Made by a program: the position numbers and the translations under genes
Shown here: piece after piece, positions 1 to 64,000 of the stretch
Layout of the letters: each line of letters starts with the position of its first letter
How positions within the stretch are numbered: the stretch's first letter is position 1
Notes under the pieces: model-generated
Seen by the model: the letters and a program-made list of their open reading frames with translations, nothing else
Database searches by the model: none
Told to the model about the DNA's origin: nothing
NCBI GenBank assembly: GCA_021442155.1
Contig: CM038214.1
Span: forward strand, 139,228,040-139,292,039
Length of the DNA stretch: 64,000 bases
Direction: 5' to 3'
Origin: Cymbidium sinense
Lineage: Eukaryota > Streptophyta > Magnoliopsida > Asparagales > Orchidaceae

Positions 1-400
1 TAGAGCGCTACTATGTGAGTGCCGCTTGGGTGGTTGGTGTGGATCATATGTGTATTTGACATTGGTGGCATTGCCTAGTAGTATGCAATCTTTGATCATC
101 GATGTAAGAGTATCCTCTCTGATCTAGGCTTTCATATTTTGGACAGATTGGTCTTCTACATAATCTTGAGTGTACGATCATAATCTTAAGGGCTTCATGC
201 TTGTCTAAACAACATAACCATATATGATTGAAAGACCATCTAACAAGACACCATCAACAAGAGCATAGGAAAGTGCTCTTGATCATCTTATATAGGCTTG
301 GGACTTCTCTTGAGGTAGTTTCCTTTATTTAGTAATCCATGAATGGTTGCCACCAATCTAACTCCTCATCCTTCTTGGCAATGGTGACCTCCCGAGAGTA
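1..400 (-). pseudogene. integrase N-terminal zinc-finger region and linker (E1 remnant)
   Basis: The first 130 bases match the E4 stretch at 34,570-34,690, which encodes the end of the HHCC zinc-binding domain (a YYWPSM...DVARRC-type motif) just before the integrase core. Bases 130-400 match the E4 linker between archaeal-type RNase H and integrase. The integrase core would lie off the left edge of the window. Stops and indels occur throughout. Confidence is moderate because the match is nucleotide-level to sister copies rather than a long clean reading frame. Confidence 0.6.
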
Positions 401-900
401 CTTTGATGAGTTTAATATCGACAAAGGATAAGAATTATCTATTTTGGACTTTTATTGATATGGACGCATCCTCTAGACATGCCAACTCCATGGTAAGCTT
501 GGCTAAAGAATACACTACAGCATTCTCTCCTCGAGGAATCTTAAAAATGGTAACCTCTAGGATTTAGGCTAACAACTCTATGGTGTACTTATGGTAGTGA
601 TAGACCATAGACTTTTTAACTTTATAGGATCCAGTGATTTGGTTGATAACAAGCTAAGAACCCCCAAAGATGTTGATGTTCTGGATGCTTAGAGTAACGC
701 TAACTCTGATAATCGAGCCTCATATTCAGCCTTCATTAGTGCATTGTTGATATGAGAATCTCATAACATCATGGTCTAGAGTTAAGAGATCTATTCCTAC
801 CCCTACCTTTCTTGGAATAGTAGATTATGATTCTTCTCCTCCTTAAGAGAAAGACAAACCATCAAAGTACATCTCCTAGTGGTGAATTCTAGTATCCCTT
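400..900 (-). pseudogene. archaeal-type RNase H domain (aRNH), E1 remnant
   Basis: This block is collinear with 51,239-51,775 in E3, where the minus strand shows YFDG, then NNEAEYEALIASLE, GDSQLVINQ-like and a C-terminal PRGENAVADAL motif. In known Tat-lineage elements this extra RNase H lies between RNase H1 and integrase and is absent from most other plant Ty3/gypsy lineages. Here the matching bases for the AEYEALI and DSQLVIN motifs lie near 650-760, and the ADAL-type end near 500-540. Multiple stops and small indels break the frame. Confidence 0.6.
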
Positions 901-1089
901 AAGTTCATGATTTTTTTTCATCAGGGAGATCATCACTAATTAAAGAGTCAGCATGAAATGGGTGTGCTCCTAAGAAATCTACTAGTGCTTATCCTTTCAT
1001 CGCACGGAGGGGTATGAAAGTAATGTCAAACTGTGAGAGGATCATGGACCATCATGCCAACCATCCGGATAGCATCGGCTGTGCCATTA

Positions 1090-1503
1090 GATACTTTAGA
1101 GGACTGATCCTAGAGATTAATTTCACCTTATGTGAAAGCATGTAATGTTGTAGCTTTTGGAATGTAAAGATTAAAACTAGGCATGCTTCTCAATGCGTGG
1201 ATAATTAGCCTCAATAAGGATTAGATGACAACTGAGGTAGTAGGGTGCATTTTCCTTCCCTTCATCATTGGCTTGGGCTAACAAAGTACCAAAGGAGTCA
1301 TCTAAAGTAACAGTGTAAAGTATGAGTAGCTTGTTCAGGATAGGGGCTACTAGAATTGGTGGTGTCATCATGTAATGCTTGATGTCTTTGAAGGCATGCT
1401 CACACTTGTCATTCCACTTGAACTTGGCATCCTTTTTAGTAAGTGTTGAGAGTAACTGACATCTTCTTGATAGATTAGATATAAAGCATCTTAGATATGA
1501 CAA
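1090..1503 (-). pseudogene. RNase H1 domain and RT connection (E1 remnant)
   Basis: An open stretch of about 108 codons on the minus strand (1177-1503) covers the RT-RNase H connection and the first part of RNase H1. Its N-terminal half has a FKWNDKCEHAFKDIK motif typical of the region after the RT thumb in Ty3/gypsy pol. Its C-terminal half has DDSFGTLLAQ, then YYLS and NYPRIEKHA, as in Ty3/gypsy RNase H1. The frame closes soon after. In an active element this domain degrades the RNA strand of RNA-DNA hybrids. Confidence 0.75.
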
Positions 1504-1539
1504 CTGCCTTTAGAATGATCTGAGTTGAGTTAAAATTTT

Positions 1540-2235
1540 AAGGGGGGGCATTTTTAATATTGGCTATATATTCTCTAGATAGATTTTGATTCCCTTATGT
1601 CAAACAACAAATCCAAAGAAATTTTTTTGAAGCTACTCTGAATGCACACTTTAGGCGGTTCAATTTGAAGTTAAATTGACTTAACTATTCAAAAACTACT
1701 CTCAAGTCAAAGAGATGATTTTCCTTTTCTCTACTTTTGACCATGAGATCATCAACATAGCACTCGACTTGTTGATGAATCAGTTCATCAAAGAATTGAT
1801 TCATAGCTCACTATAATGTAGCATCGGCATTTTTAAGGCTAAAAGGCATGACCTTATAGCAATAGATTCTGATCGGGGATCCAAAAATTGTGTTTCTTTC
1901 ATCTTAAGGGGCCATCTTTATTTGGTTATATCCAGATGAGCCATCCATGAAAGAGAATCTTGAGATGAGGCAATCTCCACCATCGCTGGATTGGTGGAAA
2001 TTTGTCTTTTGGACATGCCTTATTTAAATCCTAAAATCGATGCATATGTAAATTTGGCCATTCTTTTCTTAATTGGGATGACGGCTAACTAGGTAGGGTA
2101 TTTTTCTTTTAAATGACATCGATCAAATAAAGGGCCCTTGAGATGAAAAAACACAATTTTTGGATCCCATAATCTATTGACTTGAAATAATATTGTTCTA
2201 TGTCTGCACGTAGGGCTTGCCTAATAGGGTTAGCA
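1540..2235 (-). pseudogene. reverse transcriptase core (E1 remnant), YVDD retained
   Basis: The minus strand shows the RT palm in pieces. An FMDGSSGYNQ-type motif lies near 1915-1960. The catalytic box YVDD is intact at 1748-1759 in a CYVDDLMVKS context. Finger-domain residues lie towards 2235, but the VKKKNGQIR part seen in E3 and E4 is largely lost. Several stops and frameshifts separate the parts, so the enzyme could not be made. The order RT then RNase H1 then aRNH then integrase matches the Tat lineage. Confidence 0.75.
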
Positions 2236-2600
2236 GTAGGCTTTATTGTTAGTTTATGGACCACTATGTTAAGAGCCAATCTAGGTATCTCTTCATAACT
2301 AAATGCAAAGTAATCCTTAAACTCAATCAATAGCTTAAATAAGTCATTGGTTTCAATTTCATTCAACAAAGAACTAATATATGTCAGGCGTGGATCTTCT
2401 TTAGTTCCTAAGTTGATTTCCATGAGCTCGTCAATGATTGACTTGATCTCTTGTTCAAACTCTGGCGGTGCATCTTTTACTTCAAAATCATCTGGATCAT
2501 CTAAAGTTTCTAAGCATAGCTCCTCATATGAGTTAATGTTATTTAAAAAAACCAATAAAATTCTAAATGATGGTGATGACTTAGCAGTAATCATCATCAT
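2109..2600 (-). pseudogene. protease-RT linker with INLGT motif (E1 remnant)
   Basis: A 163-codon open stretch on the minus strand. Residues about 60-65 read EINLGT, followed about 40 residues later by a FKDYFAFSYEEIPRL segment and then VVHKLTIKP...PIRQ. This order (INLGT, F..F.WSY.EMPGL, V.H.L, P.KQ) is the familiar lead-in to the reverse transcriptase of Tat/Ogre elements. The last 30 or so residues run out of the RT frame. It overlaps the RT entry at its low-coordinate end because the linker and the RT fingers are one continuous polyprotein. Confidence 0.75.
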
Positions 2601-3540
2601 CGACTGGACCCACTGTACCGAATCCTAGTCTCGGTCTTGATTGAGAGCTTTTGCAATCATCATCATGGACCCATTCTGAATCTTTGAGATTGCAATTTTC
2701 TTCCATATTCCTTTGAAGTACCTGTGGGATTAACCCTTTCTTTGCTAAATTATCAACACAAGGCATGTACCAATCAAAAAGTAATTCTATTAAATATTTA
2801 TATGAATCATCCTCAAGTTTTGCAATAACTTCTTGAGGATGATCTCCTAGAAAGAACCTGAGTCTTCACACAGGGATGACTTAGAGCTTCCTTAACTACC
2901 AAACCCTCGACTTTTGAAGGAAAAGTGGGTTAGAGCTAAGTTCTCAACTAATACTATTTCACATATAAATTTGGATAAACTTATGCTTTGCTTTAGAGCC
3001 TGATCTTCAATGCTACCTGGCTCAAGTTTCACCTCCGAAGGAATCTACTACTAAGAAGAGCTGGCTGGTGTGCTAACCATATAAGACTCATCCTATGAAC
3101 TAGATTCTAAATCTATATAGATAGCAGGTGTACTCCTGGTAGCTAGGACATATCTTATATTAGGTTGCTAATAAGGAGGTTTTCCACCCCTCGGACTGCC
3201 TCTGAACAGGCCTTTTCCTCTGCCTGGTGGAGGTCAGGTCATCCTACCCATATGTTCGAATGGAGTAACAGCGTGGGTGGAATCTAATGTCATGCTCCAC
3301 TTCCTCCTTCAAGTCTATTTCTACTCCCTTTTATTTTTATTTTTCATTTTCTCTTTCTTTTTATTTTTCTTTTCTTTTATTTTTATTTTTATTTTTAAAC
3401 TTTGGCCAAGTTTGTAAGAATAGACTTGTTGATTTTGAGGGAGGTAGTAAGTCGCATCCTCATATATGCTGACCTCGTGAACTATAAATGGCTTGAGATC
3501 TCCTTTGACACAATAGATGATCCCACCTCTCACAAACTTC
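2600..3540 (-). pseudogene. protease-RT spacer with lysine-rich tract (E1 remnant)
   Basis: Spacer part of the pol polyprotein, matching 36,800-38,060 in E4 and 53,300-54,360 in E3. It holds a GFGTVGPVDDDD-type stretch (2581-2660), a basic PPPGRG-like patch near 3190-3240, and a pyrimidine tract at 3329-3398 that reads as lysine-rich on the minus strand. No enzyme domain is recognised. The open stretch on the plus strand here (3287-3472) is a shadow of the tract. Confidence 0.5.
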
Positions 3541-3694
3541 ATACACTGATGTAGAGAGGATGGAACTATGTTGTTCTTATGTATCTATGGTCTCCCAAGC
3601 AAAGCATTGAAAGATGTATCCAAGTCTTAATATGAAACTTTTCTTTGGTCTTCCAATCATCTATCTCTAAGAGCAACACTATGGAGCCTAGGCC
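3540..3694 (-). pseudogene. aspartic protease, C-terminal part (E1), cut by E2
   Basis: Matches 38,040-38,180 in E4 and 54,370-54,530 in E3, where the minus strand encodes the part of the retroviral-type protease after the active site. The sequence stops matching at 3694, where the E2 LTR begins. On the far side of E2 the match resumes at 9968, but about 150 bases are missing. The lost piece includes the active site (E4 equivalent 38,267-38,302). Confidence 0.55.
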
Positions 3695-5199
3695 TATTTT
3701 ACCTCATTTTTGAGATTGATTCAATCTTCCATCTTAGACTTAGAGTCTTCTAGACACTAAGACTTCCCATAAGTCATAAGACTATTAATTAGGTAAACAC
3801 TCAACCTAAGCCTAAAGACTTAGAAAGGTTAACCATAGGATTAGGTTATGCCTTAGGGATTAGGATAATCCACCTACCCTACAACCAAAATGTAATCCAT
3901 GTTCACCTTCTCAAACCAAACCTCAAGCTCAATTTAAACATCAAATTCAAATCCAAATATAAACCCAAATTCCAAAACCAAATGATTGAAGCCCATGATC
4001 AAATCCAAACTTCAAACCCTTCCTAAGTCATATGACCTATCCCATGGACTTAGCCAAATCTTAATCCAAATCAATCCAAAATCAATTGATTTTCTCATAA
4101 TAAACATATATATTCAATCATCTTCCTAAATATAAATCAGATTTACATTCAAATGATCAAAACTAAATTAAACTAAATCAAATTAAATCAAAACCCTTCC
4201 TAAGCCATATGGCCTATCCCATAGATTTAGCCAAATCTTAATCCAAATCAAGGCAAACTCAATTGACCTTCTCACAAATCAATCATATTTTCAACCATCT
4301 TCACAAATTTAAATGAAATATACATTTAAATCACAACTAAATCAAACCAAATCAAAATCAAAACCTAAGCCACATGACCAAACTCTATGGACTTAGCCAA
4401 ATTCCTTCATTCCAAAACCCAAAATCAATTTATTTTCTCATGAGTCAATCATACCTTCAATCATATTCACAAATATAAATGAAATCTACAATCATCAAGC
4501 TAACCAAAATCAACCTCAAACCCAACTTAACCCTTTTGACTTGAAATGTTCAAATGAACCAAAATCCATTTGAACCAAGCCAATTGCAATTGAATTTATA
4601 TATCAATCCCAAATACATATATAAACTCAACTAAATCAAACTCAACCTAAAATCAAGCATTAAACCATTGGTCCACTTGACCTAAAGTGGCCAATTTGAC
4701 CTATTTGAGTTAAGTTTTAATTCTACCTAAATTGGATTGAACCAAGCCCATCAAAACCTCCCAAGATGATTGTTGATCACCCTAAATTGAAAAATTATCA
4801 CAAATTGCGTCAAACCAAGTCCATCCCTTTATGAACCCAAACTTTACAACTAAGACAAATCCCTTGAAACCAATGATTCATACCAAATCAAAATCAATAT
4901 TTGAATATGACTTGACCCAATTAAGTCAAACCCAATTGGCCCTCTTGACCTAGGTTGACTCAAATTGACATAAAAGACCAAATTAGGTCAAATAAAAATA
5001 TAAGTAAAATTGATTGCAACCAATGTCTCAAGTTCATTCCAAATTGATAGTTGAACTTGACCAAAGCTATGATTGGACCCAATTGAACCCAATTTACCTA
5101 CTAAGCCCAAATTGACCTAAAGGTTCAAGTTGGCCTAAATCAAAACCAAATCCAAATTAATTGAAACCAAAGCCTACAATCATCTTCACTTGGTCAACT

Positions 5200-6350
5200 A
5201 AACCCAAACCAACACCCAAGATAATTTGGCCAATTAGGTCAAATTGGTCAACTTAACCCATTTGACCCAAATTTTTTTCTTAAAGTGATTCATTTTAAGG
5301 TGAAATGTAAGATAATATATTATATGAAAGCATATTAAAATATAATGTACATAACAATATAACTTCACATATATATGGATGTGGTGGTGTATTACTAAAT
5401 GTTATTGTACATTTTACAATCATCTTCACTTGGTCAACTAAACCCAAACCAACACCAACCCAAGATTTGGAAATTAGGTCAAATTGGTCAACTTATTTGA
5501 CCCAAATTTTTTTGCTTAAAGTGATTCATTTTATGGTGAAATGTAAGATAATTTATATAAGCATATTAAAATATAATGTACATATAACTTCACATATATA
5601 TGGATGTGGTGATGTGTTACTAAATTCTATTGTACATTTTACTATGTTTTACTTTTGTTATAAAACATTTGGTCAAAACTCACAAAAATGTTAGTTTGAA
5701 GGTTGAGATGGAAGAATTTGGCCAAATTCACGACATACACCAAGAAGCAACACCAAAATTATTTTGTATCATTTCTAATAGAAAAATATTAATTTTACAT
5801 CCAAAATGAACATTATTCATATATTGAAAATTTTGTTATTTGTTCTTTTAAGTGATTCTAATAAGGTGTAATGTTAGATAATATATTATATTATAGCAAA
5901 TTATAGTATAACATTATATATTATAATATAATATAGTGTTATAATTCACTATAATAAGTTTAGCATGATATTGTATAATTAGTTTGAGCTTTCACCATCA
6001 CAAATCATAAAATATTGATTTCAATGTTAAGATGATGTAATTTGAAGGAATACATTGTTAGCTTTTGGTTGAAGTTTTAAAGGTGTGCAGAAGAGAATAA
6101 ATAATATGATGAGAATTCCATGTCAAGGAAATGGAGGGAGATTCGCTAGGGATCGACATGCATTGGACATGACATGTGAGGGTCTATGTCGGGCATGAGG
6201 AAAAAATATGTTGGGGATATGGTTTGAATTTGATTTGATTATATGATTTATGGAAAGAAGATCAGGGGATAAGAATCTAAACCAAACCAACTCCCAACCC
6301 AGAGATTTTGGCCAATTTGGTCAAATTGGTCAACTTAACCCATTTGATCC
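5200..6350. repeat. AT-rich insertion in E2 with repeated flanks
   Basis: A segment of about 1 kb here has no counterpart in the other LTR copies. A flank of about 65 bases that includes GGTCAAATTGGTCAACTTA occurs three times, near 5205-5270, 5445-5510 and 6275-6350. A unit starting GTGATTCATTTTA and including AATGTAAGATAAT occurs near 5284 and 5520, and in a more diverged form near 5852. The first two units lie in a direct duplication of about 240 bases (5175-5415 and 5417-5640). No coding potential or terminal inverted repeat is clear to me. Confidence 0.6.
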
Positions 6351-9260
6351 AAATGATTTCAAATGAGCCAAAATCAAATCTGAGCCAAACTAAACCAAAC
6401 CAATTGAACCAAAACATCCCAAATGATCATATTAACTTGACCAAACCTTTGGTTTGACCCAATTTGACCAATTGTTCTACTTGACCCAACCTAACCCAAT
6501 TTGACCTAAATGAGTCAAATTGGGCCAAACCTAACCAAATCGACTCCAATTGACTTGAAATTTGGGCTAACCCACTTTTGGAACATTTCAAATTTTCCCA
6601 AATCAAATCCAATGCCAAATGATCATTATACTCTTAGGTCAAGGGCATCACATGAGACAAATCACCCATGTAAGTGGTCATTTCCATTCCTTGGCCACTT
6701 GGTACTCTCCCATGGTCCACCTAAGCACCTAGAACACTACCCAACTTAACCCCAAGGGGTTCCTGGTCCATGACCCATGGGAGGTGAAGTAACCTCACCC
6801 TCCCCATTGGAGCATTTGGAACCCATAGGACACCCATGATTTCTCATTAGTAGCCACCTCCACACCTTCAACCAACCAAGCCGAGCCAACTCACCTCCTC
6901 CTGCCACCCACGACTCCCTGAGATGGTTGGACAGCCATTAGAAGCCAAACTCAATCCCACCATTTGATCAAGATGAAGGGGGTATACACCTCCTCATTTC
7001 CATTCAAACACAGAAAAAAAATCATTCCACAAAGCCTTAACTACCCAAGATGAGCTGCGGAGCCATTCCCTAAGCTCCCAAGCTTATTCCTTGTTCAAAA
7101 AATACCATTCCCGTTTGTCCTGAAATAAGACACTCCCATTTTCGACCAAACTTCCCCATTTCTCCATCAAACTCAAATTAACTTTGCATGCACCTTCCCT
7201 AAGCCTCATCGAGCAAGAATGAATCATCTCCCAAGCTTCTTGAGCACCGGAGGTGGGACTTCGATCCAAAGTGAGCTCCAAATCATCAGTTCAAGGCCTT
7301 CTGAGTGAACATTGAGGAATTAATCCAATTTCTTTTCAACAGGCTTCATCTCCACTAGATGAAGCTTCCTCAATTATTTGAACCACTGGTCTTGAGCTCC
7401 GATGAGGTATGCTTCCAAAATTGATCCTTAAGAGAAAATGGGATTTAAATTTTTGAAGAAAACTTGCATCTCGTGTGGTCATGACCATTGGATCCCCTCT
7501 GATCGATGTCATAAAGGTGCGATCCTTAGTTGATCCGAGCTGATAAGCTCGATCAAGAGCAATGGTGGACAAACTACATTCTCCCTCACTCGCATGATGT
7601 TAGATCACACACGATCCATTTCACATGCTCAAAATGAACGATCATGATTAGATCCACTAGATCAACCTAATTTAATCCTATTAAGCTATGGGATTAATCG
7701 TTGCCACTTGATCTTAGATCAAACGGTGGACGAGAGCATCCACTATACACATTAATCGGTCAAAGTATCCAATCATAACCATGTGACGCATGCTAGTGCC
7801 ACGTAACCAATAGGATTAGTTTTAATTTAATTAATTATTTTTAATAGTTGAAACTTATAAAAATCATTGAGAAATAAAAAAATGCAAATAAATACTCATT
7901 TTAAAGGTATTTCAAAAGAAAATTAATTAAAAATGATCTTAACTAATTTTGAATAGTAATTAAGATTTAATTACCAAATTTATTAGCTTAATTACTCCTT
8001 AATCACTTGAGAAATTAATCCAAATTTGATGGGTTAATTTAATGGGATGACCTCTACCTCCCATGATTTTCTTGGGATTTATTTCTCACTTAATTAGGAA
8101 AATTGACTAATTAAATCTTAACTACTCTTTTAAATTAATTAATGATTAATTAATCCCATGGACAATAATAAATTAGTTAAGTTTATTAATTATTGTTCAA
8201 ATAACCTAACTAAGGAATATTGGGACCCCTTTCCCAAGTTCATTTCATGCTTTCTAAAATGAAATTAATTAAGATTTAACTAATTAGTTAATCACTTAAT
8301 CAAATTGAAATCATAATCATCATCACCTTATTAATAAATTATGGGGTAGATCTTTTGGTATTTAATAATCAAAAGGAGTTTAATGAAATTATGGTTAGTC
8401 CACATGTGTGGGAAAATGATAAGAGTAATTAATTAAGACCCTTATTCTAATTAACTATTAATCATGAGTCAATTGCATTTGCCCCTTTATTTCCAAGATC
8501 ATTAAAAGTTTATTTTCCATGCATATCATGTACAATAATTATTTAATTACTTATGGTGACATTGACAAGGGTAATTAATTCATTTAATTAAGGGTTCAAC
8601 TTAATTAACCCATAAAATTAACTTAATTACAATTCATTAAATTAAATCAACTCACTAATGTGGGAATGGGTTTAAAATAACAAGTGATGATTTCTCTTCT
8701 CCTCTTTAAATCAAATCAAATCCTAAACCTAATTAATAAAGAAGGTTTGCTTTGCTTTAAATAATCTTATTTGATTTGATTGTCCTTAAGAACTAGTTTG
8801 GTTGAATGAATCACATGCATATATTTGATTGTACTCTTTCCAATCATGTTAAATTTGGTGTCATTTGAATTCATGCATCCATCTTATCAAAATCAAGTAA
8901 AATAAAATGAATTTTGATTATCTAAGCTTGCATGTATTGATTTAATTTAATATAGCATGGTAATTATCACTATTAAATTTAAATGTATTTTTCAAAAGCT
9001 TACAAATGAATAATAATATGTATTATGATACTAGTTATAAATACATAAGAAATGCATGTACTTATAGCTTAAGTGTATGAAGAGTTCTCTTTCCTATTTA
9101 TGTGTTGATTTATATAAGATTGAATGGTAATGGGTATATAGTGACATCTCGGAACATGAGGTTTAGCTAAAGGAGGTCATCGTTACCACACTTGGTTTAA
9201 CAATGACACGCACCCATTTGATTTCATTCTATGTATTTCAAAGATTAGAATTTGATAGAG

Positions 9261-9264
<4 letters not shown>

Positions 9265-9316
<52 letters not shown>
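9265..9316. repeat. (AT)26 microsatellite
   Basis: A perfect run of 26 AT dinucleotides inside the E2 LTR. The other LTR copies have no comparable run at the matching place, so it expanded after E2 inserted. Confidence 0.97.
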
Positions 9317-9319
<3 letters not shown>

Positions 9320-9967
9320 AATAAAATATATATATGATTCAATCAAACAAAATATACAATCTTTGCATGATTTTCTTTCCCTCATTTATGTATACATCCA
9401 TGTGTGTCAAAGAAAAGCAATAAAGGAATAATTATACATGATTTTCTCGAGAGCTTTAATGAATGATTTGACCCATAACCTATTTCATCATGCATTTAGG
9501 CATAAAAAATCCTAAATCCTCTGTCAAAATGATGTGTCTAAAATGAAATAAAATTTAAAATTTGCATCAATAGATTAAGTCATTCTCATACCACTCATGC
9601 TCTAGTTTCTTAGATAGTGTGTTTAGGACTTTGGTCTTTTCTAATTAAATAACTACCTAGCAATCTTATAATTCATAAGACTGAACTACATGGTTTTAAA
9701 ATTATAGAAGGAGTTAGTCGGTTGCCACTGTAGTATATAAGTTCAAGTCGACAATTTATTCTTTCTGGAGTTAAACCCTTATGTCCACTTGCTTAGATTT
9801 AGTCATGCTTTTACTACTAAAGCTCCCTAGATTTAGAATCTGAGGTAACTATTTCCTTTAGGCTACGAGAATAAATCCTCACCTCTTAGGCATAACCACA
9901 ACCTTGTGTTGGTGGATTATAAGCCCTTGTAATCTAATTAAATTTCAACGAAAAATATATAATGTAA

Positions 9968-10398
9968 AGAGTCAGTTGTGCTCGATTGTCCCTAGGAGTA
10001 AGTCTTCATTGCTGAATGTAACACCTATGATGTCCTTCGTGTGACATGCCTCCTCTTTAATAGTGGTCAACTGAGCTAAGCATATCTCTAGATCAAGTAA
10101 GGCCTAGATTAGAGATTCTCTCATCTCTTTGGATAACACAATGGTGTCGTATATGCTTAACATAGCTTGAAACTTTCTAAGGTGTGCTATGACATTATAA
10201 TCAACTCTGGCTTTGTCATCCACAAGCATATCCATGCATATATGGAGGGGCTATCCTAGGAGAACTTTGCCAAGGTTGACTTCAGACTTCTTGGAATGAT
10301 GAGTTTCTGGAAAGTTTCACCTTTTAATTGGTCATACCTACAATTCTCTTTTGGGATCCTCATAGTCAGTTGACTCAAAGTCAATCTTAAGAGGTGAA
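9968..10398 (-). pseudogene. protease start and gag-protease spacer (E1, resumed after E2)
   Basis: Matches E4 at about 38,345-38,830 base for base in many stretches, for example CTCTTTGGATAA and the AAGAGGTGAACC end. On the minus strand it corresponds to the gag-protease spacer and the first residues of protease. It lies just beyond the E2 LTR, so it is the displaced remainder of E1. It ends at 10,398 where the sequence passes into CCCTAAA-like repeats. The junction shares the bases CCCTAAA or similar with the repeat, which suggests microhomology-mediated joining. Confidence 0.7.
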
Positions 10399-10758
10399 CC
10401 CTAAACACTAAAACCTAAAACCTAAACCCTAAAACCAAAAAATAACCATAAAACCTAAACCCCAAACACTAAACCCTAAACCCTAAAAAGCTAAACCCTA
10501 AAAAGCTAAAAACCTAAATCTAAACTAAATAAAACCTAAAAATAAAATAAATAAAAAAACTTAAATCAAATTAAAATAAAAAAATAAAATAAAAACATAA
10601 ACTAAAATAAATATATTAAACTAAATAAAAATAAAAAATAAACCTAAATAAAACTAAAAAATAAAATAAATAAAAATTAAACTAAATCAACTAAATAAAC
10701 CAAAACCTACTATTTTACTTAATTTAAAAAAAAACCCTAAACCCTAAACCTAAAACTC
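10398..10758. repeat. degenerate telomere-like repeat tract (CCCTAAA), left
   Basis: Starts with CCCTAAACACTAAAACC and contains several ACCCTAAA units near 10,425-10,510. It then decays into A-rich AAAATAAAATAAA sequence (10,510-10,725) and ends with AAACCCTAAACCCTAAACCT (about 10,732-10,755). CCCTAAA is the standard plant telomere repeat, read on the C-rich strand. The tract is too degenerate and internal to be a chromosome end. It begins exactly where E1 gag is cut. Confidence 0.75.
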
Positions 10759-10798
10759 TTGAGCATCTTCTCTCCTCCATTTTTTTTTTTATTTTCCT

Positions 10799-12300
10799 AT
10801 GGAGGCGCATCTCCTTTGTGGCTTTTCTTATGGACATTTTGGCTGGTACTTCATTTCGACGGCTTAACTCAGCCTTCGGCTTCTCCTATCATGTGCCACT
10901 ATTGATCATGGTTGTGTTCATTGCTTCCCATGGGGAAATCCTGAGATTTTGGCTGCACCCATTAAAGTTTATGACTCCTTGGGGCTCTCTAGATTAAATC
11001 AATCGTTGGCATAAAAATTCTTCAAGGATGTTCTTGCTGGTAAGGCCAATTGTGCTGGTGAGTCTCTCGAGCTTATCTCTACCTCCTTCCAAGGTGTAGC
11101 ACAATAATGTGTTTTGATTTGGTTATGTAAAGGCTTCATAAAACCCTTTGAATTCACATTGAGGGTGAATTTGCTGTCATCCTACTTTGAAGAATATTCA
11201 ATCATTTTTCCATAGCTTGAAACTCTCTGGTATTTTTTCTATTGGATTGATCGATTCTCATCATGTCTTCATTCAGATTTCAAATGACTTAGATTATTCT
11301 CGGGTTTTTTTTCTCGATGCTCATATTTTGTTTTCAATTGTTAGATGTGATTGTTAAAATGGATGCCGAAGTTTTGATATTAAGAAATCTCCATTGTTCC
11401 AATTTGGATCTCTCTTCCCAATTTGTGTGTCCATTTCATTAATCATGAGTTTCTATTTACTGTGGGTGCACTATTCGATCATCCTCTTCAAGTTGATCAG
11501 GTGACTGCTTCTAATAGTAGGCCATCTGTTGCTCAAATTTTAGTTGATTTGGATATATCAAAAACATTTCCAAAGGAAATTTGGCTAGGATATGAGAAAT
11601 ATGAATATTTGTGAAAAGTCAATTTTGAGAATTTTACTAGTTTTTGTTCCCATTGAAAAATTCATGGTCATGGAGTTTTGGGTTGCTTTGTGGTTCATCC
11701 TCACCTTAAGAAACCCAAACCCATGCATAATAACTTAGATCCCAACCTTAAGGTGCCCTTGGTTAAACCATAGAAAGTTGTTCCAATGGATAACTCTTTA
11801 CCGTAGGGTTGCCTTGATCCTCCCACGCTCCTTTCGATAACAGCTCTTAAGCATCACCATTGATGTCACTCATGTTAATAAGGATGCATTACCTTATAAT
11901 AGGCCTATCCATTTGAATCACATATTGGTAATAATATGGACAATAATATGTTTTCAAAACTGTGGATGATGATTCTATCCCAAATGATTCCATTCCTACT
12001 TTATCACCTTTAATTGATGAAAATGTGATCCTTCATGAGGGCTTGAATGGTGATCAAACTAATAATAAAGTTTCTAATCCTGATTTTGTCACTTGTTATT
12101 TAAACAGTTCTAATCCTTCTCCTGCTTCTTCATCTAATGTTGAACTGATTTCTAATCTAATTTTGCAAAATAATAATGATTTGGAAGAAGGTTAAGTGGC
12201 CTGCAATGATGTTTTAAATGTGCAACCTTATTCCAAGAATATCCCTGAACAATCTCTATCAGATGGTGATGTTGTGGATATGACTAATAAATTTCAGCAT
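10799..12300 (+). pseudogene. LINE (plant L1) ORF1 fragment with DUF4283-like and zinc-knuckle regions
   Basis: ORF1 of plant L1 retrotransposons encodes a nucleic-acid-binding protein with a DUF4283 domain followed by a CX2CX4HX4C zinc knuckle. A candidate start is the ATG at 10,799. The clearest part is the open stretch 11,423-11,614, with FINHEFLFTVGALFDHPLQVDQ, SRPSVAQ and LDISKTFP motifs. The zinc knuckle follows in the same frame at 11,645-11,686, but its second Cys codon is a TGA stop (11,654-11,656), and a TGA near 11,612 probably replaces Trp. A low-complexity Asn/Ser-rich tail is open at 11,962-12,195. No ORF2 (endonuclease or RT) is present. Both ends abut telomere-like repeats. 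Confidence 0.7.
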
Positions 12301-12305
12301 TTCTA

Positions 12306-12717
12306 TAAACCATAAACCAGAAACCCTAAAACTCCTAAACTCAAGTAAAACCCTAAACTCCTAAACCCTAAACCTACAACACTAAACCTACTACCATAAA
12401 CTCCTAAACCCTAAAACCTAAACTCCTAAACTCCTAAACCTTAAACTTAAAACCTAAATCAGAAAAAAGTATAAACCTCAAAACTCTAAACCCTAAATCC
12501 TAAACCTAGACACTGTGTTAAACCCCTAAACCCTAAACCTTAACTATAAACCTAAACCCAAATCCATAAACCCTAAACTAACCCTAAACTAAAATACTTA
12601 AACCCTAAAATCCCTAAACTCTAAAGTTTGAACCCTAGACCTTAAATCATAAACCTCCAACCCTAAACCTACAACCCTAAACCCTAAACCCTAAACCTTA
12701 AATTGTAAACCTTAAAT
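12306..12717. repeat. degenerate telomere-like repeat tract (CCCTAAA), right
   Basis: About 400 bases of CCCTAAA-related units mixed with variants such as CTCCTAAA and CCTACAA. The best run is near 12,676-12,700, with CCCTAAACCCTAAACCCTAA. Orientation is the same as the left tract. It joins the broken outer end of the E3 3' LTR at about 12,745. Together the two tracts bracket the LINE fragment, as if the LINE had inserted into one tract, or both ends had been sealed with telomere-like DNA. Confidence 0.8.
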
Positions 12718-13689
12718 CCTCTTCGTTCAGTTACGTATTGCTACACCACGAAGAAAAAAGATGGGTAGCTAACCTACCCTTTATACAACCTTACAAAATA
12801 ATACATGCTATGGGGTATTCTTTTCTTCATTTCTTCCTTCTCTTCTTTTTAATTTGATTTTCTCCAAAGACATCACAAGGCATCCTAGGGATTGAGGCTT
12901 CTGCCCACTACTCATCTTAATCCCCCATAACACTAATCCTAATTCCTAATTCAAAATTATATTAAAAATAGGAAAAGCAAATCTAGCTACACACAAAAAT
13001 AAATGTTAGCTAAACACACCATATAACATAAGCATTTATATGAATAATTTGGACTTAGCATCCTATATATGGGTAACCAAGCCCACGTATCCTAACGTGA
13101 GTTATGCTTAGGGGCTAAGCAACTCGCACAACAAATGCATTTATATTTTTATTACAGTGGCCCCTCAAGTACAACCCCACAAAAGAAATGATTAAATAAT
13201 CACTACCATCGATCTACTGGGCATATACCCTAACATCTATTCTAAAACATTACATCATAAAACAAAATACAACATCACACATACAATGCCCTAACTTAGC
13301 ACTTCAAGTGGTGACTTAATATTTTAATGTGTGTGCTTAAAGCTTATGTTGCAAGACTTTATTAGGCTTTTTTAGTTCAGGTTTCAATTTGGAGTTTGAA
13401 TTTGTTTAAATTTTACCTTTGGGTTATTTCAATTTAAATGTTTTAATGATTTATTTTTTTTATTTTTATTTCACTTTTATTTGGCTAAAATGATGTTTAG
13501 GTTTTCAAGAATGAAGAGTAGAATGAATTCCATTTATAGAGAACTCACATTATTCTACATCCTAACTCTAAAAGTCTAACTAAGGTCCTTAAGTATGATT
13601 AGCCCATTCATTTGAATTTTTTAATTAATTTGATTTGATTACTTTGATTTGATTTAGATTTTATAATTTACTTTTATTTAATTTACATG

Positions 13690-14160
13690 TATTTTTGATA
13701 GATTAATTTTAGATTAAATGTGTTGTTTTAATTAAATCTTGATAATTCAATATCCTTAATATATAATGAGGTTTAAGTTTTTTAAAATCCGTTTGTCTTT
13801 TTTATTGATTAATTTTAGATTAAATGTGTTGATTTAATTAAATCTTGATAATTCAATATCCTTAATATCTAATGAAGTTTAAGTTTATTTAAATCCATGT
13901 ATTTTTGATTGATTAATTTTAGATTAAATGTGTTGATTTAATTAAATTTTGATAATTCAATATCCTTAATATCTAATGAAGTTTAAGTTTATAAATCCTT
14001 GTGATTGATTAATTTTAGACTAAATGTGTTGATTTAATTAAATTTTGATAATTCAATATCCTTAATATCTAATGAAGTTTAAGTTTGTTTAAATCCATGT
14101 ATTTTTGATTGATTAATTTTAATTAGATGTTCTAATTCAATTAAATCTTGATAGTTTAAT
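13690..14160. repeat. about 100-base tandem repeat in E3 3' LTR
   Basis: Between four and five units of about 97-108 bases. The marker GATAATTCAATATCC recurs near 13,740, 13,848, 13,950 and 14,047, with a decayed copy near 14,150. A related, shorter array lies in the 5' LTR at about 60,150-60,440. Confidence 0.85.
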
Positions 14161-14689
14161 TTCCTTTTAAATTAATATCTAATTCTTTTCTCTTATTAAT
14201 TAGGTGATTTAACTTTATGTTTATTTATATGATTATGGTTCATTGTAGTATGATTGGATTAGATTAGAGATTTTTTAATTGAGTTTGATTCTTTAAAATT
14301 TTTTTATTTTAATCTCATCCATTTGCCATGTTTATCAAAGTTTGGTTTGTATTTTGATTTCTTAGATTGGATAGTTAATTAGTTTATCTCATTTAAGTAG
14401 GGTGAATGAGATTTGATTTGATTACATATTAAATTGATTAGAGCCTTTCTTTATTTGGTTTAATTTTATTTGATTAGCTTTATTGATCTATGGGTTTGCT
14501 TAGGTTCAATGTGATTATTAATTTAATTAAGTATGTTTAGATTAAGTATTAGATTAAATAAGGATTTGTTTAATTTTTAATTTGGTTTCATATTTGTTTA
14601 GGTTGATGATGTAATTAATGACTTAATGATATAGGTTTAATTTAGGATTTGATTGGCATTTAATTACATTTTAATTATGTTCAAATTTA

Positions 14690-14965
14690 TGTTTGATTAA
14701 GCTTAAGTTTAATATGATTAATTTGATTAACTTAATTAGCTTATTTAAGAGGTGTGATCAATTATTAAATTAAATAAAGATTTATTTAATTTTTAATTTG
14801 AATTCATATTTATTTAAGTTAATGATGTAATTAATGATGTAATGATTTAAGTTTAAATTAGGATTTGATTGGCATTTAATTGCATTTTTTATGTTTGATT
14901 AAGCTTAAGTTTAATATAATTAATTTGATTAACTTAATTAGCTTATTTAAGAGGTGTGATCAAAT
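14690..14965. repeat. about 200-base direct repeat in E3 3' LTR
   Basis: The sequence around TTAATTTGATTAACTTAATT followed by AGCTTATTTAAGAGGTGTG occurs at about 14,716-14,760 and again at about 14,915-14,960. The 5' LTR has the same pair near 60,910-60,955 and 61,100-61,130. Confidence 0.75.
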
Positions 14966-16677
14966 TAATTAGTAGATTAATTATGTGTTTGATTTGAATT
15001 AATTTTAATGAGATCTATAAAGTTAATTTGGTTCATTAAGATGATGGATTAATTCATTAAGTTTGCATTAATTAAATGTTTAATTAATTAAGTTTGATTG
15101 GGGGTAACTAAATTTTTAAATCATTATATTAATTAAAGGTTTGTTTAATTAGAGATTAATGATTACCCATATATGAGTTATTTGATTTAGTTAAGTGTTT
15201 TACTTAAGTTTGATTTGATTAAAGGATTATTATGATTATCATTGTTATTAAGTGAATTAACTATTTATTTTATTTGATTAAGTTTGATTATTTATGATTA
15301 GAGTTTTATCGATTTGATTCATTTATTATGTTTATTTAATTTCATTAATGTGTTTGATTTAGTTATTAATTTGAAATATTTAATGATTGGTAACTCTCTT
15401 ATTCCAAATCACTTTAGATTTGATTTGGCTTAATGAATGTGCTAATTAGCTTCAGTTAATTTGGTTTAATGAAGAAAAATTGGAAAGGTGTGAATTGAAT
15501 TAATTAACCCTTCACCCAGTTAATTAACTAATTTATAAGGCCAATATGATATGCATATGCTTTGGAAATAAAATCAACAATGATCTTATGAAAATAAAAG
15601 GGCCAAATGCAATTTGGCTGGCTCATGAATTAATTAAACTAAAGGGTTTAATTAAGTACTCTTATAACCCTCCCACACATGTAGGCTAGTTATAATTTCA
15701 TTAGAATTCTCTTCGATTGTTGAACACCTAAGAATCAATCCAAGAAACTTAATTAGACAAGTTCTGGAATGATTATGATTTCAATTTGATTAATCAAGCC
15801 ATTTAATTAATGAATTAAACTATTAATTAATCTCATCTCAAGTGAACTTGAACTTAGGAAAAGAATGGGAAAGAGGCCCCAATCTCATTCCCCATGTCCA
15901 TCCACTACCTCACAATGATTAGAAAGCTTAATTAATGATTTTTCTTGTTGTTTTGAATATTAATTAATAACATAATTACTTAAGAGAGTAATTAAGGCTA
16001 AGACAAACAATATCTTTAATTAACCAAGGAATAATTTTCAAGAAAGTCATAGGAGGTAGAGGTCATCCCATTAATCAACTTTAGAAAGTTTGGAATTAAT
16101 TACTTGGGTAATTAGGTATTAATTAAGCTAATTAAGTTTTCAATTAAACTTAAATTAAGCCTTAATTACTATTCAAAATTAATTAGAATTAATTTTAAAT
16201 TAAGCCCCTGAAATACCTTTAAAATGAGCCCTCATTTATATTTTTTTGGATTTTTTTTAGTTATGAATTTCCAAAGTTTTAGTTGATTTTCCAAATTTTA
16301 TAAGGTTTACTTGATTTGTTTAATTAAAATAGATCATTTGAACTTCTAAATTCAATATATTTTGATCCAAACCATCATTTTTTCTTGAAATGTTTATGGT
16401 AGGTAGATTTTAAGCTTATTTCAATCTCTAAAATTTCACTTTAATCAAACTTGAATTTTTAGAGTAATTAATGAAGTTTGATTTTCACTAAAACTTAAAT
16501 TAAGCTCAAACCATTCATTAGAATTTGGAGATTTTGATTGGTTGGATTCCTCTCAAAGATGGGTCCAATGAGCCTTATTTGTAATTTTTTTTTTAAGTAT
16601 TTTTATTTTTTATGAATTTTCAAAGTTTCAAGATAGTTAAATAATTTTAAAATAAAAATAGGCATTTTCCACTTAAC

Positions 16678-16990
16678 CTAGCGCGTGTGACGCGATGCAA
16701 TGTGGTGCCATGTGGCTATGAGGCACTTGTCCCAGCGTGGCATGGTTGCCACCTTGTCGCGATTGCACCGCGGTGCCACATGTAAAAAAATTGCACGACA
16801 TGGGATCATGATGCACGGGTGGTGTGATCGTGATCATGGTGGATGGTGATCAGTTATCTAGGGTGCATCCGTGGATCGGCTACCATGAATGCATCGAATC
16901 ATCCGCGGTCGATGCGATTCGGATCCGAACAATCATCCGATGAGATCCGATCTCCGAATGAGCGGTGGATGGTTGGCGAAATCATGGAAC
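16678..16990. promoter_or_regulatory. CpG-rich patch in E3 3' LTR, candidate promoter zone
   Basis: About 300 bases rich in C, G and CpG (GCGCGTGTGACGCGATGC at 16,681 and following) inside very AT-rich LTR DNA. A matching patch lies at 63,432-63,760 in the 5' LTR, and comparable patches lie in the E4 LTRs near 27,910-28,400 and 47,480-47,960. Such base composition with conserved position could mark a control region. That is inference only; I cannot place a TATA box or start site. Confidence 0.3.
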
Positions 16991-17699
16991 ACTATTCATT
17001 CGAGGATTTTCACAATTTTGAACTAAATTTCATCGATTTATCATTTTCATGGCAATTTTCACCAAAAAATCTATTAATTCATTAGGAATAAATATAATAA
17101 AAAAATATAGGCTTCTCTAAGAAAATTCTAAAATCATGCAAGAATGACATAAATAGAAGTTCCTAAGATTAAAGAAAGGCTAAATTACCTCATGGGATAG
17201 TTTTGGTGGTGGTGAAGATCGGCGCTCGGTGCAAGAGGAAGCTTTGGAATGAGTGTAGCCTGCCTTCACTTGAATGATGTATTTTCCGGTGCTTGCCATT
17301 TCTCATGAATCTACAATTTTGATGTTTTTGGCTCAAGAGAGGTGGGGAAGTGGTAGTTGATTGCTTTGGGGAGCTCTTGGGGGCTAAATAGTGGTAGGAG
17401 GAAGAGAAATGAAGCCTCATTTCCCCCTCTTTTAATAGTGGCCAAAAATCCTCCTTTTTTGAATTTTTGGCTCGAAAGTGTTATCATTTTGCTTGGGGTG
17501 GTTGGGATGAATGATGGATTGATTGAGGACTTTGGATTTTTTCTCCAAAGTCTTCTTTTGCTGCCATATGATCAGCTCTATTGAATGCAAATGTTGGGGA
17601 GGAGGTGAATGCATGTGATGAGGAAAATTAAATGAGGTTGGGTGGAATCCTATGTGGGGGAGGATTAATGAAAGATTTAGTTTGGTTGGGTTGATTTTG

Positions 17700-18720
17700 G
17701 GCTTATCCCAAATGATTTGGGTTGGTTTGAGCCCAATGGGTCATGGCTTGGTTTTGGATTTGGTTCAATTTGGGTCATATGGGTCATATTGGGTCATGTC
17801 AGTTAGGTTGACCAATTGGTCAAATTAGGTCAAACCAAGGATTGAGTTCAAATGATGATTTAAAGAGTTTTGGTATGATCAATTTGATTTAATTTGACTT
17901 AGAATTGATTTTGGCTCATTTGGAATCAAATGGGTCAAATTGACCAATTTGACCAAAATTGGCCAAATTGGCTTGGGTTATGGGTTGATTCATGTTCAAT
18001 TGGCTAATTGAAGTTGAATGTGGTCTTTGGTTTGAATCAATTTGGATTTAATTTGTATTTAGGCTAAATTGACCCTTTAGTCCAATTTGGGCTAGGTTTG
18101 GTCAAGTTGACCAATTGGTCAAATTAGGCTCAATTATGGCTTTGGTCATGTTCAATAATAAATTTGGAATGAATTTGAGCCATTGGTTGCAATCAATTTT
18201 CGTTGGATGATGATTTAATTTGGTCCTTTAGGCCAATTTGGGTCAACTTGGATCGAATGGCCAATTGGGCTTGGTTTGGCTCAATTGGTGGTCAAGTCAT
18301 ATTTAAATATTAATTTTAGGTTGATTCAAATCATTGGTTTCAATCAATTTGATTTTGGATGAGTTTTGGCTAGTTATGGTTCATGTGAGGTAAGGGTTGA
18401 CTTGGTCAAATGACTAAGTTGACTTGGTTTGATCCAATTGCAATTGATCATCTAGGTGATCAACAATCATGGTGGAAGATTTTGGTGAGCTTAGTTCAAT
18501 CCAATTTGGGTTGGATTGGAAGTTGACTCAAATGGGTCCTTAAGGTCACTTTGGGTCAAGTGGACTTAAGTGGTCAATTGTTTGGTTTTGGTTTGATTGA
18601 GTTTAGTTGAACTTATATATGAGCCAGATTAAAATATAAATTCAAGGGCAATCAATTTGGCATAAGGGATTTTGGCTCATTTGAAATTTTCAAGTCAAAA
18701 GGGCTAGGTTGGGTTTGACT
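17700..18720. promoter_or_regulatory. TTGACC/GGTCAA-dense zone with 16-base palindromes (E3 3' LTR)
   Basis: TTGACC and its complement GGTCAA occur over and over here. The perfect palindrome TTGACCAATTGGTCAA occurs at 17,808-17,823 and 18,107-18,122. TTGAC(C/T) is the W-box bound by plant WRKY transcription factors. The same zone is present in every LTR copy of the window. Whether it is bound is not known. Confidence 0.45.
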
Positions 18721-19361
18721 TGGGTTGGCTTCAATTTGATTTGATGATTATAGGTTTCATTTATATTTGGGTAGATAATTGAATGAATGATTGATTCAGA
18801 GAAAATCCATTGGTTTTGAGTTGATTTGGATAGGATTTGGCTAAGTCCATTAAATTGGTTTAAGGGTTTGGATTTAGGTTTGGATCATGGTTTGAAGTTG
18901 AGTTTGAGTTTGAATTTGATAAATTGATCAAAGGGTTGAATTGATCTTTGAGAAAGTCAATTGAATTTGGATTGATTTGGATTTGGCTAAGGCTAAATCT
19001 ATAAGATAAATCATAGGGCTTAGGAAGGATTTTGATTTGACTTGATTTTGGGTTTCAATCATTTGGAGTTAAATTTGGAATTAGATTTGGAATTTGAATT
19101 TGAATTTGAGGTTTGGTTTGAGATTTGAATCTGGGTTCTATTTGAAGGTGTATATGTAGTGGGTTTAGGCTATAGGATAAGTGATTTCCTTAAGCCTTAA
19201 GGCATAGCCTAATCCTATGGTTAACCTTTCTAAGTCTCTAGGCTTAGGTTAAGTGTTCACCTAATCACTAGAAGTGTCTTATGACTAAGGAGTTCTTAGT
19301 GTCTAGAAGAGTCCTAAGTCTAAGAAGGGGAGGTTAAGAGCTCACTCCAAAAGTGAGGTCA

Positions 19362-19381
19362 ATGAAAGGACCCCCAATAGG
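19362..19381 (-). other. candidate polypurine tract of E3
   Basis: Just inside the 3' LTR the minus strand reads CCTATTGGGGGTCCTTTCAT before the LTR start TGACC. The GGGGG run is a plausible relic of a plus-strand primer, but it is not a clean purine tract. The E4 counterpart at 31,288-31,306 (TATTGGCGCCTTTGT) is even less purine-rich. Low confidence. Confidence 0.3.
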
Positions 19382-19837
19382 TGTGGTGTAACTGACAAGG
19401 CACACCACACATATTGGCGTTGACCGAAATGATCAACAGCATCCAGAAGATTGCAAACATTAATAGAAATGATCTTTACCTAGACCTGGGAGGTAGATAG
19501 AATCACGATCTTAGTGTGATGCAGCTCTCTTTATGCTAAGGGCATAAGAGAGCAAGAAGGAATTTGTTGGGGATTGAGTACATGAACCTTCCACTAGGGA
19601 AGCAGGTTCAAGTTATCCACTAAGGGATAAGAATTTGAGTTTGATTGTGAATATGATTAGTTTGGGTGTGTATTCGCTTGGGATAAGAATCTATAATCTG
19701 ATGGGGATCAAGATCGAACTGATTTTAATTTATTTTATTTTAATTAATGTGGAGGCATATCTGCTAGGGATATGTGCTCGAATCCGTTATGGATTGGGTA
19801 TATGAACCTTCCACTAGTGAAGTAGGCTCGGGCTATC

Positions 19838-20088
19838 CACTGGGGATAAGAATTTGATTAGATTTCTTTGATTTTTTTTATTAGACTCCATTGGGGAGGT
19901 TGGTTTAATTTTTTATGGCTCCACTGGGGAGAAGGATTCTAGACTGAGGGCATATCTACTGGGGATGTACACTCGATTGAATTTGTTTGATTTAGATCTA
20001 GGTTCCACTATGGAGGCTAATTTGATTTGCACCTCACTGGGGAGAATTTTGGTTTGTCCGATATGTTTAATTTGACTCCTCTGGGGAG
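19838..20088 (+). other. cluster of primer-binding-site-like motifs, antisense in the element RNA
   Basis: The plus strand has GACTCCATTGGGGAG (19,884-19,898), GGCTCCACTGGGGAGA (19,917-19,932), CCTCACTGGGGAGAAT (20,032-20,047) and GACTCCTCTGGGGAG (20,074-20,088), plus weaker copies such as TCCACTGGGGATAAG near 19,840. These resemble the primer-binding-site consensus GACTCCGCTGGGGA, but on the strand opposite to the element, so the element RNA would contain the complement. Confidence 0.55.
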
Positions 20089-22205
20089 ATTGGTTTTGAA
20101 TTTATTTTGTTATGGAACCTGTTGGTGTGCGATGGACTACATTAAGAAGGAGCCACGGGGCCTTAGCCTGTCTTAGATTTAGAAGTCCAAAGGGGTAGTC
20201 GACCTATCATAAGGTAGGACTATTCGATCTAAGGGATTGCCTTTCAATGTGCAATGACTATGCTAGAAAGAAAGTGTAGCAGACTTACATCTTCTAAAAG
20301 AGGGAAAAGCTGCTGGGGTGATCTGTTGGATGGACAACACAATGAACCTACCTAAAGTGACTTCTGAGTGAGTGCTACTAGGGATCTTACCTCAACTCAG
20401 GAGTAGTCCTGATGATTAATTTGATTTATATTGATTTGATTTAATTTAATTTGGTGTGTTATGTTATGGACCTATTATGCGATGGACCTACTAAGAAGGG
20501 GCTATGTCGGCCTTGACCTATCTCAGATTTACATATATAAAGGGGTAGTCTACCAACCACAAGGTAGGATTATCCAGCCTAAGGGTTGCCTTTCGGTGTG
20601 CAATGGATGTTCTAGAAAGAAAGCATAGTAGACTTACATCTTCTAAAGTAGGGATCAACCGTTGGGGTGATCTGTCAATGGCACAATAAATCAATCCTGA
20701 CCTAAGGTGACTATTTGAGCGAATGCCACTATGGACTCATATCGACTCAAGAATAGTCAGAATTAATTTAATTTTAGATGGACCTTATCAGTGTGCGATG
20801 GATCTACTAAGAAGGAGCTAATATCATCCTAGACTTATCTTAGATTTACAAATTCAAAGAGATAGTCTACCAAGTTAGGTAGAACTAACTAACATAAGGG
20901 ATGCCTTTCAGTTTGTAATGGTTGAGTTAGGAAGAAAGCTCATGGACTCACATCTTCTTAAACAATGAACCATTGGGGTGATCATAAACTTGCAACAAAT
21001 TGGAGACTGGGCTGCATTGGTTTTACAATGGTCATCTTTGGAAAGAATGCATAATAGACTTATATCTTTCAAAGTAAGGATGACTGTCGGGGTGACCTGT
21101 TGGTGGCACAACAAGTTGAACCCAACCTAAGGGCGACTACTGAGAGAGTGTGGACCCGAGGACTTATCTCAACTCAAAAGCGGTGGCGATTCTTATGGAG
21201 TTTTGCTAACGCCTAAATATAGGATGCCTGCTTGGGAAAGGGGCCACTGAGGGCTTGAATTCCTAATCTACAAGTGAAGATATATTTTGTTTATTTGATA
21301 TTTACATGGACCCTCTTGGTTTGTGAGGGACCACATTGAGAAGGATCTTATATCAGCCTAGTCCTATCTTAGACTTACTAGACCAAGGGAGAATGTGTCC
21401 ACGAATAAATCCTCCAACCACAGGGGTGGTTACTAGGACTGTCCAATCCAAAAATAACCGGGGTATTGTCTAAATGGGGTCGCTAAGGACGATCTAAATA
21501 GAGCCCCAGGGAGGTGCTAGGGCTTTATCCAAAACCCTGTAAAAGAAAGTCTATAGGTATTCGATGGCCAACTCAGGGAGAAAGGGTAAGGACTCACATG
21601 TGTAGAGAGGTGTATCCACTGGGTGAGTCACCATCAGCATAGCGATAACCAACCAACCTAAGGTGCCCGTCAGTTTGCGATAATCATTCTAGAAAGAAGG
21701 TGTGCAGGCTTACATCTCTCTAAAGCAAAATTGATCACCGGGATAGTCTATCTTTAGCTCGTCAGGAGCAATCTGACCTAGGAAGATTACTAAATGATGA
21801 GTCCTATGTAAAGACTAGACCCAAGCTTATGTAGTTAGGAGGAAAGGATCTATTGAGGGACTTATCCTAAACCTCAAATATACTGGACCTAGTCAACCTA
21901 GTCAATGCATATTGGCTAATCAAAAAAGAAAACATGTAGGCTTACATCCTTTTAAATAAAGTCAACATAGGATAGCTAACCGCCTGCGCAGTAAGGCCTA
22001 CCAAACTGATAAGGTGCTCATTGGTTTGCAATAATCAAGTTAGGAAGAAAGCAGGGGGACACACATCCGGTGACCACTAGGGTGACACACTAGCAAGGTA
22101 GCGCATCAGCCGGACCTAATGAGTGAGTGCCACGGGGGGCTTGCTCCCACATCAAAATAGCCTGAGATGAAAGATATGTGTTTGCTTGTGTTGTGAAAGA
22201 GGGAA

Positions 22206-22470
22206 TAAGATGCTGCTTGGGTTCTCTTACACCTACCCTTAACACATAGAATAATTGATGAAATAGCATTGCAGGAGCAATTATGACTCCACCAAGAAAA
22301 GATGCCGCTTGGGTTCCCTTACGCTTAACTTAGTTGTACTAGTTGAAATAGGATGCCTCTTGTGTTCTCTTACACCTATCCTAATAGCACTGGAGGATCA
22401 TTTATAGTTTGTGTTTATGTTGTGGAGGGATAGGATGCCTCTTGGGTTCTCTTATACCTACCCTAAACAC
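22206..22470. repeat. four copies of a GGATGCCTCTTGGGTTCTC unit (E3)
   Basis: A unit of about 35 bases, best seen as GATGCCTCTTGGGTTCTCTT followed by A(C/T)ACCTACCCTAA, occurs near 22,208, 22,302, 22,351 and 22,433. E4 has the same four-copy block near 33,338, 33,433, 33,483 and 33,556, just downstream of integrase in element orientation. Function unknown. Confidence 0.8.
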
Positions 22471-22567
22471 ATCATGGCAGATTCACAAGCAAAAGATATT
22501 TATAACATAGAAGAGATAAGATTTGAGATGAAAGGAAGTTTTATTGATAATTATTTTCAAACAAGAT

Positions 22568-23548
22568 TTATGGATAGTATTTCTTTAAGTAGAGTCCATT
22601 GATTGGAAGCATCGGGCGCTCTCCCTTATAATTTATGAGTTTATAAGATCCTCCTTGATAGGCTTTCTCTATGGCATAAGGGCCTTCCCAAGTGGGTTCA
22701 AACTTGCCTCCCATCTTTTGATGGGAAATAATTGGTCTCCTTAGAACTAAAATATGCTCTCCTACTTGAAAAGCTCTAGGACGGACCAACTTATTGTGAA
22801 TCATTTTGGCTTTGTACAACGAGGTTATGGCATGCCCAAGGCATCTCTCCTCAAACCTTGATCTCTTCCAAACTTGGCATTCTACTCATTGTGATTTTAC
22901 TACCCACGATTATCCTTAGTGATGGGAGTTGGACTTCTAATGGTAGAATGACTTTAGACCCATACACTAAGAAGAATGGGGTAGATTGAGTTGGAGTTCT
23001 ATATGTGGTGCGGTAGGCCCACAAGGCTTCAACTAACTGTTCATGCCACTATCACTTGTTGTCATCGAGTGTCTTCTTTAATATTTGGATGAGAGTTTTG
23101 TTGAAGGCTTCTAAGCCATTTGCCCTTGGGCAGTAGATGGTAGAATATCTCCAATCTATGTTGTGTCTCTGAGCAAAGCTATTGATTTTAGTGCTCTTGA
23201 ATGCATCACCATTATTGGATATAACTCATCGAAGCACCCTGAACCTATATACGATATGGTTTTTAAAAAACTGGAGCACATGCTGAGTTGTGACCTCTCT
23301 AAGTGGGATTGCCTCTGCCCACTTGGAAAAGTAGTTGGTGGCAGCTAGGATGAACTGATGACCTATGGAAGAAAGGAGGATCGATCAGACCCATTATGTC
23401 AGTATGCCAACACTCAAATGGCCATGAGGCTAATGTAGGATGTAGAATGTTGGGTGGTTGATGTAGGACCACACCGTGCACCTAACATTAGTGGCATCTC
23501 CTAGCTACATCCATGCAGTCTGTGATCATCGAAGGCCAGTAGTATCCG
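22568..23548 (-). pseudogene. integrase, C-terminal and core domains (E3), interrupted by E4
   Basis: Integrase joins element DNA to the host chromosome. An open stretch at 22,568-22,819 on the minus strand encodes the C-terminal domain with a GKFEPTWEGPY motif (the GPY/F module) and a PING..LKKYY end. The core lies at about 22,850-23,450, including a WHTDIMG motif around its first catalytic Asp and an NGLAEAFNK-type Glu region. The second catalytic Asp (normally SDNG) reads SNNG; the changed codon is at 23,214-23,216. The zinc-finger part begins near 23,450 and is cut at 23,548 by E4. Stops and frameshifts occur in several places. Confidence 0.8.
23540..23547. other. imperfect target duplication, left side of E4
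   Basis: TAGTATCC at 23,540-23,547 before the E4 LTR, compared with TAGTTTCC at 50,984-50,991 after the other LTR. The uninterrupted sequence in E4 itself reads AGTAGTATCCTAGT (near 34,661). One mismatch and one odd base beside each LTR make the exact length uncertain (Ty3-type integrases usually give 5 bases). Confidence 0.6.
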
Positions 23549-26500
23549 TGGTGAAAAATATATTCTTTTATACATTTTTTGCCTTCATCTATCCCCTCTC
23601 CCTTTCGGGAAAAGAAGGATAAATGAAAACAAAAATATATAAAAATATAAATTGTTTTTGTTGGGATACCACATAGATCCAGATGTTCTTATTAAGATGA
23701 TGGGTATGACATTGAGGAGGTGTACTATCTCAAAGATAGAAGTCACCACCCTACAATGGACCTAATCACCCGAATAAGGACTCCTAAGGACAATGGGTCT
23801 GCATATGTACTAGAGATTCTTTCCCTACTTTACATGAAAAAGTAAAGTAAGGTTTATTTTAATCCAGATTCATTAAGTTACCTATAGAGGCAAGCCCCTA
23901 TAGTTAATTAAATCTTAAGGGATGAGATCCCTTAGGAATACTCTCGAGTAAGGTAAATGATCATTGTCTCCAAAGATTTCAATAGGGTAGGACTATAAAT
24001 TGATTAGTTTATTTTGGAAGATCAAATGGGATTGATCAAAGAGAGGGAGTTATTATCAAAGCCAAAAGAAAGATAAGTAGGAGATGCCCACAATGTTAGG
24101 AAACCTAGTGAGCATCTTAAACTATCTTATGGTTGGGCTTTACATTTTTTAAAATGATTTAATTTATTTGAATTGAATTTTTCATTAGAAATTTAGGACT
24201 TATGATTCCATAAAATAAGATTAAGGAAATTAAGAGGTGTGATTTTGCTTATGGCCCATGAAAGGGAGAAACAACCTCAACCTAAATCAAGGGAGCTTTG
24301 GTGAGGGCAAAAGCACAACCTAAATCTAAGGAGAAAATGGGTATTTGGTTTGCCTCCTCAGAGAGGACAAGCCACCCTTGCCGACTTACTACCATGGTGG
24401 CTTCCAACTAATTCCTCCAATGGTTTTAAATTCATGTAGGCAAGTCATATGCTTTATGTAACATAGCTAGACTGTTATTTATTTAGAAAGAAACTAAGTC
24501 CTTGAACTCACTCCCTAAAGAGACTAGATCATGTAAGGACATGCTTCAAATGACCTAAATCTAATCCAATTTAGTTCATTTTTATTTTCATTTTGGATAA
24601 TTATTTTGACTCGCTAGTAAGATTCATATGCCTAATGCATGAGAAATGAGATTATTGGCAAATCATGAGAAGGGAGGAGGTATGTTTCCACCATGGCTCT
24701 CAAAGGTCAAGCTAAGTTTCTCTGGCAAAGGTGGAAGCCCTCCAATCAAGAGTGAAAATAATATGCATTTGTGCATGATGTTATAAAAGAAGTACTCATC
24801 CAACTAAGGGGTTGCTAATTTTTTATCTTGATTTTTACTTAAGCTTTAGGCGAGGTTATGAGTTCTTTATTTTTAGTTTTGGATTATTATGTTTGGTAAA
24901 AGATTTATTTTTCTCTAAGAGCCTAATCCATATCTTGGTCATGTATAAAGCAAAAGAAACTAGAAAAGGATGTCACTTAATGTACAAGCTAAACAAATCA
25001 TCAATCAATTTATAAAGCTAATCAAAAGAATAAGAGGCCATTGTGGTCGTGCACACAAATCCAAAAAAAATAAATTGGGTAGTTGAGCTCTACCCTTATA
25101 CAACCTGGATTACAAATGAGTTAAATATAATTAAGAAAGGAATTGATTATTATGGGGGTCTTCAAACTTCATTTCTTTATCCTTATTTTCTTCATTTTCT
25201 TTGGTTCCTCCTTTTGGATGGTTGTAAGGTGGATGCTCAAAAGGCTTCACATGGTGCATAAGATGAGATCTTATGACCAGTGTTCATCCTAATCCCCATA
25301 ATAATCATTCCAAAATCCTAATTGTAAAATTTATATGAAAAGGAAAAAGTAAATCTAACTAACACAAAAATAAAGGATAACTAAACAAACCACCAAATCC
25401 CAAGCATGTATATTGGACTTATCACCCACACTAAGTCCACACGGCCTATTGGATTATGCTTAGGGCATAAGCACACAGAACAATTATATTTTTTATTTAT
25501 TATAGTACCCCTTAAGCACAATAACCTGCAGAAGATAATGGTTAGGCTAAGATCGCCCTACCATTCATTGTATACCCATACATCCTAACATCCAAACTAA
25601 AAACATATATCACAAAATAAAAGCAAGCATCAAACCATGCACCGCCCTAACCTAAAGCTAGAAGTGGTGACTTAGCCTAATGTGTGTGCTTTGGAGGTTT
25701 GTGTGGTACACTTAGTTATGGCATTAAGTTAGAATTTTTTAAGTGTGAACCATATTCAACTTAGAGGAGGGTTTCATTTAAGTGATTTAATTATCTTGGG
25801 TTGATTTTATTTTATGTTTTGATTAGGTTCAAGTTAATCCTACAATTAATTATTAAGTTATAAAGAGAGGGAAAGAGAAGAGAACTTCTCTTTCCTTCCC
25901 AAACCTGAGTAATTTCTAAAGTGGATTCACATTTTAGTTTTGTTTAGTGAATGTTTTAATTAGGTGTTTTAATTAATCCTAAGTTTAGATGAACTCAAAA
26001 CAAACCTATTCAAAAAGAAAGTCATTTTAAGATTAAATAAAATGAACTAAATTCATAAAACATTCATCACTTCATTTCTTTCCCAACATGTAACATGCAT
26101 ATGAATAAGTCCTAAGCATATCTATATAAACTAGAATGTTTAACACTTTATGATGCATGATTTTTATTAAGTAGAAAAGTGATTTCCTGTCCAATTTTCA
26201 CATGCACACATGAAAGTAAGAAAGATAAGTGAGTAAAGCATCATTGTTAACAGAGGTGTATGGTACAAGACCTACTTAGGGCTACTTAAAGCATCAAAAC
26301 CTCTGGTTGTCGACTAATATACTACTTTCCTTAAATACAAACATGTGTACAAAAGAAATGAATGGAAAAGAAAGAATGCAAGAGCTTGTGTTAGTTGGTT
26401 TATTTTTGTTTATGCAATTTATATATGTAAGCATAGGTGTACTTCTTAAGTGATAGTATAGAATCAATAGGATATGGAATAAAGCAAGTGTTAGGTTATT

Positions 26501-27909
26501 TTCAAATGAACCACAGCCCTTTCTACATCCTATTCAAAATTATACTAAAAGAGAAGAGAATGAAAACCTACACTAAGCACATCCTTATATTTTATTCACA
26601 TGCAAATAATTAACATATAAGTAACACACTTTTAATTTTGATAATTGATTCATATACTTTGAAAATAATTTGAATTTAATAGTGATAATAGGCATCATAT
26701 TCTTACTTTAGCCAACACATGCAATTTGACATAAAGGAAACATTTTTTTATTTTAAATTTGATTTTTAAAAGGCATGGATGTATGAAACCACATGACGTA
26801 CATATTTAACATGTAAGGGGAAAGAACTAAAGCAATGAAATCATGTAAACACATTCACTTTAATTAAATCCTAGTGACAATCTTATAAAATAAGAAAGCT
26901 TAAAGTAAATCAAAGTTTATTTCATATGATTTTTGTTTGATTTTGAATTTGATTGAATTTTGAAAATGTGGATGAAGTTTGTTGTTCCTAACCCATTCCC
27001 TCATGTGTTTGACATTTTTGTTTAATTTTTAGATGACTAGATTCATTTTATATTTTGATTAGGTTAAGGTATGAATTAAGTATCTTAATTAACCCTTACC
27101 TACACCACCTTAGCATAGTTAACCAAATAATTATGAGCCAATGAGATGACATAAAACCTCAAAAGAAATTTAAATTTGTAATTCACCTAGGAAGAAAAGG
27201 GCCTAATGCAATTTGGCTCATGATTAATGGTTAATTAAGCAAAGAGGTTTAACTTAATTAATTTCAAAACACCCCTCAGACATATAAGTTGAGTTTTGAT
27301 TTCCATAATTGAACTTAAGCTCTTGAACACCTAAGCATCTACCCAAGAAGATTAATTAAGTTCTGAAAGTTTTAAAATTTTAAGAAATTAAAGGGAATTA
27401 TTGAATTATCCGTAATTAAGAGAAGATTAGAAGGAAAAGGTGGTTTAGGGAATATCTTGGGAAATGCCCCAAATTATTCCCTAAAATCCTATTCACTGAT
27501 CAAACCTTAATCAACTTCAATAAGGGAATAAAAGACAAATCAAACCCTTAATTATCCTTATTATATAAGGGGTAATTAGGAAATGAATTATCATTCCCCA
27601 ATTAAGCCACCAATAAATCCAAAGAAAATTAGGAAGTGAGACATCTCCCAAAATATACCCAAGAAGTTTGAGATTAATTATTGGATTGATTAGGGAGTAA
27701 TTAGCAAATTAGGATTTCTAATGAAACCCAAAATCAGAGAAAGATAATATTCAAAATCCATTAAAACTAATTTTAGAATATTCTAAATTGAATTATCTTT
27801 TAGTGGCAATTTACATCATATTTTTTTATTTTTCTTTAGAGATATATGAATTTTTGAAGTTTAGAGGATCAATTAGAATTATTTATACACTAATTAATCC
27901 ATCCATTCG

Positions 27910-28420
27910 ACTTGACACGTGCGGCGAGTGAGGTGCTTTCCACATCACCAAATTAGCGACTTAAACATCTCATCATAACATGTGGCAATGACTTTATGCT
28001 TTATATCCCTTTAGATCAAGGATTGAATGGCCATGAATTAACCCACAATTTTAAAAGGTGAAATAGGATTTAAAATGTGCATCTAATCTCAACCGTCCAT
28101 CCAAAATGCATGGATGGACAGCTGAGATCATCCCTATTCTTCCACGAGGAATAATGGAGACCGTCCACTTTCAAAGGGAACATCCAAGCTTGAGTTCGGA
28201 TTGGAATGAAATCATACACACCATCTAACCTAATGGCAAGCCTATCCAATGGTCAAAATCTCATGCCATTAAACTTTCTTTCAAAGGACCAACACCTAGA
28301 GAGTTTTATGCTCAAAAAATTCTAACCTCGGGAGGTGATCACTTTCGATTCCCTTAAGCTTTGTGCGGTTGAGACAAAGCGTGTGTGTAGCTCTGGTTGA
28401 GTGGATCTATGGACCAACCC
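27910..28420. promoter_or_regulatory. CpG-richer patch with CACGTG G-box in E4 3' LTR
   Basis: The phrase GACACGTGCGGCGAGTG near 27,914 stands out from AT-rich surroundings. CACGTG (27,916-27,921) is the core of plant G-box and ABRE elements. The other E4 LTR has GACACGTAGCGG at the matching place (near 47,497), so the G-box is lost there. Promoter function is a guess. Confidence 0.3.
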
Positions 28421-28999
28421 TCTTAGCTCCTTTGCAATTTTGATGGAATTGGATCTACTCTTCCTTTGAGTTGGGAAGATGTTGGGTAAGCTCGACTTGA
28501 TCCTCTGGTGGAGTATGCAAAGTGAATTTGGTGGAGTTTGAGTGTAGAGTAAGTTTTGAATTCAATGGACCTCCCCTATTTTAAAAGGATGAAAACCAAG
28601 AAATGCCAAAATCCTTTCTAGAGCTTAGGATCACTCTAAGATGGTTCTTATGACTCTCTAACACTCAATCGATAGTGAAGAAGTTGAATTCAAGTGGAAT
28701 TAGGTGGATTATATCTCCCCATAAGGCAATCGGGTGGCCGAAGCATTGTTTGCCTTTTTGATCCAATTGCCAAGATTGAAAGGTTTGTTTGAGTTGTTAG
28801 AAGTTTGCACATGGTTAGTTTGGGCTAAGGAGTGGAGTGGTAACCTCCCATGTTCTTCAAATTGAGTGGAGGGAAGTTTTCCATATGGCTAATTTGAGCC
28901 ATGTGCTCGATTTTGGCCTTGGGTCAATTTGGGCTGACCCAAACTCATTGGGTTGGGTGCACCACCCTCCATAGGGTCTACTTGACCTATTAGGAAGGT

Positions 29000-30000
29000 A
29001 TCAAGTAGATATGAAGAGGGCTTGACCACATTCCCGATGGATTTGACCAAAATTTGTTTTATGGCCTAGTGGTAGAATGGTCATTTGGCTGATATTTGAA
29101 TTTGGCTATGTTGGGTATGTTGAGAAAATAGATTTGTCCAAGTTTTATCGGATTTGGAGTTCATTTGATATGGTTTGGCTCATGTCGACTCATTTAGGTC
29201 AAAATGGGTCAATTTGGGTCAAGTTGACTAATTGGTCAAATTGGGTCAAACCAAGGGTTGGGTCAAGTTCATATGACCATTTGAAATGTTTTTTTTGGCT
29301 TTGGTTTGATTCAATTTGGTTTAGGATTGAATTAGGTTCATATGACTTCATTTAGGTCAAATGGGTCAAGTTGACCAATTTGACCCATTTGAACTATTTG
29401 AGCTAGGTCATGGGTAGGTTTAGGTTTAGTTAGTCATATGAAGTGGATTGATTTCTTCATTTCCAATCAATTTTGGTTAAGTTTGAATTTGGCTCAACAT
29501 GACCCCTTTAGGTCAAGTTGGGTTCAAGGTCAATTGGGCTAGGTTAGGTCTAGTTGGCCAATTGAGGCTTTTGGTCAAGTTCAACGTGATTTGGAATGAA
29601 CTTGACCCAGGTTTCAATCAATTTTGCTTAGATCAAGTTTTGACACATTTTGACTTTTAGGTCAAGTTGGGTCAACCTTGGTCAAATTTAGGTTGCTCAA
29701 ATGTTGGTCAAGTTCAAACATTGTTCATGAATGAACTTAGATCATTGGTTTCAATCAATTTATGGTGATTTTTCATTTCATTTTGTTTTGGTCAAACTTA
29801 GGTTTGACTTGGTTTGACCCAATTTGATTGATTGATCATCTGATGATTGTTGATCATGATGAGAGGCATAAGTGAGTTTGATTCAATCCTTTGGTTGGGA
29901 TTAGAATTTGGCTCATAAGGGTACTTTTAGGTCACTTTGGGTCAAGTGAGCCTAGGTGGTCAAATGGCTTGGTCAAAGCTTGATTTCAGTTTGATTGAAC
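29000..30000. promoter_or_regulatory. TTGACC/GGTCAA-dense zone (E4 3' LTR)
   Basis: Same zone as 17,700-18,720 in E3. Includes TTGACTAATTGGTCAA at 29,224-29,239, a one-base variant of the palindrome, and GTCAAGTTGACCAATTTGACC near 29,365. Candidate W-box cluster. Confidence 0.4.
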
Positions 30001-30309
30001 TTTTATATGAACTTATGATTGAAATATAAATCCATTTGCAAGTGGTTTGAAGTCAAATGGGTTTTGATTCATTTGACAATCATATTCAAAGGAAGAATAT
30101 GATTGGATTTGGGATTTTGAATTGATTTTGGTTAAGTGATTGAAGCTTTATTTATATTTGGATTCATGATTGTAGGGTTGATTGAATCATGAAGGAAAAT
30201 CAAGAGTTTGGCTTGATTTGTGTGGATTTGGCTAAGTTCAAGATTTTGACTACAAAGGCTTAGGTTGGATTTTGGGTGGATTTGAGTTTGATTTTTAGAA
30301 GTGGTTTTC

Positions 30310-30990
30310 ATTGTTTGAATTTATATTTCATTTATATATGTGATTATAAATGAGAATATAAACGGGTCATGAAAAACTTTCAAGGATTTGAACTGATTTG
30401 ATCATGATCAAGGCTAAGTCTTAAGAGAATTTAAAGGACTTAGGAAATTTTTTTTAGTTTGGAGCTTGAATTTTTGATTTTGATTTGATTGATTTATATT
30501 TATATTTCATTTGTATATGTGGATATAAATGAGAATATAAATGAGTTATGAGAAAATCCTATGAATTTGATTTGATTTGATCATGGTTTGGGCTGTCCTT
30601 ATGAAGGAAATTAAGGACTTAAGAAAGATTTTAAATTTGGAATTTAATTTTTGGATTTGATTTGATTGATTTATATTTAGATTTCAATTATATATGTGAA
30701 TATAAATTAGAATATAAATGTGTTATGAAAAAATCCCATGAATTTGAATTGATTTGAACATGATTTAGGCTAAGTCCTTAAGAGGGAAATTAAGGACTTA
30801 AGAAGGATTTTAAATTTAGAATTTACTTTTTGGATTTCATTTGATTGATTTGTTTTTATATTTCATTTATATATGTGAATATAAATGAGTTATGAGAAAA
30901 TTTAAAAGATTTGAAGTGATTTGATCATGATCTAGGTTAAGTCCTTAAAAGAAGATTAAGGACTTAAGAAATATTTGGACTTAGGAATTT
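30310..30990. repeat. four-unit tandem repeat of about 177 bases (E4 3' LTR)
   Basis: The phrase TATTTCATTTATATATGTG recurs near 30,327, 30,504, 30,678 and 30,859 (spacing 174-181). Each unit also carries GGCTAAGTCCTTAAGAGG and GGACTTAAGAA. The pair within each unit, CCTTAA...TTAAGGACTTAAG, makes short inverted repeats. Confidence 0.85.
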
Positions 30991-31287
30991 CATTCATGAG
31001 TTTCAATCATGGATTTCAATCATGTGGCATTGATTTGAGTTTGGAGAAAATCAAATAAGACTGATTTGAGGTTTGACATGAAGGAAGGAAGGTGAGGAGT
31101 GGTTCAAGCTAAGGGTAGGCAAATTTTTTCACCCCTAAGGCATGATATTCCTATGGCTAACTCTTCTAAGTCTCTAAGTGGTTAAGTGTCCACCAATCAC
31201 TATGTCTTAAGATTAAGGAACTCTTAAAGTAAGAGAAGTCCATGTCTAAGATGGAGGGGTTGAGAGCTCATTCTAAAAATGAGGTCA

Positions 31288-33690
31288 ACAAAGGCGCCAA
31301 TAGGTGTGGTGTGACTAACAAAAGACCTATTGGTGTTGACTAAACAATCAACAACAAGAGATCACAAGCTAATAAAAATAATCTATCCCTAACCTAGTGT
31401 AGAAAGAATCCAAGCTTAGTGCAATGTGGCTCTACTTATGTCCAAGACATATGAGAGGGAAGAATCCACTAAGGGATAGAGTGTGAACCTTCCACTAGGG
31501 AAGCAGCTTCAAGTCATCCAGAAGGGAATGAGAGGTTTGATTTGACTTCTCATTGAAGAGAAATTTTCACTAGGGAAGAGGGTTGAATTTGTTTCAATTT
31601 TAGATTTGGATTTTGTTATGGACCTTGTTGGTTTGTGATGGACTGCACTGAGTAGGAGCCACAGAGGTCTAGACCTAACTCAAATTTACCAATTCAAAAG
31701 GGTAGTCTACTAAACACATAGTAGGACTAGCCAACCAAAGAGATGCCTTTTAGTATGTAGCAACTACTAGAAAGAAAGTGTAGTACACTTACATCCTCCA
31801 AAGTAGAGATTAGTTGCTAAGTTAATCTATTGACAAGGCAACAGGTTGAACCCAACCTAGGGCTAACTATTGAGTGAATGTTGTTGGGGGACTTAGATCA
31901 GCTCAAGGATAGTCATGATTAATTTTATTTTTAGATTTATTTATTTTGATGGATTTTGTTTGGTTTGCGATGGATCACACTGAGAAGGAGCTTATATCAG
32001 CCTAGACCTATCTCAGATTTACTGAACCAAAGGGAGTAGTTTCCAGGCCGATGGGAGAACTATCCACCAAAGAGTGCCTTTTTTGTAATGATCAATTCAA
32101 GGGAAGAAAGCTTCGGGGCTAACGTCTTTCACTAGAAAAGACCACCTTGGGTGATGGTTTGGGCAACAAATCAAACCTAACCTCGAGCCTGTCAATAATC
32201 ATGCTAGAAAAAATGCATCATAGTCTTATATCTCCCAAAGATGAATGATTGTCGGGGTAACCTGCTTGTAACAAAATAGATTGAATCCAATCTAAGGGAA
32301 ACTGTGGAGTGAGTGCCGACCTGGGAAACAGCGGAGTGTCTTATATCTCCCAAAGAAGAATGATTGTCAGGGCTTGAATTCCTAATCCACAAGTGAATAT
32401 TTTGTTTATTTTGTTTAGTTTGTTTATCATGGACCATGTTAGTTTGTGAGGATCAAATTAAGAAGGAGCTATATCGCCTAGACCTATCTCATTTAAACCA
32501 AGGGAGAATCTGCACATCCATTGAACAAATTCTCCAACCACAGGGGTGGCTACTAGGAAAGGACTACCCAATCCAAAAGTAACCCAGGGAGTGTCTAAAT
32601 AGGATCACAAAGGACATGATCCAAATAGAGTGCTCTCAGGGAGAGGGGCCGCTAAGGGCTTAGTCCATAACCCTAGAGAAGATGACATGGATGTCATATA
32701 TCTAATAGGTATTGTGGTCTCAAGGAGAAAGCACAAGGACTCACAAGAGTGGTGTATCCAGGGTGAGTCATCATCATAGTGAACATCAACCAACCTAAGG
32801 GGTCCATCGGTTTGCAATAATCAACCTAGAAGAAAGCTCGGAGTCACATCCTCTATTGAGGGATTCGGATAGTCTATCTTCGACTTGATAGGTTGTATCT
32901 AACCTAGGGTGACTACTGAGTGAATGACACTAGGGACTTATATATGCTCACATGTAGATAAGAGGAAAGGAGCCTTTGGCGGACTTATCCTAAACCTCAA
33001 ATATACTCGACCTAGTTAGATCATGATGATTAGTTCAAGAAGAAAGCTTAGGGACTCACATCTTCCTAAACAAAATCAACACGAGGTAGTTTACTGCCTG
33101 GGCAGTGAAGACTACCATACTAACAAGGCGCTCATTGGTTTGCAATGGTCAAGTTAGGAGGAAAGCACAAGGACTCATATCCTCCAAATAAGTGACCATT
33201 GGGGTGACATACTAGCAAGGTAGCATGTAGACCTAAGAGCGCTAATGAGTGAGTGCCACAGGGGCTTGCTCCCACATCAAAATAGCTCAAGTCAAAAGAT
33301 TTGTGTTTATTTTTTGTTAATGTGTTAAAAGGAATAGGATGCCTCTGGGGGACTCTTACACCTACCTTAAAGATGCTAGTGGATTTGATAAAATGATGCC
33401 ACAGATGGCAAAAAGGAATTCACACTCAGAAAGGATGTCGCTTGGGTTCTCTCACACCTATCTTAGATATGCTAGTCAAAATAGGATGCCTCTCGGGTTC
33501 TCTTATACCTATTCTAATAGCATCGAGGGATTGTGTTTGTGTTGTGAAAGAGGGATAGGATGCCAATAGGGGACTCTTACACCTACCTAGACATGTCATG
33601 GATTAAGATTAGAAAATAATGCTTCAAAGAGAAGATTTGATGAATTGAATCAAATTTTTATTCTTTTTATTAATAATTATTTTCAAACAT
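31288..33690 (-). repeat. E4 3' noncoding region with tandem repeats
   Basis: Counterpart of 19,362-22,560 in E3. Unit starts (GATGGA..GCACTGAGTAGGAGC and variants) lie near 31,616, 31,950 and 32,429. Four copies of the GGATGCCTCTTGGGTTCTC unit lie at 33,338-33,600. The PBS-like motifs of E3 are reduced here to fragments such as TTCCACTAGGGAAGC (near 31,489). No gene is seen in this stretch. Confidence 0.75.
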
Positions 33691-33699
33691 AATTTATTT

Positions 33700-34780
33700 C
33701 ATGGGTAATATTATTTTAGGTAGAGCCCATTAATTGGAAGCATCGAGTGTTCCCCTTTATAATCAATAAGTTGATAAGATCCTCCTTGGTAGGCCTTCTC
33801 TATGACATAGGGGCCTTCCCAAGTGGGTTCAAACTTGCCTCCCATCTTTCAATGGGCAACAATTGGTCTCCTGCAGACTAACATAAGTTCTCTGAAAGAC
33901 CTAGGCGACCAACTTGTTGAGCTTGAATCATTTTGGCTATGTACAACTCGAGGTTCATGCGCCATGGAGACTCTCCTCCAAACCTTCAAGCTCTTTATAA
34001 CTTGACTTTGTGCTCTGAAGGGATCTTGCTACCCAATGATATCCTTAGTGATGGGAGTTGAACTTCTAAAGGTATGATAGCTTCAGACCCATAAACTAAA
34101 GAAAATGGGGTAGACTGAGTTGGAGTTCGGTATGTGTTATAGTAGGCCCACAAGGCTTCAACCAACTACTCGTTCCATTATGTTTGTTATCATCAAGAGT
34201 CTTCTTGTATGGATGAGAGTTTTGTTGAATGCTTCTGCTAAGCCATTTGCTCTGGGATAGTAGATGTTGGAGTATCTCTAATCTATATCATGTCTTCTGG
34301 AGAAGTTGTTGATCTTCATGCTTTTGAATGTAGTGCCATTATCAGATATAATTCATCGAGGCACCCCGAACCTATATATGATATGGTTCCTGAAAAATTG
34401 AAGCACATCTTTGGTGACCTCTCTGAGTGGGATGGCATCCACCCACTTAGAAAAGTAGTAGGTGGCAGCTAAGATGAATTGATGACCCTTGGAAGATGGA
34501 GGATCGATTGGACCCACAATGTTGGTACCCCAACATTCAAATGGCCATGAGGCAATGTAGGATGCAGAATGTTGGGTGGTTGGTGGAGGACCATACTATG
34601 TACCTAACACTGATGGCATCTCCTAGCTACATCCATGTAGTCTGTAATCATTGAAGGTCAGTAGTATCCTAGTCACTTGATCTTCAACTTCATCTTTGGA
34701 CCAAATTGATGTGCTTCGCATAGACCTGAATGTACACCAATTATAATGCCATCGACTTCATGTTTGTCTAAATAACGTAA
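33700..34780 (-). pseudogene. integrase (E4)
   Basis: On the minus strand, from high to low coordinate: zinc-finger region (about 34,560-34,780, with YYWPSM and DVARRC-like motifs), the core (about 34,000-34,560), and the C-terminal GPY/F-like domain (about 33,700-33,990). The second catalytic Asp is kept in an ISDNGTTF motif (Asp codon at 34,341-34,343). The Glu motif NGLAEAFNK is recognisable near 34,240-34,270. A TGA stop sits just before the SDNG motif (34,353-34,355), and more stops and frameshifts follow. Comparison with E3 shows the same family. Confidence 0.8.
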
Positions 34781-34989
34781 CCATATTTGGTCAAAGATCG
34801 GCGGTATAGGGTGCCATCAACGAGAGTGTAGGAGTTAGCTCTCTATTTCACTTGATGGGCTTGTGACTTATCTTGAGGTAGTTTGTCAGTGTTCAAGTAA
34901 TCTATGAACGGTTGCCTCCAATCTAGCTCCTTGTCCATTTTGTCAATGGAAACCTCCCCTTCAAGATAAAGTCTCTCGATGAGTTCAAC

Positions 34990-35460
34990 ATCAATAAGGG
35001 ATAGGACTTGTTTATTTTAGGTCCTTATTGAAATAGACTCATCTTCGACATGCCAATTCTTTGGCAAGTTTAAAATCATACTCTGCATTCTTTACTGGGA
35101 ACCTTGTAGATGGTGACTTGAATTTGGGCCAATAGCTTTATGGAATACTGTAGTAATGATGAAGCTTGGTTTGAGAACCTTGTAGGACCCACAATGCGTT
35201 GATGACCAATTGGGAATCCCCAAAGATGTTGATGCTCTTGACACTGATAATGATGGCTAACTCCAAACTGGTAATCAAAGCCTCATACTCAGCTTAGTTG
35301 TTGGTGCAAGGGTTGGAAAGATAGTATGAGAATCTCATCACATCACAGTCTGTATTTAAGAGAACTATTCCTACCCCTACCTTTCCTGGGAGAATAGATC
35401 TTGGTGCTTCCCCTTTGTGAAAAGAAGCTCCACCATTAAAATAAATCTCCCATTGGTGAT
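34990..35460 (-). pseudogene. archaeal-type RNase H domain (E4)
   Basis: The minus strand carries IYFNGG (35,420-35,440, where the family usually has FDG, so the first catalytic Asp appears changed to Asn), then AEYEALITSLELAI (near 35,260-35,300) and IFGDSQLVIN (near 35,205-35,235). This second RNase H between RNase H1 and integrase is the hallmark of the Tat group of plant Ty3/gypsy elements. Stops and a frameshift split the domain. Confidence 0.75.
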
Positions 35461-35654
35461 TGCCGACCTCCCTAAGTTCATGATTTATTCATTAGGGAGA
35501 TCGTCACTAAGTGGAGAATTAGCAAGAAGTGGGTGTGCTGCTAAGAAATTTGCTACTACCTATCCTTTTACCGCACGAAGGGTTACAAATGTGATATCAA
35601 ACTGCAAAAGAATCATGGACCATCGTGCTAAACATCTGAATAGAGTTGGCCGAG

Positions 35655-35890
35655 TCATGAGATACTGAGTGGATTTGTTCGGGAGATCAAGTTCACCTTA
35701 TGAGAAAACATGTAGTGCCATAGCTTTTGGGAAGCAAAGATTAAAGCTAGGCAATGTTTTTCAATAGGTGGATAGTTCATCTCAGTAGGAATCAGACCAT
35801 GACTAAGGTAGTATAGAGCGTTATCCTTCCCTTCATCATTGGCTAGGGCCAACAAAGCCCCGAGAGAATCATCCAATGTAGCAGTGTAGA
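35655..35890 (-). pseudogene. RNase H1 domain (E4)
   Basis: A 73-codon open stretch (35,655-35,876) with DDSLGALLA at its start, YYLSHGL, MNYPPIEKHCLALIFA and a NLISRTNPL end. These are standard features of the RNase H1 attached to Ty3/gypsy RT. It is followed downstream by a spacer and then aRNH. The connection to RT (35,900-36,100) contains several frameshifts. Confidence 0.8.
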
Positions 35891-36099
35891 GGATGAGTGG
35901 CCTTCCGGATAGCTAGAACTGAACTAATTCTCTTGCTTGATGTCTTTGAAGGTATCTTTGGCACTTATCATCCCACTTAAACTTGGCATCCTTTTAATAA
36001 GTGCTGAAAATGGTTTGCATCTCCGATAGGTTGGAGATAAAGCATCTTACACCACCATCCCAAGGATCAGTTGAGTAAAACTCTTAGGAGGTGGCATTT

Positions 36100-36790
36100 C
36101 TAAGATAGCTTTGATCTTTTCAAGATCTATTTCTATTCCTAGTCGAATAAACCCAAGGAATTTTCCTAAAGCTACTCCGAATGCACACTTCAAGGGATTC
36201 ATTTTGAGGTTATATTATCTTAACCGTTCGAAAACTACTCTCAAGTCAAAGAGGTGGTCTTCCTTTTCTCTACTCTTGACTACTAGATCATCAACGTAGC
36301 ACTCAATCTGATGATGGATGAGTTCTTTGAAAATTTGAGTCATGGTCCGTTGGTATGTAGCACCAACATTTTTAAGGTCGAAAGGCATGACCATATAATA
36401 GAAGATTCTGATTAGGCTTTGGAAGGTAGTATTTCTTTTATCTTCAGGAGACATCTTGATTTGGTTATAGCTAGATGACCCATCCATGAAAGAAAAAACT
36501 ACATGAGATGACACAATGTCCACCATTAATTCTAGTATAGGAAGATGAAACTCATCCTTAGGAAATGCCTTGTTTAAGTCCCTAAAATTGACGCATATGC
36601 GAATTTGGCCATTCTTCTTCTTAACTAGAACAACACAAGCTAACTAGGTAGAATATTTTTTTTTCCTGATGAAACCAGCATTGATCAATTTCTTGACTTG
36701 AAATGACCATTGTTCAATTTCTCGCATGTATCTAGGAGCTTGCTTAAGAGGTATTAGGATCTATTTAGCTTTCTACATCGAGATAATCAG
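36100..36790 (-). pseudogene. reverse transcriptase core (E4), YVDD retained
   Basis: The open stretch 36,215-36,526 covers the palm: FMDGSSSYNQIKM near its start and the catalytic box YVDD at 36,287-36,298 in a CYVDDLVVKS context. The fingers (VKKKNGQIRI and FRDLNKAFPKDEF-type motifs) lie at about 36,540-36,760 in another reading frame. The enzyme copies element RNA to DNA. Frameshifts and stops separate the segments, so no active enzyme is expected. Confidence 0.85.
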
Positions 36791-38060
36791 GCATTTCTTC
36801 ATAACTCCATGTGAAGCAGTCTTTAAACTCAGTCAATAGCCTAACTAAGTCATTGGTTTCTTCTTTATTCAGCAATGAACTGATGTACGTCGGTCGTGTA
36901 TTCTCTTCTCTCCCGAGGTTGATTTCTTTAAGCTTGTCAATTGTTGAATGAATCTCTTCTTCAAATTCTAGTGCTACCTCTTGACTTGGAGATCATTTGG
37001 ATCATCTGAGGTTTCTAAACACACATTCTCATAAGAGTTGGTGTTATGTGAGAAGAACCTATCAGACTCCAAATAATTAGTAACAATTAAGCAATATCAT
37101 CATCATCGACTGGACCCAATGTACCAAATCCTAGTCCTTCTCTTGATTGTGCTTCCCTGTCTGTATTGTTCCATAGTTTTTCAAAGTACTCTGACCTGTG
37201 CTTGGACCATGTGTGAGGAACTAAACCTTTTATAAAAGATTATGAACAAAAGGTGAGTAAAAGTCAAATTGCAATTCCATTAATTCTTTAAATATATCCT
37301 TCTCAAGTTCTACATCAACTTCAGGACTTGAGGATGATGTTCCCAAAAAAAATATCTTACTTCATGTCACTGGAAGACTTAGGGACTTCCTTAACTACCA
37401 AACCTTCAACTTTCTGAGATGTAAGTGAGGTTAGAGCTAAGGTTCTCAGCTGCTGCCTAATAGTCTCACATAAACCTGATTCGAGTACTTTGCTTTATTT
37501 GGAGGCCTAGTCTTCATCTCTATCTGGATCGAAAGTCACCTCCAATGGAACTCGCTGAGAGGGTTTTCCTGGCATACTAATCACATTAGACTCATCCTCT
37601 GAGCTAGATTCCAAGTCTATGTGAATAGTAGGGGTACTCCAATGAACTGGAATATGACCTCTATTGGTTGATGGCTAACCAGAGGGTCTTCCACCTCGAA
37701 GCCTCCTCGTTCTGCCTCTACCGGTGAAGGTTGATCCATCCTACCCACATGTCCATATGATGGAATGAACGTGGGTGGAATGTAATATGTGATCTATTTC
37801 TTCTCTTTCTTATTGACTTGGATTTTCATTTATCTTTCATTTATCTTTTGTCTTTTCTTTTTCTTAATTTTCTCATTCTTTTGATTTTAAGTTTGAATTT
37901 TTTTTCAAGTTCATGAGAAAGGGTGTTTTGAGGAAGATAGTAGGTCGTATAAATCTCAACCTGTCTAACTAAAAATGGCTTTTCATCTCCATTGACATGG
38001 TATTCAATCTCATCTTTTTTGAACTTGATGCACTAATGAAGGGAAGATGAAATGATCTTG
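36790..38060 (-). pseudogene. protease-RT linker of E4 with lysine-rich tract
   Basis: Collinear with 2240-3540 in E1 and 53,131-54,360 in E3. From low to high coordinate: the INLG-type entry to RT (about 36,880-36,960), a GFGTLGPVDDDD-like stretch near 37,095-37,135, an Arg/Gly-rich patch near 37,690-37,740, and a T-rich tract at 37,808-37,905 that is lysine-rich on the minus strand. In Ogre elements the protease-RT region can contain an intron; I cannot identify splice sites here. Confidence 0.5.
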
Positions 38061-38450
38061 TTAATCCAAGGCCTATCGAGCAAAGTAGTGAATGAAGTAT
38101 TCAAATCAATGATGTAAAACTTTGTTTCAGTCTTCCAGTCACCTACATCTAAAGGTAACACTATAGATTCTAAAGCTCACTCAACTTATTCGTTAAATCC
38201 TCTCAACATCATCTGATCTCCTCAGAGTGTGGAGATGTCGATCCTCAAATAGGCAAGGGTCTTTACACATAATGTTCACCGATGCATCTGGATCTATGAG
38301 AACTCTGGCGAGTCTAAACCTGTCTATGTCGAGTATGATGTAGAGGGGACGGTTGTGCTCCAAGTCCCCCAGAAGAAGGTCTTCATTTATGAAGGTGATC
38401 CCCTGAGCTTCTTTTATGTAATGTGCCTCCTCACCTATAGCGATCAATTG
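38060..38450 (-). pseudogene. aspartic protease (E4)
   Basis: Retroviral-type protease that would cut the polyprotein. The open stretch 38,193-38,447 has RPLYIILDID, then LIDPDASVNIM at 38,267-38,302. The family pattern is LID(P/N)G(A/S)S.N, so the Gly after the active-site Asp-Pro has become Asp here, probably inactivating. The second half continues in another frame to about 38,060. Confidence 0.75.
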
Positions 38451-39400
38451 AGCTAAACATATTTAAGGATCAAGGAGAGCCTTGATTAGTGATTCCCTCA
38501 TCTCTTTGGATAAAATAAGGGCATCATATATGCTTTGCTTAGATGGCAACTTTCTTAGATGAGAAAAGACATTGTAGTCCACCTTAGGCGGGCCTCCACA
38601 AAGCATATCCAAGGGTGGACCATTGTGGAGGGCTTACTGTACCAATGGCTTGTTTCCCTTTATGTTGAGGTGTTGCCCTAAGAGGTAGAACCTTGCCACT
38701 ACGGAGGTCGACTTTGGTGATCACTTGTGGTATGGTAATGGAATGTTCTACCTGCACATCAGGCTCACCTACAACATCTTTTATGAGACCCTCAGAATTG
38801 AATGATTCCAAGTATATCTCAAGAGGTGAACCTATAGTATTCAGAGTAGGAAAATCCAACTCTGAATTAGAAAGAGGAAGATCAGAATTATTATAGTTAC
38901 TTTGACTTGAAGAGTTATCATTAGGAATAGAATAAGATAACCCATCAGAAGTGACATAGATGTAATTAAAACTAACTTTATTCATCAATTTCTTAGATTT
39001 ATTTGGAGGTACAAAGTAGAAATCAAGTAAAGTGAGGGGGTAAAGGATTTGATTCCCTTATCCATTGATACAAGAGTTCTACTAGTAGAATAAGAAGAAC
39101 TAGCTAAAGTGTAAGAAGTCACCAATGTGGAAGCTACAATTATAAGCTGGAGGCTAGACTCGGTCAGTGGTTGCACTAATGGGCTATCCTGGGCTGACAC
39201 ATGCTACTATTGTGGTTGCTGCTGCTGAGCTCCCCCTTTCCTCGAGTTGGCACTGACAACTTGCAAACCTTCTTTGGTGTTGGAGGTTTGAAGAGCACCT
39301 ACAAGGAAAGCTTCTTGATCTTTTGGATGATCTTCTTAGAGGTTTTGGATAAAGAAATATCCCAACCTTCTTTAGTTTTGGAAGGATCACATGTATCCCA
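38451..39400 (-). pseudogene. gag-protease spacer (E4)
   Basis: The 134-codon open stretch 38,584-38,988 is rich in Ser and Asn at its N-terminus. It has DLRSGKVLP in its C-terminal part, resembling the TRSGRV motif that often precedes protease in Tat/Ogre elements. E3 has a close match (NLRSDKVLPPR at about 55,010-55,040). The part 39,000-39,400 holds further Ser/Thr-rich low-complexity frames. No enzyme domain. Confidence 0.6.
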
Positions 39401-40330
39401 AGGATTACCCTAATGGAACTAGATGGTTATTCCACAAGGTATTCCTTTGGGATAACTATGCCTGTCTTGAAGCTATGTTCAAGCCAGTCCTTAAATATGA
39501 AGCAATCCTCCAAAACATGGCCTAGCATATGGTAGGGACAAAGTTTAGATCATGACTTTTGCCTACTTCTTTCCCTAGACTGGTAACTAAAAGGGCTTCT
39601 TTAAGAGATTCTTGATTACCTCCCTCTTAAATGAATAAGGTTTGTTAAGATTATCTAAAAGAGTAGGTGGACCACAGCTACTAAGGTATGTGTGCCACTG
39701 CTGCTGGTGGTATGGCTGAGGAGGTGGTGGTGCTGGCCGTGGAGGCTGCTGTGGAGGTTGATAGGGCTGCCTCAGTGGTGGCAAAGGAGGTGGAGGCTAC
39801 TGAGGTCATGGTCTCTTAGACTAATCTCTAGTTACTTCCCCTTATCTACCACTGTCACTGCTCTTGACTTCTTCTCATAGACCTTTTGTGGCTTTATTTT
39901 AGGCAAGTGGTCTTAAAAAGGAAACTGTTTGGCCTCTCCTTGTAGACTAGCCGCCTTTTGATTAGCTAGACTCATACTCAAAAGTAGGGGAGGCAATCCC
40001 TAAGATCAGGGGAGCCTTACCCTCAGAGGGTACTGATGAGAGGGTCCTAGCCCTCACTAGGGCAGCACGAGAAACCACGTGGTGCATTAAAACTGGGGCT
40101 GACACTACTGATACTGTCAATACTAAAGCCGATGGGATTGCCACTGCTTTCCTGTTCAATGAGGAGATGTTGAAATTAAAAGATAGATCAATTTGGATGA
40201 CCGACTGCCACCACCATGATCCTACCCGTCGGGGAGTGCCCACACATGTAATCCTCACTCCCTCAAATCCCTTACCGAAATGGATAAGGTGTGTATGATC
40301 TAATTGGGGAAGTTGGCCTGGTCCAAAGCC
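39400..40330 (-). pseudogene. gag C-terminal remnant with Cys/His motif (E4)
   Basis: A CX2HX3HX4C motif (CPYHMLGHVLEDCF) lies at 39,500-39,541, like the Cys/His motif found between the proline-rich end of gag and protease in Tat/Ogre elements. Upstream in the reading direction is a Pro/Gln-rich stretch (39,587-39,784, PPQQPPRPAPPPPQ-type). Farther up, to 40,330, I see no capsid-type sequence: the remaining 550 bases contain only a 98-codon frame without recognisable homology. So gag is largely missing. E3 lacks even the Cys/His part. Confidence 0.6.
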
Positions 40331-40439
40331 AAATTCATGCCAAGAGGGAAAGTGAAAACTAACTTTTGTGAGCTTGCCATTTTAGATCAACTGCAAAGAC
40401 TGAGAAACTGAACTGTAGCTGTACTGTAACTGATGGTGA

Positions 40440-42810
40440 GAATCTGCAATAGGAAATGAGTTTGGATCAGATTTTTATCTTTGTTGATTCTTGAATTTGA
40501 ATTGAAAATTTGAACCCACATCCAACATCTTGGAAGTGTTAAGTGGGGTTCAAATGGATTTGAGAAGATTTAGAAATTTGATTGAAAGAAGAATTTTTTT
40601 TAATATGAATCCAACTTCAACAAATTTGGGTATCTTGAAAAGTCGATTCAAATATTTTTAGATGGATGCTTCCATAGGTTCATGTTTGTTTGAATTTAGA
40701 GATTTTGATTTGAGGACCCTTTAATTTAACAAATTTTTTTATGTTAAAGTAAGGGACAATTGATTTTGTTTTTGATTGATGATTTTGGAATTTTACTCAA
40801 TTATAAAATTTGGGTATGCTAAGTGAAGTGTTTGAAAATAATTATTTCTTTTTGTGAATTGTTATTTGAATTTGAAAATTGTAATTCCCATATGCTAAGT
40901 GAAGAACCTAAGTGTGTTTTGTTTGATTTTTGAAAATAAGATTATTAGAAAATTTGGGTATGCTAAGAAAATTCTAAGTGTTTCATTTGTTTTAGGATGT
41001 TTTGATTTTTGAAAGAGTAAGATCCTTAGCAAATTTGGGTATGCTAAAGAAATCCTAATGTGTTTCTTTTTTGTTTTGATTTGATTGAAAGTGGAGACTT
41101 TACTTTACCAAATATGGTATGCTAAAGATGAAGTACCACTTAGTTTTGTGAAATGAAAATTTCACTTAGCAAATTTGAGTATGCTAAATGAAGTTCCAAA
41201 TGATATGTTCAAAATTTTGGATTTGGTTTTGAAATAGGAAACTTCTCCTTTGGAAATTTGGTATGCTAAAAAATAAAGTTCCAAAGGTGCTTGAAATTTT
41301 TTTGGTTTTGAATTTGGACACTTCACTTAGCAAATTTGAGTATGCTAAATGAAGTTCCAAATATGTTTTGAATAGTTTTTTTATTTTGAAGTTGGAGACT
41401 TCACTTAGAAAATTTGGGTATGCTAAATGAAGTTCCAAATGTGTTTGAATTTTTTTTTTATTTTGAATTTGGAAACTTCACTTAACAAATATGTGTATGC
41501 TAGATCGAGTTCCAAATATGTTTCAAAATTTTTGGTTTTGAATTTGGAGACTTCAATTAGCAAATTTGAGTATGTTAAATGAAGTTCCAAATGTGTTTGA
41601 AAGTTTTTTATTTTGGATTTAGAAACTTCACTTAGCAAATTTGAGTATGCTAAATGAAGTTCCAAATGTGTTTGAAAATTTTGATTTTAAATTTGGAGAC
41701 TTTACTTAGAAAAATTTGAGTATGCTAAATGAAGTTCCAAATGTGTTTGAAAGTTTTGATTTTGGAATTTGGAGACTTCACTTAGGAAATTTGAGTTTCC
41801 TAAATTGAAGTTCCAAATGTGTTTGGAAATTTTTGGTTTGAAATTGGAGACTTCACTTAACAAATTTGAGTATGCTAAATGAAGTTCCAAATGTGTTTGA
41901 AAAAAAATTTGATTTTGAATTTGGAGACTTCACTTAAAAAAATTTGAGTATGCTAAATGAAGTTCCAAATGTGTTTGAAAATCTTTGATTTTGATTTGGA
42001 GAGTTCACTTAACAAATTTGAGTATGCTAAATGAAGTTCCAAATGTGTTTTGAATTTTGAAAATATGATTGTTAAGTTTTGATTTTTGAAAAGAAGGTTT
42101 CCATTCAACAAACATGGGTATGTAAGGATGGAAATCAATCTTATTTTTGCAAATGTGAAAATTTTATTTTATGTGTGATTATTGCTTTTTGAAAGAGGGA
42201 ATTCCAACTTAAACATATGTGGGATATGTTTAAGTGGGATTTCTAAATGATGTTATTTTTACTTGGGAATGAAATCCTCATTCAATAAATTTGAGTATAT
42301 TGAATGAAGATATCCATATGTGCTTTTGAAAAATTTAATTTTATTTGAAAATGAAACTTTCATTCAATAAGTGTGAGTGTATTGAATGGAAAGGTTCATG
42401 TGTGCTTTGAAAGTTTATTTTGGATTTTGATTTTGATTTTTTGGAAAGATGATTGTTCATTTTATTTTGAAAATGAAATCTTCATCAAAATGAATTAAAG
42501 GAAGATGTTCATTTGTGCTTTTAGAAAAGATTGTTAGTTTTACTTTTGAAAATTTCTACATGTAATAATTATGAGAATTGTTAATTGAGGGTGATTTAAA
42601 AAAATTTTTGTGGAAAATATTATATTATGTGCATCTTTTTTTTTGAAAGAGTGCTTTTCAAAAAGTAAGACTTTTATGAAAAATTTATTTTATCTTTATT
42701 ATTTTAGAATGAACCTTTCCTTATCTTTAAAAATGATAAGGAAGAAGTCCTTAAATGTTTTCTTTTAATTTAGATTTTATTATTTTTACCCATTGGAGAA
42801 CCCAACGGGG
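40440..42810 (-). repeat. hairpin array in the E4 leader
   Basis: About 2.3 kb between primer-binding site and gag. It contains many short inverted repeats with a common loop close to AAATTTGAGTA (plus strand). Clear examples are stems 41,161-41,171 with 41,182-41,192 (TTCACTTAGCA/TGCTAAATGAA), 41,314-41,332 with 41,343-41,360, 42,203-42,217 with 42,225-42,239, 42,278-42,287 with 42,298-42,307 (TCATTCAATA/TATTGAATGA) and 42,717-42,725 with 42,735-42,743. From 41,160 to 42,080 the units form a tandem array with a period of about 75 bases. Short minus-strand open frames here (MELHLAYSNLLSEVSK type) are by-products of the repeat. Confidence 0.85.
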
Positions 42811-42989
42811 GTTTTAAGACCAACACGGAGTGAGGTCCTCAAACCTAAAGATGTAGGCCAACTCAACATAAGAATGAAATTAGCTAAGTGCCAATGGAAA
42901 TAAAGATAGTCTTGAATTCATACCAAAGTATAAACCCACTATAAATACTCAAAGACAATGATCATTTACCAAAGATGGAGAGAGGAAAT

Positions 42990-43008
42990 TTCTCCAGCGG
43001 AGTCACAA
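42990..43008 (-). other. primer-binding site of E4
   Basis: The minus strand reads TTGTGACTCCGCTGGAGAA, close to TGGCGACTCCGCTGGGGAC. The latter is a primer-binding site type that I recall as complementary to a tRNA-Arg 3' end in Ogre elements. It starts ten bases after the end of the 5' LTR (CACCA at 43,018). The first bases differ from TGG, so the site is damaged. Confidence 0.7.
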
Positions 43009-46000
43009 AAAAATTTGTGGTGAAAAATATATTCTTTTATACATTTCTTGCCTTCATCTATCCCCTCTCCCTTTTGAGAAAAGAAGGATAAATGAAAACA
43101 AAAATATATAAAAATATAATCCACCTTGTTGGGACACCACATAGATCTACAAATGTTCTTATTAAGGTGATCGGGTATGATAGTGAGGGGAGGTGTACTA
43201 TCTCAAAGATAGAATTCACCGCCTTCCAATGGACCTAATCACCCGAATAAGGACTCCTAAGTAAAATGGGTCTGCATATGTATTAGAGATTCTTCCCCTA
43301 CTTTACATGGAAAAGTAAAGTAAGGTTTATTTTAAACCGGATTCATTAAGTTCCCTACAGGGGCAAGCCCCCATAGTTATTTACATCTTAAAAGATGGGA
43401 TCCCTTAGGAATATTCTTGATTAAGGTAAATGATCGTTGTCTCAAATATTTCAATAGGGTAGGACTATCAATTGATTAGTTTATTTTGGGTGATCAAATG
43501 GGATTGATCAAAGAGAGAGAGTTATTATTGAAGCCAAAAGAAAGATAAGTAGGAGATGCCCATGAGCATCTCAAACTATCCTATGGTTGGGCTTTACATT
43601 TTTGAAATTGATTTAATTTATTTGAATTGAATTTTTATTAGAAATTTATGACTTATGGTAACATAACACAAGATTAAGGAAATGTCTAAGAGGTGAGGAT
43701 TTATGCTTATAGCCCATTAAAGGGCGAAGCAACCTCAGAACCCAAATCTAGGGAGCTTTGGCGAGGGCCGAAAGCACAACCTAAATCTAAGGCAAAAAAT
43801 GGGTATTTGGTTTGCCTCCATAAGTGAGGAAAAATTGCCCAACTGTTTGGACTAACAATCACCTAGGGGTGGCGCCAATTAACTCCTCCTACGATTTTAA
43901 ATTCATGTAGGAAAGTCATATGCGTTATGCAAGATAGTTAGGTTGTTATTTATTTAGAAATAGACTAAGTCCTTGAACTCACTGCCTAAAGAGACTAAAT
44001 CATGTAAGGACATGCTTCAAATGACCTAAATCTAATGCAATTCAGATTTCATTTTTATTTTCATTCTTGGATAATTATTTTGACTTAGGCTATTAGGATT
44101 CATATGCCTAATGCTTTAGAAATAAGATTATTGGCCAAAATCAATGAGATGGGAGGAGGTGTGTTTCCACCATGGCTCTCAAAGGTCAAGCCAAGTTTCT
44201 CTAGCAAAGGTGGAAGCCCTCCAATAAAGAGTGAAAATAATATGCATTTATGTATGATGTTATAAAAGAAGTACTCATCTAGCTAAGGGTTGCTAATTCT
44301 TTTATCTTAATTTTTGTCTAAGATTTAGGTGAAGTTATGAGTTCTCTTTATTAGTTTGATTGTTATGTTTGGTAAGAGATTTATTTTTCCTAAGAGCCTA
44401 ATCCACATCATACATAAAGTAAGAAAGAAACTAGGAAAAGGATGCCACTTAATGCACAAGCTGAATAAATCATCAATTAATTTATAAAGCTAATCACAAA
44501 AGAATAAGAGTGGTGGGTACCACCACACAAACCCAAAAATAAATTGGGTAGCTGAGCTCTACCCTTATACAACCTAGATTACAAATGAATTAAATACAAT
44601 TAAGTAAGTAATTCATTGTTATGGGGGTCTTCAAACTTCATTTCTTCATTCTTCTTTTCTTCTTTCTTCTTTGGTTCCTTCTTTTGGATGGTTAAAAGGT
44701 GGATGCTCCAAATGCTTTACATGGAACATAAGATAAGATCTTATGACCAATGTTCATCTTAATCTCCATAATGATCATTCCAAAATCCTAATTACAAAAT
44801 TTACATGAAAAGAAAAAAGTAAATCTAACTAACACCTACAAAACAAAGGTTAGCTAAACAAACCACCAAATCCCAAGCATGTATATTGGACTTATCACCC
44901 CACACATGGGTGACTAAGTCCACTGCCTATTGGATTATGCTTAGGGGTATAAGCACTTGCACAACAAAAGCATATATATTTTTATTTATTACAGTGCCCC
45001 TTAAGCACATTCCCTTGCATAAGATAATGGTTAGACTAAGATCGCCCAACCATTAATTCTACTCACATACATCCAAAACATCTACATAAAAACATATTTC
45101 ATAAAACAAAAGAAAGCATCAAACCATGCACCACCCTAACCTAAAGCTAGAAGTGGTGACTTAGCCTAATGTGTGTGCTTTGGAGGTTTGTGTGGTATGC
45201 TTAACCATGGCTTTAAGTTAGAATTTTCTAAGTGTGAAGCTTGTTCAACATAGAGGAGGGTTTCATTTAAGTGATTTAATTATTTTGGGTTGATTTTATT
45301 TCATGTTCTGATTAGGTTCAAGCGAATCCTACAATTAATTACTAAGTTATAAATAGAGAGAAAGAGAAGGGAACTTCTCTTTCCTTCCCTAACCTAAGTA
45401 ATTTCTAAAGTGGATTTATGTTTTAGTTTTATTTAGTGAATGTTTTAATTAAGTGTTTTAATTAATCCTAACTTTAGATGAACTCTAAACAAACCTATTC
45501 AAAAAGAAAGGCATTTTAAGATTAAATAAATTGAATGAAGTCACAAAACATACATCACTTCATTTCTTTTCCAACATGTATAACATGCATATGAATAAAT
45601 CCTAAGCATATCTATACATCAAATGAGAATGCTTAACACACTTTTATGATACATGCTAAGTAATTTATTTAAGAAAATTTGAAAGTTTATGATGCATAAT
45701 TTTTATTAAGTAGAAAAGAAATTTCTTGTCCAATTTTCACATGCACACTTGAAAGTAATAAAGGCATAAGTGAGTACAACGCCATTGTTAACTAGAGGTG
45801 TAAGGTATAAGACCTACTTAGGGCTACTTAAAGCCTTGCATCCTTGGGGTTGTCCAGAATAATATACCACTTTTCTTAAATACAAACATGTGTACAAAAG
45901 AAATGAATGGAAAAGAAAGAATGCAAGAGCTTGTGTTAGTTGGTTTATTTTTATTTATGCAATTTATATATGTAAGCATATGTGTCCTTCTTAAGTGATA

Positions 46001-48779
46001 GTATAGGAATGAATAGGATATGGAATTAAGAAAGTGTTAGGTTCTTTTCAAATGAACCACACACCTTGCCAAATCCAATTCAAAACTATACTAAAAGACA
46101 AGAGAAGAAAAACCTACACTAAGCACATCCTTATATTTTATTCACATGCAAACTTATAATTAAGATATAAGTAACACACTTTTAGTTTTGATAATTGATT
46201 TATATATTTTGAAAATAATTTGAATTTAATAGTCATAATAGCCACTCATATTCTTACTTTGGCCAACACATGCAATTTGACATAAAGCAAAAAATTTTTT
46301 TTTTTAAATTTGATTTTTGAAAGGCATGGATGCATGAAATCACATGACATACATATTTAACATGTTGGGGAAAGAACTAAAGCAATGAAAGCATGTAAAA
46401 ACATTCACTTTAATTAAATCCTAAAGACAATCTTATAAAATAAGAAAGCTTAAAGTAAATCAAAGTTTATTTAATATGATTTTTGTTCGATTTTGAATTT
46501 AATTGAATTTTGAAAATGTGGATTAAGTTTTCTGTTCCTAACCCATTCCCACATGTGTTTTACATTTTTGTTTAATTTTTAGATGATTAGATTCATTTTA
46601 TATTTTGATTAGGTTAAGCTATGAATTAAGTATGTTAATCAACCCTTACCTGCACCACCTTAGCATAGTTAACCAAATAATTATAAGCCAATGAGATGAC
46701 ATAAAACCTCACAAGAAATTTAAATTTGCAATGCACCTAAGAAGAAAAGGGCCTAATGTAATTTGGCTCAAGATTAATGGTTAATAAAGCTAAAGGGTTT
46801 AACTTAAGTAATTTCAGAACACCCCTCACACATATGAGTTGAGTTTTGATTTCCTTAATTGAACTTAGGCTCTTGAACACCTAAGAATCTACCCAAAGTA
46901 AATTAATTAAGTTCTAGAAAGTTTTAAAAATTTTAAGAAATTAATTAAGAGGGTAATTAGTGAATTAAACCTTAATTAAGAGAAGATTAGGAAGAAAAAG
47001 GGGTTTAGGGAATAGCTTAGAGGAAATGCCCCAAAATTATTCTCTAAACTTCCTATTCATTAGATCAAACCTAATCAACTTCAATAAAGGATTAAAACAC
47101 TAATAAAACCCTTAATAATCCTTAATTACATAATGGGGGGGGGTAATTAGGAAATAAGTTAGAAATTCCCCTAATTAAGCAACCAATAAATCCCAAGAAA
47201 ATTAGGAGAGATAAAAGTCATCCCTAGAAATATACCCAAGAAGTTTGAGATTAATCAGTGGATTAATTAGGGAAGAATTAGCAAATTAAGATTTCCAATT
47301 AAACCCAACATCAGAGAAAGATAATATTCAAAATCCAATAAAACTAATTTTAGAATATTCTAGATTGAATTATCTTTCAGTGGCAATTTACCTCATATTT
47401 TTATGATTTTTCATTAGAGAGATATTAATTTTTAAAGTTTAGTGGATTAATTAGAATTATTTAAACACTAATTAATCCTGTAATCCACTCAGCGTGACAC
47501 GTAGCGGCTGAGTCAGGTGCACTTTCCATGTGTCAACAAATGAGCAACCACTTAAACATCTCATCACAACATGGGCGGTGGTGCTTCGTTCGATCAAGGA
47601 TCGAACGACCAAGAAGTTACCCGTGATTTTAAAAGGGGAAATAGGATTTAAAACATGCATCTAATCTTGGTCATCCATCAAAAACATGCAGATGGATGCT
47701 TGAGATTATCCTTATTCTTCCCTGAGGAATAATGTAGACCATCCACTTTAAAGGGAACATTAGCTCCATCGAGCTCGATTGGAATGAAATCTTGCACACA
47801 CCATCTAACCCTAATGGCAAGCCTATCCAATGGTCAAAATCCCATGCCATTAAACTTTCTTTCATAAAGGACCAACACCTAAAGAGTTCAGTGGTTGAAA
47901 AATGCCTAACCTCACCAGTGCTCGATTCCCTTGGAGGAGCTTCGTCTGGTTGAGATGAAGCTATGGTGAGAGTATTAGCTCCTAAGGTTGAGTGGATTGC
48001 TCTATGGACTAACCCCTCCTTAGCTCCTTTGTAGGTTTGATGGAATTGGATCTCTTCTTGCCTTTGGAGCTTGGGAAAGACGTTGGCTAAGCTTGACTTG
48101 ATCCTTTGGTGGAGTACACAAAGTGAATTTAGTGGAGTTTGAGTGTAGAGGGAGTTTTGGATTCAATGGACCTCCCTTATTTTCAAAGGATGAAAATCAA
48201 AAAATTCCAAATTCAAATCCCTTATAGAGAGCTTAGGATCACTCAAAGATAGTTCCTATAACTCTCTAACACTCAATCGATAGTGAGTAAGTTGAATTCA
48301 AGTGGAATTAGTGGGAGTATATTTCCCCCCTATGTAAATCGGATGACCAAAGAATTGTTTGCCATTTTGATCTAATTGCCAAGATTGAATGGTTTGTTTG
48401 AGCTATTAGAAGTTTACACATGGTTAGTTTTGGCTAAGGAGTGGAGTGGTAACCTCCCATGGGATTTAAATTGAGTGGAGGGAAGTTTTCCATATGGGCC
48501 AATTTGAGCTATGTGCTCGATTTTGGCCTTGGGTCAATTTGGGCTAACCCACACCCATTGGGTTGGCTGCACCACCCTCCATAGGGTCTACTTGATCTAT
48601 TAGGAAGGTATCAAGTAGATATGAAGAGGGCTTGGCCAAATTCCCCATAGACTTGACCAAAATTTGTTCTATGGCCTAGGGGTAGAATGGTCATTTGGAT
48701 GAATTTTAAATTTGGTTATGTTGGGTATGTTGAGAAAATAGGTTTTGCCAAGTTTCATTGGATTTGGAGTTCATTTGAT

Positions 48780-49500
48780 ATGGTTTGGCTCATGTTAACC
48801 CATTTAGGTCAAAATGGGTCAACTTGAGTCAAGTTGACCAATTGGTCAAATTGGGTCAAATAAAGGGTTGGGGCAAGTTCATATGACCATTTGAAATATT
48901 TTGGTGGCTTTGGTTTTGATTTAGTTTGGTTTAAGTTTGAATTTGGTTCATATGACTTCATTTAGGTCAAATGGGTCAAGTTGACCAATTTGACCCATTT
49001 GACCTATTTGAGCTAGGTCATGGGTAGGTTTAGGTTTAGTTAGTCATATGAAGTGGATTGGTATCTTTGTTTCCAATCAATTTTGGTTGAGTTTTAATTT
49101 GGCTCAACATCACCCCTTTAGGTCAAGTTGGGTTCAAGGTCAATTAGGCTAGGTTAGGTCTAGATGGCCAATTGAGGCCCTGGTCAAGTTCAACAAGTGA
49201 TTTGGACTAAACTTGACCCATTGGTTTCAATCAATTTGGCTTAGATCAAGTTTTGACATATTTTGACTTTTTTTTGTCAAGTTGGGTCAACTTGGGTCAA
49301 GTGACCAATTGGGTTAGGTTAGACTTAAATGTTGACTTGGTCAAGTTCAAACATAGTTCATGAATGAACTTAGATCATTGGTTTCAATCAATTTGGCCTA
49401 TGGTGGATTTTGGCTATGTTAGGTTTCATTTTGGCAAAGTGTTGACTTGGTCAACCCTTAGGTTTGACTTGGTTTCACCTAATTTGATTGATTGATCATC
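48780..49500. promoter_or_regulatory. TTGACC/GGTCAA-dense zone (E4 5' LTR)
   Basis: Contains the perfect palindrome TTGACCAATTGGTCAA at 48,834-48,849 and GTCAAGTTGACCAATTTGACC near 48,976, among many single TTGACC/GGTCAA words. Being in the 5' LTR, this copy could in principle have controlled element transcription. Confidence 0.45.
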
Positions 49501-49994
49501 TCATGATGATTATTGATCATGATGAGAGGCATAGGTGAGTTTGATTCAATCCAATTTGGTTAGGATTGGAATTTGGCTCATAAGAGTACTTTAGGTCACT
49601 TTGGGTCAAGTGAGCCTAAGTGGGTCAAATGGCTTGGTCAAAGCTTGATTTGAGTTTGATTGAACTTGTATATGGACTTATGATTGAAATAAAAATCCAT
49701 TTGCAAGTTGTTTGAAGTCCAATAGGTTTTGATTCATTTGACAATTTCATATTCAAAGGAAGAATATGATTGGATTTGGGATCTGATTTTTGAATTGGAT
49801 TTTAAGTGATTGAAACTTGTATTTATATTTGGATTCATGATTGTAGGGTTGATTGAATCGTGAAGGAAAATCAAGAGTTTGGCTTGATTTCAAGTTGATT
49901 TGGCTAAGTTCAAGATTTTGACTTGAAAGGCTTAGGTCAAATTTTTGGTGGATTTGACTTTCATTTTTCGAAGAGGTTTTGATGGTTTGAATTT

Positions 49995-50700
49995 ATATTT
50001 CATTTATATATGTAAATATAAATGAGAATATAAATGGGTCATGAAAAAATTTCAAGGATTTGAAGTGATTTGATCATGATCTAGGCTAAGTCTTTTAAGA
50101 GGGAATTTAAAGGACTTAAGAAATTTTTTTGGAGTCGAGCTTGATTTTTTGAATTTGGGTTGATTGATTTATATTTATATTTCACTTACACATATGGATA
50201 TAAATGAGAATATAAATGAATTATAAAAAAATCCTATGAATTTGAATTGATTTGATCATGATTTAGGCTAAGTCCTTAAGAAGGAAATTAAGGACTTAAG
50301 AAGGATTTTAAATTTAGAATTTAATTTTTGGATTTGATTTGATTGATTTATATTTATATTTCATTTATATATGTGAATATAAATGAGAATATAAATGAGT
50401 TATGAAAAAATCCCATGAATTTGAATTGATTTGAACATGATTTAGGCTAAGTCCTTAAGAGGGAAATTAAGGACTTAAGAATGATTTTAAATTTGGAATT
50501 TAATTTTTGGATTTGATTTGATTGATTTGTATTTATATTTCATTTATATATGTGAATATAAATGAGAATATAAATGAGTTATAAGAAAATTTCAAAGATT
50601 TGAAGTAATTTGATCATGATCTAGGCTAAGTCCTTAAAGAAGATTAAGGACTTAAGAAAGATTTGGACTTAGGAATTTCATTCATGGGTTTCAATCATGG
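49995..50700. repeat. four-unit tandem repeat of about 177 bases (E4 5' LTR)
   Basis: Counterpart of 30,310-30,990. TATTTCATTTATATATGT-type phrases recur near 50,006, 50,179, 50,356 and 50,537. Copy number is the same in both LTRs, so the array existed before insertion. Confidence 0.85.
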
Positions 50701-50982
50701 ATTTCAATCATGTGGCATTGATTTGAGTTTGGATAAAGTAAAATAATATTGATTTGGGGTTTGACTTGAAGGAAGGAAGGCAAGGAGTGGTTCAAGCGAA
50801 GGGTAGCCAAATTTTCCTAACACCCTTAAGGCATGACCTATTCCTATAGCTTATTCTTGTAAGTCTCTAGGGCTAGGTTGAGTGTCCACCTGGTCACTAG
50901 ATGTGTCTTAAGACTAAGGAACTCTTAAAGTCTAAGAGAAGTAAGATGGAGGAGTTGAGAGCCCATTCTAAAAATGAGGTCA

Positions 50983-51238
50983 ATAGTTTCCTAGTGTCTT
51001 GATCTTGGCTTTCATCTTTGGACTAGATTGAGCCCACATGTATTCTTGAGTGTACCTTGATCACAATCTTACGGGCTTCAAATTTATCTAAGCAATGTAA
51101 CCACATATGATTAAAAGACAATCGATATAAGGTGCCACCTACGAGAGCGTAGAAAAGGGTTCTCTACTTCACCTGATGTGCTTGTGATTTCTTTTGAAGC
51201 TGTTTGTCAATATGTAGATAATCTATGAATGGTTGCCA
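50983..51238 (-). pseudogene. integrase zinc-finger region and linker, rest of E3 integrase
   Basis: Continues directly from 23,548 when E4 is removed. It matches 34,665-34,960 in E4 and 115-380 in E1. On the minus strand it encodes the stretch between archaeal-type RNase H and the HHCC finger of integrase. Frame is broken. Confidence 0.6.
50984..50991. other. imperfect target duplication, right side of E4
   Basis: TAGTTTCC, partner of TAGTATCC at 23,540-23,547. E3 sequence continues CTAGTGTCTTGATC... just as the uninterrupted copy does near 34,668. Confidence 0.6.
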
Positions 51239-51785
51239 CTAATCTGACTCACCATCCTTTTTGGCAATGACAACTTCCCCTTCAAGAGAGAATCTCTTGA
51301 TGAGTTCGGCATCAATAAGGGATAATACTTGTCTATTTTGGACCCTTACTAGAATGGACTCATCTTTCATACATGCCAACTCTTTGGTAAGCTTTGTTAA
51401 TGCATCTGCTACAGCATTTTCTCCTCGAGGAATCTTGTAAATGGTAACCTGTGGGATTTGGGCCAATAACTCTATAGTGTACTTGTGGTAATGATGGAAC
51501 TTAGGTTTTAGAACTTTGTAGGACCCAACAATCTGGTTGATGACTAATTGAGAATCTCTAAAGATGTTGATACTCTAGATGCATAGTGTAATGACTAACT
51601 CTAGACTGGCAATCAGAGCCTCATATTCAGCTTCGTTATTGGTGCATGAATGGATGATATGAGAATCTCAACACATCGTACAGAGTTAGAGAACTATTCC
51701 TACCCCTGCCTTTCCTGGGATTGTAAATTATGGTTCTTCTCCTCTTTGAGAGGAAGCCACACCATCAAAATACATCTCTCAGTGG
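51239..51785 (-). pseudogene. archaeal-type RNase H domain (E3)
   Basis: The clearest copy of the second RNase H in the window. On the minus strand, in order: MYFDG (51,750-51,765 region), NNEAEYEALIASLELVI (about 51,595-51,645), FRDSQLVINQIVGSYKVLKP (about 51,505-51,565) and an open stretch 51,239-51,466 with LAQIPQVTIYKIPRGENAVADAL. The acidic residues of FDG, AEYEAL, DSQL and ADAL are those expected for RNase H catalysis. A few stops split the domain. Its place after RNase H1 and before integrase marks the Tat lineage. Confidence 0.85.
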
Positions 51786-51974
51786 TGAATGCTAGTGTCC
51801 CCTAAGTTCATGATTTGTTCATCAGGGAGGTCATCACTAAGAGGAGAATTAGAAAGTGGGTGTGCTACTAAGAAACTTGCTACAGTCCTTTCATCTGAGG
51901 CATACGAATGTGATGTCAAACTATGACAAAATCAACCATGCCAACCTTCCGATAGCGACCGTCATGAGATATTA

Positions 51975-52260
51975 TAGTGGATTGATTATGGCGATCAGAT
52001 TCATCTTATGAGAAAGCATGTAGTGACATAGCTTTTGGGATGCAAAGATTAAAGAAGTGCTTTTCAATAGGTGAGTAGTTTGCCTCAGCAAGGATTAGAT
52101 GATGAGGTAGTAGAGTCTATTCTTCTTCCCTTCATCATTGACTTGAGCGAACAAAGCACCAAGGGAGTCATTTAATGTAGCGGTGTAGAGGATCAATGGC
52201 TTGTCTAGGATAGGGGCTGCTAGAACTGGCGGTGTCATTAAGTAGTGCTTGATGTCTTTA
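51975..52260 (-). pseudogene. RNase H1 domain (E3)
   Basis: Matches 35,655-35,890 in E4. The minus strand carries DSLGALFAQVNDEGK, then YYL, a SLIFASQKLCHYMLSHKMNLI segment, in shifting frames. It is more damaged than in E1 or E4. Confidence 0.7.
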
Positions 52261-53130
52261 AAAACATGTTGGCACTTATCATCCCACTTGAACTTGGAAT
52301 CCTTTTTGACAAGTGCTTAGAATGGTTGACATCTTCCTGATAGGTTGGATATGAAGTGTCTTAGATATGCCAACCGCCCTTGGAATGATCTGAGTTGAGT
52401 TACACTTTTAGGGGATGGCATTTCTAAGATAGCTTTCAACTTCTTCGGGCCGATCTCTATTCCTCATTGTCGGACAACAAACCCAAGAAAATTTTTTGAA
52501 GCAACTCCGAATGCACACTTCAGGGGATTCATTTTGAGGTTGCATTATCTTAACCATTCGAAAACTACCCTCAAGTCAAAGAGATGGTCTTCCTTTTCTT
52601 TGCTTTTGACAACGATCATTACATAGAATTCAACTTGATGATGAATGAGTTCATTGAAGATTGAGTCATGGCCCCAGTGTGGCATCGACATTTTTAAGGC
52701 CAAAAGACATGACCTTATAATAATAAATTATGATCGGGGTTCATAGAGCAGTGTTTCTTTTATCCTCGAGGGCCATCTTGCTTTGGTTGTAGCCAGATGA
52801 CCCATCCATAGAGGAGAATACTGCATGAAATGAGGCAATGTCCACCATTAATTCTAGTATATTAAGTAGAAATTCATCTTTAAGACATGCCTTATTTAGA
52901 TCCCTAATTAACGCAATTTGGCCATTCTTTTTCTTAATTATGATGACACTAGCTAACCAACTAGGATATTTTTCTTCCCTGATAAAGCCAGCATCAACCA
53001 ATTTCTTCATTTCAGAAGTGACTTGCTGTTCAGTGTATAATGACATGCATCTAGGAGCTTGCTTGACAGGGTTAGCATTAGGTTCTATTGATAGTTTGTA
53101 GACTTCCATGTTAAGAGATAAATTGGGCAT
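52261..53130 (-). pseudogene. reverse transcriptase (E3), catalytic box lost
   Basis: The open stretch 52,741-53,130 encodes the fingers and start of the palm: VKQAPR, LVDAGFIREEKYPSWLAS, VIIIKKKNGQIALIRDLNKAC and SSMDGSSGYNQ. Beyond it the frame breaks. At 52,608-52,625 the place of YVDD reads YVMI, because three bases have been lost relative to E1 and E4, so both catalytic Asp residues are gone. The RT-RNase H connection (52,261-52,500) is also shifted. Confidence 0.85.
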
Positions 53131-54360
53131 TTCTTCATAACTCCATGTGAAGTAGTCTTTAAACTTAACTAATAGTGTAACTAAGTCATTGGTTTCTTCT
53201 TCATTTAATAAGGAACTGATTTATGTCATGGATTGTCTTCGTTCCTATCTCTTTAAGTTCATCGATGGTTGATCGATCTTTTTTTTCAAACTCTAGCGGT
53301 GCCTTTTTGACTTCAAGCTCATTTGGGTCATCTGAAGTTTCTAAACATACCTCCTAATAAGAGTTAGCATGATTTGAGAAGAACCTATCAGACCCCAAAT
53401 GATTTATAATGACTAGAATGATTATCATCATCAACTGGACCCACTATGCCGAATCCTAGTTCTGGTCTTGATTGAGGATGTTTGCTTTGCTTGTCCCATA
53501 GCCTTTTAAAATAGTCTGACCTGCATTTAGACCAAGTATGTGGGATTAATCCCTTCTTTACTAAGTTAAGAACATAAGGTGAGTACCAATCAAAAGGTAA
53601 TTGTATTAAATCTTTATATGAATCATCCTCAAGTTCTACATCGGCTTTCTGACTTGAGAATGATGCTCCTAACAAAAATCTCTTTGGCTTGACCTCTGGA
53701 TGACATGGGGCCTCTTAACTACTAAACCTTCAATGTTCTTTGAAGAAAGTGAGATTAGAGCTAAAGTTCTCAACTGCTACCTAACTGTTCTACATAATAG
53801 TGATTCAGATACATTCATGCTTTGCTTGGACACCTGCTCTTCAACACTATTTGGCTCGAATGTCACCTTCAAAGGGACCTACTGAGAGGGATTGGTTGTC
53901 GTGCTAATAATGTGAGACTCATCCTTCGAACTGGACTCAAAGTCTATGTGGATATCAAGGGTACTCTTGTGAGCTGGAACATAGCTCCTATTGGTTGGCC
54001 ACCAAAAATAAGGTCTTCCACCTCTAGAACTACCTCTAAATGTATCTCTTCCTCTACCAGGTGGGGGTCGAGTCATCCTATCCATGTGTTCATATGGAGG
54101 AACAAACTATGGCTGGAATGTAACATCTGGCTCTACCTCTACCTCTGTGCTTTCTTTTTCTTTTTATTTTTCCTATTCTTTTTCTTTTACAATTTCCTTT
54201 TATTTTTCCTTTGTTTCTTTTCTTTTGATTTTGAACTTTTACCAAGTTTGCTAGAATAAACTTTTTGATTTGGAGGAAGATAGTAGGCTGCACCCTCATA
54301 AATCTTGACTTCTCTAAGTTAGAATGGCTTCAAATCTCCTTTGACACAATACTGGATTCC
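53131..54360 (-). pseudogene. protease-RT linker of E3 with lysine-rich tract
   Basis: Two fair open stretches: 53,388-53,675 (DDSYKDLIQLPFDWYSPYVL, then LGFGIVGPVDDDNH) and 53,879-54,085 (RPPPGRGRDTFRGSSRGG followed by an acidic Ser-rich tail). At 54,147-54,240 a T-rich plus strand gives a Lys/Arg-rich stretch on the minus strand. All three element copies share this order, so it is a real part of the polyprotein. Function of the linker is not known to me. The plus-strand Phe-rich open frame at 53,822-54,259 is only a shadow. Confidence 0.55.
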
Positions 54361-54369
54361 ACCTCTTCT

Positions 54370-54730
54370 GAATTTGATGCAGTGGTGTAAAGAAGATGGA
54401 ACCATGTTATTTGCATGTATCTAAGGCCTATCGAGCAAAGAAGTGAAAGATGTATCTGAATCTATTAGAACTTGGCTTCTATCTTCCAATCATCTATCTC
54501 CAATGACAACACTATAGAGCCTAAAGCCCTCTTGCCTTGTTTGCTGAATCCTATTAACATCATTCGATCCCCCAGTTTGAAGATGTAATCCTTAAGTACA
54601 AGGGTCTTTAGACTCATAATGTACCCGATGCACTTGGATCAACTAACACACTTGAGAGTCCAATCCCATATCTACCGTGATGTAGAGGGATGCCGGTTGT
54701 CCCAAAAAAAGAAGGTCTTCATCTATGAAT
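54370..54730 (-). pseudogene. aspartic protease (E3)
   Basis: Matches E4 38,060-38,400. A KLGDRMMLIGFSKQGKRALG segment, typical of the half after the active site, is readable near 54,500-54,570. The active-site part near 54,610-54,640 is frame-shifted and cannot be read as LIDPG. Non-functional. Confidence 0.6.
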
Positions 54731-54759
54731 GTAACTCTAGGCTTCTTTGAATAATATGT

Positions 54760-55715
54760 CTTCTCTCAAATAATGAAGCTAAGCATATTTCGGATCAAGA
54801 AGGGCTTTGATCAATGACTCCCTCATCTTTTGGATAAGATAAGGGCATCATGCTTGGTTTAGTGGCAACTTTCTTAGGTGTGAGGACATTATAATCAACT
54901 CTAGCTAATCCTAAGCATATATATAGGCGGAGCATCCTGTGGAGGGTTTCTTGATCACTTGAACCAATGTCATGTTTACCCTTATCCTGAGGTGCTACCC
55001 TAGGAGGTAGAACTTTATCACTACGGAGGTTGACTTCAATGACTTTATGAGAAGATTTAGTCAAAAGTTCTACCTGCTCATCAGGTTCAACCTACAACTT
55101 CTACTATGGGATTATTAGAGTCTAATGTGTCTAAATCAATCTAAATGGGTGAACCTGAATGATTAAAGATTGAAAAATCCATTTCTAAATCAGAAGAGAA
55201 ATGATCAAAACTAGAGTTATCATTATTATTTTGTAGACTTGGAGAGTCTTCGAGAGGAATAAAATCTAGAGTATCAGAAGTGGATAAGATGTAAGTGAAA
55301 GCTTTCTTCATTGATTTCTTCTTGGATATAGATACATAATAGAAACTTAATAAATAAGTGAGGTAAGGTGTTTAGTGCTCTTGTTCACTGATATAATGCT
55401 CCTGCTGACAGAGGAGGAGCTTTTGGAGGAAGAAGTAGTAGTTGCAATGGTGGATGGAGTGCTGGACTTGGATGGTGGTTGTGCTACCATGCTATCTCGG
55501 GAAAGTAAGGTGGACTGCTGCTGCTGCTACTGCTGGGCTTCTACCTCCTTCAAGTTGTCTTTAGCAACTTGCAAACCTTCCTTAGAGTTGGAGGTTTAAG
55601 CTGCTTTAGGCACCTAGAAGGGTAACTTTTTAATCTTATAGATGATTTTCTTGGAGGTTTGGGAAAGAGAGATATCCCAATATTCCTCTATCTTGAGAAG
55701 ATCACTTGTATCCCT
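54760..55715 (-). pseudogene. gag-protease spacer (E3); gag body deleted
   Basis: The open stretch 54,795-55,064 carries VNLRSDKVLPPRVAPQDKGK, matching the E4 spacer. The rest to 55,715 matches E4 38,830-39,395. At 55,715 the match to E4 stops and the leader begins within a few bases (E4 equivalent about 40,480). About 1 kb, including the Cys/His motif and the Pro/Gln-rich part of gag, is therefore missing. Confidence 0.65.
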
Positions 55716-55739
55716 TTCCTTTGATTGCTTCAATTAATG

Positions 55740-57720
55740 TTGCTTGATTTTATCTTTTGATCTTGAGTCATAACCCACATTTCAACAAATTTGGTTATCT
55801 TGAATGGGGTTCAAATTGCATGGAGAGATTTGTAGAATTGGCAGAGGAGCTTTTGCCTTGATGTTGGCTTGAATTTTTTATTTTGATTTGTCCTTTTAAA
55901 TAAAAACCCTCATTTAACAAATTTAGGTAAGCTAAATGGGGTTCTATTGGAGAGATTTACAATGTGTGGAGAGTATTTGCCATTTGATTTTGATTTAGAA
56001 CAATATACCAACTTATTTAGGTAGGTTGGGTGGGGTTCTAAAATTTGTGGAGAGATTTTCTTAGAGATATTTATGTTTTGTGCATCTTGTTCGAAAATAT
56101 TGATAGTTTGAAAGACCTCTACTTAGCAAATTTGGGTATGCTGAGAAGAGGTTGTGATTGTTTATTTGAATTATTTTTTCTTGTGAAGATTTGATTATGT
56201 GATATTTTGATTTGAAAATGGGGATTCTTACTTAACAAATTTGGTATATTAAGTAGAGGCCACATGTGTTTGATTTGTGCTTGATGATGAGACTTTCCCT
56301 AACAAATTTGATATGTTATGAAAGTCAAAATGTGATTGTGAGATAGATTAGCTTTGAAGATGGGAGTTCCACTTAACATATTTGGTTCTCATGAGTGAAA
56401 AATGTGTTTGATGTTTATTTTTTTTTCTTGAGTGAGAGACCTCACTTAACAAAATTTGGTATGTTAACTAAAAGCTCAAGTGGTTTGACATGAAAATGAT
56501 CCTTATTTAACAAATTTAGTTAAAAATAAGGATCAAATGTGTGTTGAAAAGAGACCTCACTTAACAAATTTGGTATGTTAAGTGAAAGTCAAATGTGTTT
56601 ATGATTTTGAAAATGAAACTCACTTAACAAATTTGGTATGTTAAGAAAGTCAAAATGTATTTATGATTTTGAAAATGAAACTCTCACTTAACAAGTTTGG
56701 TATGTTAAGTGAAAGTCAAATGTGTTATGATTTTGAAAATGAAACTCTCACTTAACAAATTTGGTATGTTAAGTGAAAGTCAAATTTGTTTATGATTTTG
56801 AAAATGAAACTCTCACTTAGCAAATTTAGTATGTTAAGTGAAAGTAAAATGTGTTTATGATTTTGAAAATTAAAGTCTCACTTAACAATTTGGCATGTTA
56901 AGTGAAAGTCAAATGTGTTTATGATTTTTTGAAAGAAAATAACTTATTTAACAAACTTAGGTATGTTAAATGGAGTTCAATTTATTCTTATGATTTTCAA
57001 AAAGGGGTTTCTCATTTGACATACTTGGACTGTCAAATGAGATAGAAATGTGTCTTGAAGTCCAAGATTTTGTCAAGAAGGAGTTCTATCAAACAAATGC
57101 AAATGGTGTCAAATAGAATTCAGTTAGCTTTACCTTCTCCAAGGGAAGGGGAACTCCCATTTGAAAAATTTGGGTATGTCATGTGGGGGGTAAAAATATG
57201 TCTTGACTTATTTGTGTGTGTATGATTTATTTCTTTAGAAAGGGGAAAACTTCAACTCTAGCACATGTGAAGTATGCTAAGTTGATTTTCAATTTTATAT
57301 TATGATTTAATTCAAAATAGAATCTCCATCCAACAAATTTGAGTGTGTGGGATGGGGATAGCTAATTCCAAAGAAAATGTGCTTTTCAAAAAGACATTAA
57401 AAATGGTTGATTTTGATTTTGAAAAGAACCTCCATGCAGTAATCATAGGATTTATTAAAAAAGGGTTGGTTATATGTGTTTTGTGCCTTTTGAAAATTTC
57501 TTAGAAATTTTTGTGTAAAGATATCTTTATTATGTGGATTTTGAAAAAGTGCTTTTGGAAAGACATGTTATTTTGTAGAAGAGTTTTATTTTCTTATTGT
57601 TCATAGGATGAACCTTGCCTATCATCAGGATGGTGAAGAGGTTCTTAATTTTGGTCATCTCCTTTGTTTGATTAATTTAAATTTTCACCTATTGGGGGAA
57701 CCCAATAGGGATTTTAAGAC
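55740..57720 (-). repeat. hairpin array in the E3 leader
   Basis: Counterpart of the E4 array. Clear stems: 56,498-56,511 with 56,519-56,534, 56,557-56,566 with 56,576-56,585 (TCACTTAACA/TGTTAAGTGA), 57,011-57,021 with 57,031-57,041 (CTCATTTGACA/TGTCAAATGAG) and 57,688-57,696 with 57,701-57,709 (CCTATTGGG/CCCAATAGG). Near 56,550-56,930 units repeat every 60-65 bases. Loops keep an AAATTTGGTA-like core. Stem sequences differ from those of E4, yet pairing is kept. Confidence 0.85.
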
Positions 57721-57889
57721 TTACATGGAGTGTGATCCTAAAACCTATAGAATATTGGCGAGCTTTGCTTAAGGATGAAATAAGCTAAGTGCTAACAGAA
57801 ATAATGATAGTCTCAAGCCTATATAAAATATAAGTCCACTATTGATACTTGGAGATAATAATTGTCTACTAAAGATGGAGAGAGTAACC

Positions 57890-57908
57890 GTCCCTAGCGA
57901 AGATGCCA
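57890..57908 (-). other. primer-binding site of E3
   Basis: The minus strand reads TGGCATCTTCGCTAGGGAC, a decayed form of TGGCGACTCCGCTGGGGAC, ten bases from the LTR end. E4 has the equivalent site at 42,990-43,008. Together the two copies allow the ancestral site to be recognised as the Ogre-type (tRNA-Arg) one; the tRNA identity is from memory. Confidence 0.7.
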
Positions 57909-60149
57909 GAAAAATCTATGGTGTTTATTTTTGGGATGTCAGACACCATACAGATCTTAGGGGGTACTTATTGTAGTGATTGCATATGAATTAAGGAATG
58001 ATGTACTATCTCGAGAGAAAGAAATCACCACCCTATAATGGACCTAATCACCTAATAAGAACTCCTAAGGCATGATGGGTCTTTGAATGTACCAAAGATT
58101 TTCCCCTACTTTATATGAAAAAGTAAAGTAAGGTTTATTTTAAGCCGGGCTCATTAAGTTCCCTATGGAGGCAAGGCCCCATAGTTAATTACATCTTAAA
58201 GAAAGTTTTTCCCTTAAGAGTACTCTCGATTAAAGTAGAAATTAAAGTCTCCAAAGATTTCAAGGGAAGACTATCAAGGGATTGGCTATGGTGGAAAATT
58301 AAATGAGATGGATCAAAAGGAGAAGATTTATTTTTTGAATCCAAAGGGAGAAAATAGGAAATGCTCATGATACTAGGAAGCCTAGTGAGCAATCCAATCT
58401 ATCCTATGGTTGGGCTTTATATTTTAAAATGGATGAGAGTTAATTATTTGAGTTGACTTTTTATTAGAATACTAGGACTTATAATCCCACAATAAGATTG
58501 TGGCCTAAGAGGTGAGGATTTATCCTTGCAGCATGATGAAAATAGGTATCTCAAATCCTATGCTAAGGAGCTTTGGTATTAATGATAAGCATTTCCTAAA
58601 TCTAAGTGAAAGGTGGACATAATGGTCTACCATACAAAGAGGAGACCACTGAATTATTGGACTTACAAACCACTAGAGTGGCCACCAACTAACACCTCCT
58701 ACGCTTTAAATCCATGTGGGCAAGTCTTATGATTTGCAAGATGGACATACTATTGTTTATTTAGAAAATAGACTAAGTCCTTAAACTCTCCTAATAGACA
58801 ATAGTATGAATTCATGATTAATCTAATGCAAATTTTAGATTCTTTTGACTTTATTTTGACTGAGATTTTGTATGCCCAAATGAACTAAAACTTGATTATG
58901 GGCTAAATCAAGAGAGAAAGGGGTGTTCTTCTATCAAAGTTTCTCATGGTTAAGCCTTTATTCTCTGCAGATGGAAGCCCCTTTTAGTAAGAATGACATA
59001 TGATGTTATACATACAATCATCCAACTAAGGGTTGCTAAATATTTTATGTTGATTTAATTCCTAGTCTTTATGTGAGGTTATGAATTATTTTAAATTTTA
59101 ATTATGAGTTATTAATTGGGGTATTTTATTTTATATTATACCACATGCCACACATTCAAACATCAAACATGAAGAAACTAGGAAAGTAATTCTAGTACAA
59201 TCTAAACACAATATCAAATAATATTATAGACTACCATAAAGAGTAAAAGGCCAATAGGTTTCATACACAATAGAGAAATAAAGATGGATATGCTTGTTAT
59301 ACAACCTGCATTATAAATAATACATGCTATGGGGTATTTTTTTTTCTTCATTTCCTTCCTTCTTTTTTTTGATTTGATTTGCTCCAAAGACATCTGTGGC
59401 ACCCTAGATTGAGCCACCACTCATACTAATCCCCCATAATAATAATCATAATTCCTAATGCAAAATTACATTGAAAATAGGTAAATCTTGCAACATGCAA
59501 AATAAATGTTATTAAACACACCATACAACCCAAGCAAAGATATGAATAATTGGATTTAGCACCCAACACATGGGAAACCAAGCCCACTTGTTCTAACATG
59601 AGTTATGCTTAGGATAAGCAACTTATAAACAAATGCATTTATATTTTATTATATTTCTCACAACCCGCTATAGAAAATATGATTAGCCTAATCACACTAT
59701 CATTCAAATAAGGCATATATCCTAACATCCCCTAAAATATTACATCAAAAAAAAACACAACATCATACAAACAATGTAACTTAGACAAAGTGGTGACAAT
59801 ATTCTAATAAATGTGTGCTTAAGGCTTGTGTGGAAAGACATTGCTATGCTTCTTTAGTTCCAGTTTCAATTTGAAGTTTAAATTTGTCTAAATATTATCA
59901 GGTGATTTCTATTTAAATTAATATTTAAATGATTTAATGATTTTTTATTCATTTTTATTTCACTTTTATTTGGTCAAAATGATGTTCATGTTTTCAAGAA
60001 TGTAGAGTAGAATGAATTTAATTGTTACAACTAACCCTATTCTACATCTAACCTAAAGAGAAACAACATCCAAGTGTCTTATTATCAGTTTGTGTAATTA
60101 ATTTGATTTCATTTATTTGATTTAGATTTTAGAATTTGAGTTTATTTAA

Positions 60150-60440
60150 TCTTTATGTATTTTGATTGATTAATTTTAGATTAAATGTTTGATTAATCAA
60201 ATCATAATAATTCAATATCCTTAATATCTAATGAAGTTTAATTTTTTTAAATCCATGTACTTTTGATTGATTAATTTTAGATTAATTTGATTTAATTAAA
60301 TATTGATAATCAATATTTTAATGTCTAATGAAGTTTAAGATTATTTAAATCCATGTATTTTTGAATGATTAATGTTTAATTATATGTTTTGAATTTAATT
60401 AAATCTTGATAATTCAATATACTTTAAGTTAATATCTAAA
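60150..60440. repeat. about 100-base tandem repeat in E3 5' LTR
   Basis: Counterpart of 13,690-14,160. About three decayed units with TTGATTGATTAATTTTAGATTA-type and GATAATTCAATAT phrases. Confidence 0.65.
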
Positions 60441-61349
60441 TCCTTTTATAAATACATTTAATTTGTTTATTTTATTTGATTTTGGTTCATTTTTAGTTTG
60501 ATTTTAGATTAATTTTTTTTTATTTTAATGATTTGATTCTTTGTATAAATTTTATTTCAATCATCCATTTGAAATGTTTATCAAAATTGTTTAATTTGAT
60601 TTCAGATTGGATAGAATTAAATTTAAGTTTGAATGAGATTTGAGTTGATTATATTAAATTGATGAATTTATTTGATTTTAATTTATTTGATTAGCTTATA
60701 TTAATTTGCTTTTAAATTTGGTGATTATTATTTTAATTAAGAAGTATGTTTAATTAATTTTAGATTAAATGATTTGTTTAATTTTTAATTTGGTTTCATA
60801 TTTATTTTTGATGATGTAATTAATGACTTAATGATTTAAGTTTAATTTATTTGATTTTTAATTACATTTTTAATGTTCAAATTTATGTTTAATTAAACCA
60901 AAGTTTAATGATTAATTTGATTAACTTAATTAGCTTATTTAAGAGGTGTGATCAATTATTAAATTAAATAATGATTTGATTAATTTTTAATTTGATTTCA
61001 TATTTATTTGTTAATGATGTAATTAATGACTTAATGATTTAAGTTATTTGATATTTAATTGCATTTTTATGTTTGATTAAGCTAAGTAATATAATTAATT
61101 TGATTAACTTAATTAGCTTATTAACGATCAAATTAATTAGTAGATTAATTAAGTTTTGATTTGAATTAATTTTAATGTGAAAAGTTAATTTGGTTCATTA
61201 AGAAGATAGAAATTGCTTATTAATTAAATGTTAATTAATTAAGTTTGATTGGAGGTAACCAAAAGTTTTAACATGATTAATTTGTTTAATTAGATTATGG
61301 ACTTAATTAATATAGGTTTGATTCATGTTTTAATTTAAGTTTGATTTAA

Positions 61350-61850
61350 AAATTATTTTAATATTCAAGATCATGCATATGAATTTAGAACAATGTTTAA
61401 GTTTAATAGATAAGTTTTGCAATTATATTTAATATAAGATTAAAATATTTTGATAAGAGATTAATTGATTTTAATTAAATTTTGAGAATTAAAAAGAAAT
61501 TAATGATGGAAAATACCTATATTAAAGATATTGATAACCTAGAATTATATTTACATTTAATATTAAGAGAAATGTGAATATAAAATCCAAAACAAGTGAT
61601 AATCATATAAGTTTTGGAAATATTTATACAACTAAAGTTTTGATCATATATAAGAAGGATACTTAGAAAATCAAGAAGAACCACATATAGGAAAGATAGA
61701 AATGTTAAGAAACCAAGTACATGAATGTCATTGTTAATTATTATCATTAAAAATCAATGTAATAAACGAAATTACAATAATTGAAGTTTATTAATTTAGA
61801 TATAGTTAGTATATCCTCCAATGAATCTAAAGATACAATTTTTTACTGTT
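61350..61850. other. segment of about 500 bases present in only one E3 LTR
   Basis: Flanking sequence matches 15,110-15,215 in the 3' LTR, but this AT-rich stretch has no counterpart there. I see no coding sequence, terminal repeats or target duplication that would name it. It could be an insertion here or a deletion in the 3' LTR. Confidence 0.5.
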
Positions 61851-63431
61851 GATTTAATTAAAGGATATTATTATTATTATCATTATTATTAAGTGAATTA
61901 GCTGTTTATTTTATTTCAATTAAGTTTGAGTATTTATGGTTAGAGATTTATATAATTTGATTCATTTATTATGTTTATTTAATTTCAATAACGTGTTTGA
62001 TTTAGTTATTAGGTTGAAATATTTAGTGATTGAGTAACTCCCTTATTCCAAATAGAATGATTTAGATATTAAATTAAATAAGTTCACTTTAGCTTCATTT
62101 AGTTTGATTTGGTTTAAGGAATGTGAAAGAGATTTGTTAATCCTAACCCCATTCCCCATGTGTGAGTTAATTTGGTTTAATGAAGAGTTGTTAAGTTGAT
62201 TTTATGGTTTAATTAGGTTAAGGTGTAAAATAAATGAATTAATTAACCCTTACTTATATCACCTTAAGTTAATTAACTAATTAATAATGAGCCAATATAA
62301 TACGCATATGCTTTGGAAATAAGATAAAGCAATGATCCTATGAAAATAAAAGGGACTAATGCAATTAAACTAAAGGGGTTAATTAAGTACTCTTATAACC
62401 CTCCCACACATGTAGGCTAGTTTTAATTTCCTTAGAATTCTCTTAAGTTGTTGAACACCTAAGAATCTATCCAAGAAACTTAATTAGGCAAGTTCGAATG
62501 GTTATGATTTCAATTTGATTAATCAAGCCATTTAATTATTGAATTAAACTATTAATTAATCTCAAATTAGTTAATCTCATCTCCAGTGAAATGAACTTAG
62601 GGAAAAGAATGGAAAAGAGGTTCCAATCTCATTCCACATGTCCATCCACTGCCTCACAATGATTAGCAAGCTTAGTTAATGATTTTTCTTATTTTTTAGA
62701 ATATTAATTAATCACATAATTAATTAAGAGACTAATTAAGGCTAAGACAAGAAATAACCCTAATTAACGAAGCAATAATTTACAAGAAAATCGTGGAAGG
62801 TAGAGGTCATCCCATGAATCAACTTCAGAAAGTTTGGAATTATATACTTGGGTAATTAGAGATTACTTAAGCTAATTAAGTTTTCAATTAAATCCAAATT
62901 AATCCTTAATTATTATTCAAAATTAATTAGAATTGATTTTAAATTATGCCCCTCTGAAATACCTTTAAAATGAGCCCTCATTTATATTTTTTGGATTTTT
63001 TTAGAATTAGTTATGAATTTCCAAAGTTTCAACTCATTTAACAAAATTTTATAAGGTATACTTATTTGTTTAATTAAAATAGATCATTTGAACTTCTAAA
63101 TTCAATATCTTTCGATCTAGCTATCATTGTATCTTGAAATTTTTATGGTAGGTAGATTTTAACCCTTATTTCAATCTCTAAAAATTTCACATCAATCAGA
63201 CTTGTATTTTTAGAGTAATTAATGATGTTTTAATTTCACTAAAACTTAAATTAAGCTCAAACCATTCATTGGAATTTGGAGATTATTGATTCATTTGATT
63301 CCTCTTAGAAAGACGGGTTCAACGCCTTTATTTGTCAATTTTTGTTAAATATTTTATTTTTTATGAATTTTCAAAGTTTTAGGACACTTAAATAAATTTT
63401 AAAATAAAAAATAGGCATTTTCCCACATAAC

Positions 63432-63760
63432 CCAGTTAGCCGCGAGCCGACAGTAATGCGGTGCCATGGCACCGCATGGCCATTGCCGATGGCACGTGGT
63501 GCACACGGCGGCGATTGGCCCACGGTGCCACATCGGCGATGAGAAATCGCATGACGTGATCATGATGTGTGACGCGATGGACCATCCTATCACATTGACG
63601 GCCGATTGATCCACATGATATGGACCGCACAATCCATGGATCCAAACCACATGATCGCGAATCTGAATCGCACAATCATGAATCTGAATCATGCGATTAT
63701 GGATCCAAACCGTACAGTCATGGATTTGAATGGTGGGATTGGATGGCTGGTGGGAAATTT
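63432..63760. promoter_or_regulatory. CpG-rich patch with G-box in E3 5' LTR
   Basis: Counterpart of 16,678-16,990. GC-rich DNA with GGCACGTGGTGCAC around a CACGTG G-box (63,493-63,498). It may be part of a promoter reading toward lower coordinates. No experimental support; inference from composition and position. Confidence 0.35.
63626..63731. repeat. 21-base minisatellite, five units
   Basis: Five units of 21-22 bases, for example CGCACAATCATGAATCTGAAT and CATGCGATTATGGATCCAAAC. Because 21 is a multiple of three, the minus strand shows a seven-residue repeat (IQIHDC.-like) in an open stretch at 63,399-63,773. The 3' LTR copy (16,860-16,960) is not a clean repeat, so the array expanded in this copy or decayed in the other. 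Confidence 0.8.
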
Positions 63761-64000
63761 GGTGAAACACCATTCATCCAATGGGATTTTTCATGATTTT
63801 GAACCAAATTTCTTCCAATTTGGCTCATTTTTATGGCAATTTTCACCAAAAAAAATCTCTCGATTCATATTAGGACTAAATATAATGAAAAATATAGGGC
63901 TTCTCTAAGGAAATTCCTAAAATCATCCAAGAATTGACATAAATAGAAGTTTCTAAGGCCGACAAAGTTTTAGAAAGGTTTTGACTATGAAAATCTGAGC

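Follow-up and report, generated by a model that had tools for sequence, protein, structure and literature searches.

We found that the leader of E4, a giant LTR retroelement of the orchid Cymbidium sinense, is a string of short hairpins with a kept loop and compensated stems. This is a real and unusual leader architecture, and it is present in three leader groups of giant plant Ty3/gypsy elements in this genome. At a probability of roughly 0.4, we read the array as an RNA signal that acts in cis, is multivalent and is recognised through its loops, its role probably being in packaging. The window analysed here is a stretch of 64,000 nucleotides on contig 1, and the genome searched for further leaders comprised 3.53 Gb.

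E4 lies on the minus strand and consists of two LTRs, leader, gag and pol (~27 kb in total). Its 5′ LTR (43013..50983, ~8 kb), the end of which was read beside the primer-binding site, pairs with the 3′ LTR (23548..31288) in two main pieces of 87-88% identity, giving LTR lengths of 7.7-8 kb. The decayed primer-binding-site stretch, TGTGACTCCGCTGGAGA (42991..43007, minus strand), is next to the LTR end, and in some copies (e.g. L028) the site read beside the LTR is nearer to TGGCGACTCCGCTGGGGA. When the LTR is read as TGACC...GAT, the flanking five bases are ACTAT and ACTAC at the two ends, a probable target-site duplication. The pol region (34756..38779, minus strand) includes a reverse transcriptase at 36,643-36,215 (Pfam RVT_1, E 5e-17), whose named matches in a protein search were plant retroelement reverse transcriptases, the best being from Dendrobium catenatum (75%). 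The gag start codon, in the context AAAATGGC, is at 40378..40380 (minus strand), with 22 upstream ATGs counted from the LTR end. E4 is inserted into E3, an element of the same kind, whose pol at 55,102-51,076 continues beyond E4 at 23,547-21,250; both parts of it match E4 pol. An RVT_3 (archaeal-type RNase H) stretch in E3, at 51,574-51,239, gave E 0.0015 and 18.9 bits, under the 21.6 cut-off. From plant reverse transcriptase matches rather than a tree, we infer that E4 and E3 are Tat-lineage-like Ty3/gypsy elements.

With this element layout, the hairpin stretch falls in the E4 leader, which separates the primer-binding site from gag; the original prediction had assigned it to the same place. 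According to the accessible part of PMC9289625, the giant orchid Ty3/gypsy elements of the Gypsy_Pa_2799 type (25.5 kb with 6.4 kb LTRs, against ~27 kb and 7.7-8 kb here) have a similar primer-binding-site stretch and, as here, a plant Ty3/gypsy reverse transcriptase, besides a demethylase ORF of their own; Gypsy_Pa_2799 is of the Tat lineage and sister to Ogre, the primer-binding site of the orchid relative and of Ogre pairs with tRNA-Arg, and the word 'tandem' has no occurrence in the main text of that source as accessible. A 179-base tandem repeat in 3.8-3.9 copies is found inside both E4 LTRs (30319-30994 and 49991-50664), and the 5′ LTR also holds a 163-residue open frame, stop to stop, at 48162-47671 (minus strand), which had no Pfam match at E 0.01.

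The E4 array (40507..42845, minus strand) comprises 24 predicted hairpins in a listing of local folds up to 64 bases (42,845-40,507), with 17 loop-motif places by strict pattern. Its homogeneous part (41222..42050, minus strand) was resolved by Tandem Repeats Finder into 75-base units in 10.9 copies. Other hairpins on the same strand are single-copy, among them one at 42274..42311 with arms CATTCAATA / TATTGAATG and loop TACTCAAATT, supported by folding and by copies, and one at 42358..42391 with loop CACTCACACT, supported by folding, inverted repeats and copies. A third single-copy hairpin of 20 positions (42199..42243, minus strand), found by the same three means, has an odd 5-base loop, CCCAC, unlike that of the family, and the majority of its pairs are conserved among copies. 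The gag-proximal hairpin (40508..40555, minus strand; loop CTTCCAAGA) is the counterpart of an E3 hairpin whose loop is nearer to the standard. The E3 leader carries an array of a second family with a related loop (55771..57743, minus strand), including 64-base tandem units at 56,544-56,928. The three stems quoted in the original prediction were all found, one with loops at 41,342 and 41,647, one with its loop at 42,297 and one with its arms in 42,717-42,743.

We observed that the minus-strand RNA of 40,440-43,000 folds with a strong excess of hairpins over shuffles, and the claim of many short inverted repeats with a near-constant loop at this place was borne out. At or below -12 kcal/mol, the minus strand of the E4 leader had 18 hairpins as against 1.6 ± 1.2 in shuffles (z 13.8), and that of the E3 leader 13 as against 2.1 ± 1.5 (z 7.3). 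With the limit at -8 kcal/mol, 27 were counted in 40,440-43,000 of the minus-strand RNA, compared with 7.6 ± 1.9 in 30 dinucleotide shuffles. In the same kind of local folding, the plus strand of the E4 and E3 leader stretches gave lower values (z 5.3 and 3.2), and six control stretches of gag, pol and LTR gave z 1.3 to 4.1 on the minus strand. Strand-neutral inverted repeats numbered 14 in E4 and 12 in E3, versus 0 to 5 when each was shuffled 20 times. When 701 bases (42,060-42,760) were folded as one piece, the result was equal on the two strands (z -4.27 and -4.34), so the strand is not decided by folding strength alone. An Rfam search of the window gave no match above the gathering score, and tRNA and viral-contig searches gave none either. 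RNAalifold on the leader alignments returned almost no structure, which we think reflects decayed copies and ragged alignment.

The pairing of the arms was compared between hairpin types. Loops were picked by sequence alone, and each 5′ arm was scored against its own 3′ arm and against the 3′ arms of other types in the same leader. Three genome searches, in which the best 40 of 3,005, 5,590 and 6,602 first-look candidates were scored, provided the material: all 39 distinct elements of the first (L001 being the window), 20 of the 39 other places of the second and six new ones of the third. Thus 64 further leaders were fetched, of which 62, together with E4 and E3, made up the 64 that were tested; L014 and L020, with fewer than five hairpin types, stayed outside this set and gave p 0.04 and 0.02 with a looser motif. 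The own partner fitted better (p < 0.05) in 57 of the 64 distinct leaders, these tests not being independent since the leaders are related. By set, the counts were 35 of 38 for the 36 leaders fetched first plus E4 and E3 (misses L005, L008 and L011), 18 of 21 for the E3 family with E3 counted again (misses L043, L045 and L053) and 6 of 7 for a third, more distant group found with L027, which is counted again here (miss L072). As the arms fit their own partners better than those of other hairpins, pairing has been maintained while the hairpins diversified.

Consistent results came from 18 window hairpins, which were hand-chosen and already known to fold. Among them 11 of 12 pairs had changes on both sides, with 41 double-changed cells compared with 18.6 ± 3.5 in shuffles, and the covariation was 0.446 as against 0.262 ± 0.027 when shuffled and 0.11-0.20 when slid. 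Further pair types showed no excess (20 versus 20.0 in shuffles).

We also followed the same hairpin across copies, using 24 orthologous hairpins chosen by hand, with helices judged to be chance or tandem repeat left out. A usable stretch was available in 33 and 37 of the 39 leaders (E4 included) in the two leader alignments, L020 being removed by hand from the second, and L049, L051 and L053 were excluded from the E3 alignment. Double-changed cells numbered 42, compared with 22.5 ± 3.9, and none of 2000 permutations reached this value; these are counts of cells and not of events, and the permutations do not keep relatedness, so that one inherited change is counted many times. Individually, 4 of the 24 hairpins were significant at p < 0.05. 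The E4 family contributed 39 of the 42 cells, and the E3 family three, no more than chance. Double changes shared at the level of subfamilies include C-G to T-A at 42,134 (ten copies) and at 42,126 (three copies), and G-C to A-T at 41,044 is shared by three copies. The earlier claim that both arms change together is therefore supported by a compensatory excess between hairpin types and, in the E4 family, also between subfamilies for the same hairpin.

The loop behaves differently from the stems. In E4 it is mostly TACYCAAATT; the exact sequences TACTCAAATT and TACCCAAATT occur nine and five times in the leader and nowhere else in the element. The E3 tandem units have mostly the 9-base loop TACCAAATT. 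Over the whole window, loop-motif matches with at least six of ten paired positions numbered 26 for the minus strand, of which 25 fell within the two leaders, and five for the plus strand, all outside the leaders. The tested leader stretches have 8 to 26 loop-motif places each. When three E4-family leaders were compared with four E3-family leaders, the loops of three shared hairpins were 90% identical, as against 66% for the arms and 58% for the surroundings; with a fourth shared hairpin, whose loop aligns with gaps, the values were 79%, 67% and 56% (elsewhere). Between L024 and L059, the four shared hairpins had 22 of 40 pairs the same and four changed on both sides, while among the one-sided changes five kept the pair and nine broke it. 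The original prediction held that the RNA fold is kept and not the sequence; pairing is indeed maintained, but the second half needs mending, since the loop is kept as well (90% between families).

Two ways in which the loop might act were tried and rejected. For loop-to-target pairing, E4 was searched for complements of the two loops; those of 9 and 10 bases do not occur in it, and those of 7 bases occur a few times. A palindromic kissing loop was set aside because its central AAATTT is not kept in the variant loops CACTCACACT, TACCTAAGTT and CTTCCAAGA.

A further part of the original prediction was an excess of G-U pairs on the element strand, and this was not observed. Summed over the 24 orthologous hairpins, one-sided changes across copies were 240 G-T versus 234 A-C, the two kinds of mismatch being equally common over the compared copies; shared variants were 51 G-T and 61 A-C, and private ones 63 and 50. 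In comparisons between hairpin types, both kinds were depleted to about the same degree in the first set of 38 leaders (G-U 317 versus 552 expected; A-C 215 versus 412), in the E3 family set (89 versus 193; 129 versus 239) and in a further comparison (11 versus 29.1; 17 versus 33.6). At 369 helix positions of the E3 family, taken by a strand-neutral rule that admits some chance helices, the commonest state was G-T at eight and A-C at seven. The C opposite A on the plus strand, noted in many stems, is indeed present, but mostly represents one inherited pair and not many independent cases: a T-G pair on the minus strand, ancestral, copied through the 75-base units and seen in E4-like groups. The unit of the opposite type near 56,815 also exists (its loop is at 56,831 and A faces C on the minus strand), though as one example of a kind that is equally common. 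An absence of G-U bias had been named beforehand as evidence against the G-U half of the argument, and that half fails by this rule; we have rejected G-U bias as proof of selection at the RNA level, as G-T and A-C are about equal throughout. The maintained pairing is Watson-Crick, with no strand preference, and because there is no G-U bias a constraint on RNA rather than on DNA is not established by it. The inserted copies look as if they decay neutrally.

One strand-specific sign remains, namely the near-absence of G from the loops and linkers of the element strand. There G makes up 0.2% of loops, 2.5% of linkers, 27% of 3′ arms and 7% of 5′ arms, and C makes up 18-23% in loops and linkers; for comparison, the G content is 14% in the LTR and 20% in pol. 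The linkers are partly non-independent through tandem copying; in four sets of linkers from outside these arrays, each with its own sequence, G is 2.4-6.6%, and in third-group linkers it is 1.9%. With its Gs mostly within stems, such an RNA would not mispair easily, and strand-blind DNA copying does not predict this pattern. The scarcity of G may also have come from a mutational strand bias.

The absence of a strand preference is what is predicted by the strongest rival, in which fold-back template switching, during replication or reverse transcription, copies one arm onto the other in tandem quasi-palindromes and keeps the arms matched without any function. Strand-blind copying would enrich Watson-Crick matches alone and leave G-T and A-C equally depleted or equally common, as was found. 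Double changes lying close together in two hairpins of L015 fit it as well. Against this, the double changes common to several copies were single isolated pairs in the five hairpins inspected, and copying leaves unexplained both the kept loop and the scarcity of G in loops and linkers on one strand. Moreover, double changes are not in excess among E3-family copies, so no copying is seen after insertion. We therefore consider such DNA copying rather unlikely as the source of the pattern. The clustered changes of L015, at window positions 42311 and 42243, might reflect either the copying of a tract or exchange between subfamilies.

A loop-recognised RNA signal finds circumstantial support in the E3 family, where most of gag is gone and the hairpins and loop are retained. 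Comparison with copies places the E3 junction, at which the leader is joined directly to the C-terminal part of gag, at 55600..55760 (minus strand). The same direct junction was present in 20 of 20 fetched E3-family copies (from 20 of the 39 other places), and the leader leads to the gag start in 38 of 39 E4-family loci, the window included, L027 being the exception. Searches of six longer E3-family copies found the reverse transcriptase in every one but neither the N-terminal nor the zinc-finger stretch of gag, both of which are present in all four longer E4-family copies. In the window copy of E4 itself, 1.5-2.0 kb inside gag, near ~39900, are missing that are present in four related copies.

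Retention of the array without a full gag would suit a packaging address that works in trans. As far as the accessible text of PMC3735527 goes, BARE2 of barley is a gag-less family packaged in BARE1 particles, a likeness in that a gag-less family stands beside a gag-bearing one with the leader kept; however, BARE elements are Copia and not gypsy, and in BARE2 the gag start codon is removed by an 8-bp deletion, whereas E3 has lost most of gag. Since E3 copies still carry the reverse transcriptase, the loss of their gag may have had causes that do not involve the leader.

Under the RNA-signal reading, the leader RNA would consist of many short hairpins, each standing apart from the next and linked to it by single strand with hardly any G. 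Each hairpin would lift a near-identical loop of 9-10 bases (UACYCAAAUU or similar) on a stem whose sequence is free; the loop would be the recognised part, and the stems would need only to pair. The array could then serve the RNA in cis as a multivalent handle, with Gag as its most likely binding partner, either its own or that of relatives, such that the unspliced genomic RNA is selected, paired or packaged. We infer RNA and not DNA as the acting form, Gag as the partner and packaging as the outcome. A fuller version, in which about twenty interchangeable hairpins offer one near-constant loop to Gag while the stems drift, and the gag-less family rides in the particles of its relative, is more tentative and seems to us somewhat improbable as a whole.

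Retroviral packaging hairpins and multi-site RNA packaging signals are leader stem-loops that share a loop motif on different stems. The position in the leader and the shared loop motif are alike here; the difference is that 8 to 26 such places lie in one stretch and that the partner is a putative one. Plant LTR retrotransposons account for much of the DNA in many big genomes, and the leader described here supplies a compact, repeated candidate packaging signal, with the gag-less family that retains the array as a natural experiment. Outside BARE, little is known of how such elements select their own RNA to be packaged, according to the accessible text of PMC3735527. A literature search, with subscription papers mostly outside its reach, returned no report of a hairpin array in a plant retrotransposon leader. 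The hundreds of paralogous hairpins also offer material for separating selection on the RNA fold from arm-to-arm DNA copying.

The leader could instead control translation or splicing, being an intron or shunted, with the hairpins setting the balance of spliced and unspliced RNA; we regard this as unlikely in its own right, and it is compatible with packaging. The 18 of 39 E4-family loci that could be measured have 19-33 upstream ATGs in leaders of 2.0-3.0 kb, which makes it unlikely that scanning reaches gag, and many copies have, as read from the alignment, a pyrimidine tract and YAG ahead of the gag ATG. The YAG is, however, broken in several close copies. Avoidance of ATG in the array was weak (19 versus 24.7 expected). 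A retroviral packaging signal is often in the unspliced RNA only, and if the leader were an intron the array would be in unspliced RNA only, which would unite the two readings. Splice-like candidates, variably conserved, are TTTG|GTAAATG on the 5′ side (~42,978) and, on the 3′ side, TTTCCTATTGCAG (~40,440) and CTTTGCAG (~40390, before the gag ATG).

That the hairpins are a by-product of plain tandem-repeat expansion, of the kind that gives Tat elements their hypervariable repeats, appears more doubtful still. Tandem arrays are present, of 75-base units in E4 and 64-base units in E3, and duplication spreads hairpins without selection. In the accessible parts of PMC7004042 and PMC11963269, Tat/Ogre/Retand elements are described as often having family-specific tandem repeats inside the element, downstream of gag-pol and before the 3′ LTR. 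The likeness ends with the tandem arrays: ours has paired arms and a conserved loop, and it is placed after the primer-binding site and before gag instead of in the Tat-type position from pol to the 3′ LTR. Its location 5′ of gag in three leader groups, the fit of arms to their own partners, the covariation of the 18 hairpins, and the kept pairing and loop of non-tandem hairpins with different stems all weaken this explanation.

We consider it very improbable that the array is a set of protein-binding DNA sites. The Drosophila gypsy leader has a cluster of Su(Hw) sites that is an insulator, and the place (a Ty3/gypsy leader) and the short repeated motif are the same, but the sites there are conserved DNA and here the hairpins covary; stem letters change on both sides (11 of 12 pairs) while the loop is kept, which bears on sites in the stems and not on a loop-only site. 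Least probable of all, at the edge of what we would entertain, is a small-RNA decoy or source that feeds or saturates the Dicer machinery of the plant. The many stem-loops in a non-coding leader speak for it, and a plant pararetrovirus leader offers a precedent; against it, the stems of ~12-20 interrupted pairs are short and dicing does not require a constant loop.

Besides the window (41640-56440), leaders of the E4 and E3 types lie 14.1-14.3 kb apart at two further places on the contig, C1:139091004/139105131 and C1:2700857/2715196, with the same spacing in all three. At these two places the identities differ between the two parts (98 and 94%, and 95 and 90%), and the recurring pairs suggest segmental copies of the whole nest. 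Elsewhere in the window, 12306-12720 holds interstitial, degenerate telomere-like TAAACCC repeats.
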